From: Allomyces arbusculus
Taxonomy: Eukaryota > Blastocladiomycota > Blastocladiomycetes > Blastocladiales > Blastocladiaceae
Direction: 5' to 3'
Assembly: GCA_027604705.1 (NCBI GenBank)
Contig: JADHYV010000034.1
Location: 124,001 to 188,000 of the forward strand
DNA length: 64,000 nt
The notes beneath the pieces were generated by a model, which was not told the DNA's origin, made no database searches, and saw nothing but the letters and a program-made list of their open reading frames with translations. Shown in pieces: positions 1-64,000 of this stretch. A program made the translations under genes and the position numbers. Within the stretch, counting starts at the first letter, position 1, and the number at the start of each line of letters is the position of its first letter.

Positions 1-1222
1 GAGTGAGTCGCGAGCGGTTGAAGCGTGGTGAGCGGGTGCAGGGCGGGTGGAGAGAGGCGAGCTGAGAGCGGGTAGGGAGTGAAGAGCGGGTGGAGAGTGG
101 GGAGCTGGTGGAGTGGAAAGGAAGTGGAATATGGAAAGCGGGCGGGAAGCAGCAAGGTTGGAGAAGGGAACGTACTTGGTGTGATCGTAACTCGCCATTT
201 GCCCGGCCGTGAGCAGCGACGCGCGGATCGCCGTTGCGGACACACCCTTGTAGAGACCTGGCAGACCTTCGGTGCGGCCAATGTGCACCATGGCGTGCGC
301 GAGGTTGCGGTACGTCGGCGGGTGCCCTGCACGCAGACCCGTTGTGTAGATGCCGTTGACGAGTCGACCAGCCTACACGAAATCCGATCACGCATCAGTT
401 TTCGAACAGGGACGAACCAAGAACGAGAGTCAATGCACCTCGGCCTGCTGCCTGATCTTGATCAAGTCGGTCGGGTTCGCCAAGCAACTGCCAATCGCTC
501 CCGTCGTACTGCCCGCCGCCAGCTTGGCGAGCAAGCCCACATCGCCGTCGTTACCCTTGCCAACACCGTAGAGCTCCTTGACGTGCGAGTAGAGCCCGAA
601 TCGGATCCCGGAATACGAGAACTCGCGAATGAGACACGCGGCCATACCCGGCATGATCAGGCCGAGCAGACCCTCTTCGGCCACGATCTTGGTCATGGAT
701 TGGTAGAAACCGCGGTATTTGCTATATGATCGGTCGGGCGTGGTGGTTGAGCACAAGCAAGCAAGCGCGGAAGGGGTCCTCCTGCCACCAATGCAAATGA
801 GCGACGTGGGGGTGCGTACATGGCCGACACACCGAGATGCGCCTCGTGCGCTTCTGCGCGCTGGACCTGCATGCGGATCTTGACAACATCCATCTGCAGG
901 GGCGCGACATTTCACCATCGACGGCAGCGAGCCAGCAAAATGACACCAGGGGCGATTTGCGGTCAGTCAAAAGCTGTACGACCAGCGTGTCCTCTTCACC
1001 AGCGAGTCCTCGCCCAGAACTGCTTGCAACCAAACGGATCAAGGTACCGACCGGGTTCGTGACAGCGGCCGCAACCGAACACGCCATACCGCCTGCGAGC
1101 ACCTCGCGCAGTTGAGCATAGGACGGTGCCTGTTCTTGCGCCACGGTTGGTGCTGCTCCTGCCGGTGCTACCACGGGAGCGACAGGGGCATAGGTCGGCG
1201 CGGGGGCGGCAGTGGCGGCCAT
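1..1222 (-). CDS. Mitochondrial carrier (SLC25 family), 3' part beyond left edge
   Basis: Inner-membrane solute carrier. Exons read 1222-1052, 893-820, 721-439 and 372-176; a GTACGT donor follows at 175, so the rest lies outside the window. About 241 residues are present. After an Ala/Pro-rich N-terminus come the first carrier signature (NPMDVVKIRMQ, split by intron 1) and the second (NPTDLIKIRQQ); the third repeat is missing. The stretch REFSYSGIRFGLY and the later ASYDHTK resemble the uncoupling-protein/dicarboxylate/oxaloacetate branch (seen in sequence, compared with memory of that family). The transported substrate cannot be told. Intron 1 uses a GTCGGT donor, chosen because it restores the P-x-D-x-x-K signature. 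It is divergent from MPC2, another mitochondrial transporter gene. Confidence 0.9.
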
Positions 1223-2266
1223 GGTAAAGTGTGCGGGTCGTGTCGGAACGCTGGAGCGCGGCGCTGGGTTGGGTTGGATTGCAGGATACCGTCGCGTTGG
1301 TGGGCGGACGATAGGAATCGACGGTGTGCGCAAGCTGGAGCGGGCGGTCGGTCGTGGGGCCGGATGGAGAGGACCGGCAAGGACGGTGGCGACAGGGATC
1401 CGCTCGCCAACAGAGAAGGGACAGGAGAAAGGAGAACGGTCAGTCGCGGAAGGGCCAAGGTGGGCGTGCGCCTTCGCTGAACGCACGGGTGCGCGCCCGC
1501 GTGGTTTGCGGCCGGACTTGCGGTCGCGTTGCGGTCGCGTTGCGGTCGAGATCCAAGATCCAAGACTCGTTTTTGCGCGCGGACAGGAAGCGTCGTGTCG
1601 CGTGGATAGATGTCAAGGCACGTTGCATAGCTGGACAGCGACATCAGCGTGGGGTTGGCGGTTGGATTGTGGCGGCGTGCATGGTTATCCAAATGGTGCC
1701 CTGGGAGACATGCGAGACAGCGCGGTGTGCGGTGGACGCGGTCAGGTGCTTCCACGCGCGAATGAGCTCATCGCGCTCACCGCTGCCCCGGCGTCGCGCC
1801 TTTCTGCCGCGGCCACCTTGGCCATCTTCAAACGACAGCGACAAAGACGCGCGACCGGCTTGCTCACGATCAACGCGACCAACCACTCTCAGCACTTGCT
1901 GCACTCAACTGTTGCGTCAAGGTGGCCATCAATTTCTCGACTCGACCGCTGCACGCGGGGCGCAACTGCCCTCTGATGGAGATTCTCCAGTGCCCTTGAC
2001 TGTGTCGTCGGCAAATAATTCGGCACGCAGCGCGGTGGGCAGTGGCGCTACCCAGTGGAGACAGATGCTCGTCTCACCACCCACTTGAATGGGCAATGGC
2101 CGCGATGTGCTGGAAACGCCGCCTGCCCTCGCCACGCCCGTCCACCGGCTCCCGTCTCGACGCGTCCTGCTCCATTTCCACCCACGCGTATCTCCATTTC
2201 TGACCACCAATATCCCATCACGGTCATTTCGGTGCTGCAGACGCCTTGCCCACCCGTCCCGCTGCC
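1223..2266. promoter_or_regulatory. Shared upstream region of the carrier and MPC2
   Basis: A 1,044-base gene-less stretch between two divergent starts. I see no TATA box, repeat or conserved coding segment. Open frames here are GC-driven and overlap each other in several frames. It probably holds the promoters and 5' UTRs of both mitochondrial transporter genes. Confidence 0.5.
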
Positions 2267-2744
2267 ATGTCGTCCGCTTTTGCGCGTTTCTGGAACCACC
2301 CCGCTGGTATATCTCCCGCTTCTTGCTCCACCCTGCTTTGATCTGGTCGAGCTGACGCTCTTTCTCGCACCTCGCACAGGCCCCAAGACCATCCATTTCT
2401 GGGCGCCTGCCGCCAAGTGGGGCCTCGTCATTGCCGGTCTGAGCGACATGAAGCGTCCCGCCGAGAAGCTCTCGCTCACGCAGTCGTCGGGTTTGTAATC
2501 CTGACCGCCCCGCCTCATTGTGGTCTTGTCCTCCACTTGGACTGACGTGACGCGCTCCACTTTAGCGCTGACGGCCACGGGCGTCATCTGGTCGCGGTAC
2601 TCGACGCAAATCACGCCCATCAACTACAACCTCATGTCGGTCAACATCTTTGTCGCGGCCACCGGCATCTACCAGCTCTACCGGATCTGGGACTACCGCC
2701 AGGGGCTTAAGACCGCCGAGTCGGCGCAGCCTACCGCGCAATAA
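2267..2744 (+). CDS. MPC2: Mitochondrial pyruvate carrier subunit MPC2-like
   Basis: Subunit of the heteromeric pyruvate importer of the mitochondrial inner membrane. Exons 2267-2306, 2380-2490 and 2566-2744 give 109 residues, within the usual size. The core KTIHFWAPAAKWGL, then AGLSDMKRP, then ALTATGVIWSRYS and the end IYQLYRIWDYRQ match the MPC2/MPC3 subfamily, with its WAP-KWGL amphipathic segment and two following membrane helices. Both introns are in phase 1 and are bounded by GT-AG (GTATAT and GTTTGT donors). The first exon encodes only 13 residues and looks like the short N-terminal helix of the family. The stop codon overlaps an AATAAA hexamer. It is convergent with SFM1. Confidence 0.95.
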
Positions 2745-2745
2745 A
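2740..2745 (+). terminator. AATAAA overlapping the MPC2 stop codon
   Basis: The hexamer AATAAA contains the TAA stop of MPC2. It could act as the polyadenylation signal, which would give a very short 3' UTR. This is inferred from position and match only. Confidence 0.35.
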
Positions 2746-3129
2746 GCCATCCCACGCGTCTCTCTTGTCCCCTTTGCCGTTTGTCTCTTCAGTTCGAGCT
2801 TGCCTTTGCTCCTCTCTCCTCGACCCTTCCCCACCTTCAACTGTCCCCATGAATTGAAAATACGGGATCCACTCGATTTGGTCGCTCCCCCATCTTGACC
2901 GCGAACCGAGAATCCTTTCGTCGACTCTCTGCTCCCACCACGCGCAACCGGCCACGTCCATACTCTCTCCATTTCTCTTCACCATGCCGCCTGCGAGTTG
3001 CGAGTCTGTAATGTAGAAGTTCTGTCCCCAACCGCTCACTCCTATCTTACCAGGGCTTGACAATGTGATGCCGTACTTGCCCATGACTGCACCCCATTAT
3101 ATCTCGGACGCACGCAAAAATATGTATAT
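2745..3129. other. Convergent intergenic region MPC2/SFM1
   Basis: 385 bases holding the 3' ends of two converging genes. It is pyrimidine-rich on the + strand in its first 100 bases. No gene or repeat seen. Confidence 0.6.
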
Positions 3130-4051
3130 CTAGTTGAGGTTCAAATCAAACACGTCGCACTCGTTATCGCGCTTGAGCAGCTCGTACATGCCCGGCGGCA
3201 ATTTCGGCGTGACCTCGCCCGTCTTCGGGTCCTTGATGCCGATGTACCGGTAGGGCAGCTCCACGGAATCGGTCTTGGAAAAATGCACCGTGGGCAGGTC
3301 GGAAAACACGATTTCGTCGAGCGGCTGCTTCTTTTCGAGGATCAGGTGCGTCGCGATCACGGCCGTGTCTAGGTTCGAGACCGTGAGATGAGAGAGCGTG
3401 AGAGGAGAGGGTGGAGAAGGGCAGGGGATGCGTACCGGTCGTCATGTGCACAGGTCCAAGCCGGCGCGATGGGAACCCGAGCTTGCGAAGGATGCTGGTG
3501 CGGTCGGCCGATTCGTACCCGTCGCCTAGATTTTCGAGTCAGCGGCTGGCACGCACCCGCAACAATCACGACCGAGAAACATAGTACCGAGAATCCCGCC
3601 AAACAACATGTAATCAAACTTGTCGGCGTCGGCGGGCTCCAGGTCCTTGGGTCCCTCCATGTCGAGGAGGCAAATCCGCTCGATCGGGATCCCGAGTTCC
3701 GTCACGTCCTTGGTCGTGGGCACACACCCCTTGAGCGCCTTGGCCACGTCGTTTTTCGGGTCTTTCAGGTCATCGACAATGTGCTGCTGCATGTTGGTGA
3801 AGATGAGCTGGCCTGGCGCGAGGTAGCTGAGCATGTGCGCATACTCGAGCCGGCACCACTCGTGCAGGTCCTCCTGGAGGTGTGGGAGTCGGGCATCGTG
3901 ATCAGTTGGAAGGGTGGGCGGTCGTGCTGATGGCGCGCGCGCGGGCTCGGCGTGCAATCGTCGGTCGTCGGTCGCCAGTGATGTCGATCCGAGACGACCT
4001 GTGCACGGTCAATTGTGGTCGGACCTCCATGTGCTCGACGATATATTTCAT
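3130..4051 (-). CDS. SFM1: SPOUT-family protein arginine methyltransferase SFM1
   Basis: Member of the SPOUT (knotted) methyltransferase family; yeast Sfm1 methylates ribosomal protein Rps3 on arginine. Exons 4051-4025, 3873-3588, 3525-3436 and 3368-3130 yield 213 residues, the same as I recall for the yeast protein. The start MKYIVEHME on a nine-codon first exon joins EDLHEWCRLEY, matching the family's N-terminus. KFDYMLFGGILGDG, split by intron 2, is the cofactor-binding knot region. The later ATHLILEKK and the ending LPPGMYELLKRDN also align with yeast. It is cytosolic by family knowledge. It is divergent from NAA25. Confidence 0.95.
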
Positions 4052-4454
4052 TTTCGGTTCCTTTGACCTTGCAGCGGGTCGGGCACACGCGGCCAGTGTG
4101 GCAAGAATCGTTCAGCGGTTGCGCACGAATCGCACGGCCCGCGCGATCACAGGCCGGCAAAGAAGCGTGGAGACAGTTCGGCCGGTGTGGCGCGGCTGAT
4201 CGGACGTGCGGTGGGGAGTCACGCGAAGCACGCCGATGGCACGCAGGCCGCCGATCGCTCCTGTTGTCGCGTCCTTGGCCGTCCTCGGCCGTTTCATTGT
4301 CGACCTGTCTTGCCTTTCCCTGCCTCGTCGAGCCTTTCCCGAATCCCTCAGGACGCTCCGTCAAGGACCCGGCCACCAGCTGCACTTGGACCCGTCTGCG
4401 ACCTGCCGCGCAGTTCCGGCAACCCGATCTTAATCCAGCACCCACCCGACCACC
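4052..4454. promoter_or_regulatory. Bidirectional upstream region SFM1/NAA25
   Basis: 403 bases between divergent start codons. No gene is seen. It must contain both promoters and 5' UTRs; no clear TATA box is visible. Confidence 0.5.
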
Positions 4455-7400
4455 ATGTCCAAACGCCCGCCAGGAGCGCGCCGCAAGGCGCCCACGTCCG
4501 CCACCTCGTTGCGCGCCGGATCCGCGTCAACGCCCTCACCTGCTGCCGCCGCCGCGGCTGCTGCGGCCGCTGCTGCCGCTGCCAAGAAGGCGGCCAAGGA
4601 AAAGGAGGTGCCGCAGTGGCAGATCAACCCGATTTACGGTGGGTGACCCACGCCGCGCCGTCACGCCGATGGAAAACGGCGGAGAAGCAAGTGCGCAGTG
4701 ATCTGATCACGATGATGATGTGTACACGGTTACAGAGGCGCTCGACTCGGGCAATCACAAGCTCGCGCTGCAGCAGATCACCAAGCTTATGAAAAAGTCG
4801 CCGTCGTCGCACATTTTAAGGGTATGGGACAAACGCTTGCGATTGTTCGGCCATCGAATTCGTGCTCTGACGAGCTCTCGTCCAGGCACTCCGCGCTATT
4901 GCCACTTTGCGCTCTGGCAACCGTGACGAGGCCTACCAGATTGTGCGAAAAGTCATGGCCGAAAAGCCTACCGACCTCGTCATTTTGCAAACGCTCGTGT
5001 TTTCGCTGCGCGCGCTCAGCAAGAGTACGCTATCTGCACCGCTAGCTCGCCGCCAAATTCGCGATCCTGACCCGAATGCTTTGTACAGAGGACGACATTG
5101 TCGAGCTTCACCAGACGGCCTATGAGCAGGCGCCGAACGACGAGGAAGTGGCCAACCACTACTTTATGGCACTCGCGCGCACGACCGACTTCCACAAATG
5201 GCAGCAGGTCGCGCTCAACTTGTCGCGCACGTACCCGCACCCGAAATACAGGTACTGGAACATTGTCGCCACTTTCTTGCAGGTTCGTTTGTTTTCTCGT
5301 GTTGATCGCTCTCGCAAGGGCCCTGACAGCGCGCTTGCCCGATTCGAAAATAGGCCAAGTACACGGACACCGAAAAGGCGACCGTTCTCCTGACGCTGTG
5401 CGAGCGCATGCTTCAGAAGCTCGCGACCGAGAACAAGATTGCCAACGCCGAACAGCTCGGGCTCTACATTGACGTGCTGACGGCGCTCGGGCGCGACAAG
5501 GCCGTGATCAAGGAGGTGCTCGACCAGCACTTGCACTTGGTCAAGGTCGAGGAGGAGATCTGGCGAATGCATCTGGACTTGTTCCCGTCGGGCGAGGAGC
5601 GGAGAGATTTGGCGTGCACGGTGCTCAAGAAGAAGTGCGCTCGATTTACTCTAGTGGCGACTCTGAGCTTGGCCACTGACTGACGCTTGTTTCCCATAGC
5701 GCCGACGACTGGGCCGCGTGGACCGCCTACCTCGACTCGGTCATTGCGCTCGATACGCCAGTTGACGACGTGCACGCCTACATCTCCTCGATGCAGACGA
5801 CCGCGCGCACACGCGGTGCCTTCCTCGCTTCTCTCGAATACGCGCGTCGCCGCAACGACGTCGACCCGGCGCCAATGGCCGCCTACTGGCAGTTCATCGG
5901 GCACAAGCCGTGCTTCTACAACGACGTGACACCCTACCTGGCCGCGTACCGCGACTGGGTCGCGTCTCTCACGCACGTCGTCCAAGCAACGCCCAAATCC
6001 GCGACTCTCGCCGTGAACTTGCGCAAGATGCGGCGGCACCTTGCGCTTGACTCGGTCGATGCCGTGGACGCGGTTCTCGACGAGTATCTTGCGGCGCGGT
6101 CGGTCGATGAGGACTTGTTGCCGACGGAACGCCGCGAGGCCGATGAGTTTATTGCGTTGGCAGCGCTGTACTTGGTTGACGGCGTCGACAAGGATGCGGT
6201 GGTCCTGGATGACCGCGTCGTGCGCGCGATTGGTTTGCTCGAGAATGGGGTCGAGCGGAGCCCAAAGAACTTCCAGTTCAAGTTGCTCTTGATCCGACTG
6301 TACCTGCACCTCGGTACGCAGTCCGCTTTCCGGCCCCCTCACTCGCACCTGCGCTCACCTATCTCCACTACATTCACAGGCAACGTCTCCCGCCCGCTTG
6401 CGCTGTTCGAATCCATGGACATCAAGTCGATCCAGCTCGACACGCTCTCGCACACGATACTCGAATCCATTGGGGATCTCGGTTTCCTCCGCGCGGCGCA
6501 GGGCTTTATCCACGAATCCACGCGCATCTACTCGGACAACGAGCGCGAAACGCCCGAGATGGTGGTCCAGGCGTTCACGCACGGCACCGTGACCCAAGTG
6601 CCCGACTTTATTCGCTTCTACTACCGGCTCGCGAAATCAACCGCGCGAATGGTCGCGCGCGCCGAGTCCTGGCGGTGGAGTTTGGTTGCCGCGCACCGGG
6701 ACGTCAAGGGGTTGAAGCGCGCGGTGGCCGAGAGCGAAGAGGTGCCGATGGACGTGGAGGAATTGTACGAAAATCGGGATACGGCGGTCTTGGAACGGTT
6801 TGTGGAGCGGAAGGAGGAAGTGCTGGTGCCGCCGCCAAAGGACCGCGTGTTTTTGGAGGTGGTGGCGCGCGCACAGCGAGTCGTGCGTGGGGCGGTGATG
6901 GGGGACGCTGAGCTGGTGCTGGAGAATGTGGAGGGGTTGAAGGGCGAGGAAGACGCGCGGTACGCGGAGGTGGCCAAGGTCGCGGCGCACGTGGGGATGA
7001 GTTATTTAAAGGCGACGGCTGAGGAGGAGCAAGGTGTGTTTCTATGGTGGAGGGTGCGCGGGTTGGGGACGGGAACTGACTTGCGTATGTTGCTCTTGTG
7101 TAGCCAAGGACTTGAACGAGCACCTGACTGCGATCCTCGACGTGTTGCGCGCGGCCGCCGAGCGCGTCCAGGGTGTCGTCGGCGTGGCTGAGATCATCAA
7201 CATGCCCGTGCTCAAGGCACTGACCAGCGTAGTCGAGGTACGCTTGCGATCGTCACGTCGGATCACGACCAACTCGTGCCTGACCACTCACGACGCGTTG
7301 ACCTGTAGCTCGTACACCTCGCGACCATCGCCACGCACCTTCCGACCCTTGTCACCGACAAGAAGCCGCCCGAGTGGGTCAAGTCCGCGGTCACCAAGTA

Positions 7401-7644
7401 CCGCTCCGACCTGCAACCGATCGTCGAGGCCGTGCAGACCACCGTCACGGACGTGCAGGCCAACATGACCAGTACGGCAACGCCCGCATTGCGTGATGCC
7501 GTGATTGCGGCACGGAACGCACACGCGGGCGAGCTGTCGACGCTGTCCGACGCGTGGGTCGCGCAGGTCGGCGACGACTGGGCCACGGCTCTCGCGAGTA
7601 TTGGGGACCACGCCGCACAGCTGGCGCGCGTCGTGCGGGCGTAA
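4455..7644 (+). CDS. NAA25: N-terminal acetyltransferase B auxiliary subunit
   Basis: Auxiliary (ribosome-anchoring) subunit of NatB, called Mdm20 in yeast, which scaffolds catalytic Naa20 for acetylation of Met-Asp/Glu/Asn/Gln N-termini. Nine exons: 4455-4638, 4736-4821, 4886-5024, 5089-5282, 5354-5634, 5700-6313, 6380-7033, 7104-7237 and 7309-7644, giving 873 residues. After a Lys/Ala-rich leader with a run of about 14 alanines comes INPIYEALDSGNHKLALQQ, matching the first TPR of NAA25. LRSGNRDEAYQIV, ANHYFMALAR and YWNIVATFLQ continue the TPR solenoid. ADDWAAW and YWQFIGHKPCFYND lie in the conserved middle. All introns are short GT-AG. Part of its last exon is duplicated downstream. Confidence 0.93.
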
Positions 7645-7806
7645 AGGGTCGTGTATGTATGTGAGTGAGCGCGAGTTTTGGAGCGAAAGATGCGTTTCGA
7701 TCCATTTTGGGGCCGTGGTCGTGTCGTGCCAACAATTATACACATTCAAGAATGCAGCGATGGAACGTACACATCTGTCTTCTTGGGCGTCGACTTAGGC
7801 ACGCCA
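7445..7806. repeat. Tandem duplication unit 1 (NAA25 3' end plus relic YciI 3' end)
   Basis: Contains the genuine last 65 or so codons of NAA25, a spacer, and then a fragment matching the minus-strand end of the YciI gene (the string CTTCTTGGGCGTCG near 7779). The same order recurs in unit 2 about 390 to 430 bases later. The YciI end in this unit is a relic with no full gene attached. Confidence 0.85.
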
Positions 7807-7823
7807 TTGCTTAACTGCGTTGC

Positions 7824-8232
7824 CGCTCCATCACGGACGCGCAGGGCAATACAACGGGCATGCGATGCTGCCGCTGCACAATGTGGTGGTCGGTCGCGGC
7901 ACGGAAAACATATGTGGGCGAGCTTTCGGCACTGCCCGAGGCGTGGGTCCCGCAAGCCGGCGACGACTGGGGCGCGGTGTATTCAAGCATCGGAGAATAT
8001 GCCGCGCAGCTCGCGCGCGTGGTGCAGCGAGGGTGAGTTTGTCGTGTTTGTCTAGGTGTCAAGGGTGTGGGTTCGGAATTCGGAGAAAGAGACAGAGGAG
8101 ACAAACGCGTCTCGGTCCATTTTTTGCGCTCAGTCGTGTCGCGTCATGCCGTCAAGCAGAGTTGAGAATGCATCATCAATGTAATTTACACCTGATCCAT
8201 CTACTCCTTCTTGGGCGTCGGCTCAAGCACGT
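7824..8232. repeat. Tandem duplication unit 2 (relic NAA25 3' end plus YciI 3' end)
   Basis: Near 7910-8037 the + strand reads GELSALPEAWVPQ, GDDWG and YAAQLARVVQ before a stop, paralleling GELSTLSDAWVAQ, GDDWA and HAAQLARVV of NAA25. It lacks the rest of the gene and so is a gene-end relic. It then runs into the genuine end of YciI at 8201. Divergence is substantial, so the duplication is not recent. Confidence 0.85.
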
Positions 8233-8712
8233 CATCGCCAAGTCGCGCAATCCGGACCGGCGTGATGGTGGCGTTGTCGTAGTCCCAGACGCGCCCGAGC
8301 ACGTACGGGTCGGTCTTGAGCAATTCGTGAACGTGGTCGAGGGACTCGGCATTGTACAACATGACGGATCCTTGCATTTTACCATCTTCGCTGGGCTTGT
8401 CGAGAATCGCACCGCCCGCCATGACGATGCCTTGCTGTTGCAGCTCCGCGGCGTGCGCGAGGTGCTTGGGGCGCGCGGCCATACGGCGCGCGAGCGCGTC
8501 CTTGTCGGTGTAGTCGGGCAAAGTGACGAGGAAGTGCAGGGCTAGATGCATTCGGAGTTTGGCGCGTTTGGGTCAGGATTAAAGCAGGTAAACAGGTCGG
8601 TTGGCGTGGTCTGGTGCGTGCTGGAACTGGTACCTCGCGAGGCAGCAGGCGCGGTTGTGGCCGCACGCGGTTTAGCGGCGGCGCGAATCATGGGCGTGCG
8701 CAAGGCGAACAT
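8201..8712 (-). CDS. YciI-like (YCII domain) protein, probably mitochondrial
   Basis: Small alpha/beta YCII-domain protein of 139 residues. Exon 1 (8712-8634) encodes a Met-Phe-Ala start rich in Arg, Ala and Thr with no acidic residues, a good mitochondrial presequence (inference). Exon 2 (8541-8201) holds the domain: HFLVTLPDYTDK, then RPKHLAHAAELQQQG and MAGGAILDK, and SVMLYNAESLDH. The R-x-x-H-x-x-H-x-x-x-L-x-x-x-G pattern and the following GG are typical of the family, in which His and Asp line a putative active site. The biochemical role of eukaryotic YciI proteins is unknown to me. The end, TPKKE, is where the tandem duplication overlaps. Confidence 0.88.
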
Positions 8713-9178
8713 CGCGGTTGGATCGCTGGAGCTGGTCGGACAGCTGGGGGAGCGTCGATGTTGGCGATGGCTGTGCTGGTGGTGGTGGAGCGCGGCGGCC
8801 ACGAGCGGATGCGGTGGGTGCGGTGGACGCGGTCACGCGCGGCGCATGCCAGACCCGTCGCTCAGCCGCAGCTGAGCAAAGAGGCTGCGCCATTGCCGGT
8901 GGCACGCGGACGGGCAGGAGTGCAGAAGCCTGGCCCCTGCCCGACCGGTGGCTTGGAAGGTGGCTTGGCTTGCGACCGGCACCTGTTTGAGTCGAACTTC
9001 GTTTGGAACCAACCTCAGCCGCACCGCCACCGCCGGCCACCGGGTGGCCACCTTGACGGCGACCCACCACCACTTTCTTTTTAGACCCGCCACTCCGCCC
9101 GCCCGCATCGACTCTCTCTGCCCTGTCCTGCATCTCCCGACGCTCGCCAGCACCATCAATCCAACCCAACCAGCCAAC
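8713..9178. promoter_or_regulatory. Divergent upstream region YciI/GPI protein
   Basis: 466 bases between divergent starts with no further gene evident. A pyrimidine-rich stretch just before the GPI-protein ATG is typical of a fungal 5' UTR. Confidence 0.5.
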
Positions 9179-9900
9179 ATGAAGACCGCCGCCGCCCTCG
9201 TCGCGCTCGCCGCCATTGCCAACGTCGCCGTCGTCAACGCACAGGTCCAGGGCCAGCCGCAGCCCACCCTCTCAGGGTGCGCCGGTGTCGCCGTCTTTGA
9301 GCGCTGCTGGTCGGACGTTTCCGATGCGCGCGGTACGTGCAAAGAGACTCGTAGTTGGCTCGACCGCCAGCTCGACTGAACCGACCGAAACGCCCCAAAC
9401 TGACCTGGGATTGTTATCCAACCAGCCTCGTGCAACCCCGGCGGTGACCAGCAAGAGTACTATTCTTGCATGTGCCGAGTTCGTTGAAATATCTCGTTTT
9501 TTGGGACCAGCGGAGTCCGTTTGGAGGGTCAGTGAGCGATTTCGTGGCGACCAGGACTGACCGCGCTTGTTGCCCCACCTAGACGGCGGGCTCGTACAAG
9601 GCTTGTTTCTCGCAGTGCCCCGACTCGGCTGACACTGCCGGGCAGCGCGACCTCTACAAGAACGAGGAGACCGCGTACTGCGCTGCCGTGAAGAAGACGA
9701 CCTCGACCTCGACGACCTCGACCTCGACCAAGTCCTCCACGGCCTCGGCTACCGCCTCGGTGACGCCGACCAAGACCACCGACACCGCTTCGGCCGCGTC
9801 GGCCACGGCCACGGTCAAGTCGTCGGGTGCCTTCCAGGCCGGCCCGAACGCGCTCGTCGGCGCCGTCGTCGTCGGGGCTGGCGCCGCGCTCCTGCTCTAA
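9179..9900 (+). CDS. Small Cys-rich, GPI-anchored secreted protein
   Basis: Predicted cell-surface protein of 174 residues from exons 9179-9332, 9426-9478 and 9583-9900. The N-terminus MKTAAALVALAAIANVAVV is a signal peptide, probably cut near Asn-Ala. The mature part has eight cysteines (single C, single C, C, C-x-C, C-x3-C, C) before residue 100. A Thr/Ser-rich stalk (KKTTSTSTTSTSTKSS) follows, then a C-terminal hydrophobic tail (ALVGAVVVGAGAALLL) preceded by small residues, the layout of a GPI-attachment signal. The Cys spacing recalls but does not fit the CFEM domain, so I give no family. The 53-base middle exon was placed by phase and by the cysteines it supplies. Confidence 0.78.
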
Positions 9901-10480
9901 GCAAATGCGCGAGCACCGAGTTTGATGTTGATCGGGTGCGCTGCCGGTGTTCACGACGGCGCCCCCCACGATCGAAGGTGGCGGTGTCGGCTGCCTCTCA
10001 TGGACGCGCAACCAGCGCCACCGCGCCTCTTGCTTTCTCACTCTTCTCTCTTCGTCCCCGCGCGTGCGCGCGTGGATGCGCGTGCAAAAAGGTGTGCGCG
10101 CTCGCATTCCCTCATTTTTTTTTGTGCTGCTTTTTGCTGTGTTTTGGCGGGTTTTTTGCAACGAGAAAGGCGTTTTTGATTGCCCATGTGATTGCTTGAT
10201 GGTTTCCCAGCTTCTGTTCTGTGCTTGGCTGCCTGTGTCGCGCCGAATAAAACGTTTTGCGCCGTGTCCATCTCTGTGCTTTGCTCTGCTGTGCGTTTCT
10301 CATTGCTGAGCGCTGGAAGCTGGAAGTCGCTGAAGGTTGCAAGCTGCCTTCTGGGCCTACAGGCTCGAAGACCAAGTGAAAGGGCAAAAAAAATAAATAT
10401 AAAAACAACACTTGTTATTTACCAACACGACCGATCCCAAACGAAAATGCAAACCAACCAAAGCTGACAATGACGACGCT
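9901..10480. other. Convergent intergenic region GPI protein/RPC40
   Basis: 580 bases of 3' flank for two converging genes. It contains an alternating G/C-rich run near 10060-10085, T-rich runs near 10115-10170 and an AATAAA at about 10247 on the + strand that could serve the GPI-protein transcript. No gene is seen. Confidence 0.5.
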
Positions 10481-11846
10481 CTACTGCAGGTTGAGATTGT
10501 CGAGCGACGCGCGCAGCTTCAGGCATTTTTGCTTGAGCACGTCAAACGCCTGCACCATGAGCGGCGCCGGCGTGACCGACCCGACGGTCTCGACGTTGAC
10601 TAGGTAGGTCGGCAGCTTTGCGTCAGTCCTGTTCCGCTCGACACGTTCCCAATCCATCCACCGAGGAACGTACAAATGAAATGATCACGCTTCCGACTGA
10701 GCGTGACCGCATCCAAAAACTCCGGGTGCCGCAAAACGTTGCGCGAGACCGTATCCTTGCGCGCATCCGCCACTTTGGCCTCGTCCTGCCCGCGCGCGTT
10801 CTTGACAATCTCAATCACGCCCGGCGGAAAACTCTCGGCAAACTTGTGTGCCGCGTCGCCGACAATCGGCCGCAAAATGTGGATCTCCGGCATAATGCGG
10901 TAGGACGCGGTGCCGACGGGCGAGTATTTGGCGTGGTCGCGGCCAATCCCCTTGCGCGCGTGCATGACAATGTCGAGTTCCTCGCCCTGGTTCAGCTTGG
11001 TGATGACAATGTCGTCAAACGCCGGCTGGATCGGGTTGTCCTTGTGCTCCGTCGCCTGGTCGCCCTGCGGGTCCCAGACAATGTCGCGCGAGTAGACTAA
11101 AGTGGAGGACCAGGCGGTCAATGAGTCTCGTGTCGACGGAGTGCTCGCGACACTTTCAAGCACGCACCCGTGTGGTTCGTCAACCGCTGCTCGCGCGGCA
11201 TCGACTTGGGCGTGCCCTGAATCCGCTCGCACTTGACCTTCAAATTGAGCACGATCGTGTTCAAGTCGGTCGGCGCGTCGTTGGGTCCGCGCTCGCCAAA
11301 CTTGCCCACATCGGCGCGCAGCGGGATCAGGCCGAGTCGGTGCGCGAGCACCTCGTCCATCATGACCGACGTGTTGTTCTTAATAAACACGTCTTCGATG
11401 GCCATGGTCGGCACTTCGGCGATCAGGATGCGGCGCAGCGTGTTGGCGACCGACGCGTGTACGCCAATTAGGTCGAATTCCACGGCGTTGAGTGACATGC
11501 GGTTGATAACGAGGCGGAATTGCTACCGAGGAGCGCGCGTGAGCGAAAGGCACGGGAAAAATGGCGCGCGGGGGTGAAGACGGGTGTCGCGTTTACCTTC
11601 TTCCATGCGTCAAAATCCCACCGGTCGTCAAACGAGTCCCAGGTTCCGCTCAAGTCATTGGACGTCGTCTAGGTTATGCGATCAGGCAGGCCTTGGGGGT
11701 GAGCGCACGTCGGTCGTGGTCGGTGGTGCTCGATTTGTGGTGTCGCATACGTTGGTGACCTGGTCGCGCTCAACAAACACGCGCGTGCGCATGAATTCTT
11801 CGCGGTCCACGTTTGGTGGGATCTGGTACTGGTAGTTGTCGGCCAT
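10481..11846 (-). CDS. RPC40: RNA polymerase I/III shared subunit AC40
   Basis: Alpha-like assembly subunit (POLR1C/RPAC1) common to RNA polymerases I and III, pairing with AC19; nuclear. Exons 11846-11751, 11668-11597, 11522-11168, 11096-10674 and 10599-10481 give 354 residues (human 346, yeast 335 from memory). Family landmarks: TWDSFDDRWDF in exon 2, NAVEFDLIGVHASVANTLRR and EVPTMAIEDVFIKNNTS in exon 3, LAHRLGLIPLRAD, then GIGRDHAKYSPVGTASYR and FPPGVIEIV in exon 4. The ATG was chosen because MADNYQYQIPPNVDREEF leads directly into the conserved segment. It is divergent from CEP20. Confidence 0.95.
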
Positions 11847-12790
11847 TGTGGTTGAAAGTCGGTCGGCTGCCGATGGGCGAATTCGGTGACGAGAGCTGAG
11901 CGCGGATGAGGGCGTCCTGCTGCAACGAAGCTGTGCTGCTACTGGTCCTTGTCGTGGGAAGCTGATGCCGTCGTCGTCTCCCTGCGATCGTGAGCGACAT
12001 CAGCGCGAGCAGCCGCAGAGACTGTGTACAGTGTCACGTGAAGGCATGTGAATGGTTGCAAAATCGGGCAACGTGGGAAACGCGTCAGCCCGCTGTCTCG
12101 CACACACGTAACTTCTCTTCCGCGATGCGACGTCACGGCGCCTTCGACGTTTGCCTGCCTGCACGCTTCTTTTCCCGAGCACAACTTGCCGCAACGCAAC
12201 GCTGAGGGTCTGTCGTCGACGAAGATGGCGGGATTTCCAGGTTGAACGAATGATGGTGGCCTGGGTCGATCTGCCTCGTCGAACGCGGCCACAGGTCACT
12301 TGGGCTGCTTGCGCGCACCGTGACGCGGTCATGCGTGCCTCCCATATGTGCTGATAAATCGCAACGTTGGCGCGCTGGTTGTCTACTTTGCTGCGCTCGC
12401 TCGCACCTCATGGTTTTCCATCGTCGTTCGATACCGCGTTTGTGCCACCCTCGCTCGTGATGAAATGTGCGCGGCGGAGCAACAGTGTCAGCAATGACGA
12501 ACGATAGAAGAAGGCCTGCACTGCACGGAACGGCGAGGAACACGCCGACGCGTTTTTATGCCTGCGCATTGAATGCGGGGACAAAGCGTTGACGTGTTCC
12601 ACCGCTTTTCGCCCAAGGTTCAAACGGAGAACGCGGGATCCGTGAGCAACACTATCTCGCCCCGTCTGACCTGGCCGTGTGCGCTCTGGGCTCCGGTTCC
12701 TCAACGTGTTGAACGGGTATAAAAGCGCCGCCGCCCCCGCGACCTCTCTTGACACTCTACCACCAACCTTGACCAGCATCCACCACCACC
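11847..12790. promoter_or_regulatory. Divergent upstream region RPC40/CEP20
   Basis: 944 bases between divergent starts. The CEP20 side carries a strong TATA box at 12718. The rest shows no gene, RNA or repeat that I can support. Confidence 0.5.
12718..12725 (+). promoter_or_regulatory. TATA box of CEP20
   Basis: TATAAAAG, 66 bases between its end and the CEP20 start codon, in otherwise GC-rich DNA. The spacing would give a short 5' UTR. Confidence 0.65.
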
Positions 12791-13621
12791 ATGACCCTCC
12801 CGCGCACCCGCACCATCTCGGCCTCGTCAACGTCGTCGGCCGACCTCGAGACCGGTCCGCACCCTGCTCCACCCCACCCAACGCCTCGACCGGACCCCAC
12901 CTCTGACGCTCCCCTCCGCCTCCGTTTGCAGCCGTCACCGCCGACCTGCAGCGCCGCGGTGTCTTGCGCGACATGATGTCGGCACTGCGCAAGCACGTCG
13001 TCGACGCTCTGCAATCACCGACCGTACCGTCGCGCCCGGGCCCGTCTACCGTCGGCGCGCTCCTGCTCTAATTCCCACCGCGCTCGCCGGCGCGCCGTGA
13101 CCTCGACAGTCGAGCGCGGCGCCGCACGCCAGATCAGAAAATGCGCTGCCGCACGCCGTGCCGGCGGCGCCGGAGACGATGCTCGTGAATGCGCTGATTC
13201 GCGAGTATCTCGAGTATAACGGCTATGCATTGACCCAGACGGTCATGGAACACGGTAAGTCTGCGCGCGCACTCGGTGAGCTGTATTTGGCCGCGAAGTT
13301 CGCATGTTGCTGACCCGTGCGAATTCGACCCGTAGAAGCACCGACGGCCGCCGTCGACCGCCGCCAAATGGAGGCTGCGCTGGGTGTCGCCACCGAGTCG
13401 TCCGACGCGGCGAGTTTGTACGTCGTGCTTTCAAATTTGTCTACGCGGATGCGACGCGATGTAGTGCTAACGATGGATCCATTGTCAGTCCCCTATTGTA
13501 TTCCCTTGTTTTCCAACACGTTGCGACCGAGCGGCCGCTGGCGCTCAACGGACCCACGACGGTCGAAGACGCGCCGGCGGCGAACGAGAAGACGGCACCC
13601 GGCGTCAACGAGCATGTATGA
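12791..13621 (+). CDS. CEP20: Centrosomal/basal-body LisH protein CEP20 (FOR20)
   Basis: FOP-related protein needed for basal-body docking and ciliogenesis in animals and ciliates. Exons 12791-12854, 12932-13023, 13110-13254, 13336-13417 and 13489-13621 encode 171 residues (human about 174). LQRRGVLRDMMSALRKHV matches the N-terminal TOF/dimerisation helix. MLVNALIREYLEYNGYALTQ is a clear LisH motif, nearly identical in plan to the human one. Exons 4 and 5 join to give FPLLYSLVF, matching the PLLY segment that follows LisH. Exon 3 was begun at 13110 because only that acceptor keeps the frame. Presence of this gene argues for a flagellated life stage. TATA box 66 bases upstream. Confidence 0.9.
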
Positions 13622-13829
13622 TGCCTGGCATTGTAAATTAGTGATGGTGGCCAAAAGGAAAATGAAACCCATTTCTTTCGTGTGTGCTTCGAATTAGATT
13701 TGCCAGCGTTGATCGCACATCGTGCGACGTTTGTATTTTCAGTGAATGAAGAGGCAACAACTGGGTGAACGCAACAGAGCACGACAGCGGAAACAATCAA
13801 AATTTTGCTGCCTTTTTCCTCCTCAAGCA

Positions 13830-14796
13830 TCACATCTCCTCCAACTCATCAAACGGATCCAACTCGGGGAAATCCCCGACTTCCACCCGCGTCGGCCGCA
13901 CAAACGCGCCGTGCTTATTCCGCGCCGCGAAGTAAGCCTTCCCCTGTACCGTGCCGTCATGCTTACCGACCGGCTCGTCGTACTCGACCCCGACCCAATG
14001 GCCCGGCTTGAAATCAACCTTGCCCACGAATTTCACCACACCGCGCTTGGTCCCCGCATTGGGATCGGCCGTCGTGCTCACGTCCACCTGGCACCGATCG
14101 CCGACGGTGATCTTGGCCGCGGCCGCCTCGTACGCGGCATCGTCATCGTCGGTCGTGGAGGAGCGCGCGTCGTCGAACCGGCCGAGCTTGTTGCGGCGCT
14201 TGAAGTCGCGCACCGTGTCTGGAATCAACGGCGGGGAGATGGGTCAGGGACGGTTAACGCAGTGCGCACGCGCAGACAGACGGGGCCGTACCGCGCAGCG
14301 TGTCGTACTTGTCGTCCTGCATCTCGTACTTTTCCACGAGCGACAGGTCATTGTACTGGTTTCTCGCGCTCGCTGCCGGGTTCGAGTCGACCACCTACAC
14401 ACGCTGCCGCGCGTGAGCCCTCCCGCCCCGCTCTTCGAATCACAAACGACCAATCAACGCACACGCAGCGTCATGAAGTCAGTGACCGGGAACGCGCCGA
14501 GGAACACATTGTCATCGCCCGTAATCGGCCCAACGAGCGTTTTGTCGCTGTAAAGCAGAATTTTTTGCGATGGCGCCATGATGCCCGTGATGGGCTCGAG
14601 CCGCGCCTACACTCGACGCTAGGTTCAGTATGGCATGCATTTTGGGCAGTGCATGGCGGCAGGAAGCCGGACCGGACCGGACCTTGAGCTGCGGAATCGT
14701 CAGGCCCTTGTCGAACCGGCGCTCCGAGGCAATCGTGTTGTCGGACTGCACGAACAGCGTGACAATGGGGTTGCCCCCGGTGTGGACGGCGATCAT
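13830..14796 (-). CDS. TBCB: Tubulin-folding cofactor B
   Basis: Cytosolic chaperone that binds alpha-tubulin after CCT and, with cofactor E, helps assemble the tubulin dimer. Exons 14796-14683, 14606-14463, 14394-14292 and 14218-13830 give 249 residues (human 244). An N-terminal ubiquitin-like domain (VTLFVQSDN, RRFDKGLTIPQLK) is followed by a linker with YNDLSLVEKYEM and RDFKRRNKLGRF. The CAP-Gly domain (GVVKFVGKVDFKPGHWVGV, then DEPVGKHDGTVQGK) has GKHDG in place of the usual GKNDG. The C-terminus DELEEM is acidic like the family's tail but lacks the terminal Ile or aromatic residue. It converges on CEP20, with 208 bases between their stops. Confidence 0.95.
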
Positions 14797-15170
14797 GGTG
14801 GGTCGTTGGGTTGGTTGGTTGAGGTCGAGTCGAGGCGGGCGGAAGGGGCCGTTCTGGTCGAAACTCGCGGGTGGAGAACGTCGAGCACAGTCGATTGCAG
14901 CGGGTGCTTGCAGGCTTTGTAGGTTCGCTGGTCGGCTGGTCGGCGTCGGCGACAGAGTGGATCGCGGCAACGTTCAGCGCAAGAAAGTGCGGTTGGCTTC
15001 CTCAGCAATCCCAGCTGCCAGGTCCATCAAATCCAAGCAGACCGCGTCCAGCGAAAAGCAGAACGAAATGCCTTCACAAAATCCAAACGCACACAACACC
15101 ACCTCTCATCTCCCGCGCAAAACTGCCACCCAATGCCCAAAAACGAAATGCAGACAACCAACACACGGCT
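14797..15170. other. Intergenic region between TBCB start and NAA15 end
   Basis: 374 bases. Both flanking genes are on the minus strand, so it holds the NAA15 3' UTR and the TBCB promoter. No other feature is seen. Confidence 0.5.
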
Positions 15171-17870
15171 TTACAGCGCCAGCACCGCGCGCGCCTTGGC
15201 AAGGACCGCCTGCGCGGCATCGGCATCCACCACATCCAGCGCCGCCGCCGCGCGCTCGGCCTGCTTGTACGTGATCCCAACCCACGCGTCGTCGCGCGCA
15301 ATCACTGCATCGACCACGTCGCGCGGCGTCGGCTCGCCCCCGACCAAACTTGCCGCAACGGCAGCCGCCACGGCACTTTCGAGATCGGTCGGCTCAATGT
15401 CAGCTGCCGACGTCGGGAACGCGCGCGCGTCCGCGACCGCGGCCAAGTCCCGCGTGAGCACGGCGTGAATTGCGTCCGGGATCAACTCGCCCGCGTGGTG
15501 CACGGCATGGTGCAGCACGTACAGCTGCGCCTTGGGCATCGGGTGGTCCGGGTCAATCGCGATCGCGCGCTTGGCCGCACGCAGCGCCAGCACCCACTTG
15601 GCTTGCCGCACGTAGACGTCAAACGCGAGCACGTGCGTTTCCAACTCGGTCGGGCACGCCGTCTCGAGCAGCTGCACGAGCTTGGCCGCGGCGTCGAGAG
15701 GTGAAGCAACGACGGCAAATTGCTCGCCGTCCGGGTCAGCATCGGTCGGCGTCACCGCCTTGCCCTCCTTTTTCTTCTTGTCCTCCTTGCGCTTGTGATC
15801 CTTGATTTTCTTTTCCACGGCCTCGCGCCGAACCGTCAATGCGGCGGCCGCGGCCTCGGCACCGACCTCGCGCGCGTGCGCCTCGCGCTGCAAGTGCATG
15901 CGGACGTAGGTGCGAATGGCCCCACGTGCGGCACGGCGGAACGCCGGCGCGTCGCGTACGTGCTCACCCCACTTAAGCATATCCGCGTAGGCGCGCAAAG
16001 TCATTTTGCGCAGGCAGTAGGTATGAAAATCAAACTGGTCGTCGACAAACTCGTCAAAGTGCGTGACGATCTGGTGGAACCGCTTGAGCGCCTTGCCGTC
16101 CTCGCGCAGTCGAACAAACGCTTCGCCGCACTCGGCGGCAAACGCCATCGACTGCATGTCAACCAAGTCCTTGACAAAGTCGGGCAAGTCGGGGCGCGCA
16201 AACAGCTTAATCGTCGCGTAGGCCGTCTCGACCTCGTTGTTGCGCAGCATGTACTTGGTGCACTTGGTGTTGATGTACCGGTCCTTCAAGTCCATTTCGC
16301 GCGCGCGGTTCATAACGTCGCGCGCCGTCGGAATGTCGCCTGCGTGCTTGTGAATGCGCGCCTGCAGCATCACCAGCTCGAGCGGGACCCGCGTCGCGTC
16401 GTCGTGCTCCGCGATTGCCGACTCAACGTACTGCATCGCCTGTGAGAGATCGCCGGCGTCGTCGGCGAGTTGCGCGAGGTAGTAGAGCGTCCAGACCTTG
16501 TCGCCTTCGCCACCCTTCTGCTCAACGCGGCGCGACAGGTGCGCGACAATCGCCGCGCGCTTGGCCGCGTCGGCGTACAGCGACTTGAGGTTACTGAAGA
16601 GCGACGGCACGCCCTTGTCGAGGTTCGTGTCGAGGTAGGTTGCGAGGAACGTCTGGAACACGTCCGACTCGGCGTCGGCCGACTCGAGCAGCATGACTTT
16701 GACCAGGTGCGATTTTGGGTAATCGGCCGCAAGACTTTCGAGCACGTCTACGACAGGTTCGCGCGTGGCCGCGACAAACCCGGTGATATAAGCCTTGTTG
16801 TCCGGATTCCGCTGCAGCAGCCCCGTGTACGCCTCCATGGCGTGATCGTGCCGGCCGAGCGCAAGCAACGCCGCGGCGCGCCGCTCTTTGACATACTGCA
16901 CGTCGCAGATCACGTGCTCGATTGTCTCGAGGTGCTTGAGCGCGTCCTCGTGCCGCCCGGCCAGCTCAAGCAAGTGCGCACGGAACAGCAGGAATTCAGA
17001 GTACTCGTAGTTGCGCGCGTCAGGTTTCGGCACAAACGTCTCGTCACACTTGTCCCACAGCATCAGCGCCTCGTCGTACTCGCCCATGTGCGCATTGGCC
17101 ACGATCAGACCAATCAGCTGCGGCCGCTGGTTCGGGCCGCGGAAAAAGGGAAGCATCCGGTGCCGCGTCTCGCGGTAGCCCTGCAGATCGCGCTGTTGGA
17201 TCTGCAGCAGGGCGAGATCGCGCAGGATTTGCAGGTTGTTCTACGGGTACGAAAACGAGACGCGGGATCAACGACTGGATCCCTTGAAATATCGCGCATC
17301 GGCAAGGAGACCCGGGACCCCGTCCACAAACGCAGCGCAACAGAAATAACGCACCACGTCGATCTTGAGCGCCTCCTTGTAGCACTTGATCGCGTCGTCG
17401 TACTCCTTGTCGGCGCGGTGCATGAGCCCGTGCACGTGCCAGATAATGTGCGACGTCTGGTCGAGCTCGAGCGCGTACTTGACCTGTTCGTAGCCCTCCT
17501 CGCGGCGGTCGAGCTGCGACAAGAACAGGCCGCGCATCGCCACCGTCTCGCCATGCGTCGGCACCTTTTTCAAAATTTGCTCGAGCGTCTTCAACCCCTT
17601 CTTGTACTGCTTGAACTCGTACATTTTCAATACTTGCTTGAAGAGCGCGGCCTCCTTGCTCGGCAGCTCCTTGACACCGGGGATCGGCGGCTTGGTCGGG
17701 ACTTTGTTTGCTGCGGCAGCGCCATTTGCGGATGCTGGGGCCGAGGTTGCGGTCGAGGTCGTAGTGGTCGTCGCGGCAGGCGCCGTTGCGGGCTTGGCCG
17801 CTGCCGACTTGGCCGACGCGGGCTTCTTGGCCGCGGAACCCGGTTTGCTTTTGCCGTGCTTCTTGGACAT
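15171..17870 (-). CDS. NAA15: N-terminal acetyltransferase A auxiliary subunit
   Basis: TPR scaffold (Nat1 in yeast) that anchors catalytic Naa10 of NatA to the ribosome for acetylation of Ser, Ala, Thr, Gly and similar N-termini. Two exons, 17870-17355 and 17240-15171, give 861 residues (human 866). A Lys/Ala/Thr-rich leader precedes LPSKEAALFKQVLKMYEFKQ and HGETVAMRGL, matching the first TPRs. HIIWHVHGLMHRADKEYDDA, NNLQILRDLALLQIQQRD (start of exon 2) and DARNYEYSEFLLFRA continue the family pattern. A Lys-rich segment (EKKIKDHKRKEDKKKKEG) near residue 600 fits the known basic loop. The region just upstream is duplicated near 19.2 kb. Confidence 0.95.
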
Positions 17871-18039
17871 GATGCTAGTCGTCGATAGTGCAGGCCCCGT
17901 CGTGTGATCGTGCGAGGGGAGTCGGACGGCGAGCGCGCGAGCAAAGGCTGCAGCAGAGCTGATGTAGTGCAGCAAGTCGGTGTCTGCACAGGGAGCACCG
18001 CCGTTGTCGTCGTCGTTGTGCGGGGCAAACGCAGCGGTC

Positions 18040-18300
18040 GAAGCAACAGTTGGATCGCGTGGGATCGCCTTGGTCGAGGTTTGCAAGCTGGTCCCTTGGC
18101 CGGTCGGCGCGATGCTGATCAGTCAACGTGCAAGTCACGCGAATCACACAAAGTGTATTTCCAAAATTGGTTTGTCTCGCCTCTTCTGCAGTCTTCCCCT
18201 CGCCGTTTGCTGGAATTTTTGCTCCACCAACACGACACCGAGCTCCTCAATGCTTTCACTCGCTTCCCCACTGTTCCGCGCCAGGCTGGTGTCCTGTGGT
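18040..18300. repeat. Repeat copy A, NAA15 upstream region (CpG-rich)
   Basis: About 260 bases lying 170 to 430 bases upstream of the NAA15 start. It shares an ordered set of words with 19128-19385, for example GATGCTGATCAG, GTGCAAGTCAC, TTGGTTTGTCT and GCTCCACCA. This copy keeps its CpG sites. Confidence 0.8.
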
Positions 18301-18349
18301 GCGGCCTTTGGCGCCCATCATGCTACAACTGTTGCCCACCACTTCCTCC

Positions 18350-19690
18350 ACCATGCAGCTGGTTGACAGCCCCCCATCATTATCAACCACAACCATTGAT
18401 ATATAAAATCACCAGCGCACCCCGAGCTGGCCCCTGCTCGAGTGGCCAGCAAGTCAGCCTCTGCCCCACCATCCCTGTTATGCTTGTTGTGGTTCTTGTT
18501 GATTCTTCCAGTGCCCAGGAGTATGTGCAATCTCCCATGGTACAAGAAGCTGCTGATGCACCTGCACGCCATTGCCAGGTGTGCACCTGCTTCGCCACTC
18601 TGCTCCTGTGATGACATTGTCCATGACCTGACACTTGTCTGCCAACCTAGTCCTCAACATCACACTGCTAATTCTCAGTGGCATTTTCTGGTCCATTGGC
18701 TCTTCCCTGAGCATGTCTAGCCACTTGGCTCAGCGCTCTGGTTCCTGTGTGTGCATTGGCACTGATAGCATGCACAGCATCCAGAAACAATATGTGGCTG
18801 TGCACACAAATCTCAGTGGGCCCTATCCAGAGATGACAGTGGTCTTATGGTGCAATAAGACGCATCTCACAGTGGCAAGGAGGTGGAATGAAAATTGATA
18901 CATGGGGGTTAGGGAAGAGCAGGTGGAGGGTGTGGTGGTGCTGCAGGAGCAAAATACGAGTCAAATCCATTGGTCAGAGTGAGTCACAGTATGGGATCAG
19001 TTTGGGATCAGTAGGCGCCATTTGAGAATTGGCTTTTGTGGGAGGTGTTCATCAGGGTGCATGTGTGCACAAAGTGCATGTGCGCCCAGTCCTTTTCCAT
19101 GCAGTCCCAGAGAAGAGGCCACCACCCCACATTCAGTTGTGTCAACATTGGCAAGTTGGTTTGAATATTGGTGCCATGCTGATCAGCCAATGTGCAAGTC
19201 ACACAAATTGCAAAGAAATTGCAATATCCATGTGCAAGTTTTTTGGTTTGTCTTGCCACTCCCTGTTGCCCTCATCCCCCCCACATGCACCTTGCTGGAT
19301 TCCTGCTCCACCAGCCACAACACCATCCTCTGCCATGTGTTTGTGCACCTTGACACTGTTACATGCCAGCCTGGCAGCTGACAAGTCGCTCAATTGATGG
19401 GCTACTAGTCAGCAGGTGGTTGATGTGGACAGTGCAGTATTTGACAATAGAGGGTCATGCCAAGTGCAGCATGAGGGTTTAGATTATGCATGTGCATGAA
19501 TTGTAGAGGGATGGGCAGCAGGTGTTCATGGTGGTGGGGAAAAATGTAAGAAAACACCAAAGCAATTCATGAGCATGGACAAGAATTGTGGGGTCATTTT
19601 GTCTCAAGTAATTGGTCAGCATCAGTCAGCTGTTCATGCAGTGAGGGAACTTGTGCTGATGGAAGTCAGGTGAAGCCCATTTGCTCATAA
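18350..19690. other. CpG-depleted, gene-less island
   Basis: Roughly 1.3 kb with lower GC than its surroundings and almost no CG dinucleotides. I count about six from 18601 to 19680, where flanking DNA has on the order of a hundred per kilobase. TG and CA are correspondingly abundant. No reading frame in it resembles a known protein, and no terminal repeats or transposase are visible. It looks like DNA that lost CpG by deamination of methylated cytosine, as in a silenced repeat (inference). Confidence 0.8.
19128..19385. repeat. Repeat copy B of the NAA15 upstream region (CpG-poor)
   Basis: Diverged copy of 18040-18300 about 1.08 kb further from NAA15, inside the CpG-depleted island. At aligned sites, CG in copy A is TG or CA here: AACGTG to AATGTG, CACGCGAA to CACACAAA, GTCTCGCC to GTCTTGCC. 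Confidence 0.8.
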
Positions 19691-19929
19691 TCGGTCGTGC
19701 AATATCATGAAGAGGAAACCACCGTTTGGCTGCAGTTGGCCGATGAAGAGCGACCGTGGTGTAAAGACAAGATTCGCATTCCAAACACAAAAAAAAAAAA
19801 AAAGCAGAGAACGGAAAGCGCAGACGACACACAGACAAGCACGACCGAGCTAGGTAGATGAACGAAAGCAAACCAAGAACCAGAAGAGACGAGATGTGGG
19901 GGGGGGGGGGGATGGATCAGGTTTACATG

Positions 19930-20937
19930 CTATGGTTCACCAAGCGCCAGGCCAAAGTCAGTGTCTGGATCCTGGGCCCCCGTCAAATCACGAAGAACAA
20001 CGTACAAATCGTCGTAGTCCCCAGCGTAGTAGGCGCCCGGCTCTGGCGCGCCCTCGGTGGCACCATAGTCGGACGCATCAACGCGCACTTGCTTCTTGGT
20101 ACTCTTCTTCTTCTTCTGCGCCTCCTTTTCGGCGCGCTGCTTGTCGTTGGCGAGCGCGTTCAGCGACGACGAGAGCTTGCGCACGTCCTCGATCTTGAGC
20201 TTGTCGGCGAGCGTCCGCACCACGTTCTCGAGGAACGTCGGGTAATACTGGAGCTTTTCAAAGTTGGAGAACCGCTCGACGACCAGCGTCGCATACTTGT
20301 CAAAGTCGGTCTTGGTGCGCGGGTTGAAGTTGAGCAGCGTCTTCTCGGCGGGCTTGTTGTTGCCGCCGACCGACAGGTTGCCAAACAGCGTCTCAGCCAC
20401 TTTGGCGTCCTCCTCCTCAACGGCACGCTGCAGCCGCGCCTTGCGCTCGGCGGGCGTCTCGGCGGCCTCAGCACTCGCAGCGGCCTCGGCCGCAGCCTTC
20501 TTGGCGGCAGCCTCGGCGGCCTGCCTCGCCTCCTCGGCCTGGCGCTCGGCAATTGCCTGTTTGATGGTGCGCTTCTTTTGCACAGGCGGGGTCGTCGACC
20601 CGGGGCGGGCCGCGGCAACGGGGGAGGAGGCGGCAGCAGGCTTGGCATCCGGCTTCTCGTCGTCCGAGTCGGCGTCCCAGGCGTCAGCAACATCGTCGTC
20701 GTCCTCCTCGTCATCCCACTTGGACTTGGGCATGTCGACGGGCACGGGCACGGGCAGCGGCGCGGCGGCGGGGGTGTCCTCGGCGTAGTCCTCTACGGAG
20801 TGCGGCAGAGGCGGGTGGATAAAGCGCGGGTGCGGGCGCAAGGGGCGGCGATATGGCGGCGACAGCAGCAGGTGAGGGTCCGGATCGGCTGATGGTGAGG
20901 AATGCGTGACGTGCGGGCACCTACCCCAGTCGCTCAT
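19930..20937 (-). CDS. HCR1: Translation initiation factor eIF3 subunit J
   Basis: Loosely bound eIF3 subunit (Hcr1 in yeast) acting at the 40S decoding site and in ribosome recycling; cytosolic. A 13-base first exon (20937-20925) encodes MSDW and joins exon 2 (20792-19930) to give MSDWEDYAEDT, 291 residues in all. The N-terminus is strongly acidic with KWDDEEDDDDVADAWDADSD, a family hallmark. The middle is Lys/Ala/Glu-rich (KKRTIKQAIAERQAEE). The conserved helical C-terminal part has KTDFDKYATLVVERF and LKIEDVRKLSSSLNAL, then QKKKKSTKKQVRVD. The tiny first exon is supported by phase and by the start of yeast Hcr1 (MSWDDE). Head-to-head with the UBR1-like gene. Confidence 0.93.
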   Translation of the reverse strand: MSDWGRCPHVTHSSPSADPDPHLLLSPPYRRPLRPHPRFIHPPLPHSVEDYAEDTPAAAPLPVPVPVDMPKSKWDDEEDDDDVADAWDADSDDEKPDAKPAAASSPVAAARPGSTTPPVQKKRTIKQAIAERQAEEARQAAEAAAKKAAAEAAASAEAAETPAERKARLQRAVEEEDAKVAETLFGNLSVGGNNKPAEKTLLNFNPRTKTDFDKYATLVVERFSNFEKLQYYPTFLENVVRTLADKLKIEDVRKLSSSLNALANDKQRAEKEAQKKKKSTKKQVRVDASDYGATEGAPEPGAYYAGDYDDLYVVLRDLTGAQDPDTDFGLALGEP

Positions 20938-21466
20938 GGTGTCGAAGGTGTGTGGCTGCGGGAACGGGTTGCGGGTGCTCGGGAGCGGCTGCAGCGTGCT
21001 AGACAGCGTCGTGCTTTCGTCCGCGTCGTCGTCGTCGTCGTCGTCGTTGCGGCGATCGCAGCACGGATGGGGGTCGAGCAAGAACGAGCGCTGGCTGGAG
21101 CGGGGAGACCGCCAGGGGGCTTCCATGCACGTGCTGGCACGCGACCGGGTGCTCGCTGCATGTGTGTCCACGTCACTGGAACCTCCACGCCAGACGCGCT
21201 CGATTGCGTCGTTGCTTCCGCTGCTGGCACCGCCGCGACTGTCGGCCGCACCGACGACGACGACGACGCGCCACAACAACAACGACGACGCGGCGGCAGC
21301 AGTAGCACCAAGCAGCGGTGCAACGAGGAGCGACCACGCCAACTGACCCCACGACATTTATGGCGCGCCGCGCTTCCGCACCCTCGCTCTTGATCGCTCG
21401 TGAACAACGCCTCTTCGACCCCTGCTCTACAACCGCGCGCGCTCCTGTACTAAAACGCTGCCCACC
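20938..21466. promoter_or_regulatory. Bidirectional promoter region eIF3j/UBR-like ligase, with CGT microsatellite
   Basis: 529 bases between divergent starts. A trinucleotide run of CGT units lies at about 21023-21048, and shorter CGA/CAA runs near 21255-21300. I searched the + strand here for an upstream UBR-box exon and saw none. Confidence 0.55.
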
Positions 21467-24400
21467 ATGGCGTACGCCGCCGCCGCTGACGAGGCCGCCG
21501 CGCGCTTCGAAACCGCGCTCGGTGACACGGTCGCCGCCTGCGTCGACGCGCTCATTGACGCGTTCGCGACTGCACCTGACACGACGCACTGGCCGGCGCC
21601 TGAGCCTGGCGACCTGCCACCACCCGTGCCACAACCCGCCGTTCTGAACGGCCTCGACGAACCTACCCAGCTCGATTCGAACGCTGAGCAATGGTGTCTG
21701 TTGCTATGGAACGACGAGGTCCACTCGTACTCGGACGTGGTCTCGGCACTGCGCAAACTCTACAAGTACGAGCCCATAGTGGGTGCGCGGTACGCGGCCG
21801 GCCGCGCCGCCGAACTCGTGACCGTCCAGATCGACGACATTGGCCGCGTCGTGCTGGCCTGCACGCGCTACGACCTCGCCTGCGCGCTCGCCAAGCCGCT
21901 TGCCGCCATCAAGCTTGGCGTCTCGATCCGTGCTGAACGCGACGTGCAGCGCGAAGTCGCGGCCGCGCTCGGCATGCAATGGGTCCGGTCGCTCGTCAAC
22001 GCGGCCGTGCCCGGCACTGCCGATGCCGCCAAGGACGACACCATGTCCGACGCGCCCGCGATTGCATCCGCAACGGCCATCGAGGCTGTCGCGCGCGTGC
22101 GCCGGATTGCCTGCGAGCAGCTCTACAAGCCGCACCAGTCGGCCTTGGCTTCGAGCCAATTCGTCGACGCCAAGGAGCCGACGATTCAAAAGCTGATGGA
22201 TAAGGTCGCCGCGCTCGAAGCCGCCCTCTTGGCCACGACCACGTGTGTCCCTCCCGTACCGGTCCCCGTCGATGCCAATGCGCGGCTCGTGCACCTTTTC
22301 CACCTCGACCACAAGGCCTGGAAACAGCTGCGCGCCCTTTTCGTCGAAATCTACGTGTGCGCGGCCCTTGTTGTCGACTCGGCCAACAAGCGCCGGTTCG
22401 CGCACACGTTTGCGCACGCTTACGTGCGACTCATGGCCAATTTCGTGCATTTTGAGCGCGAGAAGGACACCAATGTTCTGCATTTCGCCGTGCAGCTGTT
22501 TACCACGCCCTCGGTCGCGCTCGATCTCGTCAAGGCTGGGTTCTACTTCAAGTGTCTGGCCGTGCTCGGCGCCCTGTTTGGGTTCGACTCACTCGTTGCG
22601 GCCGACCGGCAAGCGGGCTACACACACGAGCAGCTGGATATTTCGCAGCGCGTGTTCCGCAAGCACGATTATTACACGGTCCTGCACCATTTGCGGTACC
22701 TGCTCCAGGCCGAACCCGTCCAGGCGTATATTCGCGACGAGCCCGCCTACTTGGATGCGTTTATCGAACTCGTGACGCATTTCCATGGCCTGTGCCCCGA
22801 AACGCGGCAAACCGGTACGTGTGAGCTGACCCAGATTGCATCCACTCGCTCCCAACTGACGTAGTGTTCTCACCCTAGGCGCGCACGTGGAATTCGAGTC
22901 AACGGTCTGGGCCGAAACACTGCAAGTGAATCTGCACCTCCTCGAGCCCGCGACCAACCTGCTCAAGGCCTACCGGGGCAGCGAAGACGCCATGACCCGA
23001 GTCGCGCGCGCGATCCTCGACGCGTATTCCACCTACGACACGCACGTCGTGGAACCCTACGGCTCCCTGCCCATGTTCTCGGTCCTGCGGCAGCCCGTGA
23101 CCGTGCACAACATTCTGCATTTCATGCTCGCGCAGCTCGAACCGACGTCGAGCTGGTTGACCAAGCAATTTGACGCGACGCAGGCCATGAACTTGCTCGA
23201 CCCGTCGCTCCGCGCACTCGTTTTCTGCGCACAAGTGCAGGCGGGGCTTTGGGTGCGCAACGGCGACCCGGTACGCACGCTCGCACACTACTACGCACTG
23301 AACCCGGCGTTCCGCGATAAACTGTACGAGCGCGATATGGTGCTCGTGCGGCTCGGACTCGCCGCGATCCCGGTGACGCAGGCTGTGCCGTGGCTGCTCG
23401 ACCGGTTCGGGTGGCTGCCGGGGCACGTTGACCCCGAGCTCCATCCCGGTCCCGCCAAACGGGCCGCCGCGCCGGGCGATTCCGTCGCCGCCGCTGCGGC
23501 CCACGCGCATGGCCAGCCCGGCGCGGCCGACGCGACCAACCCGCAAGCCGAGGCCGCCACGGCCGCGGGACGGCTCGTCGCGGCCGCGGCCGGGGTGATC
23601 GTCACCGATACCGACCAGAAGCGGCGGCTTGAGTACCTTGAAGAGACGCTGCTCGCGGTGATCACGGTGGTCACGGACATGGGCGCGACGGAACCCGTGA
23701 ATGACCAGACGCGGCGCGCTCTCGTGCACCGGCTGGCCTTGCGCCCAATGCCCTACTCGGAACTCACGCGCAACTTGCCCGCGGCGATTCGCGAGAATGT
23801 GGATTTGGAACCGATCTTGCACGAAATCGCATCCTTTGTCACGCTGTCGGGCGCGGCCAAGGCTGCCGAGGCGGCCGCAGCGTTCGCGGCCGAGATTGGC
23901 GGCGATGATGATGATGACGATAACTTTGAGGCCACCGGGATTTCGGGCAAGTACCACTTGAAGCCGGAACTGAGGCGCGACGTGAACCCGTACTACAAGT
24001 ACTATGCGCGCAATGACCGCGTCGCCGCCGAGGAAATGCTCAGCAAGGAGGCCGGCCTACACAAGCCTGCGGTCAACGTGCCGGTTGAGTTGCGAACAGC
24101 GCTATACCATCCGGCGCTCGCCCAGTTCCTGGCTGAGGCCGCGCGCGTGGCCGCCGATCACGAGTCGATGGCGGTCATGGACACGGTCTGGTTCCTGGTC
24201 GCCGTGCTCGCCGACGATGACGGTGTGGATCCCGCCAGGACGGCGTTGCCGGATGCCGTTGGCGAGGGTTCGCCATGGATGCGGTTTCTCGCGCTCGTAC
24301 CGGATCTTGTGACAGTGCTCGCGTCGCAGGCCAAGGAAGCAGCGTCGTCGGCGGCGCGCGCATTTGCCAAGGAGCAAATGAAGAAGCGCGTGCCGCACCT

Positions 24401-26492
24401 ACTGCCGGCGTCGTTGCAGGCAGCCGAGTCCGGGGATGCCGCGGCGGATGCCAAGAAACGGGCGGCCGAGGCGCGGCGCAAGGCGATGATGGCGGCCATG
24501 GCCGCGCAGCAGCAACAGTTTATGGCCAATTTTGGGGCCGAGTTTGACGATGATGACCTTGACGAGGATATGCCCGACTTGGAGCAAGACTCAGGGACCG
24601 GACCGACACCCATGGCCGTGGACGTTGACTTGGACGCGATTGAGCCCGAGCATGAGCCGCTCATGTGCCTCAACTGCTCGCAGCCCATCACCGAGACCAA
24701 CGTCGGCGGGTATATCTCGCGCATCGAGTTTTCGGGCCTGTTGCGCGTGCAGAAACGCGAGGAAGCCGAGGCCGATCCAGGCGCGATTCCAATTCGCACG
24801 ATTCATGTCGACAACCAGGTCGTCAAGGTCCCGGGCCTCTACGCGTCGACGTGCGGCCACGCGCTGCACCAGGAGTGCCTCGACAAGTACATGATTGCGA
24901 TCATCACGCGGCACCACACGCAGCGCGCGCGGAACCATCCCGAGGATCCGGCACATTCCGAGTTTCTCTGTCCGCTGTGCAAGAATTTGGCGAACACGCT
25001 CGTTTATGCGCCCGCGGGCAACTGTTTGGTCCCGCCGCGCGCGATCCGCGTCGAAAACATGGTCGCGATCAAGGAGCGCGACCCAGAGGAAATCCTACTC
25101 GCGCTCGCCCAACCGTCGCACACGGACCCCTTGAGCGCCGCACATGGCGCGATCATCCATAGCCCGCTCAAGAAGAACGGGCTGGGGCCCGCGACCGACG
25201 AGATCAAGCCGATTGTCCCGCATTACGGATTCCCAGCACCACTCGTTCACCCGGTCATGGACGCACAGTTCCCGACCCTCGCCACGCTCGCCTACACGCT
25301 CGCGTGCGTCGAAGTTATGGGTCGCCCCGAGGACGCGGCGGGCGCTGCGTGTGCCGTGCCCGCGGCCATCACGCAGGGTACCTCGTGGATCAGTAAACTG
25401 CCCCCACCGACGACCGCGTTCCTGCGCGCGTTTGCACACGCCGCGCAGTGGCAAGTGCTCGCGGCCCCGGCCGACCCGGACCCGTTCGAATTGCCCGTTC
25501 CGGGCCACGCGGACCCGTCGCAGACCGAGAACCTAGCAAACTTGACCGAGTTTGGCGCCAAGGGACTCGATCCGTTTGGTCTGCTCCTGCTCTGGACCGT
25601 AATCCCGGCACGATTCCCGACGGCGCTCGCCGACGCGTACTCGGAGGGGGACTTGTCACGGACTGACGCGCCGCAGCCGACGGATACGTCGGACCACCGC
25701 TTCGCCGACCTGCGCACGTGGCGCCGCGCCGTGCGCGCGACCTTGGTCCTTGCCGTCGCGCAACAGGGGAGCGAAATCGCTGCCGTGTTCCTGCGCAAGG
25801 CCGCACTCCTGTACACTGCTGCCGTGATCCCGCTACGCACGCGCCGTGGCACAATCGCGCGGGACGTGTTCCACGCGCGGCTCGCACAGCATTCTGATGT
25901 CGCCGTCGCGCACGTGCACGCGCTCCTCGTCGACCCGAACGATTTCGAGACGGATCCGCAACATGTCTGGTCCATGGTCTTGCGCGACGCGCAGGTCACC
26001 GCGTGCGCCCACCGCGCCGTCGTCGACTACGGGGGCCCGTACCGGCTCGTGCCGTTACCGAAACGGCTCGAGGACTTGCTAGAGCACCGGCGCGGGTTCG
26101 TCTGCACGCTGTGCGGGACTCCGCCACGAGATATCGCCATGTGTCTGCACTGCGGTACCAAAGTGTGCGAGCAAGGGTTTTGCTGTTCGGTGCAAGGGGT
26201 TGGCGAGTGCACACAGCATATGACGCGGTGCGCGGGGGAGAATGCCCTGTTTGTCGATATGACGCGCGTCTCGATCTTGGTGTTGTTCCGCCAGAATGGG
26301 ACTTTCTTGCCGGCGCCGTACTTGGACCCGCATGGAGAGCCCGACCTGGGGTTCCGCCGCGGGAGGCCGATGCGGATCAGTGCCGCGAAAGTGGGAGAGT
26401 TGAACCGGCTGTGGATCACGCATGGGACGGCGTCGTTGGTCGCGCGGAAGATCGAGGCGAGTATGGACACGGGCGGGTGGGAGACGCTGTGA
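21467..26492 (+). CDS. UBR1/UBR2-like E3 ubiquitin ligase without a UBR box
   Basis: RING ligase of the N-degron (N-recognin) family, 1,653 residues from exons 21467-22814 and 22879-26492. Residues about 74-180 form the ClpS-like domain (WCLLLWNDEVHSYSDVV and IDDIGRVVLACTRYDLA), which in UBR1 reads bulky hydrophobic N-termini. The central helical body (PVTVHNILHFMLAQLEPTSS, ERDMVLVRLG) follows. A RING-H2 begins near residue 1043 (MCLNCSQPI, CGHALHQECLDKYM, FLCPLCKN). The C-terminal cap has LVPLPKRLEDLLEH, CTLCGTPP, CLHCGTKVC and CTQHMTRC, matching the UBR1 autoinhibitory domain. The zinc-binding UBR box that precedes ClpS in UBR1 is missing. The start is the first ATG and has a good context (CCACCATGG). 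Confidence 0.9.
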
Positions 26493-26963
26493 ACGTGGTG
26501 GATGGTGGGGAAGAGAGGGGGGCGTAGAGAGAGTGGGCTGCGTTGAAGTTGTTGTTTTGGTCGTGGATTGATGCATGTTGTTCATTGTGGCCATGATCAA
26601 GAACAGAGCGTCTTTGAGTTGATGGTTATCCTGATGCGTGTTGCCAATCGCTGATTGTCCACTCCTAATCGGCGCAACTCCGATCACTTTCTGTTCAAGC
26701 TGCACCGTGCAATGCGAACGCGTTCAATTGCGCTTGTATTGTCTCTCAGCACGACCATCGATGTGGTTAGGCGGTTCATCTCTGCCTACATAGTGCGACT
26801 CGTGCGTGGCAGCATCCATAAAGAGAAAAATCTTTGCGATTGGTGATTGGCGATTGGCAAATGTGTTCGAATGCATGACGACAAAAATGCAAATGATGCG
26901 AATGTAAGAAAGAAAACAAAACAAAACAAAACAAAATCAAGCAAAAAGGAAACATAATCCGCT
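26493..26963. other. Convergent intergenic region UBR-like/giant gene
   Basis: 471 bases of 3' flank, less GC-rich than the genes on either side. No gene is seen. It ends in an A-rich tract next to the giant gene's stop codon. Confidence 0.6.
26913..26936. repeat. (AAAAC)n microsatellite
   Basis: Four AAAAC units plus AAAA, 28 bases past the giant gene's stop in its own direction. Confidence 0.9.
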
Positions 26964-29900
26964 TCAACCCGACGTTGGCTTGCGCGCCATCTTGGCCTTC
27001 TTACCCTTGACCGGCGCGCGCTTTCCGCCACGCTTCTGGATCGGGGCGTGCGACAGCTTGGTCGACTCACCCGACGACGACGTGATCGAGATTGCCGACA
27101 GGGACGGACGCTTCGAGAGCGCTGCCGGCGCCGGCGCGGTGTCGGACGCAAGCGAGTCCACTGACGGCCGCGCGCTCAAACGCATCGAGCCGTCGTCATG
27201 GTCGTCCTCGCCCTCCTCGATTTCTGAGTGGATGAGACTCGGCGTGGCCGACGACATCAGCTCGTCATCATCGGTCAGGTCGTCGTCCGTGGTCGCGCGA
27301 CTCGTGGTCGTGCTGGATCGCATGCTGCTGCTGCTCGCGACCGACTTGATCGACTGCAGGCTCGACAAGTGCTTCAGCGGCCGAGTACTCGTCGAGTCGG
27401 ACCCGGTCGTTGGCGCTGTCCGTTCCGTAATCAACGAGCGGTGGCCGGGCAGGCTCGGCACGTCCATCTTGGGTAGTTGCGCGCGCATCCACTTGCCGGC
27501 ATTCATAACGCTCCAGGCGGTGGAGTCGGCGGCGTTCGTGCCGTCGGTTGCAACGAGCTCGGCCTTGGTCGCGTGCTCGGTTTCGGCAGCCGGCGCGTCG
27601 TCGGTAGCGAGTGTCGGCTCGTCAGCGGCGGCAGTGGTCGCCGGTTCTTCGTTGGCATGGGCCACGGGCTCCACCTCGGCCGCGACCGTCTGCTCCTCCT
27701 CTACGGTCGGCTCCTCTTCCACAATCACGTTCTTTTCCCCGACCGCTTCCTCCTCAACAATCGCCTCCTCCTCCACGATCGACTTATCCTCCACGATCGC
27801 CTCTTCGCCCACAATCAGTTCCCCCTCCGCCGCCAGTTCCTCCTCAACAACTGGCTCTTCTTCCACCGTCAGGTCCTCCACAACGACTGTCATTTCGCGC
27901 TCTGCAACAACCGCCGGTTCGGCATCAGTAACGATAGCCAGCTCCTCCTCGGCAGCGACCGTGGGTTCTTCCTCATCCTCGACATCGGGAATCGGCATGA
28001 GACGGTCGGCCAGTTGTGAGCTGGTCGCGTCCTCGATGGCGACGCGATCGGCCGGTCCCGACAGGTCCGTGCCTACGACATCCACATTCGCGGACTGGAC
28101 TTGAGCCAGCTTCGTCAAGAACGACCAGAGGCCGACGTTCGAGGCCGTCACCATGGCATCGGGACTGGATGCCGATGCAATACTTGCAGCCACGCCATCT
28201 TGGTCTGACAGCACGCTCGCGGCCGTGGGGGATGTGGGTCCCGAAACAGGCGCGTCGCGATGGGAGCTAATTGATGAGAAACTCGTCGCTCGGGAGCGCA
28301 TCCACCGACCGACACTCGACGATGCTTGATCAGCGGAATGAACCGCGTTCGTGTCCAGCGCAACCGCCGTGGCCATGGTCTGGTGGGTGTCAACGCGCTC
28401 CGACACGAGACCTCCCGTCAAACTGGAACTGGACGCTCGCCGGCTCCGAGTGCTCGTCGTGGATGTGATCGGCCACGTGCTTGATGGGTGCTGCGTGCTC
28501 GCCGTAATCGCGTGAGGCTCATGGTCGTCGTGCTTACGGTGCTTCTTTTTCGGCGCACGCTTCCCGCCGCGCTTCTGGGTCGGCACGGCGTGCAATTTGA
28601 TCGACCTGCCCGACGACGACTCGATCGAATTCGCCGACAAGGATGGGCGCTTGGAGAGCGTTGGCGGCGCGGCAGCCTCCGTCGACGTGGCGTCAGACGC
28701 GAGCGAGTCCATGGACGGCCGCGCGCTCAACTGCATGGTCTCGTGGTCGGCTTCCTCTTCCTCCTCGCTGTCACTGTCCGAGTGGATCAGCTCCGACGCA
28801 AGACTCGGCGCGGTGGAAGGCGCCAGCTCGTCGTTTTCGGTCATATCATCGCCATCAGTGACTACGAGGCTCGTGGCATTGCTCGCTTGCGCGCTACCGG
28901 CAGCGTCCTTGGTCGACTCTGTGAAGAACATGGAGTCGAGGGACGCCGTGGTGGGCGGAGCGAGGTCCGGGACCGACGCGCGGCGCACGGGCACAATGGC
29001 GGGGAGACTAGGCACCTCGAGCCTGGGGATCTGCGAGCGCATCCACCGGGCCGTGTTCATGACGCTCCAGCTCGTCGGGTCGGCGACATATGCGTCAGGC
29101 ACAGTGACAGCTGCGCTGGTCACGGGCGCATCGTGTTCGACGTGCTCCGATGCGGAACTTGCGGCCGAACCGGAACTTGACGCGCGCCGGCTGACCGACT
29201 GAGTGGTGAAAGTGGTCATAACATTTTGCACCGTCGACGAATGCTTGGTCGACTGCGTGGCGGTGGTCGTGTGCACTTGCGATTCCTCGTGCTTGCGGTA
29301 CTTCTTCTTTGGCGCACGCTTCCCGCCGCGCTTCTGGGTCGGCACGGCGTGCAACTTGGCAGATCCCGACGACGACGACGTGACTGAAATTGCCGACAGG
29401 GATGGTCGCTTCGACAGCGTCGAGGTGGTGCCACTTGACGTGGGCGCAGCATTGGATGCGAGCGAATCCATGGACGGCCGCGTGCTCGGAACCGCGGAGC
29501 TGTCGTCGTTGTCCTCTTCTTCCTCCTCAATTTCCGAGTGGCTCAAATCCGACGGCGCGAGACTGGGCTCAGTCGACGGCACCAACTCCTCATCGTCCGC
29601 GTCGTAGTTGTTGGCCGCGAGAATCGTGTCTTTACCGGACCGCGGGCTGGTGGCGCTGGTGGGCGAAAACTCCACGGTCTCGGTGCGCTCCGTGACGGCC
29701 GTGACGCGACCAACAATCACGTGCGGTAAACTGGGCACGTCGATCACGGGCAGCTTTTCGTGTATCCACCGGCCGACACCCCAACCCTCAACGTAGCGAG
29801 TGGGATTGGTGGTGATTTGGTCGGCCGAGTTTGGAATAGCCGCAGCATCCTCAGCGACCACTTGGGCGCCGACCTGAGTCGAAACCGAATCCACGGTCAT

Positions 29901-30100
29901 CGCGACATCGACAACATCCTTGCTTGCGAATTGCGTGTTGCTCACGACAGACACGGCTGTGGGTGATGCAGGTTCGACAGCAGCTGGCGCGCCGTGGTCG
30001 GGCACGACGGGTCGCGAGCCGGGAACACTGACCGTGGGAACTGTCGCGCGCATCCACCGACTTGCACTCATCGTCGCCCAGTCGGGGGCGCTGACACGAA
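26964..30100 (-). repeat. C-terminal Trp/basic repeat array of the giant protein
   Basis: Four or five units. Each starts with a short amphipathic motif: SASRWMR near 30060, GVGRWIHEKLP near 29775, NTARWMRSQIPRLEVPSLP near 29030, SSVGRWMRSR near 28300 and NAGKWMRAQLPKMDVPSLP near 27475. Downstream come acidic S-x-x-E-E-E runs, RPSMDSLAS-like and LSKRPSLSA motifs (R/K-x-x-S, basophilic-kinase-like), and a QKRGGKRAP basic block in three of the units (near 29320, 28565 and 27020). Confidence 0.85.
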
Positions 30101-33100
30101 CCAAAGGCGTCGGTTCTTTGATCTTGGTAGGGGTCGTGGCGACAGCGCTCGGGAAAGAACTCGCAGCCGTTTCCGTTTGCTCGACGAGCATATCTTCCTC
30201 GGCGTTCGACACGATCGTGACGGCTGCGTGCGGCGGGACAGGCGTTGCGCAGCTGGACGCGTCAGACCGCTCGCTGGCCACGTCCGACTCGGTCAAAATC
30301 TGCACGAGTTCTGTATCGGCCGCCGTCTCGCTGACCTGCTGGTCGTACGAGTCGAGCTTAGTCTTTTCAGAGCGATCCAACCAGAGGTCAGTATCAACAG
30401 CGGAATCGACAGCGACCAGCGGCGCGGGTAGCGGGGTCGGCTTGACGTCGTCCGTTGCTGGCATGGGCTCGTTGAAATCGGCCTCGAGCGGCGAGGGCTT
30501 TTGGACGCGCGCGTCGTGGTCGGCCAAAACGGTCGGCGATGATGGCACCAAAGCGCTGCCGTCAGCACCGCCCAGCTCGAGCTGGATCGGCTCAAGACGA
30601 GGTGTGCATTCGTCCTCGTCGACCGCACTTGCATCAAGAATATCGAGCGTGGGCAAGCCCTCAAAATGTGCGGGCTCGCAGACCAGCGACGGAACTGCGG
30701 TGGCGTGTACGTCCCGCAGGTCCTCTGCGGTCAGCGCCAAAGCACCTGAGTCAAGGACAACGGCTGTCGTGGCCGAGTTTTCGGGCTGCGGCGGCTGAAG
30801 GCCTGGTGACGGCGGGCGGAAACCGACCACCGAAATGGGCGCCGTAAACACGGCTGATGCAGACGAGCCTACGCTCAACGAAGAAGCGCTCGTGGTCGAA
30901 GTGGCGGTGGAGGTGCTTGAGGTCGACGACGAGTGGCTGATGAGCGTGGTGGAGTGGCTCACGGTCGTCGTCGAGTGTCGGACAATCTTGGTCAAGTGGT
31001 GGGTCGTCGACGACGAGAGGCTTGTCGACGTGGTGCCGGCGATCCGGGCAGACCCACTTACGCTGATACGTGCGGAGCTCGCAGCGTCGTTGGTCGAGTG
31101 AGCGTCGGCAATGGACGCGGCTGTGGGCGTAGACGTATCGAGCTGCAACTCAACGGCTTGCTCTTCGACTTGAGCGAAATCAACTTGCTGGAAATCGGTC
31201 TGATCGAAATCGGCCTGCGTCTGAGCAGATTCGTCTAGCTCGACCGCGACAGGTTCCACGGGTTGCCGAATAGCGGGCGGTGACGCCGTGGCGAACATGG
31301 TCGCGTCCGGTTCAAGCAGAGCGGCCCCTGGAATTGCGACAGCGGTTGTGGATGCGGCCGGCGCAAAATGCACGCCATCGTCGAGCAGCAATTCGTCCAC
31401 TAGGGAGACGACGTTATCTTCGAGCAAATCCGTTGCAGGAGCAATGACCGTGGTCAAACCTGAATCGGCCAGCGCACTCGTACTGGTGACCAAGTCTTGC
31501 GCGAGCTGGACAGATGATGAGCTGCTGGCGGCAATTGCGGACGCAGCGAGGTTGGTGCGCGCGTCGAATTGCGACTGATGCGCAGCTTCCATGCCAGGAA
31601 TCAAGGTCTCCGACGTGATACCATGCGTTGAATGAACCAGTGCGGAATCCACGAGGGCCACTGCCGGTTCAATCAGATCAGCGCGTGCAATGGATTCTGC
31701 AGTCGCCGCTTGCGCCGAGTGGGTTGGTGCCTCGCTCACGAGGATCGGCGTGATGACCTGCTGGGCGTCCGTGATCGCACTGATGATCGTCGAGAGGGCC
31801 GAGACCACAATAGTCGACGCTTCCTCGACAAGACTCAAGTGTGCATCAGCATCCACTGCCGCCACATTGTGCGTTTGGGCGTCCGCTGAGAGAACGAGTG
31901 AGTCCACGGGCAGCACAGTTGCTGGCGGGTTGAGGACGACCTCGGCGGCCAATTCTGGTCGCGCGTCGGTATCCAGCACCAGATCCGACAGCATCTCCAC
32001 GGCCACATCCGCGTCGGGCTCTGCTGCAATGATGACAGGCGATGCGACCGTAAAGCCGGGCGATGCGCCGGGCGATGCGACCGCGCTGAGAACAGGTGGC
32101 TGGGCCGAGGGAATGGGCGAGATTGAGGCGAGGGCCGTCGACGTGGCCGCGATGACGGGCGATGCGATATCGAAACCCACAGCATCGTCAAGGCCGTGCG
32201 TCACAGTGGGCGGACGCACAACGGCCGTTGCGAGTGTAACTTGCTCACTGGCCAGCGCGACCGACGCATTGTCAACACGACTCGCCCCAAATTCGGCCTC
32301 GAATGGCGCTGCAAACGCGTCGTTGGCAACATCCACTGGCGTGGCGAGGTCGACTGAGATCGCGGGCACCGGCTCATCGTTCTCGGCGACAGGAGCCGGC
32401 TTGTCGCCGTTGTCCGCCGTGGAAACATGATCACTCAGATTCACGTCGACTGCGGCGCTGGCGCTCGTGTCCAAAGTGGCCGCGTGGTCGTCCTCGACCA
32501 GAGACTCGAGCACCGGTTCGGGAACAGGGGTGGAGCTGTCAGGACCAAACGATTGCAGATTGGTCGCGTCCAATTCCATGGAGACGACCGCCGGTGGTTG
32601 AAGGGGCGTGACGAGGTCGGTCTCAGCCGACTGCACGCTGGCCGCGTCGGCATCCGCTGTGACCAGCGCCGGCTCCGGAGCGAGCAGGTCAAACTTTGCT
32701 GGTTGCGCGGAAGCCAAAAAATCAGCACCGTCGCCGCTCAAATTACCCTTGATCGGCTGCAGGTCGACAATTCCCGCACTCACGTCGGCAACGTCAGGCT
32801 GGGACACGAGTGCAACTTGGACGGGTCCGAGATCCGAAGTCGAAAACTCGGTCGTCTCAGCAAACAGCAGCTCGTCGGCGCTTTCGGCCAACGTGGGCTT
32901 GTCGGCCAGCACGGCCGACACGTCATCACCGCGACTCGGCTCGACTTGGACCTTAATTGGCGTCGCAAACGCCGCATCCATGGGAGTGGCAAGGTCGGTT
33001 TCCTCATCACCGTGAGCGTCTTGATGAAAAGCCCCGTCAAACAGCGTGCTATCCACTGTGAACTCATTTTGCAGCACCTCTTGCTCGCCGATGTCGCTGT

Positions 33101-36100
33101 GGAACACGCTCGACTCGATGTTTTCGTAGATGACGGCCGTCTCGTGCGACTCGATGATCTGGCCGTGGATCACGGCCATTTCGTGCGACTCGATCTGCTC
33201 CTCGGCCTGGCTGAACGTCGCGTCCGACATGGCAATGTCACTGGGCGGCACTACCGGCTCAGCAAACTTGCTTGATGGCGCGGCCGGTTCAGCATGCTGG
33301 ATGGGCAGCGTCTCCGCGGCCTCTTCCAGCAGCCCGTCGGCGACCTCATACAATAGGGCTTCCTGCTCCTCGCTATGCAAAGCGGCAGCGGCATTCTCGA
33401 CCAGCACGTCGTGCTTTTCGGCAAAAGTTGCGTCTGCGGCCTCACTAGACGGCACGTTGAACTCGGCCTCCTCATCTTGCGTCACGTCAGCGGATTCCTC
33501 AAATGCCTTCTGGGTCTCCACGACCTCGATGCGCGACTCGTGAACGGTTTCGACGTGTGCTTCGGAAGCGACCTCTGCGCTGTCCTCGCGCACCGCATCC
33601 AGGTCGGCATCTTGGCAGAGCGGCGCATCACCGGACTCGTCCAACACTGCCTCGTCGCCGTGGTCTTGGCCGACGGCCACGCTGAGCGGTGTGTCTGCCC
33701 GACCGTGCTCGATGCCGTCAATGTGGACTGGGACCGGGTCGGCAATATCGGTGTGCAACGGGTCCACGGTCTCGTCCGACTCGCTCTGCAATACATCCAC
33801 CACCTTTTCGGCCTGCGACACATCCGCGACCTCGTCAAACGCAGTCTCGAGTGCTGTGATCTCCTCCTGCATCACGTCCGCGGCCCCGGCGTTACCGGGA
33901 AGCGGCGTGTTCACGACCTGTGGCGCATCCGCTGCATCCGTGCACAGCGCTTCGTGCAGCGTGCCCTCGCCTTCCGCCGCGTCCAAATCGGCGTCTTTTT
34001 GGCCGAGCGACGTATTAGCGGCTTCGTCTTCCTCGTCGCGCATCGCGTCAGCGGCCTCGTGGAACAAAGTCTCGGGGTCCGGCTCGACACCCTCGCCTGA
34101 TGGCCCGGCCGCAGCAGTGTGCGCCAATATCTCCGTCTCCGTGACCTCGTTGAGCGAAACGTCGGCGTTCTGCTCCGGATCGTCTTGTAGCACATCAATG
34201 GCCTCGACCTTGATCTCAACAGACTCGCCGTGCGACGCGCTGGTGGGCGCGTGGAACAAGGTCTCAGGCTCAACGTCGTCGTCGAGCGACGCGTCAGAGA
34301 CATCGTGAACTGAGGCCTCGTCGTGCGACGTGCCAGCAGCCTCGTCTGAGGACATTACGAGCGCTGCGTCCGCGGTGAGCGGCTCGACCGCGGCGCTGTC
34401 GGACTCGTCCTGGAGTCCGTTTGCAATCTCGTCGACCAACGGTTCGGGTTCGGCATCCTCACGAAGTGGCGGATCAAAGGTCTCATCGAGTTGCGTTTCC
34501 GGCTCTGCGGCCTCGTCGTGGAAATCGTCAACGACTTGATCTTGCACGATGCTGTGCTCCGCAACGTCGGTGAGCGGTGCGATCGACTCGGAGTCTCTGC
34601 CATGCGGCACTTCCGCCAGTTCCTCGACCGTTGCATAGATGAACGCCATGTCTGACTCGTCCAGCAGGGCTACTTTCTCCTCGCCATGCAAAGCGGCAGC
34701 GACCTCCTCGACCAGCGCGTCGTGCTTTATGGCAAACAATGCGTCCGTGGTCACGCTGGACAGTGTGTCGAGCTCGGCTTCTTGGCTGTGCATCAGGTCA
34801 GCAGATTCCTCGACTGCTGTCTGAGGGTCCACAATGTCGTCATGCAAATCTTCAGTGGCCTCGACAAGCGCCTCGTGTACGACCTCGGTGCGTTCCTCGT
34901 GCACCACGTCCAGGTTGGCGTCTTGGCCATGTTCTGAGGCAACCTCGTCCAATGGCGCCTCGTCGTTGTCGAAACCCTGGTCGATCAAAGTGCCGGCCGC
35001 AGATTCCTCGGTCAACGGCGCTCCAACGTGGCCGTGCTCAGCGTCTTCGCCTTGGAGCGGGTCCGAGACAACCGGAATTGGCGTCATGGCCGCTGCCAAT
35101 TTGAATGCGCTCGTGGTCGATGACGAAAAGTGGCCCACGTTCGACGAAGTGTAGTTCGTCACCACGGTCGAATGGCTGATGACCGTGGTCGAGTTATTGA
35201 AAACTGGTGAGAATTCGTGAACTGCCGCCGCTGACGATGAGCCATCCGTGAAAAGAACTGACGCATCCTCAGTGGTGGCCTTGGAAACTTGTTCGCTCGC
35301 GTCCACGTCAGCTGCTGCGCTTGCTCTCATGTCCGAAACGGCCACATACTTGTCCTCGACCAAAGGTTCGAGCGTTTGCGCGGGAATGGGGGTCAACCCG
35401 TCGGAACCAAACGACTGCACGCCGGCAGCGCCCGACTCGATGGCGACGACTGCCGGTGGCGGGACCGGTGTGACGCGGTCGATCTCAGCCGACTGCACGC
35501 TGGTCGCATCGGCATTAGCTGCGGCCGCCGCCGGCTCTAGAACATACGCGTCAAGCACGGCCGGCTGTGCTGGCAGTGCGGGAGCCGTAAACTTGGCGCC
35601 GTCGCTGCTACCCAAATCACTCCTGATCGGCTTCACGTCCACAACCGCCACGCTCACGTTGGCAACGTCGAGCTCGGGCGCGAGCGCAACGTGGACGGGG
35701 GCGAGATCTGATGCCGGGAACCCGACCGTGTCGGCAAACTGCAGCTCGTTGGTGCTTTCAGCCAAGGCTGGCTTGTCGACCTTCACGACCGGCACATCGT
35801 CGCCGTGGCATGGCTCGATTTCGGCCTTGATCGGCGTCGCAAACGCGTTGTTGTCGGCCGCATCCATGGACGTGACGAGGTCGGCGTCCTCGTCATGGTG
35901 CACGTCTTGGCCAGAAATGTCGACAGACGACAAATTGTGTTGCGTCAACTCGTTGAAGAGCACATCTTGCTTGCTGACGTCGCCGTGGAACACATTCGAC
36001 TCAATGTCTTCGTCGATAACGGCCGTTTCGTGCGATTCGATGGTCTGGTCGTGGATCACGGCCGTTTCGTGTGACTCAACCTGCTCCTCGGCCTGGCTGA

Positions 36101-39100
36101 GAGCCGCGTCCGACTCGGAAATCTCACTTGACGGCGCGACTGGTTCAGCGGCCTCAATGCATAACGTGTCAGCAGCCTCGTCAAACAGGGCTACTTGCTC
36201 CTCGCCATGCAAAGCGGCAGCGGCCTCCTCGACCAGCGCGTCGTGTTTTTCGGCAAAAGATGCGTCCGCGGCCTCTCCAGACGGCGCGTCGAGCTCGGCC
36301 TCCTCGTCCTGCATCACGTCAGCGGATTCCTCATACGCTGTTTGGGTCTCCACGGCCTCGATGTGCGACTCGTGAACGGTTTTGACGTGTGCTTCGGAAA
36401 CGACCTCGGTATTTTCCTCGTGCACCATGTTCAGGTCGGCGTCATGGCCGTGCAGGGCATTAACAGCCTCATTAAACTCCGCCTCGTCGCCATGGTGGTC
36501 CTGGCCAAGCGGAGTATCGTGCACAGCGTCCCCACCGAGCAGCGTGTCAGAGCGGTCGTGCTCAACACTTTCGTTTTGGAGCGGGTCCAGGTGGAGGTGA
36601 TTGGAGTTCGACGTGTGAGAGGCCTTGTCTGATTCGATCTGCGATGCACTCACCGCCTCTTCGTGCAGCGACGCCTCCACGACCTCGTCAAACATAGTCT
36701 CGAGTACGGCGCCCTCGTCCTGGCGCATTTCGGCAACCTCGGAGCCGTCCACGAGCAATTTGTCCGGAATACCGCCGTCGACATGCAGTGCATCGGCGCT
36801 CACGCTCTGTGTCACAACAGCGGATTCCTGGTGAGACACTTCGTGCGTATCTTCCTCGACGGGTAACGCGCCCACGACCTCGTCAGTCTCGCTCTGCGAC
36901 GCGTCAGGCTCAGTATCCTCCACGAACGGCATTTCAGCAACCGCTTCCAGCTGCGCCTCGGCCTGAATCTCGTTTTCGAAGAGAGCCTCGGCTACTTGAT
37001 CGGATCGAGACTCGTGCCAAGCGCCGTGGCCATGTGTCGCGTCCAGGTCGGCGTCGTCAAGACGTGGCACATTGGCAGCCACGTCAAATGGCCTGCTCGC
37101 GGCAGGGAGCGTCATAATGCCATGACCGGTAATGACGGAGGACGCGACAGGACGAGTAGGCTGGAGAAGCTGTTGATCGGGCGATGGAGCACGGAACTTG
37201 ATGGTGGACACACTGGTGTTGCCACCTGCAGTCGATGCATCAGCGCGCGAGCTAGTTGTAGAGGTGCTTGAGGTCGACGAAGAATGGCTGGCAGCCGTGG
37301 TCGAGTGGTTCACGATTGTGGTCGAGTGGTGAATGACGGTCGAGAAGTGGTGGGTCGAGGTATGATGCGTCGAGGAATGATGCGTTGAGGTATGATGCGT
37401 TGAGGATGAATGGCTCGACGACGACGCGGTGCCTGTGGCCTGCATTTCCTCGATTGTGCCGCTGAGCGTTGAGTTGACAGCGTGATCGGCCAAGTCCACG
37501 TTGACGAGCAGCGATGCCGGTCGGTCGGCGGCCGAAAGCCGCGTGTCGAGCGCGTCAGAAAACTCGGTCGTGGGTAAATCGAGCGACGCGAGAGACTCAG
37601 GGTGAACAATATCGGCACTCGGCGCAGTCGGTGCCATCGTGTCGGACCTGCCGGCAGCGGGCGCGACGGCGGACGTGGTCGTGCTGATCAGTAACTCTTC
37701 AGACTGCCCATCGACTTCAACAACATTCTGCACGGAAACGGCCTGCGTCGGAGCCTTCGTGACTTCGATATGCGTGGTCGAAGTGGAGTCGGCTTGCACC
37801 CACGACTCGTCCTGCGCGATCTGAGTCTGCACCAGCGCTTCCGTGATCTCAAATTGAGTCTCCGACTGCACCGTCTCGGTTTGCGCTGTGGCTTCTTCAG
37901 ACGCCGAAGTCTCCACAAAGACCAAGCCCTCGGCGGACTGCATGGACTCCGCCACAGCGGGTTCGACCGGCTGCCTACCGGCGGGGGGCGACGCTGCCGT
38001 GGATGCGGTCGAGTCGGGCGCATCCTGGGTGATGGGCGTAAGTGGAACGACTGCGGGCACAGCAAGAACAGCTGGGATTGTCGATGCGGTGGGCACAGAA
38101 ACGACGACCGTGTTTGCCAATGCAGCGGGCGCAGATTGCAAATCGCCGTCTTTCAGCAGCTCCTGTGACTGGGCCGTGGTCGCAGAATCGCCGCGGCTTT
38201 GGTCCAGCACAGCTGCATCGATTGCGGTCGAGACTGAATCAATGTGCTCGACAGAACTGGTGGCCGTAGTGTGCGACGCGATGACGCTGATCGTGCTGCC
38301 GGAGATAAGCGTCGACGAGGACACGCTGGTTCGACCAGCCGTTTCAATGACCGTGTAGCTGTGCCCATGCGTACTTTGGCTCGGCACCTGGACGATAGCA
38401 ACATCGGTGCGCGTTGCGGCACCAAACGCGCTGGTCTTTGTGGCCGCCACATTGGCGGACGTCTCCGTCGGGACATGATCAATGCGTCCAGCAGCGGTTC
38501 CAGCATCATCAAGCCGAGCAGCTGCACCAAGCTCATGATGGGCACTTGTTGCGCTGCTGGAGAGAAGCGCCGGCGACGATGGCGACGACAACAACGAGAC
38601 AGCGTCGGCGCTTTCGGTGGCGCCGACAATATCGACGTGGGCGGCCACGCCATGCTCATGGTGGACAATCGTTGTGCTACTGGCAGGAATCGCAGGCACG
38701 TTAACGTCGGTGCGCGAACCAGCACCAACCACATTGAAACTCTCGGCCGCGACCTGCAAATGGTGGGAAGTGGTCGCGCTGCTGGTGAAAGTCGACGACG
38801 AGCTTGGGTCCATGTGAATAACCGTGCTTGTTTCAGCACTGTGCGCCACGCTGCCGATCGCCGACGCAAACAGATCAGTGCGCGATGTGGCACTCGATGC
38901 CGAACCATGCGTCGATTGCACGGGTGCTTGGGCAGCAAGGACCGCAGACATGGTCTGGTCGGCGTGCCCAACCGCATCGACCGTCGCTTCAAGCACCGCA
39001 ATCAAATCAGTGCGCGCGACTGGTTTGGTGGCCACTTCTTGAGTAGTCTCCGAGGAAATAACAGCCGAAGAGACCGAGTCGGCGCTTGTGGCGCTATCAA

Positions 39101-42100
39101 TCGTCGCGGCATGTGCCGCCGTCGAGTGAAGCGAACTTGACTCGGAAACGTCCACTTGCGAGACCAAACTGGTTTCCACGCCCGACCCGATGACCGATTC
39201 AAAATCAGCCGACGTCTCGGTCGGGTGGGTGCCCAAGTCGACAACCATGATCGTACTTTGCACCAGCGGCTGAATGGGCAGCTCGGGAGCTGGGACCGCA
39301 ACGTGCGTCGACTCAGCCTTGGCCGTATCAGGGTGGACGACGACGGTATCGGCCAAATCCGAACGCGTATCAGCACCCAGCTCGACATGAACGCTTTCCC
39401 CGTGCACCGCATCCACGACCGGCGACATGGCCGCAATAATCGGCGATACGGCAGTGATGGGTGGGGTCGGAAGAACAGGAGACGCGGCGGTCACGACAAA
39501 CGACGCCGAATCCTGGTCCTCAGCATCGCTGTGACTCTGCGTGGTGCTTGCAGGGCGAGCCACGTCAAAATTCGAGCCCACTGCAACGGGCAACAGTTCA
39601 ACTTGCGCAGCTTCCTCGGCGTTGCTAATAATAAGCGCAGCGCCTGGTGCGCCTGGCTCGAAATTTACCCCAGGTGCCGGTGAGCCGACAAGCTCCGACG
39701 CGGCACCGACGTGATCAATGACGTCGGCATTGCTCACGGCCACTGTCTCGTGGGCAACGATGGTCGTGTTGGTTTCAAAATTGATCGAGTCGAGTTCCGT
39801 GTAGGCGCTTGCGTGTTCAATAGCGTGGGGGCCGCTCGTAGCCGTCTCCTCGTGCGCGAGGTTGGTGGTGGCGGCGGTGGCGGTGGTCTGGAGCGTGGTC
39901 GAGTTGATCTCCGTCGTGATCGAGCCCACGCCGGGCGAAATAAGCACGGCCGCAGCGGCCGTTGCGGCCTGCGTTGAATGCGCGCTGCCGTGAGACACTT
40001 GGGCCAGATCCGACGCGACACCGACAACCTCAGAAGCCGATTCCGTGCGCGCGTCGACAATGCTCGTGGAACTGTGCGCATGATGGGCACTCGTCGTGTT
40101 GCTGGTGGTAGTGCTCGAGTGACTGCTGGTGCTCGAGTAGCTGCTGGTATGCGTGTGCGTGTGCGTGTGCGTGTGGATGTGCGTATGCGTGTGCGAGCTG
40201 GTGTGGCTGCTGTTGACAACGCTCGTGTTGATGCTCGAGTTGCTGCTGTTGAGAATGCTCGCGCTGCTGCTGCTGTTGTGAACCGCCGACGAGCTCGACG
40301 AGATGCTGGTGCTGTGCGCGGCCTGGCCCAATGCCGACCCAGCAACGGCGGCTGGTACGGTAAGATCGGTGGCTAAATCAGCCGACTCGACCTGTTCGGT
40401 GAGCACGACACCGACAGCAGCTGGTGCGACCAAGTCGGTGGACGAAACCGCCGACTCGACCTCCCCGCTGTGGACGATGCCGCTCACGGCTGCCGACCCG
40501 ACCAAATCGGTGCTCACGACCGCCGAGTCGACCTGTTCGGTATACACGACGCCTCCAACGGCCGTTTGGTGCGCAGGTTCGACTTGCTCGATGCGCTCAT
40601 CAGCGCTGACAGTCATTTTCTGCGCCAACTCGACTTGCTCGATGCACTCAGCAGCGCCGATGGTCGTGCTGTGCGCAGTTTCGGCTGGTACCGCGACAGC
40701 AAGGTCGGCGGACGCGACCAAATTCGTGCGCGCGTCAAATTCAGCAGTCGCGTCCTCATCGGTCGACGTTGCGGAGGAGAGAGGTGCCGACGCGACCTGG
40801 TTGGTGTCGGTGACTTGCTCGACGTGCGTTGCCATCGAGTGAGCGTGGCCCGACGCGATCGAGCTCGATTGCGACTCGGACTCGGCGTGCACGACAGAGC
40901 TCGTGGTGACGCTGTGCGTCGTCGACACGGATTGGGTGTCCAATTCCGGAACCACGGCCGAGCCATGTGCCCAAGATTGCGCGTGCGACTCGACAACGGG
41001 GATCGCAACCTCCGTGGACTCTTCCACAGGGTGGACAAGACCACTGCTGACCGTATCTTGGCGCGAGGCAGCAAGCAGTATATCCGCCGGAACCGACTCA
41101 ACGTGGGCGCACGCCGCAGAATGCTCAATGTCCGACGACGACGTGCCCGTGATGATGGTCGACGTGGCCTCGGAAATAGCCGAAATTACAGTGGAAATGG
41201 TCGAAATCGCCGCGGAAATGGACGTGCTGGTCGTGGAAATCATTGACGTTGCAGTCGACGCGGCCGAATCGACCACGGAATCTGTCGACAACGATTCGGG
41301 AATCAGCGACCCGTGGTCCGGGACCGTAGCTGACCCATGGTCCTGTGCCCCCGTGGACGGCGGCGCCGACACGACGTGCTGCGACGCCTCTGTTGACAGC
41401 GCCACGACCTGGTCGCCTTCCTCCGTGTGGAAGATTCCACTCGACACTTCGGCCTGGTCAATGGCTGTGAGGGTCGGCGCCGACTGGTCGGCCGCGACGC
41501 TAGCATGCACGCCACTGGGTGCGGTGGCGTCGAGCACGTCGTGAGTCTCCAAATCCGGCAAGTCGGCGTCGTGGTCTTCGTCGCGCGTGCATGGCTCGGT
41601 CGGAGACTGGATTTCGGCGACGGCGGCGGCGTCGGCCTTGGTGGTGCTGCTTTCAGTCGATGCTGAAGTGGCGTCGCCTTCGTCTTCGACCTTGCCCACC
41701 AAGACTGGATCGAGCAGAACATGGTCGTTCTGTGAATGGAAAAACACCCGCAACAAGTACAAGAGTGGGTCAGCGAAAACTGAAAATCTCCACAAAGGGT
41801 TGGTACAAACAACGCCAGCATCAATTCAATCTGAATGCTCCGATCGCACCAGAGCCTCTTCACTCAACTGCGCTTCGGTTGTTTCCGTCTGGAACGACCA
41901 ATCAGCGGCGTCAACGGCAAGTGGGGCGCCCTCGTCGACTGTGGTTGCCGGTACCGGCTCCTCGTCCGTGTAAGCCGTGGAAACTTGCTCGTTCGCGTCC
42001 ACATCCACTGCTGCGCTGGCGCTCGCGTCCGAATCGGCCACGTGCTCATCCTCGATTGGCGACTTGAGCGTCTGTCCGGGAACAGGGGTCGAGCCGTCGG

Positions 42101-45100
42101 AACCAAAGGACTGCTCGCTGGCGGCATCCGACTTGATGGCAATGACCGCAGGCTGCGGCACGGGCGTGACGCGGTCGGTCTCGGCGGTCTCGGCCGACTG
42201 CACACTGGCCGCGTCGGCATCCCCCGCAACCAATGCCGGCTCCACGTCAAACTCGGCCGGTCGTGGTGGCAGCGCGGGCGCCGAAAAATGCACGTCGTCG
42301 CCGCTACTCACATCACCCTTGGTCGGCTGCACATTGACAATCGCCGCGCTCAACTCAGCAACGTCGAGCTCGGGCGCGAGCGCAACGTGGACGGTCTCAA
42401 GTTCGGTCGTCGCAAACACGGCCGTCTCGGTGAACAGCTCGTCGGTGCTTTCGGCCAATCCGGGCTTGACGGTCTGCACGACCGGCACGTCGTCGCCGCG
42501 AGTCGGCTCGATTTCGGCCTCGATGGGCGACGCAAGCGCGTCGTCGTCAGCCGCGTACACGGGCATGGTGACGTAAGCGTTCTCGTCATGGCGCGCGTCT
42601 TGGCCAGAAACTTCGACAGACAGCAGATCGTGTTGCGTCAACTCGTTGGAATGCACTTCCTGCTCCTCAGCCTGGCTGAGAGCACCGTGCGACTCGGAAA
42701 TCTCGCTCGGCGGCGCGACCAGTTCGGCGGTCTCGATGCGCAAGGCGTCGGCGGCCTCGTCCAGCAGCGCACTGGCGGCCTCGTCAGCGGCCTCCGCGAC
42801 CACCGCGTCTTGCGCTGCGGTAAACGACGAGTCCGAGGCCTCGCTAGATGCCACGTCAAGTTCGGCATTTTCGGCTTGCGTCAGGTCAGCCGATTCCTCG
42901 AACGTTGTATGAGTCCCCACGATCTCAACGTGTGAGTCGTGAACAGCGTCGACGCACAAATCGGAAGCGAGTTCCGTGCAGTCCTCGTGCGCCACGTTCT
43001 GGTCGGCGTCTTGGCCAAGCGGCGCATCAACAGCCTCGTCCAAGGCCGCGTCGTCGTTTTGGTCCTGACCAACCGACGTGTCGTGCACAGCGTCCTCGGC
43101 GAGCGGCGTGTCAGCACGGTCATGTTCAGTGCCGTCGGCTTGGACCGGGTCCGGGCCGACGTGATCGTCGCTCGATGCGTCAGCGGCCTCGTCCGACGCG
43201 CTCTGCGACACATGCGCTGTCACCTCGGCCTGCGACGCAACTGCGACCTCGTCAACTGCGGTCTCGAGCACAGCGCTGCTCTCGTCTTGCAGCGTCTCAG
43301 TGGCCTCGGGGTCGTCGGCAAGCGGCGCGTCCACGACCTGCAGTGAATCGGCAGCCTCTGTGAGCAGATCCTCGCCATGCGACGCATCTGAATCGGCGTC
43401 ATCCTCGCCGAGCGAAGTGTCGGCGGCCTCGTTCTCTTCGCCTCGCACCGTGTCGGCGAGATCGTGGAACAAAGTCTCGGGCTCGGGCTCGACACCCTCG
43501 CCACCCGACACGGTCACGACATTGTGCGCCAAAGTCTCCGTCTCAGTGCCCTCGGTGACCGAAACGTCGGCCGTCGGCTCTGGCTGGTCTTGGGGGAGAT
43601 CCACGGCCTCGATGGCCTCGTCAAACTTTGCGTCGGCGGGCTCGTGGAACAAGGTCTCCGGCTCAACGTCCTCGCTGAGCGAGGTGTCGGAAGCGTCGTG
43701 GATCGGGGTCTCGTCGTCGGACGCGTCGGCGCCTTGGCCCGCTGTCATTTCGAGCACAGCTTCCTGGGCGAGCGACGCGGCCGCGGCCTCGTCCGACTCG
43801 TCCTGGATCACGTCCGCGACCTCGACGACCAAAGCCTCCGGCCCGGCCTCCTCGTTGAGCGGCGCGTCCGTCGGTTCGCCCAGTTCGACCTCTGGGGCAG
43901 TTTCTTCCGCCTGCAACGCGCCAGCGGCCTCCTCGTGCTGCGGTTCAGGCTCAGGGGCCGCGTCGAGTTGCGGCTCGGGGTCAGTGTCTTCGCCGTGCAA
44001 ATCGTCAACGACTTGGTCTTGCTCCACGTTTTGTGCGGCGGCGTCCTCGAGCGACGCGTCCCAGTTGGCGTCCTCGCCATGTGGCACATCAGCCGAGTCC
44101 TCAGCCATGGGCTCAGCGTCGTGACCGTAGAACGCGGCCGCGACGTCGTTCTCGACATGCGGCTCGTCCACGGACTCGGCGATGAACTCGACGGATTCGA
44201 CTTGCGGCTCGTCAACAGCCTCATCGGCCAGCAGTTCTTGCTCAGCGCCCTCGACAATCTGCGCACCCGGATCAGCGACCTCGCCATGCGACACGTCCGC
44301 AGCCTCATCAAACGGTGCGTCCGCCGCGGGCAACGTGAGTGCGCCGGCGTCAATGACGACCGTCGTGACCACAGCCGGACTCGCCGGTCGTGACAGCTCC
44401 TGGCGGTCAGGCGACGGCACGCGGAACCCAACGACCGAAATCGGCGTCGACGCTGTACCCGACGTCGATGTGCTCGTCGGCGATGATGCCGAGTGGCTCG
44501 TAACTATCGCCACCTGGCTCCCGGCCGTCGTGGGCTGGCGCTCCGACGACGCCTGGCTGGTCGTTGACCACGTGGTACTCGCGGCGCGGCCCGGATCACT
44601 GCGCGCCGGGCTCGTGGCCCGGAATGTATCGGTCAATGGTGACGTGGGCGCGTCAGCGTCCCAGAACGGCGCGTCAAGAACGTCCACGAGTTCGGCGGCG
44701 GGCAGTTCCAGGGAAATTTGCGACCGGTGGAGCGTGATGTTGGTCCGCGACACGGTCGGGGTCGCAACGTCGAGCCCATCGGCGAGGGACGCGGCGGTGG
44801 GTGTTGGCGCGTCGAGTGGGGAGCCGATGGAGGGATCCTCGGCACACTCGACGTTGGTTTGCGAGATGGTGGTGTGTGCCGACCCGTGCGCGGTGTCGAC
44901 TTGCGCCGATTCCTGTACAGTCTCGGCCAGCGTCGGTGCTGGAACGGGCGCGGGTAGGGCTGCCGGGAGTGTCTGCAGCATAGGTTCGGGTAGAACAGCT
45001 GGCAGTGCCTGTGGCACGGGCTCGGGCAAAACAATCGGCAATACCTGCGGCAAGGGCTCGTCCACGACAGGTTCCACCGGTTGCCGGATCGCGGGCGGTG

Positions 45101-46745
45101 ACGCCGTTGCAAACACGGTCGAGTCCGGCTCGGGTTGCGCAGCCGCAGGTTCAGCGACGGTGATGGCGGGCATGACCTGCACGACGTCGTCGTGCGGCAG
45201 CTCGTATGCCGGGACCACGGCGTCAGTGTGCGCCGGTTCCGGAAGGGAGGGCACGACCGTGGTCGACACGGAATCGCCCGGTGCGTCAGCGTTCGTGCCG
45301 TGCACGACTTGGACGGACAATGAGCTGCCGGTGGGCACGACTTGGACGGACAATGAGCTGCCAGCGGGAACGACTTGGACGGACAATGCGCTGCCGGCGG
45401 GAATCACCGTCGAGACGAGGTCGGTGCGCGTGGGAGTCGCAACGGTGTCGACGCTTGTGGTCGCGTGGTCATGGACCGTTGTCATGCCGCTGGCCAGCGT
45501 CTCCGACTCGACGAGCTCCGTGCGCGTCATGTCGGCAGCAGGGCTCGTCGACGTGATCAACTCGGTGCGCATCGCGGCACCACTGCCCTCGCCTCTTGTG
45601 GTCGACCCGTGCGTGTGATGATGATGCACCGTCGTCGTCGAAGTGCTGCTGCTGCTGCTGCTCGTGTGGGACGTGTAATGCTTGGTGTGCGAGCTCGTGT
45701 GCACCGTGTGCATACTCGACGTTGCCGACTGTCCATGCTGGGCTGACGGCGTCGGGCTGCTGGTGCTGGATTCCGACGAAACCTGGTCGACGGGTCCGCT
45801 CGTGGTCGAACCATGTGCGTCCTGGGTCATCGTCGTCGCCGTCTTGCCAGCATCAGGCGTCACCAATGGCAGGCCCTGCGCGACGGCGCCTGCGATCGCG
45901 CCGGCGATCGCGCCCGCAGCAACACTCAGTGCCAGCTGACTCGGGGCCAGGGCTGCCGGAGCGACCAGATCCGTGCGCATCACCGATCCGACCTGCGCCA
46001 AAAGAGCGGCTGCGTCACTCGCCGCAAGCGCCGTCGGCAGCGATGCCGGCTCGGCGTGCGCCGAATCCATGATCGTGAACCCCGTCTGCGCAACGACTTG
46101 CGCGCCTTGCGTCTCGGCCTCCACCGCATGCACCTGGTCGACGGATTCGGCGCCCGGAAGCACCAATTGCGCGGGCTGCGTGGCAGCGGCGGCCGGGTCC
46201 GGGCTGTAGATGACGGTCGCGGCCGATTGCGGGCGCGCACCCGTGTCCAGCGTTGCGGCGGGTAGTGGCTCGGCGGGTGCGAGGGATGCTGGGGCGCCCA
46301 GGACGGGCGACGCGGCGGCCAGAATTGGCGATGCGGCCGTGAGGATCGGCGAGGCCGGGTCGGGAACGACGGCACTGTGAGCCGCGGGCGGGGCTGGTAC
46401 TTGCACGGCCTCGTCGACTTGGGTAGTGCCATGCGTTGTGCTCGACGCGTGGGCCTCGACGGTCGTCGTAGGTGCCGATGCGACCGAGTCTGCGGTCGTG
46501 GTGGCGTGCCCGTTGGCGTGTGCGCCGTCCGCCGTGGCGGTGTCGTGGTGCACAATGCTGTCGTCGCCGTTGGCCGGCGGGACCGGCGAGGTGGTGCCGT
46601 GGTCGAGGTCGAGCAGGAACGGCTCGGCCTGCGACTGCGCGTCAGCATCGATGACGCCACTTGCGCCGCTCGGTGCAGCAGCAGCAGCGTCGAGCTCGAC
46701 GGCGCTCGAGTTGCCCATGGTCGGGACCGGCGGGACGTGGTCGAT
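26964..46745 (-). CDS. Giant repetitive Ser/Thr/Ala/Glu-rich protein (about 6,500 residues)
   Basis: Two long exons, 46745-41850 and 41729-26964, joined across a 120-base GTGCGA/CAG intron in phase 0. From the Met at 46718 the product is 6,544 residues. I recognise no enzyme or family domain. The sequence is low-complexity and modular. Ser/Thr/Ala-rich stretches with many R-T/A-D/N-L motifs alternate with His/Ser/Thr tracts and with long acidic modules (DEAADA, HGED-type). Motifs recur about every 7 kb: PPAIRQPVEP near 45090, 37975 (as PPAGRQPVEP) and 31270; F-R/K-x-PSP near 44420, 37190 and 30830. The last 1,000 residues contain W-M-R repeats, KRPSLSA motifs and basic QKRGGKRAPKKK blocks. 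Exon 1 begins at an acceptor, not an isolated start, and the upstream PQ-loop frame overlaps it, so it may be the C-terminal part of that gene. Frame integrity over nearly 20 kb and repeats conserved at protein level argue that it is real. Confidence 0.8.
32390..35150 (-). repeat. Acidic module III of the giant protein
   Basis: Roughly 900-residue Asp/Glu/Ala-rich block containing, in order, VEELAEVPHG, VQDQVVDD, DVEPETLFH, EGVEPDPETLFHEAADA, FEESADVTQDEEAE and, at its end, TPVPEPVLESLVEDDHA. The same order of motifs is found in module I and partly in module II. Confidence 0.8.
35300..37200 (-). repeat. Acidic module II of the giant protein
   Basis: Begins after the KFRAPSPDQQ motif. It contains GGDAVHDTPLGQD, YEESADVMQDEEAE, LSQAEEQVESHE, ALAPELDVANVS and ends with TPIPAQTLEPLVEDKYVA. 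It lies directly against module III, so these two look like the youngest internal duplication. Confidence 0.8.
40147..40195 (-). repeat. Thr-His dipeptide tract, alternating GT/GC-rich DNA
   Basis: Almost perfect alternation of purine and pyrimidine (GTGTGC-like hexamers) inside the giant gene, encoding a HTHTHIHTHTHTHT-type tract. Such DNA can adopt Z form and expand by slippage (established knowledge). Confidence 0.85.
41960..44440 (-). repeat. Acidic module I of the giant protein
   Basis: Follows the GFRVPSPDRQ motif. It contains SADVPHGEDAN, VEQDQVVDDLHGED, DVEPETLFHEPADA, GEGVEPEPETLFHDLADT, AEDAVHDTSVGQD, ALAPELDVAELS and ends with TPVPGQTLKSPIEDEHVA. It matches modules II and III in motif order, with the closest match to II in its second half. 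Confidence 0.8.
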
Positions 46746-46797
46746 CTACGGAGCAAATTATCAGGCGGTCAGCATCCATCCTCGCACTTCGTTGCAC

Positions 46798-48499
46798 ATC
46801 CTCTGCTGAAACCAAATAATATCGAACCGTCGACGCGCTCTCCGTCAACTTCTCCAAAATCAGCGACTTGACCGCGGCCGTAGAACCCGCATGCGGCGAC
46901 GCCACGAGCCGTGGCGACCTCAGCGACCGCAGCGATGTGCCGGGCACGACGGGACTCGTCGCGCGTGCGCCTGTCTCGACCGACGCGATCCCAATCAAAC
47001 TCGGCGCGACCGTGCCCGCATCTTCCACAAGCAACGATGCCGTCTCATCCAGCGCGCCCGCATCCGACGACGACGTCCATGACGCCGCGTGCCGCACAGG
47101 CACACCATTCCCGGTCCCCGGTGCAGGCAGGCCGGCCTCGGACGGCGACGACAGGTCCGACGTATCTTCAGGGTCATAGAGCATTTCCGACGCGTTGGGC
47201 AGGAGCAGTTGCGCGAATTCGGTCCCCGGCGATGTGGCCACAAACAAGTCCGACTCGCTGGCCTCGGCCGCGACCCGGCGGCGCGCGCGGCGGGCGTAGA
47301 TCAGGCTCATAACGAGCAGCGACCCCTGGCACGTGGCAGCAACGACGTACGACAAGTAGGTCGAGATATTGGTCCCGGGCCGGGCTGCGAGCGAGTAAAT
47401 CAACAAGAGCGTTCCGGGCGTCTGCATCATCATGGTCAGGATCGACAGCGCGCCGGGCCGCTTGGTCCGGTAAGTCTCGGCGATTTGCGGCAAAAACTGC
47501 AGGCACGACATGCCCGTGGAGATCGCGCCAAAGCAGGCGGCCGCGGTTTGCACGGCGACGCGGTAGGCGGCGGGCGGAGCGATGGTGCTGTAGATGTCGA
47601 GCGCCATCCACAGGCCCAGGACTGCGATTAAGTAGAGCGTTACGCCGGCACCGATCATTTGCGAGGTGCGCCATGCGGGCGCCGGGATCGAGCACCGCTC
47701 GCAGGTTGTGTAGGTGACGGTGTTGGGCCGACGCGAGGGGGCGTGCACGTGTTCCGTAGTCGTGGTGATCGTGGTCGTCGTCGTGGTCGCGGCCACGTCG
47801 GCGAGCAGCGGCGTCGTCTCAGTCGATGAGCCGGTCGCGATGCCCGTGATGCGGAGGATGCGCTTGTAGCGGACCGGGTAGTAAACCAGGAAGAGCACGA
47901 GGCTATGCAAAGGGGAGGGAGACAGAATTTGGTCGTCGAGGGTCAGCAGGGATCACCAACATCAACCAGCGGCAGCGCATGCAAACAAGCAGCGGGCAAC
48001 ACGCACATGAGCAAGAACATGACCGCCTGCGACGCGACCTGAATGAGGCCAAGCGCATTCTCAAAGCACGTCAGCGGCGACTATGGAAGGATTTGGCGGC
48101 CGGGCGGTGCGGGCGGGGGACGTGAGTACGTGGCCGTGAGAAGCCGAAATGATCTCTGGGAAACGACCAAGAACGGACCCAGACGTCACAACACCGGAGC
48201 ACGTCGTGCTGGAGCAGCGCGACATTGGCCACGGTCGAGATGCACGAGACCGACCCGAGCAGCAAAAAGTAGGGAGAGAGGCCCTCGGAGGACCGCAACT
48301 CGACGATCTTGAGCTGCTGCGGCACGTAGGAGAGCACGATGCCGACGAGCAGAAACAGCGATATGCCGAAATTGGCCGGGTCGTGCGCGTCGGGGCACGT
48401 GTCGCCGGGCAGCGCTGCCAGCGGCGGCGACGGCGGGACGAGCAGCACCATGGCGGGCGGCGGCGACGCAAAGTCGAGGAAGCGCGCGGGCGCGTCCAT
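46798..48499 (-). CDS. PQ-loop repeat membrane protein (fungal type)
   Basis: Seven-helix PQ-loop protein; relatives are lysosomal/vacuolar amino-acid or ER transporters or regulators. Exons 48499-48185, 48080-48007 and 47902 to about 46798. PQ motif 1 lies in helix 2 (GIVLSYVPQQLKIV), followed by SSEGLSPYFLLLGSVS. CFENALGLIQVASQAVMFLL joins FLVYYPVRYKR across intron 2, as in other fungal members. PQ motif 2 (CLQFLPQIAETYRTKRPGA) and SLLVMSLIYARRARRR follow, then a Ser/Thr/Ala-rich tail. The end is uncertain. Its frame stays open to 46642, past the giant gene's first Met at 46718, and three phase-0 donors (after 46798 and about 15 and 30 bases before it) can all splice in frame to the acceptor at 46746. 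A fusion with the giant protein is therefore likely. Confidence 0.85.
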
Positions 48500-49061
48500 G
48501 GCGGAGAAGCCGGCAAGAGGGAGGCGGGGCTCACGGTTGCGGCAGGAGGTGCGGTTTGCTGCGCAGGCCGAGGCGGAGCGTCGTGGTGGTGGCGGTGCGC
48601 GCAGTGACGTTAGACGGTGGTCGTGGTGGTCGTTGGATGGTGGTGTGTAGTTGATGATGGTGTGTTGTTGATGATGGTCTGTCAAATCGCGTGAGCTGGC
48701 CCACCAGATCGCGTTGCTGCCTGCGGGTCGTCGTTTTCCGTCTCGCTGCCCGCCTGCCAGGTGGAAGTGGCCGCTTCGAGCACTGCGCTTTGGGCCGGCG
48801 TGCGGTGGAAAAGGAAGGTCGCTGCCTGCTTTCTTTGGAAGGAACAGCGCACGTCTCGCACCGCTCAGTCACCTGACCCGTTGCCGTCTCGCATGACTCA
48901 CGCAGCACCTCCTCATTTCCCGTCATGCTCCTTTCTCACGCTCAACACAACCAAACCCGATCAAACCCCACACGAAAAACCGCAAATGCCAATGGATAAA
49001 ACCCTCTCCACCATGCACTCCACCCGTCTCCACCCGTCTCCACCCGCGCACGCCCGCCCGC
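48500..49061. other. Intergenic region between PP4 end and PQ-loop start
   Basis: 562 bases. Both flanking genes are on the minus strand. Short repeats of TGGTGTGT/TGATGATGG type near 48640-48680 probably lie in the PQ-loop promoter or 5' UTR. No gene is seen. Confidence 0.5.
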
Positions 49062-50212
49062 TCACAAAAAGTAGTCGGGCGTCGCCTTCTTTGCCGGAAT
49101 CCCGCGCGCGTCCTGCGACGCCGGGTGGAAAATCACAAAGTTGCGGCTCAGCTTGTCGTCGAGCTCGAGAATCGCCGCCACGTTGCCGCACCGGTAGCAG
49201 TACTGAGATTTGTCAGAGTCGGTTGTCAATGAACGTTCTCCCTGCCCCACCTTAAAAGAACCAAGCAGATGATACGCACATTTGGCGCCGACCAGACCGT
49301 CACCACCGTATCCTTGAACATGTGCTTGTACCCCTCCATGACCAGCTGGTGCGCGCGCGCAATCAGCTCCAAGTTATTCGCGTGCAAGAACGCCGCCACG
49401 ACATCCCCACCAAACAGGTATCCCGCGCCCCGCGGACTGACCCCCCACCCATCAATCTCCTCGGGGTCCGACCACAACAAGTCGCACATGGCGCCGTCGT
49501 GCGGTACTTCCTGTTTCCGATCAATCGTGCGAATCTGGTCGAGCGTCGTGATCGACGGCGAGAGGCCACCGTGCACGCACAGGATCCGGTCGTCCACGAG
49601 CGCGGCGAGCGCCAAGTAATCAAAGATCTCACAGCAGTACCGCCACACGTTGACAGAACCGTACTTGCGCAAACACTCGTCGTAAAAACCATACACTTGC
49701 GTGATTTGCCGCGACTCGTGGTTGCCGCGAATCAACGTGATCCGGTCGGGGTACCGCACCTTGAGCGCCAACAGCAGCAGGAACGTCTCGACCGAGTAGA
49801 AGCCGCGGTCCACAAAGTCGCCTACGTTCCACGTACGTCCATCAGCACACTAAGGTCTTTCCGCGTCCCCACACCCGTCGTCGCGTTAACATACCCATGA
49901 AGAGGTAATTCGTGTCCGGGCAATCATGCCCAACCGAAAACAGCTCCATCAAATCATAAAACTGGCCGTGAATGTCCCCGCAAATCGTCACGGGCGCGTC
50001 GACGCGCTGCACGTTGGCCTCCTCGATCAAGATCTCGCGCGCCTTGTTGCACAGCTCGCGCACCTCCGACTCCTTAATCAGCTCGCACTTGCGCAGCTGC
50101 GCAATCTGGCTATCCAAAGAAGCAGCAGCTTCATGAGACCGAGTGGGCGGGCAAAGGTGGGGTGATCGGCAAGCGGGAGTCACGCATACCGGTCGAGGTC
50201 CGACGTGCCCAT
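49062..50212 (-). CDS. PPH3: Serine/threonine protein phosphatase 4 catalytic subunit
   Basis: PP2A-like metallophosphatase (PP4C; Pph3 in yeast) acting in DNA-damage recovery and other nuclear and cytosolic signalling. Exons 50212-50190, 50109-49895, 49821-49280 and 49202-49062 give 306 residues (human 307). [18 protein letters not shown] is the PP4-type N-terminus. Metal and catalytic motifs are intact: [17 protein letters not shown] (across intron 2), RGNHESRQ, and the later HGGLSPS and [11 protein letters not shown]. The tail [15 protein letters not shown] matches PP4 (RGIPSKK..DYFL) rather than PP2A or PP6, with the terminal Leu that is carboxymethylated in the family. Confidence 0.97.
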
Positions 50213-51068
50213 CTTGCGAGATCGGTGGACGAGCGCGAGATGAAGATAAAGACGACGAGTCCAGGATAGACGATAAACGTCGACGAGATGATGCGGTCGG
50301 GATCAATCGATGGAGTGCCGAGCCAAACGGTGCAGTGTTCGTGTGACGCGAACAAGGTGGAGCCGCGACGTAGGTGCTGGGGTAGTGACGGACGGGAGCA
50401 GCTCAACAGCCAACGCAGCGATGGCAACGGTTTACTTGCGGCGGATCAAGTGCTGGCTTGCCGTGCAACAGCGGATGCGACGGGTACGAGGGGTAAGAAC
50501 GGTTACAGGTCGCCAACGAGGTGCACGGATGTTGTCAGCGCACACAGGCCGGCCGTGGGGTGCGTGCAGTGCCGGAATGCGTGCTGCCGCGTCGTGCGAG
50601 CAGAATGCGCCAAGTGGGCGCCCGGAGCGGGGGGTTGATGGAGCAACGTCGACGACGGCGATGAAATGGAGGTGCTTGTGCAGAAGTGGAGAACGATCAA
50701 ACAGTGTTCTGCTGGAAAGCAAGGGCAAGATGGCTGCCAACTGAAGAATCGTTGAAAGGACCAAGCACTCACGTTGCAGTACCCACCTTTCTGTTCCATT
50801 CGGGCAGCCCACAGAAACTTCTGGCTGGAGACGCGGCACAGCCACGAAGCAAGCGAAACGATTTCCATTCTTTATCAATAACAACGGCGCACGAAGCAAC
50901 CATGACGACGAAAATGCAAGGCAACATTAAAGCAGCGCGGCGGGGCCCGATATCGTCATAAAGACGATGACGACGACGACGGCACTCACAACCGCGGGTA
51001 TCACAACCTCCTCCTCAGCCAACATCAAGGACGGGCCTTACGCCCGTCTCCGCCCCTTCTCCACCCGC
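50213..51068. other. Intergenic region between CFAP410 end and PP4 start
   Basis: 856 bases between two minus-strand genes. It holds the PP4 promoter and the CFAP410 3' UTR. A 155-codon open frame on the minus strand (50432-50899) shows no recognisable domain, so I do not call it a gene. Confidence 0.45.
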
Positions 51069-52827
51069 TCACAGCGGCCGGTACCCATGCAGGTGCGCCG
51101 TGTTCCCCGGGTAGGTGCCCGGGGGCGGACTCACGCGCCCCATGGGGTGGTGCATCGCATCGTGCGCGGCGTACATCGCATGCACGCCATGCACGCCGAG
51201 ATCGTGCGCATGTGCCGAATGCGACCGGGACCCGTGCCCATGGCCATGCTCCACGACATGTCCATTCGTATGCTGGTGCACGTGCGTCGCCTCGGCCGTC
51301 AACTCCAACATGCGCCCGACCTCCTGGTGCACGACACGCAATGCACCCGGCTCCAAGTCGCGCACAAGCGCCATCACGGCAAACAGGACATTGTTGTGCC
51401 CGCCGCCGCCGGGCACGTGCACGTGCGGGACCGCATGTGCGTGCGCGACGTGCGTCGCGGGCATCGACGCGTGCCGCATCCGCGGCGACGTCGGGCCCGA
51501 CACGCCCCCCGCCGCGGGCGGCTGGTGCATCCCGAGCGCGTCGACTTCAGGGACGAGCACGGACCGCACGTCCTGTGGCGAGAACGGGCCGACCGACACG
51601 CGGCGCACGCGCGGATCGACGTGCAGGTGGCCCGGGGACACGGCGCGCGGCGAGCCGGGACGCACGGTCATCGAGTTGGTCGTCGACGTGCGACGGCGGT
51701 GCGACGACGGCGACGTCGACCGCTCGTGCGCGTGGTGCGCGTGGTGGTCGTCTGGCGAGTGCGGCCGCGACAGCGCGTTCGGCAGGACCGAACGCACGTC
51801 CTGCGGCGAGAACTGCGTCGAGGACGTGTGGTGCGCGGCATTGTGCGGCGCGATTGCGAGCGGCGCCGGCTTGGGTGAAGTCGCGGCCTGCTTGGGGGAC
51901 GTGGGCGCCGATGACGTCGGGCTCGTTGTGGAAATGTTAGGCACGGCTGCCGTGCGGGCCGCGGCAGGAGGCGACATGGGTTTGTGCGCGGCCGTCGCGG
52001 GCACGGGGATATGCTCGTGCTCATGCATGGCCGCGGCGGCAGCGGCAGCGGCAGCCTTGCGCTCGGCCGGCTTGATCTCTGGTGGAAAGAAGGCAACGCT
52101 TCGTGAACCTCACCATTCTTGCGTAGCCCCATCGAAAAAAATTGGGGCGTACCCAGCTTATCAAGTTGCTTGAGCTGCGGCAGCATGCGAATGACCAAGT
52201 TGCGGTACTCGATGCCATATTGCGCACATGGGTTTTCCGCGAGCCACAGCACGCTCAGTTTTTTGCACCCCTGTAAGTGCTTGAGCTCGCGCTCGAGTAC
52301 GACCAGCGGCGAAATGACGGCCGGCGCCGGACGGCCCGGACGACGCTCGTCCTGCGCCTGCGGCGTCAGCTCGCCAATGCGGTTGCCGCGCAGGTAGAGC
52401 TCCTGCAGATGCGCGAGGTTCGCAAATGGCGCGAGCGTCGCAATGTGGTTTTGCGACAACGACGCGATCTTGAGGTTGGGCATGCGCTGCACGAGCGACA
52501 CGTCGTCAAGCTGCGCGCTGTAGGTGGAGCAGGAAAACGAGTCAGATGTCGCGCTCAGTAAATTACGTGAAGTGGCTCAAATCGAGCGTACCCCCACACA
52601 TTGAGCTCCGTCATTTCAGCAAGCGACTTCACATTGGCCTTGGCGAGCACTTGCGGCTCAGTCAGGACCTTGAACGGGCCAAGCCCAGGCGGCGGCGACA
52701 TCGGCGCCTTGCCCGGCGCGACACCGTGCGCGCCCTTGCCGGCGTGGCCATGCTTCGATGCCTCGGGGGCCGTCATCGGGCGTGTGGCGGCGGCAATGGG
52801 GGCAACAGTCGTGGCCTTGGCGGGCAT
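51069..52827 (-). CDS. CFAP410: Ciliary leucine-rich-repeat protein CFAP410 (C21orf2)
   Basis: Ciliary protein that in animals binds the NEK1 kinase and supports ciliogenesis. Exons 52827-52592, 52517-52153 and 52078-51069 encode 536 residues (human 256). KVLTEPQVLAKANVKSL and LNVWGAQLDDVSLVQRMPNL match the N-terminus and first LRR. IASLSQNHIATLAPF, LQELYLRGNRI and CKKLSVLWLAENPC are further LRRs, then RMLPQLKQLDKL. The distant C-terminal helix NNVLFAVMALVRDLEPGALR matches the conserved human CFAP410 C-terminus. Between them lies a 220-residue Ser/Pro/His/Ala-rich insert containing FSPQDVRSVL twice. Head-to-head with SPAG6. Confidence 0.92.
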
Positions 52828-53661
52828 CCTCGGTCGAGAATGAAATGGCGTGCGGGGCGGGCGGGTGGGCGGCGCTCGCAGAGTATTCAGAAAACACTTG
52901 GGCGTCGGACTTGAATTGGCGAGGCGAAGGGCAACAGGCGACGCGACAATCAAACGAGCTCGATTGGGGCAAGGAGATGGAAGTCGGGCGCGGGCCGACA
53001 GGAGCTTTTATACGGCGCGGTTTGTGCCACAGCGCAAGGCCGCGTTCGACGACAGGAAACGCGACGCACGACCCCCGTCCAGAAATAATTTGCGGTCACG
53101 CGCGACGCGTTTGGAGGCAGTGCACAAAATTAAATCATGACCGCCAGCGAGCACGTTTGGTTGTGGGCATGTCGAGGCTACGTGCGAGTCTTTGGCGCTG
53201 CGATGGGAGACATGCGCGCGAGCACGGCTCGCCACGGCGGCGAGCGACATCCAGCAACATCGACGCGGGCCACCTTTTCGAGGAGGAGGATGGTCTGCGG
53301 TTGGTCACGGCGTGCCCGCAGCGAGGAGCATGTGTGTCGCGGCGCATTGGATCGCGTGCGAACGGTCTGACTGAACCGCGCGTGAGTATGGCGTGACCGT
53401 GTCTCGCGCTCGATGATATTGGATCAATCTTGGCAGAGCTCCTTACCTCGCTTCTGGCCCCTCGTCGCCCGCAATCTGCATTTTCTGCCCGCCGACCCAC
53501 TATCGTGACGAGCAAGACTTGCTGCAACGCATATCCACGTCTGCCTGCTCACGGATCAACCCACTCTTGCTGCATCCGCCGTGCGAGGCCCGCAAGCCCC
53601 GCTTCACGCCGATCTTCTCCCACCGACTGGCGTGCATACACCTATTTCGACAACGAGTACC
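52828..53661. promoter_or_regulatory. Shared divergent promoter region of two flagellar genes
   Basis: 834 bases between the CFAP410 and SPAG6 start codons, gene-less. A TATA box faces CFAP410. I see none facing SPAG6. Confidence 0.55.
53005..53012 (-). promoter_or_regulatory. TATA box facing CFAP410
   Basis: TATAAAAG on the minus strand, about 180 bases upstream of the CFAP410 start; the same octamer as at CEP20. Confidence 0.5.
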
Positions 53662-56074
53662 ATGCCGCCGCCCATCACCACGTCGGCATCCCCGCCGCCG
53701 CCCGCGCTCCTACCGCACCTGCCGCCGCCACCCGCGGCTGCGAGCACCGTCCCGACCGCGCCCGTCGCGGCGACAAGCATGGGCCTGACGGCGGGCGGCG
53801 GTGGCAAGACGGTCGCTGCATTGCTTGACCAGTACCAGCGTGCCCGTTTGGCTTTTGCGCAGGGCATTGCCGACTGTGCAGCGCGCGAGGCCCCGCTCGA
53901 GCACTTGGCGGCCCCCGCAGCCCGTGCTGCCGTCGTGCCATTGCTACGCCCGCTCCTGCTCGACCAGGTCGTTGCGGTCCAGCAGGCGGCCGCGCTCGCG
54001 CTCGGACGGCTCGCAAACCATTCGCCGCAGTTGGCGGCCCATGTGGTGGCGGGCGATGTCCTGCCGCATATTGTCTACTCGCTCGACTCGCCCAATGTAC
54101 GTGGGGGCCATCTGAATTATTTGCAGAGATTGGAGCCGGATTGACCATGTTGACGGCGGCGACCCACATAGCGGTTCTACAAGAAATCGGCCGCTTTTGT
54201 CTTGCGGGCCGTCGCGCGGCACTCGCCCGAACTTGCGCACCGTGTCGTCGAGGCGCACGCGGTCGATGCACTGTGCGCGTGCCTGCAGGACTTTGATGCG
54301 GGCGTCAAGGAATCCGCCGCGTGGGCGCTTGGGTACATTGCCAAGCACACCATGGGTACGTTTGCGCCGGAAAATCCCTCCACGTGCCTCGCTGACTTGC
54401 GTCTCGACAGACCTCGCCCACGCGATTGTCGACGCTGGCGCCGTCCCGCTCCTCGTCATGTGCCTACAAGAGCCCGAAGTCTCGCTGCGGCGCATTTCCG
54501 CGTCAGCGCTGTCGGATCTCGCCAAGCACTCGGCGCAGCTCGCACAGGCCGTTGTCGATGCGGGTGCTGTGGCCCCGCTCGTCGCGCTCCTCGCGTCGAC
54601 GGACGCTAAGCTCAAGCGGCAGGCCATCTGTGCGCTCGCACAAATCGCGCGGCACTCGGTCGACCTGGCCGAGGCCGTGGTCGATGGCGACTTGTTCCCG
54701 CGCGTGCTGGTCGGGTTCAAGGATATGGACGGTGGCGTACGCCGGCAGACGGCTGTGCTGCTGTGCGAGGTGGCCAAGCATTCGCCCGATGTGCGCATCC
54801 TGTTCTTTATCTATCCAGAGGGCCCCCGTTTTGAAGCCGGAACTGATGTGCTCGTCCCAACTGTAGCTCGCGCAACTGCTCGTCAACTCCGGCGCCGTCG
54901 CTGCGCTCATCGACTTCCTCGGCGAGTCGCGCGGCGTGACTGCGCGCCTGCCCGCGGTCATGGCGCTCGGGTACATTGCCGCGTTCTCGGAAACGCTCGC
55001 GCTCGCCGTGCTCGTCGCCAAGGGGGTCCCACCGCTCATGGACGTGCTAGCGACCGAGTCGGAGCCCGCCGTCAAGGCCGCGTGCGCGTGGACGCTTGGT
55101 ACGCCGCCCTTCTTCTCCCGTGACACACCATGCATCGAGACTGACCAAATCTTTTTCAAGGTCAAATCGGCCGCCACTCGCCAGACCACGCCAAGGCGCT
55201 CGCCGCGCACGCCGTCCTGCCCAAACTGCTCGCGCTGCTGACACAACCCGCCGCCGCTTCTACGACCCGCGCTGCGTCCCCCGGCACCTCGACCTCCCCC
55301 GCGCGCACCAGCAGCAACAAGAAACCGACCTCCGCGTCACCGCGCGGCGACGACGGCACCAACGCGTCGTACGAGGCCGACTCCCCCTCCACAACGACCA
55401 ATTCCACGTCCGACGCCGACGTGCGCGTCAAGGCCAAGCGTGCCGTGAAAGCCATTCTCGAAAAGACTTTGCAACTCGACGCGCTCGCGCCGCTCGTGCA
55501 TCTCGCGACCCCACCGAATATTCTCAAGCACGTGCTCGCGCAACTCGCGCGGATATTGCCGACGGATGTCGGCGCGCGGCGCAAGTTTGTGACGTCCGGG
55601 TGCTGCCAGCGCGTGCAGGAAATTGCTGCGGCGTATTCGTCCTCTGCCGGGAGAGACGGGGAGCCGTTTGCTGCGTCCAAGATGGCGGAATCCGTGCGGC
55701 AAATCAACGCGTGTTTCCCGGAAGAGATTGTGCGGTATTATTCGCCGGGGTATTCGGCGGTTTTGTTGCAGAAACTCGACGAGTATGCGGCCGGTGGGAA
55801 CGCGCAGCACCAAGGTGTGGGTGGGGGCGCGCGGTCGATCGCCCCGTCCGAGTCCGCGGGGAATGCGGCGGTGGCCGGCTCGACGGTGGGGGCTGGGAGT
55901 CAGGGCGGGCTTGCGTCCGCGGGCGGCGCGCGGCCGGGGTCAGGATCGGCGGCAGTGCCGGTAGACAAAGTCGAGGTGGAGAAGGTCGGCCCCGGGACTC
56001 GTGGCACGACGCCGGGGTCGGCGGCAGCACAGGCGCGTGGTGGGAGTGGGACGGCGCGGTCGGCCGCGACTTGA
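53662..56074 (+). CDS. SPAG6: Axonemal central-pair armadillo protein SPAG6/PF16
   Basis: Armadillo-repeat protein of the flagellar central apparatus, needed for motility. Exons 53662-54096, 54172-54355, 54411-54790, 54867-55098 and 55161-56074 give 714 residues (human 509). After a Pro/Ala-rich leader comes LLDQYQRARLAFAQ, then successive ARM repeats: VQQAAALALGRLANHSPQL, RFYKKSAAFVLRAVARHSPE, VKESAAWALGYIAKHT, RRISASALSDLAKHSAQLA, KRQAICALAQIARHSVDLA and LGQIGRHSPDHAKALA. The end TPPNILKHVLAQLARILP and CFPEEIVRYYSPGYS are diagnostic. Extra length comes from the leader, a 50-residue Ser/Thr-rich loop after the last full ARM repeat and a Gly/Ala-rich tail. Each of the four introns falls next to an ARM boundary. 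Confidence 0.96.
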
Positions 56075-56215
56075 TGATGAGTGGCAAGATTTGGAAGCGA
56101 CTGGGTGGATGGAGACTCGTTGGAGGGTAAGGTACTGAATGAATACATTTTCAATTCAGGAACCAAGGAACAACACACCCACAGCAAGACTAAACCAAAC
56201 ACCAAACGACGCGAC

Positions 56216-57710
56216 TTACGGTCCCATCTGCTGCACGCGCGCGAGGTCCGCGGTCATCCCAAGCGCCTCGAGCGCCTGACACAGCAGCCCAAACACCTCT
56301 TCGCGCTCACTCCTCCCCGCGCTTGCATCAGCCATCCGCATCCGCTTCCACGCGCGGTCCGCATACACGGCCGCGTTCTTCATCAGCGTCCCCCGCGCCC
56401 TCTCCGCCTGCCCGACCCGCGCACTCCACGCGGCCCGATTCCACTCCGTCTCGGCCAAATGCATCAGAACTGTCGCGCGCGTCGCGTCCAGCTGGTGTGC
56501 GGCCAGGTAATGTTTCGCTGCCTGCGCGAGCAACTGCCACACTTGCACTGCGGCGGGATCGTCGACGGCGTTCTGCGGGTTCACGGTCGGGGCCACGGCC
56601 TCGGCCCACGCGACCGTCACGTCGCCGGCGTCGCAGTGCGCCTGCAAGTGCCGCGCGCCCGCGCGGGACTGCACGTCCGTGAGCGCAGCGAGCGCGTGCT
56701 CGTAGAGATCGGCACGTACAGTGCCAGTTAGGGCCACGTGGCGGTCGGCTCGCGCGCGTGTGTAGCTTGCGTCAGCGAGCAGGACGGCCATGGCCGGGTC
56801 GGTTGGCGCGGTGGTGAGTGCAACGCCGTGTGCGGACGGTTCGGCGGGGATTGACGCGGCAAGGGTCGAAGCTTCAGCGAGGAGTTGGGTCGCGTGCGGA
56901 AGGGCTGCGTCTGGGTCGGTGGCAACGAGCGCGTCGAGGGCAAGCTCGTAGCATTCGACGTGCAGGAGGAGCGTGTCAATGAGGGCCGCAGGGGTGATGG
57001 GGGAGGACTGCGTGATTTCGTCGTCGTCGTCGTCGCCGTCGGCCACGGCCGCGTCGTTTTCGGGTGTGGGTTCCGCGGTCGGTTCCGCGTCGGTGGCCTC
57101 GCCGCGAAGCACGGCGCGCTGCGCGTCAGCGACGCGCGCCAGCAGATCGGCCGCACGCATCAAGTCGTCGCGTACTTGGGCCGCCAGCGCCGCAGTCACA
57201 CCGCGACCGGTGGTTCCCTCACTATCTTCGTCGGCCACGAGCTCAGCGCGCCAAATGTACGCCTGTGCCGCATTGAATTGCGCGTCGATCGAGTCCGGGT
57301 TTGCCGCGAGCACTTCGTGGCTCAACTGGAGGCACTGGTTGAGCAGCGCGAGTTTGTCGCGCGCGTCGTGCGTGCGGTCGGCAATGACGAGAAAAAGGCG
57401 CGCCGTGTTGTAGGTGAGTTCCACGTCGGTTGGGGTCCGCGCACGCGCCTGCAGATAGAGGTCGAGCGCGCGCTGGTAGTACCGCTTGGACTTGGCGGGG
57501 TCGTTGGCGTACCGGTCGCCTGGGGTCGACGGGGGTGATCAGTCACTGACGATTGATGAACCACGAATTGCACCGCGGTACCTTGCTCCTCTTGAGCATT
57601 CGCCTCTACAGGAGAGTGAGAGCACCGATGTCAGCATCGTGCGCTATTTGGCCACGGTTTTGGTCGCGACAAGGTGTTTGCTTACCGCTGATCAGTTCCT
57701 CGGAGCTCAT
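56216..57710 (-). CDS. TPR-like helical repeat protein, family not recognised
   Basis: 450 residues from a 25-base exon (57710-57686), a 24-base microexon (57605-57582) and a long exon (57519-56216). The start reads MSSEELISEANAQEEQGDRY and leads into RYYQRALDLYLQARARTPTD and LTYNTARLFLVIADRTHD, which have TPR-like helix spacing. DSIDAQFNAAQAYIWRAELV follows. The middle has an acidic DGDDDDDEI stretch and the last third is Ala-rich and helical (QVWQLLAQAAKHYLAAHQ). All three exons join in phase 1, and together they supply a natural start for the solenoid, which supports the microexon. I recall similar fungal TPR proteins but cannot name this one or give a function. It converges on SPAG6. Confidence 0.75.
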
Positions 57711-58002
57711 GGCAACCGCGGTCCCAATGCCGGCGGCGCCGAGACTCGACACAGCGGGGAGTTTCCTCGTCTTCTTGGCCATTTTCGTGATATTGCAGCG
57801 ACTGATTGGTCGGTTTTATTGGCGAGTTTGGCAGCAGTTGCACAGGTTTAGGGCGATTGAAGACTTGATGCTGGAGAGTGAGAGGGATCAAGTGGCTCAG
57901 ACTACAATTGAAAGCAGTGGCAGGACTGTGACGTGGACCAGTCTATCGTTGATCTTGGACTTCCAATAACGAACCTGACTCCGCCGCACGTGCACGCTCC
58001 TG
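57711..58002. promoter_or_regulatory. Divergent upstream region TPR protein/SUA5
   Basis: 292 bases between divergent starts. An overlapping open frame on the + strand is discussed under rejected items. No TATA box is seen. Confidence 0.4.
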
Positions 58003-59484
58003 ATGCAGGCACTCTTCACGACGACGACGGCGGGCCGTGGCCTCGACCACGGCGTACGACTTACAGCACGAAAGCTGACGACGACGATCGGGCCCGCTGG
58101 ACCCGCTCAACCGCTGCTACGACCATTTTTCACGAGTGCTACCCCAAGAATGACCAACCCGAAAGCAACGATGGCAGCAGGAGCACGGACCACGACGGCA
58201 GCGTCAAGGAACCCGATGGCAACGGCAAGGTCAGCCCCGACAGCAGAGGCAGATTCTGCGTCGAGGAGAGACCTGGATCCGGTCGCCATGGCCACTACCG
58301 ATACGCTCGAAACGGCACCGCCGATGCCAACCAAGGTGCTCGAGGTTGACCCGAATTGGATCACATTCTCGACACCCCCGGCAGCAAGAAACGGGTCGAC
58401 GCCGGACCCGCACGCGCACCTGAACGCCGTCCCGATCATCACCGACCCGCGTGGCGTCGCCGCCCTGCAAGAAGCAACACAGTGGCTCACGACCGAGCAA
58501 CAAGTGATTGGCCTGCCAACCGAGACCGTCTACGGGCTCGCCGGCGACGCGCGCAGTGCCCTGGCCGTCTCGCGCATCTTCGCGGCCAAGCGGCGACCCA
58601 GTGACAATCCACTGATCGTGCACGTCGCGTCGCTGACCATGCTCGAGGACCTGGTCGGTGAGGCCGCCATCACACCCGTGCACCGGCGCGTCATGGCCGC
58701 GTACTGGCCTGGCCCACTGACGCTGCTCTTCCCAATTCGCACGGGTGTTTTGCCGCCGACCGTGACCGCAGGTCAGCCGACAGTCGCCGTGCGGTTTCCC
58801 GCGCACCCGGTCGCGCGCGCGCTGATTGCCATTAGCGGGTGTCCATTGGCGGCGCCGTCGGCCAACGCGTCCGGCCGCCCCTCGCCGACACTCGCGTCGC
58901 ACGTTGTGCGCGACCTCGATGGCCGGATTCCGCTGGTAATCGATGCGGGCCAGTGCGCGTGCGGGCTCGAATCGACGGTTCTGTCCGTGCAAGATCCCGC
59001 ACGACCCGTGGTCCTGCGTCCCGGCGGCGTCACGGTCGAGCAACTCGCGGCCACGCTTGGCGTGGACGTCGCGTGCCACTCAGGCCACGTCGCGGACGCA
59101 GCGACCCCCGCGGCGCCCGGAATGAAGTACCGGCACTATTCCCCACGCGCACGCGTGATCGTCGTCGAGAATTCGACGGCGAGCGCAGTCGCGAAGGTAT
59201 GCGGGCGGTATGCGCGTGTGGGTGTGCTGCGCACGGTCTCGCCCGTGGCGGTCCTCGGGACGGTGGACTTTGATGCGCGCGCGGACCCTGTCAAGGAATT
59301 GTTTCGCGCGCTGCGGTGGCTCGACGATCAAGGGGTCGAGGCGATTGTTGTCGAGGGCATGGACGACGCGCATGTCGGGCGCGCGTTTATGAACCGCGTG
59401 CGCAAGGCCGCGTCAGAGATTGTGGATGCGCGTGCGCTGACCTGGGCTGCGGTGGTATCGTCAGCATCGCCGTCGGCGAGGTGA
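58003..59484 (+). CDS. SUA5: Threonylcarbamoyl-AMP synthase SUA5
   Basis: YrdC/Sua5 enzyme that makes threonylcarbamoyl-AMP from Thr, bicarbonate and ATP, the first step of the t6A37 tRNA modification. Intronless, 493 residues from the first ATG. The YrdC domain has IGLPTETVYGLAGDA, AKRRPSDNPLIVHV, YWPGPLTLLFP, VAVRFPAHPVARAL and APSANASGRPSPT. The C-terminal Sua5 domain contains GMKYRHYSPRARVIVVE. The first 110 residues are basic and Ser/Thr/Ala-rich (LTARKLTTTIG) with no conserved segment, suiting a mitochondrial presequence. In-frame Met codons at 58150 and 58297 could start a cytosolic form, since both compartments need t6A (inference). Confidence 0.96.
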   Translation: MQALFTTTTAGRGLDHGVRLTARKLTTTIGPAGPAQPLLRPFFTSATPRMTNPKATMAAGARTTTAASRNPMATARSAPTAEADSASRRDLDPVAMATTDTLETAPPMPTKVLEVDPNWITFSTPPAARNGSTPDPHAHLNAVPIITDPRGVAALQEATQWLTTEQQVIGLPTETVYGLAGDARSALAVSRIFAAKRRPSDNPLIVHVASLTMLEDLVGEAAITPVHRRVMAAYWPGPLTLLFPIRTGVLPPTVTAGQPTVAVRFPAHPVARALIAISGCPLAAPSANASGRPSPTLASHVVRDLDGRIPLVIDAGQCACGLESTVLSVQDPARPVVLRPGGVTVEQLAATLGVDVACHSGHVADAATPAAPGMKYRHYSPRARVIVVENSTASAVAKVCGRYARVGVLRTVSPVAVLGTVDFDARADPVKELFRALRWLDDQGVEAIVVEGMDDAHVGRAFMNRVRKAASEIVDARALTWAAVVSSASPSAR

Positions 59485-59849
59485 AGGAGGGCGACGGATG
59501 GAAACGAGAGGAATGAATTAATCTAGGGCTATCATTGCGTGTTATAGTGAGTCTTTCGTCGATGGTGCAGGTGACACGTCTCCATGCACAAACGTGCAGA
59601 ACGGCCCAACAAATCCGCAAAACCACCGAACCACATCCGCCAACAGACAAGTCGACCCTGCACACCGCGACGACGTCGACGACCGCCGCGACCACGACCA
59701 CAGCGCCTCTTTACTTGATCGCGCGCGCCCCGACTTGCCGCACTCGCCGACGGCGCCCACGATCTGCTCGTCCGCACCAAACTCCGCCTGTCCCCGCCAA
59801 GAACTCGCCCTGCACCACCCACCGCCCGCACGCATCGTCGCCGGCCACC
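59485..59849. other. Intergenic region SUA5/C2H2 factor
   Basis: 365 bases containing the SUA5 3' end and the zinc-finger gene's upstream region. An open frame upstream of its ATG is in phase but has no conserved content. No TATA box or repeat is seen. Confidence 0.45.
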
Positions 59850-62068
59850 ATGGATCCCGCACCGGCCTCTGGTCCGCCCAACGCCGACCCAATCCTTGGA
59901 ACCGACCCGAAATTGCAAGCAAACGCGGCTGTAAGCGGCCAGACACCGCCGTCCCCTGCGCCGTCGCCGTCTGCCATGGGTCTGGCCCTGCAAGTCACCG
60001 CCAACGGCCACGGTTCAACTCCAGTATCGACGACGACCACGACGACGACGGCAGCGACCAACGGCACCACTACGGCCACCGGCCCGACCCCGATCCACAC
60101 GCCCGCCATGTCCGCCATGACGCCGCCCGTGTCGACGACCAACGGGCATGGTCCCGCAGTCCCGGGTCCGTCGTCGCTGCCCACGCAAGACCCGCAGCAG
60201 CAACCGCTGCAAAACGCCGACCACGCACACCCGGCGCCACCAGTACCCGCGTCCACGACCGCTGCGAATCCCGCCGTTGCCGCTTCGACCGACGACGCGC
60301 CTCCTCCGCCGCCGCCACCTCCACCTGCGCCGCACCCGCAATTCGCCTACATTCTCGCACCGATCGACCCGGCGACGGGCCAGCCGATGCTTGCGCCCAA
60401 CGGCGCACCGTTCACGCTCGTCCCGATGCCGCCGCCGCCGCCGCTCGGCGCGCACACGGCGCCGACGAGTCCCGCTGTCGCTCCCGGCGGGCACGCGCGC
60501 GCCATGTCGGTGCCCGTGACCATGTCATCTGCGCGCGGTGCTGCGGCCACGCACGCGGCGTGGTGGCCGCCCGGGTGGCCAGCGCAACCAGGTGCGTTGG
60601 ATCATGCGATAACAAAGAGGTTGACAGCGGCTCACCGTAACAGTTTTTTGTGATGGTAGGCGTGCCTAACGGCGATGCGACCGTCCCACACCTGATCCCA
60701 GCCCCGATGATGGTACCTGCGCCCAATGGATCAAGTGCGGCTCCATGGCCCGTACCTCACTTTGGCGAGTACGGCGTCGTCCCGCCCGCCATGGTTCTGA
60801 CCCCGCTCCCGGATCATGCGGCCATGGCCGCAACAGCAGCAACGGCAGCAGCCACGTCGCGGCCTGGTACGGCCATGAGCACCGACAGCGCGACGGCAAC
60901 GACGACGTCGACATCAACGTCGACCACAACGACTCCGGCCCGAAGCAGCACGGGCGAATTGGTGTGCCCGCACCCTGGGTGCGGCAAAGTGTTCCAGCGG
61001 TCGCATAACTTGAAGTCGCACATGCTCACGCACTCGGAGAGCAAGCCGTTCCAGTGCCAGCACTGCGATCTGGCGTTTCGCCGGAACCACGATTTGGTAT
61101 GTGCTCGTCCTCGGTCTCGCAGCTCCTCAACGTCGACTAATTCGCATGCCCTTCGCCAGCGCCGCCACGTCCGCCTGCACTCAGGCCAGAAACCTTACGT
61201 TTGCCCACGGTGCCAGCGGTCCTTTGCACGCTCCGACGCGCTGCGGCGGCACGTCAAGGTGGATGCATGCGGTGCCTCGGTCGTCCTGCACGCCCACGCT
61301 CATGCACACGCCCACGCGCACGTCCCGCCCGGCGCACCGCAACCTCCACCACCGTCGGTTCCGCCAGTCGCGACCTGGGTGCCCGCAACGGCACCCCCGC
61401 CTGACGTGGCGCACGCGCACATGTACCCGCCGCCACCCCCACCGGGACACTACCACGTCCACGCGCATCCGCACCCGTACGCGCCGCACGCGCACGCGCA
61501 CACGCATGTGCCGCATCACCACCACCACCATCATCATCATCAGGCGTCCGGGACCTACCCGCCGCCGCGACTGGGCGCTTTCCCCGTGCAGGGGCCACCG
61601 CTACAGCCGCCGCCACCCGACGTCGTGCCCGTCTCGGCAGCGGTTGCGGTCACGGCGACGACAGCGGCCGCGGCCGCGGTTGCAGGCACGCTGCCGCTCG
61701 AGTCGCCGCCGCGACCTCCACCTCCACCGGCAACCAGTAATCTGCAACCTGTCCCAACGGCGCCGCCGCGCGTCGAGACGACCGAAGAAGCCGCGGCGGC
61801 GCTGCTCAGTATGGACATGGACGTGGACGCGGCCGCGGGGGTACCAGCGAGCACCAGCGCAGCGGTACTGACCATGTCGGCGGAGGCGGCCATGACCCCG
61901 GACGTCTTGGCGGATACGGATGCGTATATCTCGGTGCTGGGGTTCGATGTGAGTAGCGCGGCGGCAGGGACCCAGGTTCAGGATGGGCCGACGGGAGGCG
62001 TCGCAACGTCGTCGCCGGCCGCGGGATCGGCAACGGTGGCAGCGACTGCATCGGGTTCGGAGGGGTGA
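59850..62068 (+). CDS. C2H2 zinc-finger transcription factor, Crz1-like
   Basis: Predicted nuclear DNA-binding protein of 695 residues; exons 59850-60591, 60660-61096 and 61160-62068. The start codon has a perfect CCACCATGG context. Three tandem fingers near residues 345-430: CPHPGCGKVFQRSHNLKSHM, CQHCDLAFRRNHDL joined by the second intron to RRHVRLH, and CPRCQRSFARSDALRRHVK followed by a Cys five residues after the His (C2HC). The NLKSH/NHDLRRH/SDALRRH order resembles the calcineurin-responsive Crz1 group (family knowledge), but no calcineurin-docking PxIxIT motif was noticed. The flanks are Pro-, Ala-, Thr- and His-rich, including a run of nine histidines near 61515, and look disordered. 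Confidence 0.85.
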
Positions 62069-62446
62069 GGATTGGATCATTGTGGGGACGTGTAATCTAA
62101 AATGCAAAGGGTGGGATGCACGCAGGTAGGGAGACAAGGGGGACATTGCACCGACGCGAAAGGACACGTGCGATCGTCGCTGGCACGCGTTATGGCTTGC
62201 CACCGGAAACGTCGAGCGAACCTTTTCAAAGTCCAATTTGCACAAGGCTAGCAGCGCCACGGAGAAGTGCTCCGTGCACCCTCCACCGCGCCGACGACTC
62301 CCTTGACGACGTCGCCGTCGACGACCCTGACGCGACGCCGACGCTCCCAACCACCTGCAGCAGCCACAGCGCCGTGCTCCCCGCTTCCTCGCCCGCGGCC
62401 CGCCCGACCCCGCTGACCGAATCGACCAACCAGCCAACCACGCACC
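62069..62446. other. Intergenic region C2H2 factor/CAP
   Basis: 378 bases holding the 3' end of the factor gene and the CAP promoter. Nothing else is seen. Confidence 0.5.
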
Positions 62447-64000
62447 ATGGCCGCGCCCAACGCGGGCAGCCCGCCCGAGCTCACCGACCTGATCAAGCGG
62501 CTCGAGGCCGCCACCTCCAAGCTCGAGCAGTTTGCGCGGTCGGCCGCCGCCGCGCCGCCGCCCGTTGCGGCCGCTGCTCCAGCGGCCGTCGCGTCGCGTG
62601 AGCTGCCTGGTGCCGATGCCGCCCCCGAAGTGCCCGAGGACCCGCGCGTCGTGACGGCGTTTGACGAGGAAATTCTCCAGTCGGCCTCGCTCGCCGAGTT
62701 CTTGGAAAAGTCGGCCATAATTGGCGGTGCCGTCAAGGACCAGGTGCGTCTTGTCGCGTCCATGCAGTGACGCCCAGGCACGCGTGCGGGAACTGACCGC
62801 GCAATGCCTCCTCTGCACACCACCAGGCCGATCGCATCGAGGCCGGGCTCAAGGCGACGCGCACGCTGGTTCTCGTCGCGTCGCGCGCGGCCAAGCCCGC
62901 GTCGTGGCCAACGTCGGCCGACTCGCAGGCGGCCATCAAGACGCTGCGCGAATGCATCGAGCAGACCGTCACCATCAAGGAAAAAACGCGGGCGTCACCG
63001 TTTTTTGCGCACCTCTCGGCGATCGCCGACGGTGTCCCCGCCCTCGGGTGGGTGGTCGTCGCCCCCAAACCGGGCCCGTACATCAACGAGATGCGCGACG
63101 CGGCCCAGTTTTATTTGAACCGTGTCGCGCGCGAGTGGCGCGACAAGGACCCGACACAGGTCGAGTGGGGCAAAGCGTTCACGGCGACCTTGAATGCGCT
63201 CAACAAGTACGTCATGGAGTGGCACACGACGGGGCTTGCGTGGAACGCCAAGGGGGTCGACCTCAAAACCGCGCTCGACCAGGTCAAGGGCGGTGGTGCT
63301 CCGGCAGCTGCTCCGGGCGCTCCGCGCGCGCCGGCGCCGCCCGCCGGGGGTCCGCCTCCGCCCCCGCCGCCTCCTCCTCCGCCCCCCATGGCGCCGCCGG
63401 CGCCCGCAGGCCCGCCCGCGCCCGATATGGGCAGTGTCTTCGCGCAGTTGAATGTCGGGTCGGCGATCACGGCTGGGTTGAAGAAGGTCGACAAGTCGCA
63501 AATGACGCACAAGAACCCAGAACTGCGTGCGGGTGGGGTGGTCAAGTCGACCGAGAAGGCGGCTCCCGCGGCTCCCGCGGCGGCCGCAGCGCCCAAGAAG
63601 AAGCCGGCGCGCATGACGCAGGAGGGCGCCAAGTGGATTGTCGAGTACTATGACGGCGTGCACGACTTGGTGATTGAGGATACAAACTTGAAGACGGTCG
63701 TCTACATGTACGGGTGCACGAACACGACGCTACAGGTCAAGGGCAAGATCAACTCGATTGCCATTGGTACGCGTTCTTGCGTCGCTGATCCAATGCCTCA
63801 TATTTGCCGAATTCACACTAACCCCGACTGCTCTCCCCTCATATCATGCTAGACGGGTGCAAAAAGTCGGGCGTCGTCGTCGACTCGGTCGTATCGACCG
63901 TCGACGTCGTCAACGGCAAGGGCCTGCAGCTGCAAATCATGGGCGCGACGCCGACGATCGCCGTCGACAACACCGACGGTCTGCAGCTCTACCTGTCCAA
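62447..64000 (+). CDS. SRV2: Adenylyl cyclase-associated protein (CAP/SRV2), 3' part beyond right edge
   Basis: Actin-monomer recycling protein that also binds adenylyl cyclase in yeast. Exons 62447-62743, 62827-63766 and 63853 to the window edge; 461 complete codons are present. The N-terminal helix LTDLIKRLEAATSKLEQFA is the cyclase-binding/oligomerisation segment. The helical folded domain has LKATRTLVLVASRAAKPASW, SPFFAHLSAIADGVPALGWV and YINEMRDAAQFYLNRV. A proline-rich stretch (12 prolines in a row near 63355-63390) follows, then a WH2-like region, and the beta-helical C-terminal CARP domain (KWIVEYYDGVHDLVIED, GCKKSGVVVDSVVSTVDVV). The end of the CARP domain is missing. Confidence 0.96.

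Follow-up and report, generated by a model that had tools for sequence, protein, structure and literature searches.

Members of the PQ-loop family are small proteins that serve as transporters or receptors. The closest described systems include the yeast proteins Ypq1, Ypq2 and Ypq3 and mammalian PQLC2, which are vacuolar or lysosomal cationic amino-acid transporters with two PQ-loop repeats, as in the protein described here. The relevant passages of PMC4649669 place the motif EQQPLL in the second cytosolic loop of yeast Ypq1, and those of PMC11893163 place the N-terminus of Any1 and other PQ-loop proteins in the lumen and the C-terminus in the cytosol. The Stm1-like class 4 fungal receptors are represented by the same Pfam domain (PF04193) in passages of PMC12842992, which mention no giant tail.

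The window analysed here, the whole 64,000-nt stretch of Allomyces arbusculus DNA (contig JADHYV010000034.1), comes from a genome with flagellar genes and was originally predicted to encode a product of about 7,050 residues, in which an open frame of more than 14.7 kb and another of 4.9 kb join in phase across one GT-AG intron and are spliced to a PQ-loop gene. Our gene model points to one five-exon gene, the reading we consider probable, in which a two-repeat PQ-loop membrane protein is extended C-terminally, via an 82-nt GT-AG intron, by about 6,550 residues (Table 1). The DNA itself shows the open frames, the splice signals and the switch in coding score, as well as the repeats shared between the giant exons and the make-up of the tail. 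The two giant open frames were present on the minus strand (1,639 codons, 46745-41826, and 4,953 codons, 41825-26964), and the PQ-loop frame passes 46746, as predicted, with no stop before 46642. Together, the five predicted exons give 7,043 codons on the minus strand (~725 kDa) with no internal stop, or 7,008 codons when an optional in-frame intron is spliced out.

Table 1. Features of the predicted fused gene, with positions in the window
Feature	Position	Strand	Basis
Exon 1, PQ-loop part: ATG 48499, first PQ repeat	48179..48499	-	gene finder
Intron 1, GTCCGT...CCATAG, 98 nt, no CTRAC motif	48081..48178	-	gene finder
Exon 2	48007..48080	-	gene finder
Intron 2, GTGCGT...GCATAG, 104 nt	47903..48006	-	gene finder
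Exon 3, rest of PQ-loop part: second PQ repeat, basic/serine-rich stretch ahead of junction	46828..47902	-	Pfam, coding score
ETTPLL, acidic dileucine, aa 160-165, second cytosolic loop	47803..47820	-	
Intron 3, predicted fusion junction: GTTCGA donor, CTGAC branch motif, CCGTAG acceptor, 82 nt, phase 0; predicted flanking residues LTESAST and IDHVPPVPTMGNSS	46746..46827	-	
First in-frame ATG of giant, MGNSSAVEL..., context CCGACCATGG; candidate start of an alternative or separate product	46716..46718	-	
First PQ-loop-frame stop reached on retention of intron 3, giving a product of 551 aa	46642..46644	-	
Exon 4, first giant exon, aa 491-2122	41850..46745	-	frame and gene model
Acidic repeat block, exon 4 copy, aa 1441-2108	41892..43895	-	self-comparison, dN/dS
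Intron 4, GTGCGA...TCACAG, 120 nt, links the two giant frames	41730..41849	-	margin 8.6 nats
Exon 5, second giant exon, aa 2123-7043, and stop	26964..41729	-	frame and gene model
Acidic repeat block, second copy, exon 5, aa 3766-4283	35247..36800	-	self-comparison, dN/dS
Acidic repeat block, third copy, exon 5, aa 4532-5261	32313..34502	-	self-comparison, dN/dS
C-terminal repeats, aa 6006-7043	26967..30080	-	repeat matches

A gene finder self-trained on the same genome with the locus excluded (95 genes, 247 introns) predicted the fusion of the PQ-loop gene and the giant unprompted, choosing the introns 46827-46746 and 41849-41730, which supports the single gene originally predicted. Removal of the acceptor at 46746 cost 16.8 nats, and the fused model was preferred by 15.2–18.4 nats under all 18 parameter settings. 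This lead exceeds that of 91% of 125 introns sampled with the same gene finder, whose margins ran from about 1 nat (5th percentile) upwards. Thirty tandem gene pairs (the 31 of our spacing survey less one, with a 196-nt spacing) all scored against fusion, from -3.0 to -188.4; since both the pairs and the sampled introns came from one decoder, the signs of these scores are fixed by construction and only their sizes are informative. The free decode split the last exon at 37240/37115, a division that was dropped because an unbroken gene, which brings in an extra in-frame intron (28309-28205), cost only 0.47 nat.

At the junction, the coding score was positive in the PQ-loop frame in all 15 of the 30-nt blocks from 47280 to 46831, that is, up to the donor at 46827 at 30-nt resolution, negative in every frame over the three blocks spanning intron 3, and positive again in the giant frame thereafter, including the nine codons ahead of its first ATG. 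The donor ranked only at the 35th percentile of predicted donor sites, the acceptor at the 89th percentile of predicted acceptor sites. The TAG of the acceptor (CTCCGTAG at 46746), originally called a good one, doubles as the stop bounding the open frame, so that its presence there is partly by construction. Because any open frame is preceded by a stop, and a TAG stop looks like an acceptor, the site was rejected as stand-alone proof and scored against 1,353 TAG sites (200 kb); 3.6% of these scored as well, so that it still counts. Of the three alternative in-frame donors proposed for the PQ-loop tail, the phase held (13 GTs are in phase between 47260 and 46788) but the number did not, only 46827 (4.87) and 47097 (3.28) scoring above 1, and 46827 is the sole candidate in agreement with the coding signal. 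The 19,700 nt that code for the giant contained no equally good donor-acceptor pair with a spacing of 60–110 nt; 12 donors and one acceptor there reached the thresholds.

The branch-like CTGAC was confirmed 23 nt from the end of intron 3 (A at 46769), and the gene model makes no use of this motif. Of 249 predicted introns, 35% have a CTRAC motif 15–35 nt before their end, compared with 2.5% of 4,035 YAG sites; the median distance of 24 nt is biased towards 22 nt, as only 116 of the 249 introns contain the motif and, where there were several, the one nearest 22 nt was taken. Two of the other three introns of the gene have CTRAC 40 nt from the end and one has none. The branch motif and the coding/non-coding/coding switch agree with the fused gene model, which they support.

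Two separate genes, with a PQ-loop gene that ends near 46827 (its stop masked by an error in the sequence, recently lost or bypassed by an unmodelled splice) and a giant that starts at ATG 46718, would be an unlikely arrangement. The start context is strong (score 7.06, within the best 2.4% of 1,600 ATGs in the window and at the 59th percentile of predicted starts), is equalled by only 10 of 305 internal in-frame ATGs, and is followed by the next in-frame methionine 216 codons on; a separate protein starting MGNSS might be N-myristoylated, judging by the motif. If an unseen stop is granted freely, the lead of the fusion falls to about 5.3 nats (4.44 vs -0.90) before any prior for error. Against this, the PQ-loop frame is stop-free before 46642, a branch motif and acceptor are in place at the junction, and the 27 nt ahead of the ATG are coding-like, as is the case upstream of only 3 of 92 predicted starts compared with 22% of 1,749 internal windows. 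The two genes would also have to overlap or be no more than about 110 nt apart, whereas only one of 31 tandem pairs in the gene models of this genome is closer than 190 nt. Decoder circularity, the sampling of branch distances and the hydrophobic segments of the tail (below) nevertheless slightly lowered our confidence in the fusion and slightly raised that in two genes.

The strong ATG leaves space for a possible separate or additional giant-only product. A combined arrangement, compatible with fusion, seems rather doubtful though less so than two separate genes: a fused transcript would be accompanied by an intron-retained PQ-loop protein of 551 residues and by the giant alone from an internal promoter at 46718, with the splicing of one intron as the switch. 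Besides the ATG, this is favoured by intron 3 itself, through which the PQ-loop frame stays open and whose length is not divisible by three, so that retention leads to the stop at 46642; however, the 61 PQ-loop-frame codons after 46827 score -27 as coding.

In the fused protein, both PQ-loop repeats matched PF04193 above the curated cut-off (E 1.8e-8 for the first, in the frame 48074-48868, and 1.2e-10 for the second, in exon 3), and no PDB match for this part was found with phmmer. Hydropathy alone detected five of the seven helices expected for the family (segments >1.5), and helices 5 and 6 were tentatively placed by comparison with paralogues. Positively charged residues in the loops were divided 17 cytosolic to 4 lumenal, being located in loops 3 and 5 and after helix 7. 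Of the cytosolic or lumenal tail originally envisaged, a cytosolic start is therefore predicted, and a lumenal start was rejected on this distribution. ETTPLL is the only [DE]xxPL[LI] match in the 7,043 residues and aligns with ESTPLL of the paralogue on C32; its Ypq1-like placement suggests, by analogy, a vacuolar protein whose acidic tail begins in the cytosol.

The tail has 6,553 residues and a charge of about -858, being acidic and rich in Ala, Ser, Thr, Asp and Glu. Its C-terminal repeats hold five R/K-W-M/I-R/H sites (three of them followed by VPSLP), three SKRPSLS and three QKRGGKRAP. The strongly biased composition, the lack of any Pfam match for the whole tail at E up to 1 and of any PDB hit for the C-terminal 1,091 residues would fit giant frames that are not a protein gene (antisense or a low-complexity artefact) or a contig misjoined at the locus, but we consider both highly improbable. 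A stretch of 14.7 kb is stop-free, dN/dS was 0.38–0.62 in all eight repeat pairs measured within the giant, and the 351-nt junction stretch has a single match in the genome, inside a 245-kb contig. Repeats are common to both giant exons, and four measured pairs with one copy in exon 4 and the other in exon 5 gave dN/dS 0.42–0.55. In paralogue searches with three segments of the tail (154, 291 and 247 aa), matches outside the gene came only at E 0.03–0.36. Five hydrophobic stretches (19-residue windows >1.5) occur in the tail, the strongest (aa 756-785, 2.06) being as hydrophobic as the PQ-loop helices, so the tail may touch or cross a membrane again.

Family topology and the ETTPLL signal suggest that the PQ-loop part of the fused protein would be sorted via AP-3 to the vacuolar membrane with its N-terminus in the lumen, a placement from which the tail would exit on the cytosolic side. 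The PQ-loop part might then carry some small solute, of which a cationic amino acid is one candidate, over the vacuolar membrane. On the cytosolic face the tail could act as a polyanionic brush, collecting cations or partner proteins and holding other membranes at a distance, the basic, tryptophan-containing C-terminal repeats possibly serving as docking sites. The full scheme is speculative: a vacuolar PQ-loop transporter with a 6,550-residue polyanionic brush derived from internal duplication, in which retention of the 82-nt intron would decide whether the gene yields a transporter of 551 aa or an organelle-coating protein of 725 kDa.

PF04193 matches were obtained for the same-genome PQ-loop proteins on C4, C32, C3, C96, C10 and C115 (two genes, the first assigned by eye only). 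Five of these models have 285–409 residues and the two on C115 have 135 and 182; none of the seven has a giant tail, each ending at a stop. W..GD..N after the first PQ, which we take to be a family-wide Ypq/PQLC2 feature, is present in both Ypq-like paralogues (C4 and C32) and absent from the fused protein, which has LGSVSCISTVAN at that position and was therefore not assigned to the Ypq/PQLC2 family. The likenesses to that family are the ExxPLL motif in the second cytosolic loop, as given for Ypq1 in passages of PMC4649669 and here ETTPLL, and a C-terminus predicted to exit to the cytosol; a further difference is that the fused protein runs about 6,550 residues beyond the junction. As a PQ-loop protein with a predicted cytosolic exit of the C-terminus it also resembles the PQ-loop scramblases (Any1/Cfs1, PQLC1), described in passages of PMC11893163 as seven-helix proteins with a cytosolic C-terminus, but it has the first PQ motif, which Cfs1 lacks according to the part of PMC5217107 concerned. 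By eye, the C96 paralogue, also without the first PQ, is a better fit to Any1/Cfs1. Titles and abstract openings of the open-access PMC literature found describe no PQ-loop protein with a giant tail. If the fusion is correct, a tail about nineteen times the length of the membrane part would represent a new way of dressing the surface of an organelle. It would also clearly exemplify how splicing can anchor a giant, disordered-looking protein to a transporter, with a tail far longer than in any PQ-loop protein found by our searches.

Situated in a 25.9-Mb genome of 197 contigs (the window being C34 124001-188000), the locus lies among ordinary nuclear genes (UBR1-like ligase, NatA auxiliary subunit, eIF3 subunit, calcineurin-like phosphatase and CAP); the presence of IFT57 in the genome (E 7.7e-41) suggests a flagellated organism, possibly a zoosporic fungus. 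The original prediction's pair of long frames on the minus strand is present as claimed, as is its PQ-loop frame, and its protein of about 7,050 residues corresponds to a five-exon model of 7,043 codons without internal stops (computed 725 kDa, pI 4.15), 6,553 residues of which lie beyond the junction. A semi-Markov gene finder was trained unsupervised with the locus excluded, on window positions 1-26500 and 48900-64000 together with 200 kb from contig C1, and converged on 95 genes with 247 introns (median 75 nt); its donors follow the consensus G|GTRCGT, its acceptors are YAG and its starts resemble CCACCATGG. Free decoding fused the PQ-loop gene with the giant, and linked the giant's frames to each other, through the same in-phase junctions that had been predicted (see table); its unbroken version carried an additional, possible intron in the last exon, giving 7,008 aa.

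Features of the locus and of related genes (window positions unless another contig is named)
Feature	Position	Strand	Detail
PQ-loop ATG	48499	-	
Junction intron	46827-46746	-	82 nt; GC 48%
Exon 4	46745-41850	-	
First in-frame ATG of exon 4	46718	-	ten codons into tail
Intron joining the two giant frames	41849-41730	-	
Exon 5	41729-26964	-	
Possible intron	28309-28205	-	105 nt, in frame; -35 residues
Hydrophobic Ala/Gly/Ile stretch	45861-45950	-	aa 756-785; LALSVAAGAIAGAIAGAVAQGLPLV
C-terminal motifs	26967-30080	-	five R/K-W-M/I-R/H sites, VPSLP after three; three SKRPSLS; three QKRGGKRAP
Antisense open frames	26908-45618	+	many, 200-495 aa
Short PQ-like genes (L037, contig C115)	310-847; 1700-2396		135 and 182 aa

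With acceptor 46746 removed, the best alternative was 16.8 nats worse and required a 41-nt intron. The fusion margin was 15.2-18.4 nats across all 18 parameter settings, larger than for 91% of 125 introns sampled from the same finder's predictions. Thirty tandem gene pairs under forced fusion fell 3.0 to 188.4 nats below splitting, the sign being fixed by construction as the same decoder had called these pairs split. The coding score of the PQ-loop frame is positive in 15 of 15 30-nt blocks from 47280 to 46831, the three blocks that follow (46830-46741) score negative whichever frame is read, and coding-like signal stands in the giant frame from 46745 onward. CTGAC, unused by the finder, is the top enriched 5-mer near predicted intron ends (8.5-fold), and the branch-like copy expected before acceptor 46746 was found with its A 23 nt short of the intron end; among the 116 of 249 predicted introns having CTRAC, the median distance is 24 nt (the copy nearest 22 nt was counted where there were several). 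CTRAC lies at 15-35 nt in 35% of the 249 introns versus 2.5% of 4,035 YAG sites; in the gene's other three introns it sits at 40 nt in two and is missing from one. Within the giant's 19,700 nt of coding sequence, where 12 donors and one acceptor reach the thresholds, there is no equally strong donor-acceptor pair 60-110 nt apart.

The most serious rival is that of two genes, the PQ-loop stop near 46827 being masked by a sequence error, because granting a free unseen stop there reduces the likelihood gap to about 5.3 nats. The ATG at 46718 has a strong start score (7.06, top 2.4% of 1,600 window ATGs and 59th percentile among predicted starts; credit already counted within the split score), which keeps alive a separate or alternative start; that level is reached by 10 of 305 internal in-frame ATGs, and Met accounts for 69 of the 6,553 tail residues. 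However, the 27 nt upstream are coding-like (+4.2), as before 3 of 92 predicted starts versus 22% of 1,749 internal windows, which pulls away from a start, and the two genes would overlap or sit within about 110 nt of each other, the two smallest gaps among 31 tandem pairs being 64 and 196 nt. The fused model is well supported by sequence, and the intron-joined isoform probably exists.

The tail appears to be a genuine protein. A self-comparison gave 23 pairs of repeats, 13 linking exon 4 to exon 5, with dN/dS of 0.38 to 0.62 in eight measured pairs and 0.42 to 0.55 in the four measured exon 4-exon 5 pairs, values somewhat lowered by the protein-level alignment. Its composition (15% Ala, 12% Ser, 10% Val, 9% Thr, 17% Asp+Glu; computed charge -858 at pH 7) suggests disorder. 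No Pfam match was found for the tail and no PDB match for its last 1,091 residues, and three pieces (291, 247 and 154 aa) gave nothing below E 0.03 in the rest of the genome. Five hydrophobic stretches exceed 1.5 and could be membrane segments; the strongest (2.06) is as hydrophobic as a membrane helix. Tryptophan, 19 of 6,553 residues in this acidic tail, recurs in a motif which, with SKRPSLS and QKRGGKRAP, is repeated over the C-terminal ~1,040 residues, possibly as docking repeats. The antisense frames are probably shadows of the giant's codon bias.

In the PQ-loop part both repeats exceed the Pfam cut-off. Because positive residues fall in loop 3 (eight), loop 5 (three) and after helix 7 (five), with one in each of the other five segments (borders drawn by us), a lumenal N-terminus and cytosolic exit are predicted, the topology given in PMC11893163 for Any1 and other PQ-loop proteins. 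Of the cytosolic or lumenal tail originally proposed, a cytosolic start is thus predicted and a lumenal one not favoured. The second cytosolic loop carries ETTPLL (aa 160-165), the sole [DE]xxPL[LI] among 7,043 residues and the counterpart of EQQPLL in yeast Ypq1 (PMC4649669); with the predicted exit, this signal makes vacuolar residence, with the tail starting in the cytosol, the best reading. The functional picture is an inferred one, with solute, partners and tail role as hypotheses.

Elsewhere in the genome, two short adjoining genes each have a single PQ-like segment, the first identified by eye only, and resemble half-size (SemiSWEET-like) transporters. Two Ypq-like paralogues (L001/L007 on C4, L005 on C32) both carry an ExTPLL dileucine signal: in one it sits close to the C-terminus, where PQLC2 is reported to have its own, and in the other in the loop leading to the second PQ, the position reported for Ypq1. 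The fused gene would represent variation within the PQ-loop group, not a separate type of system.
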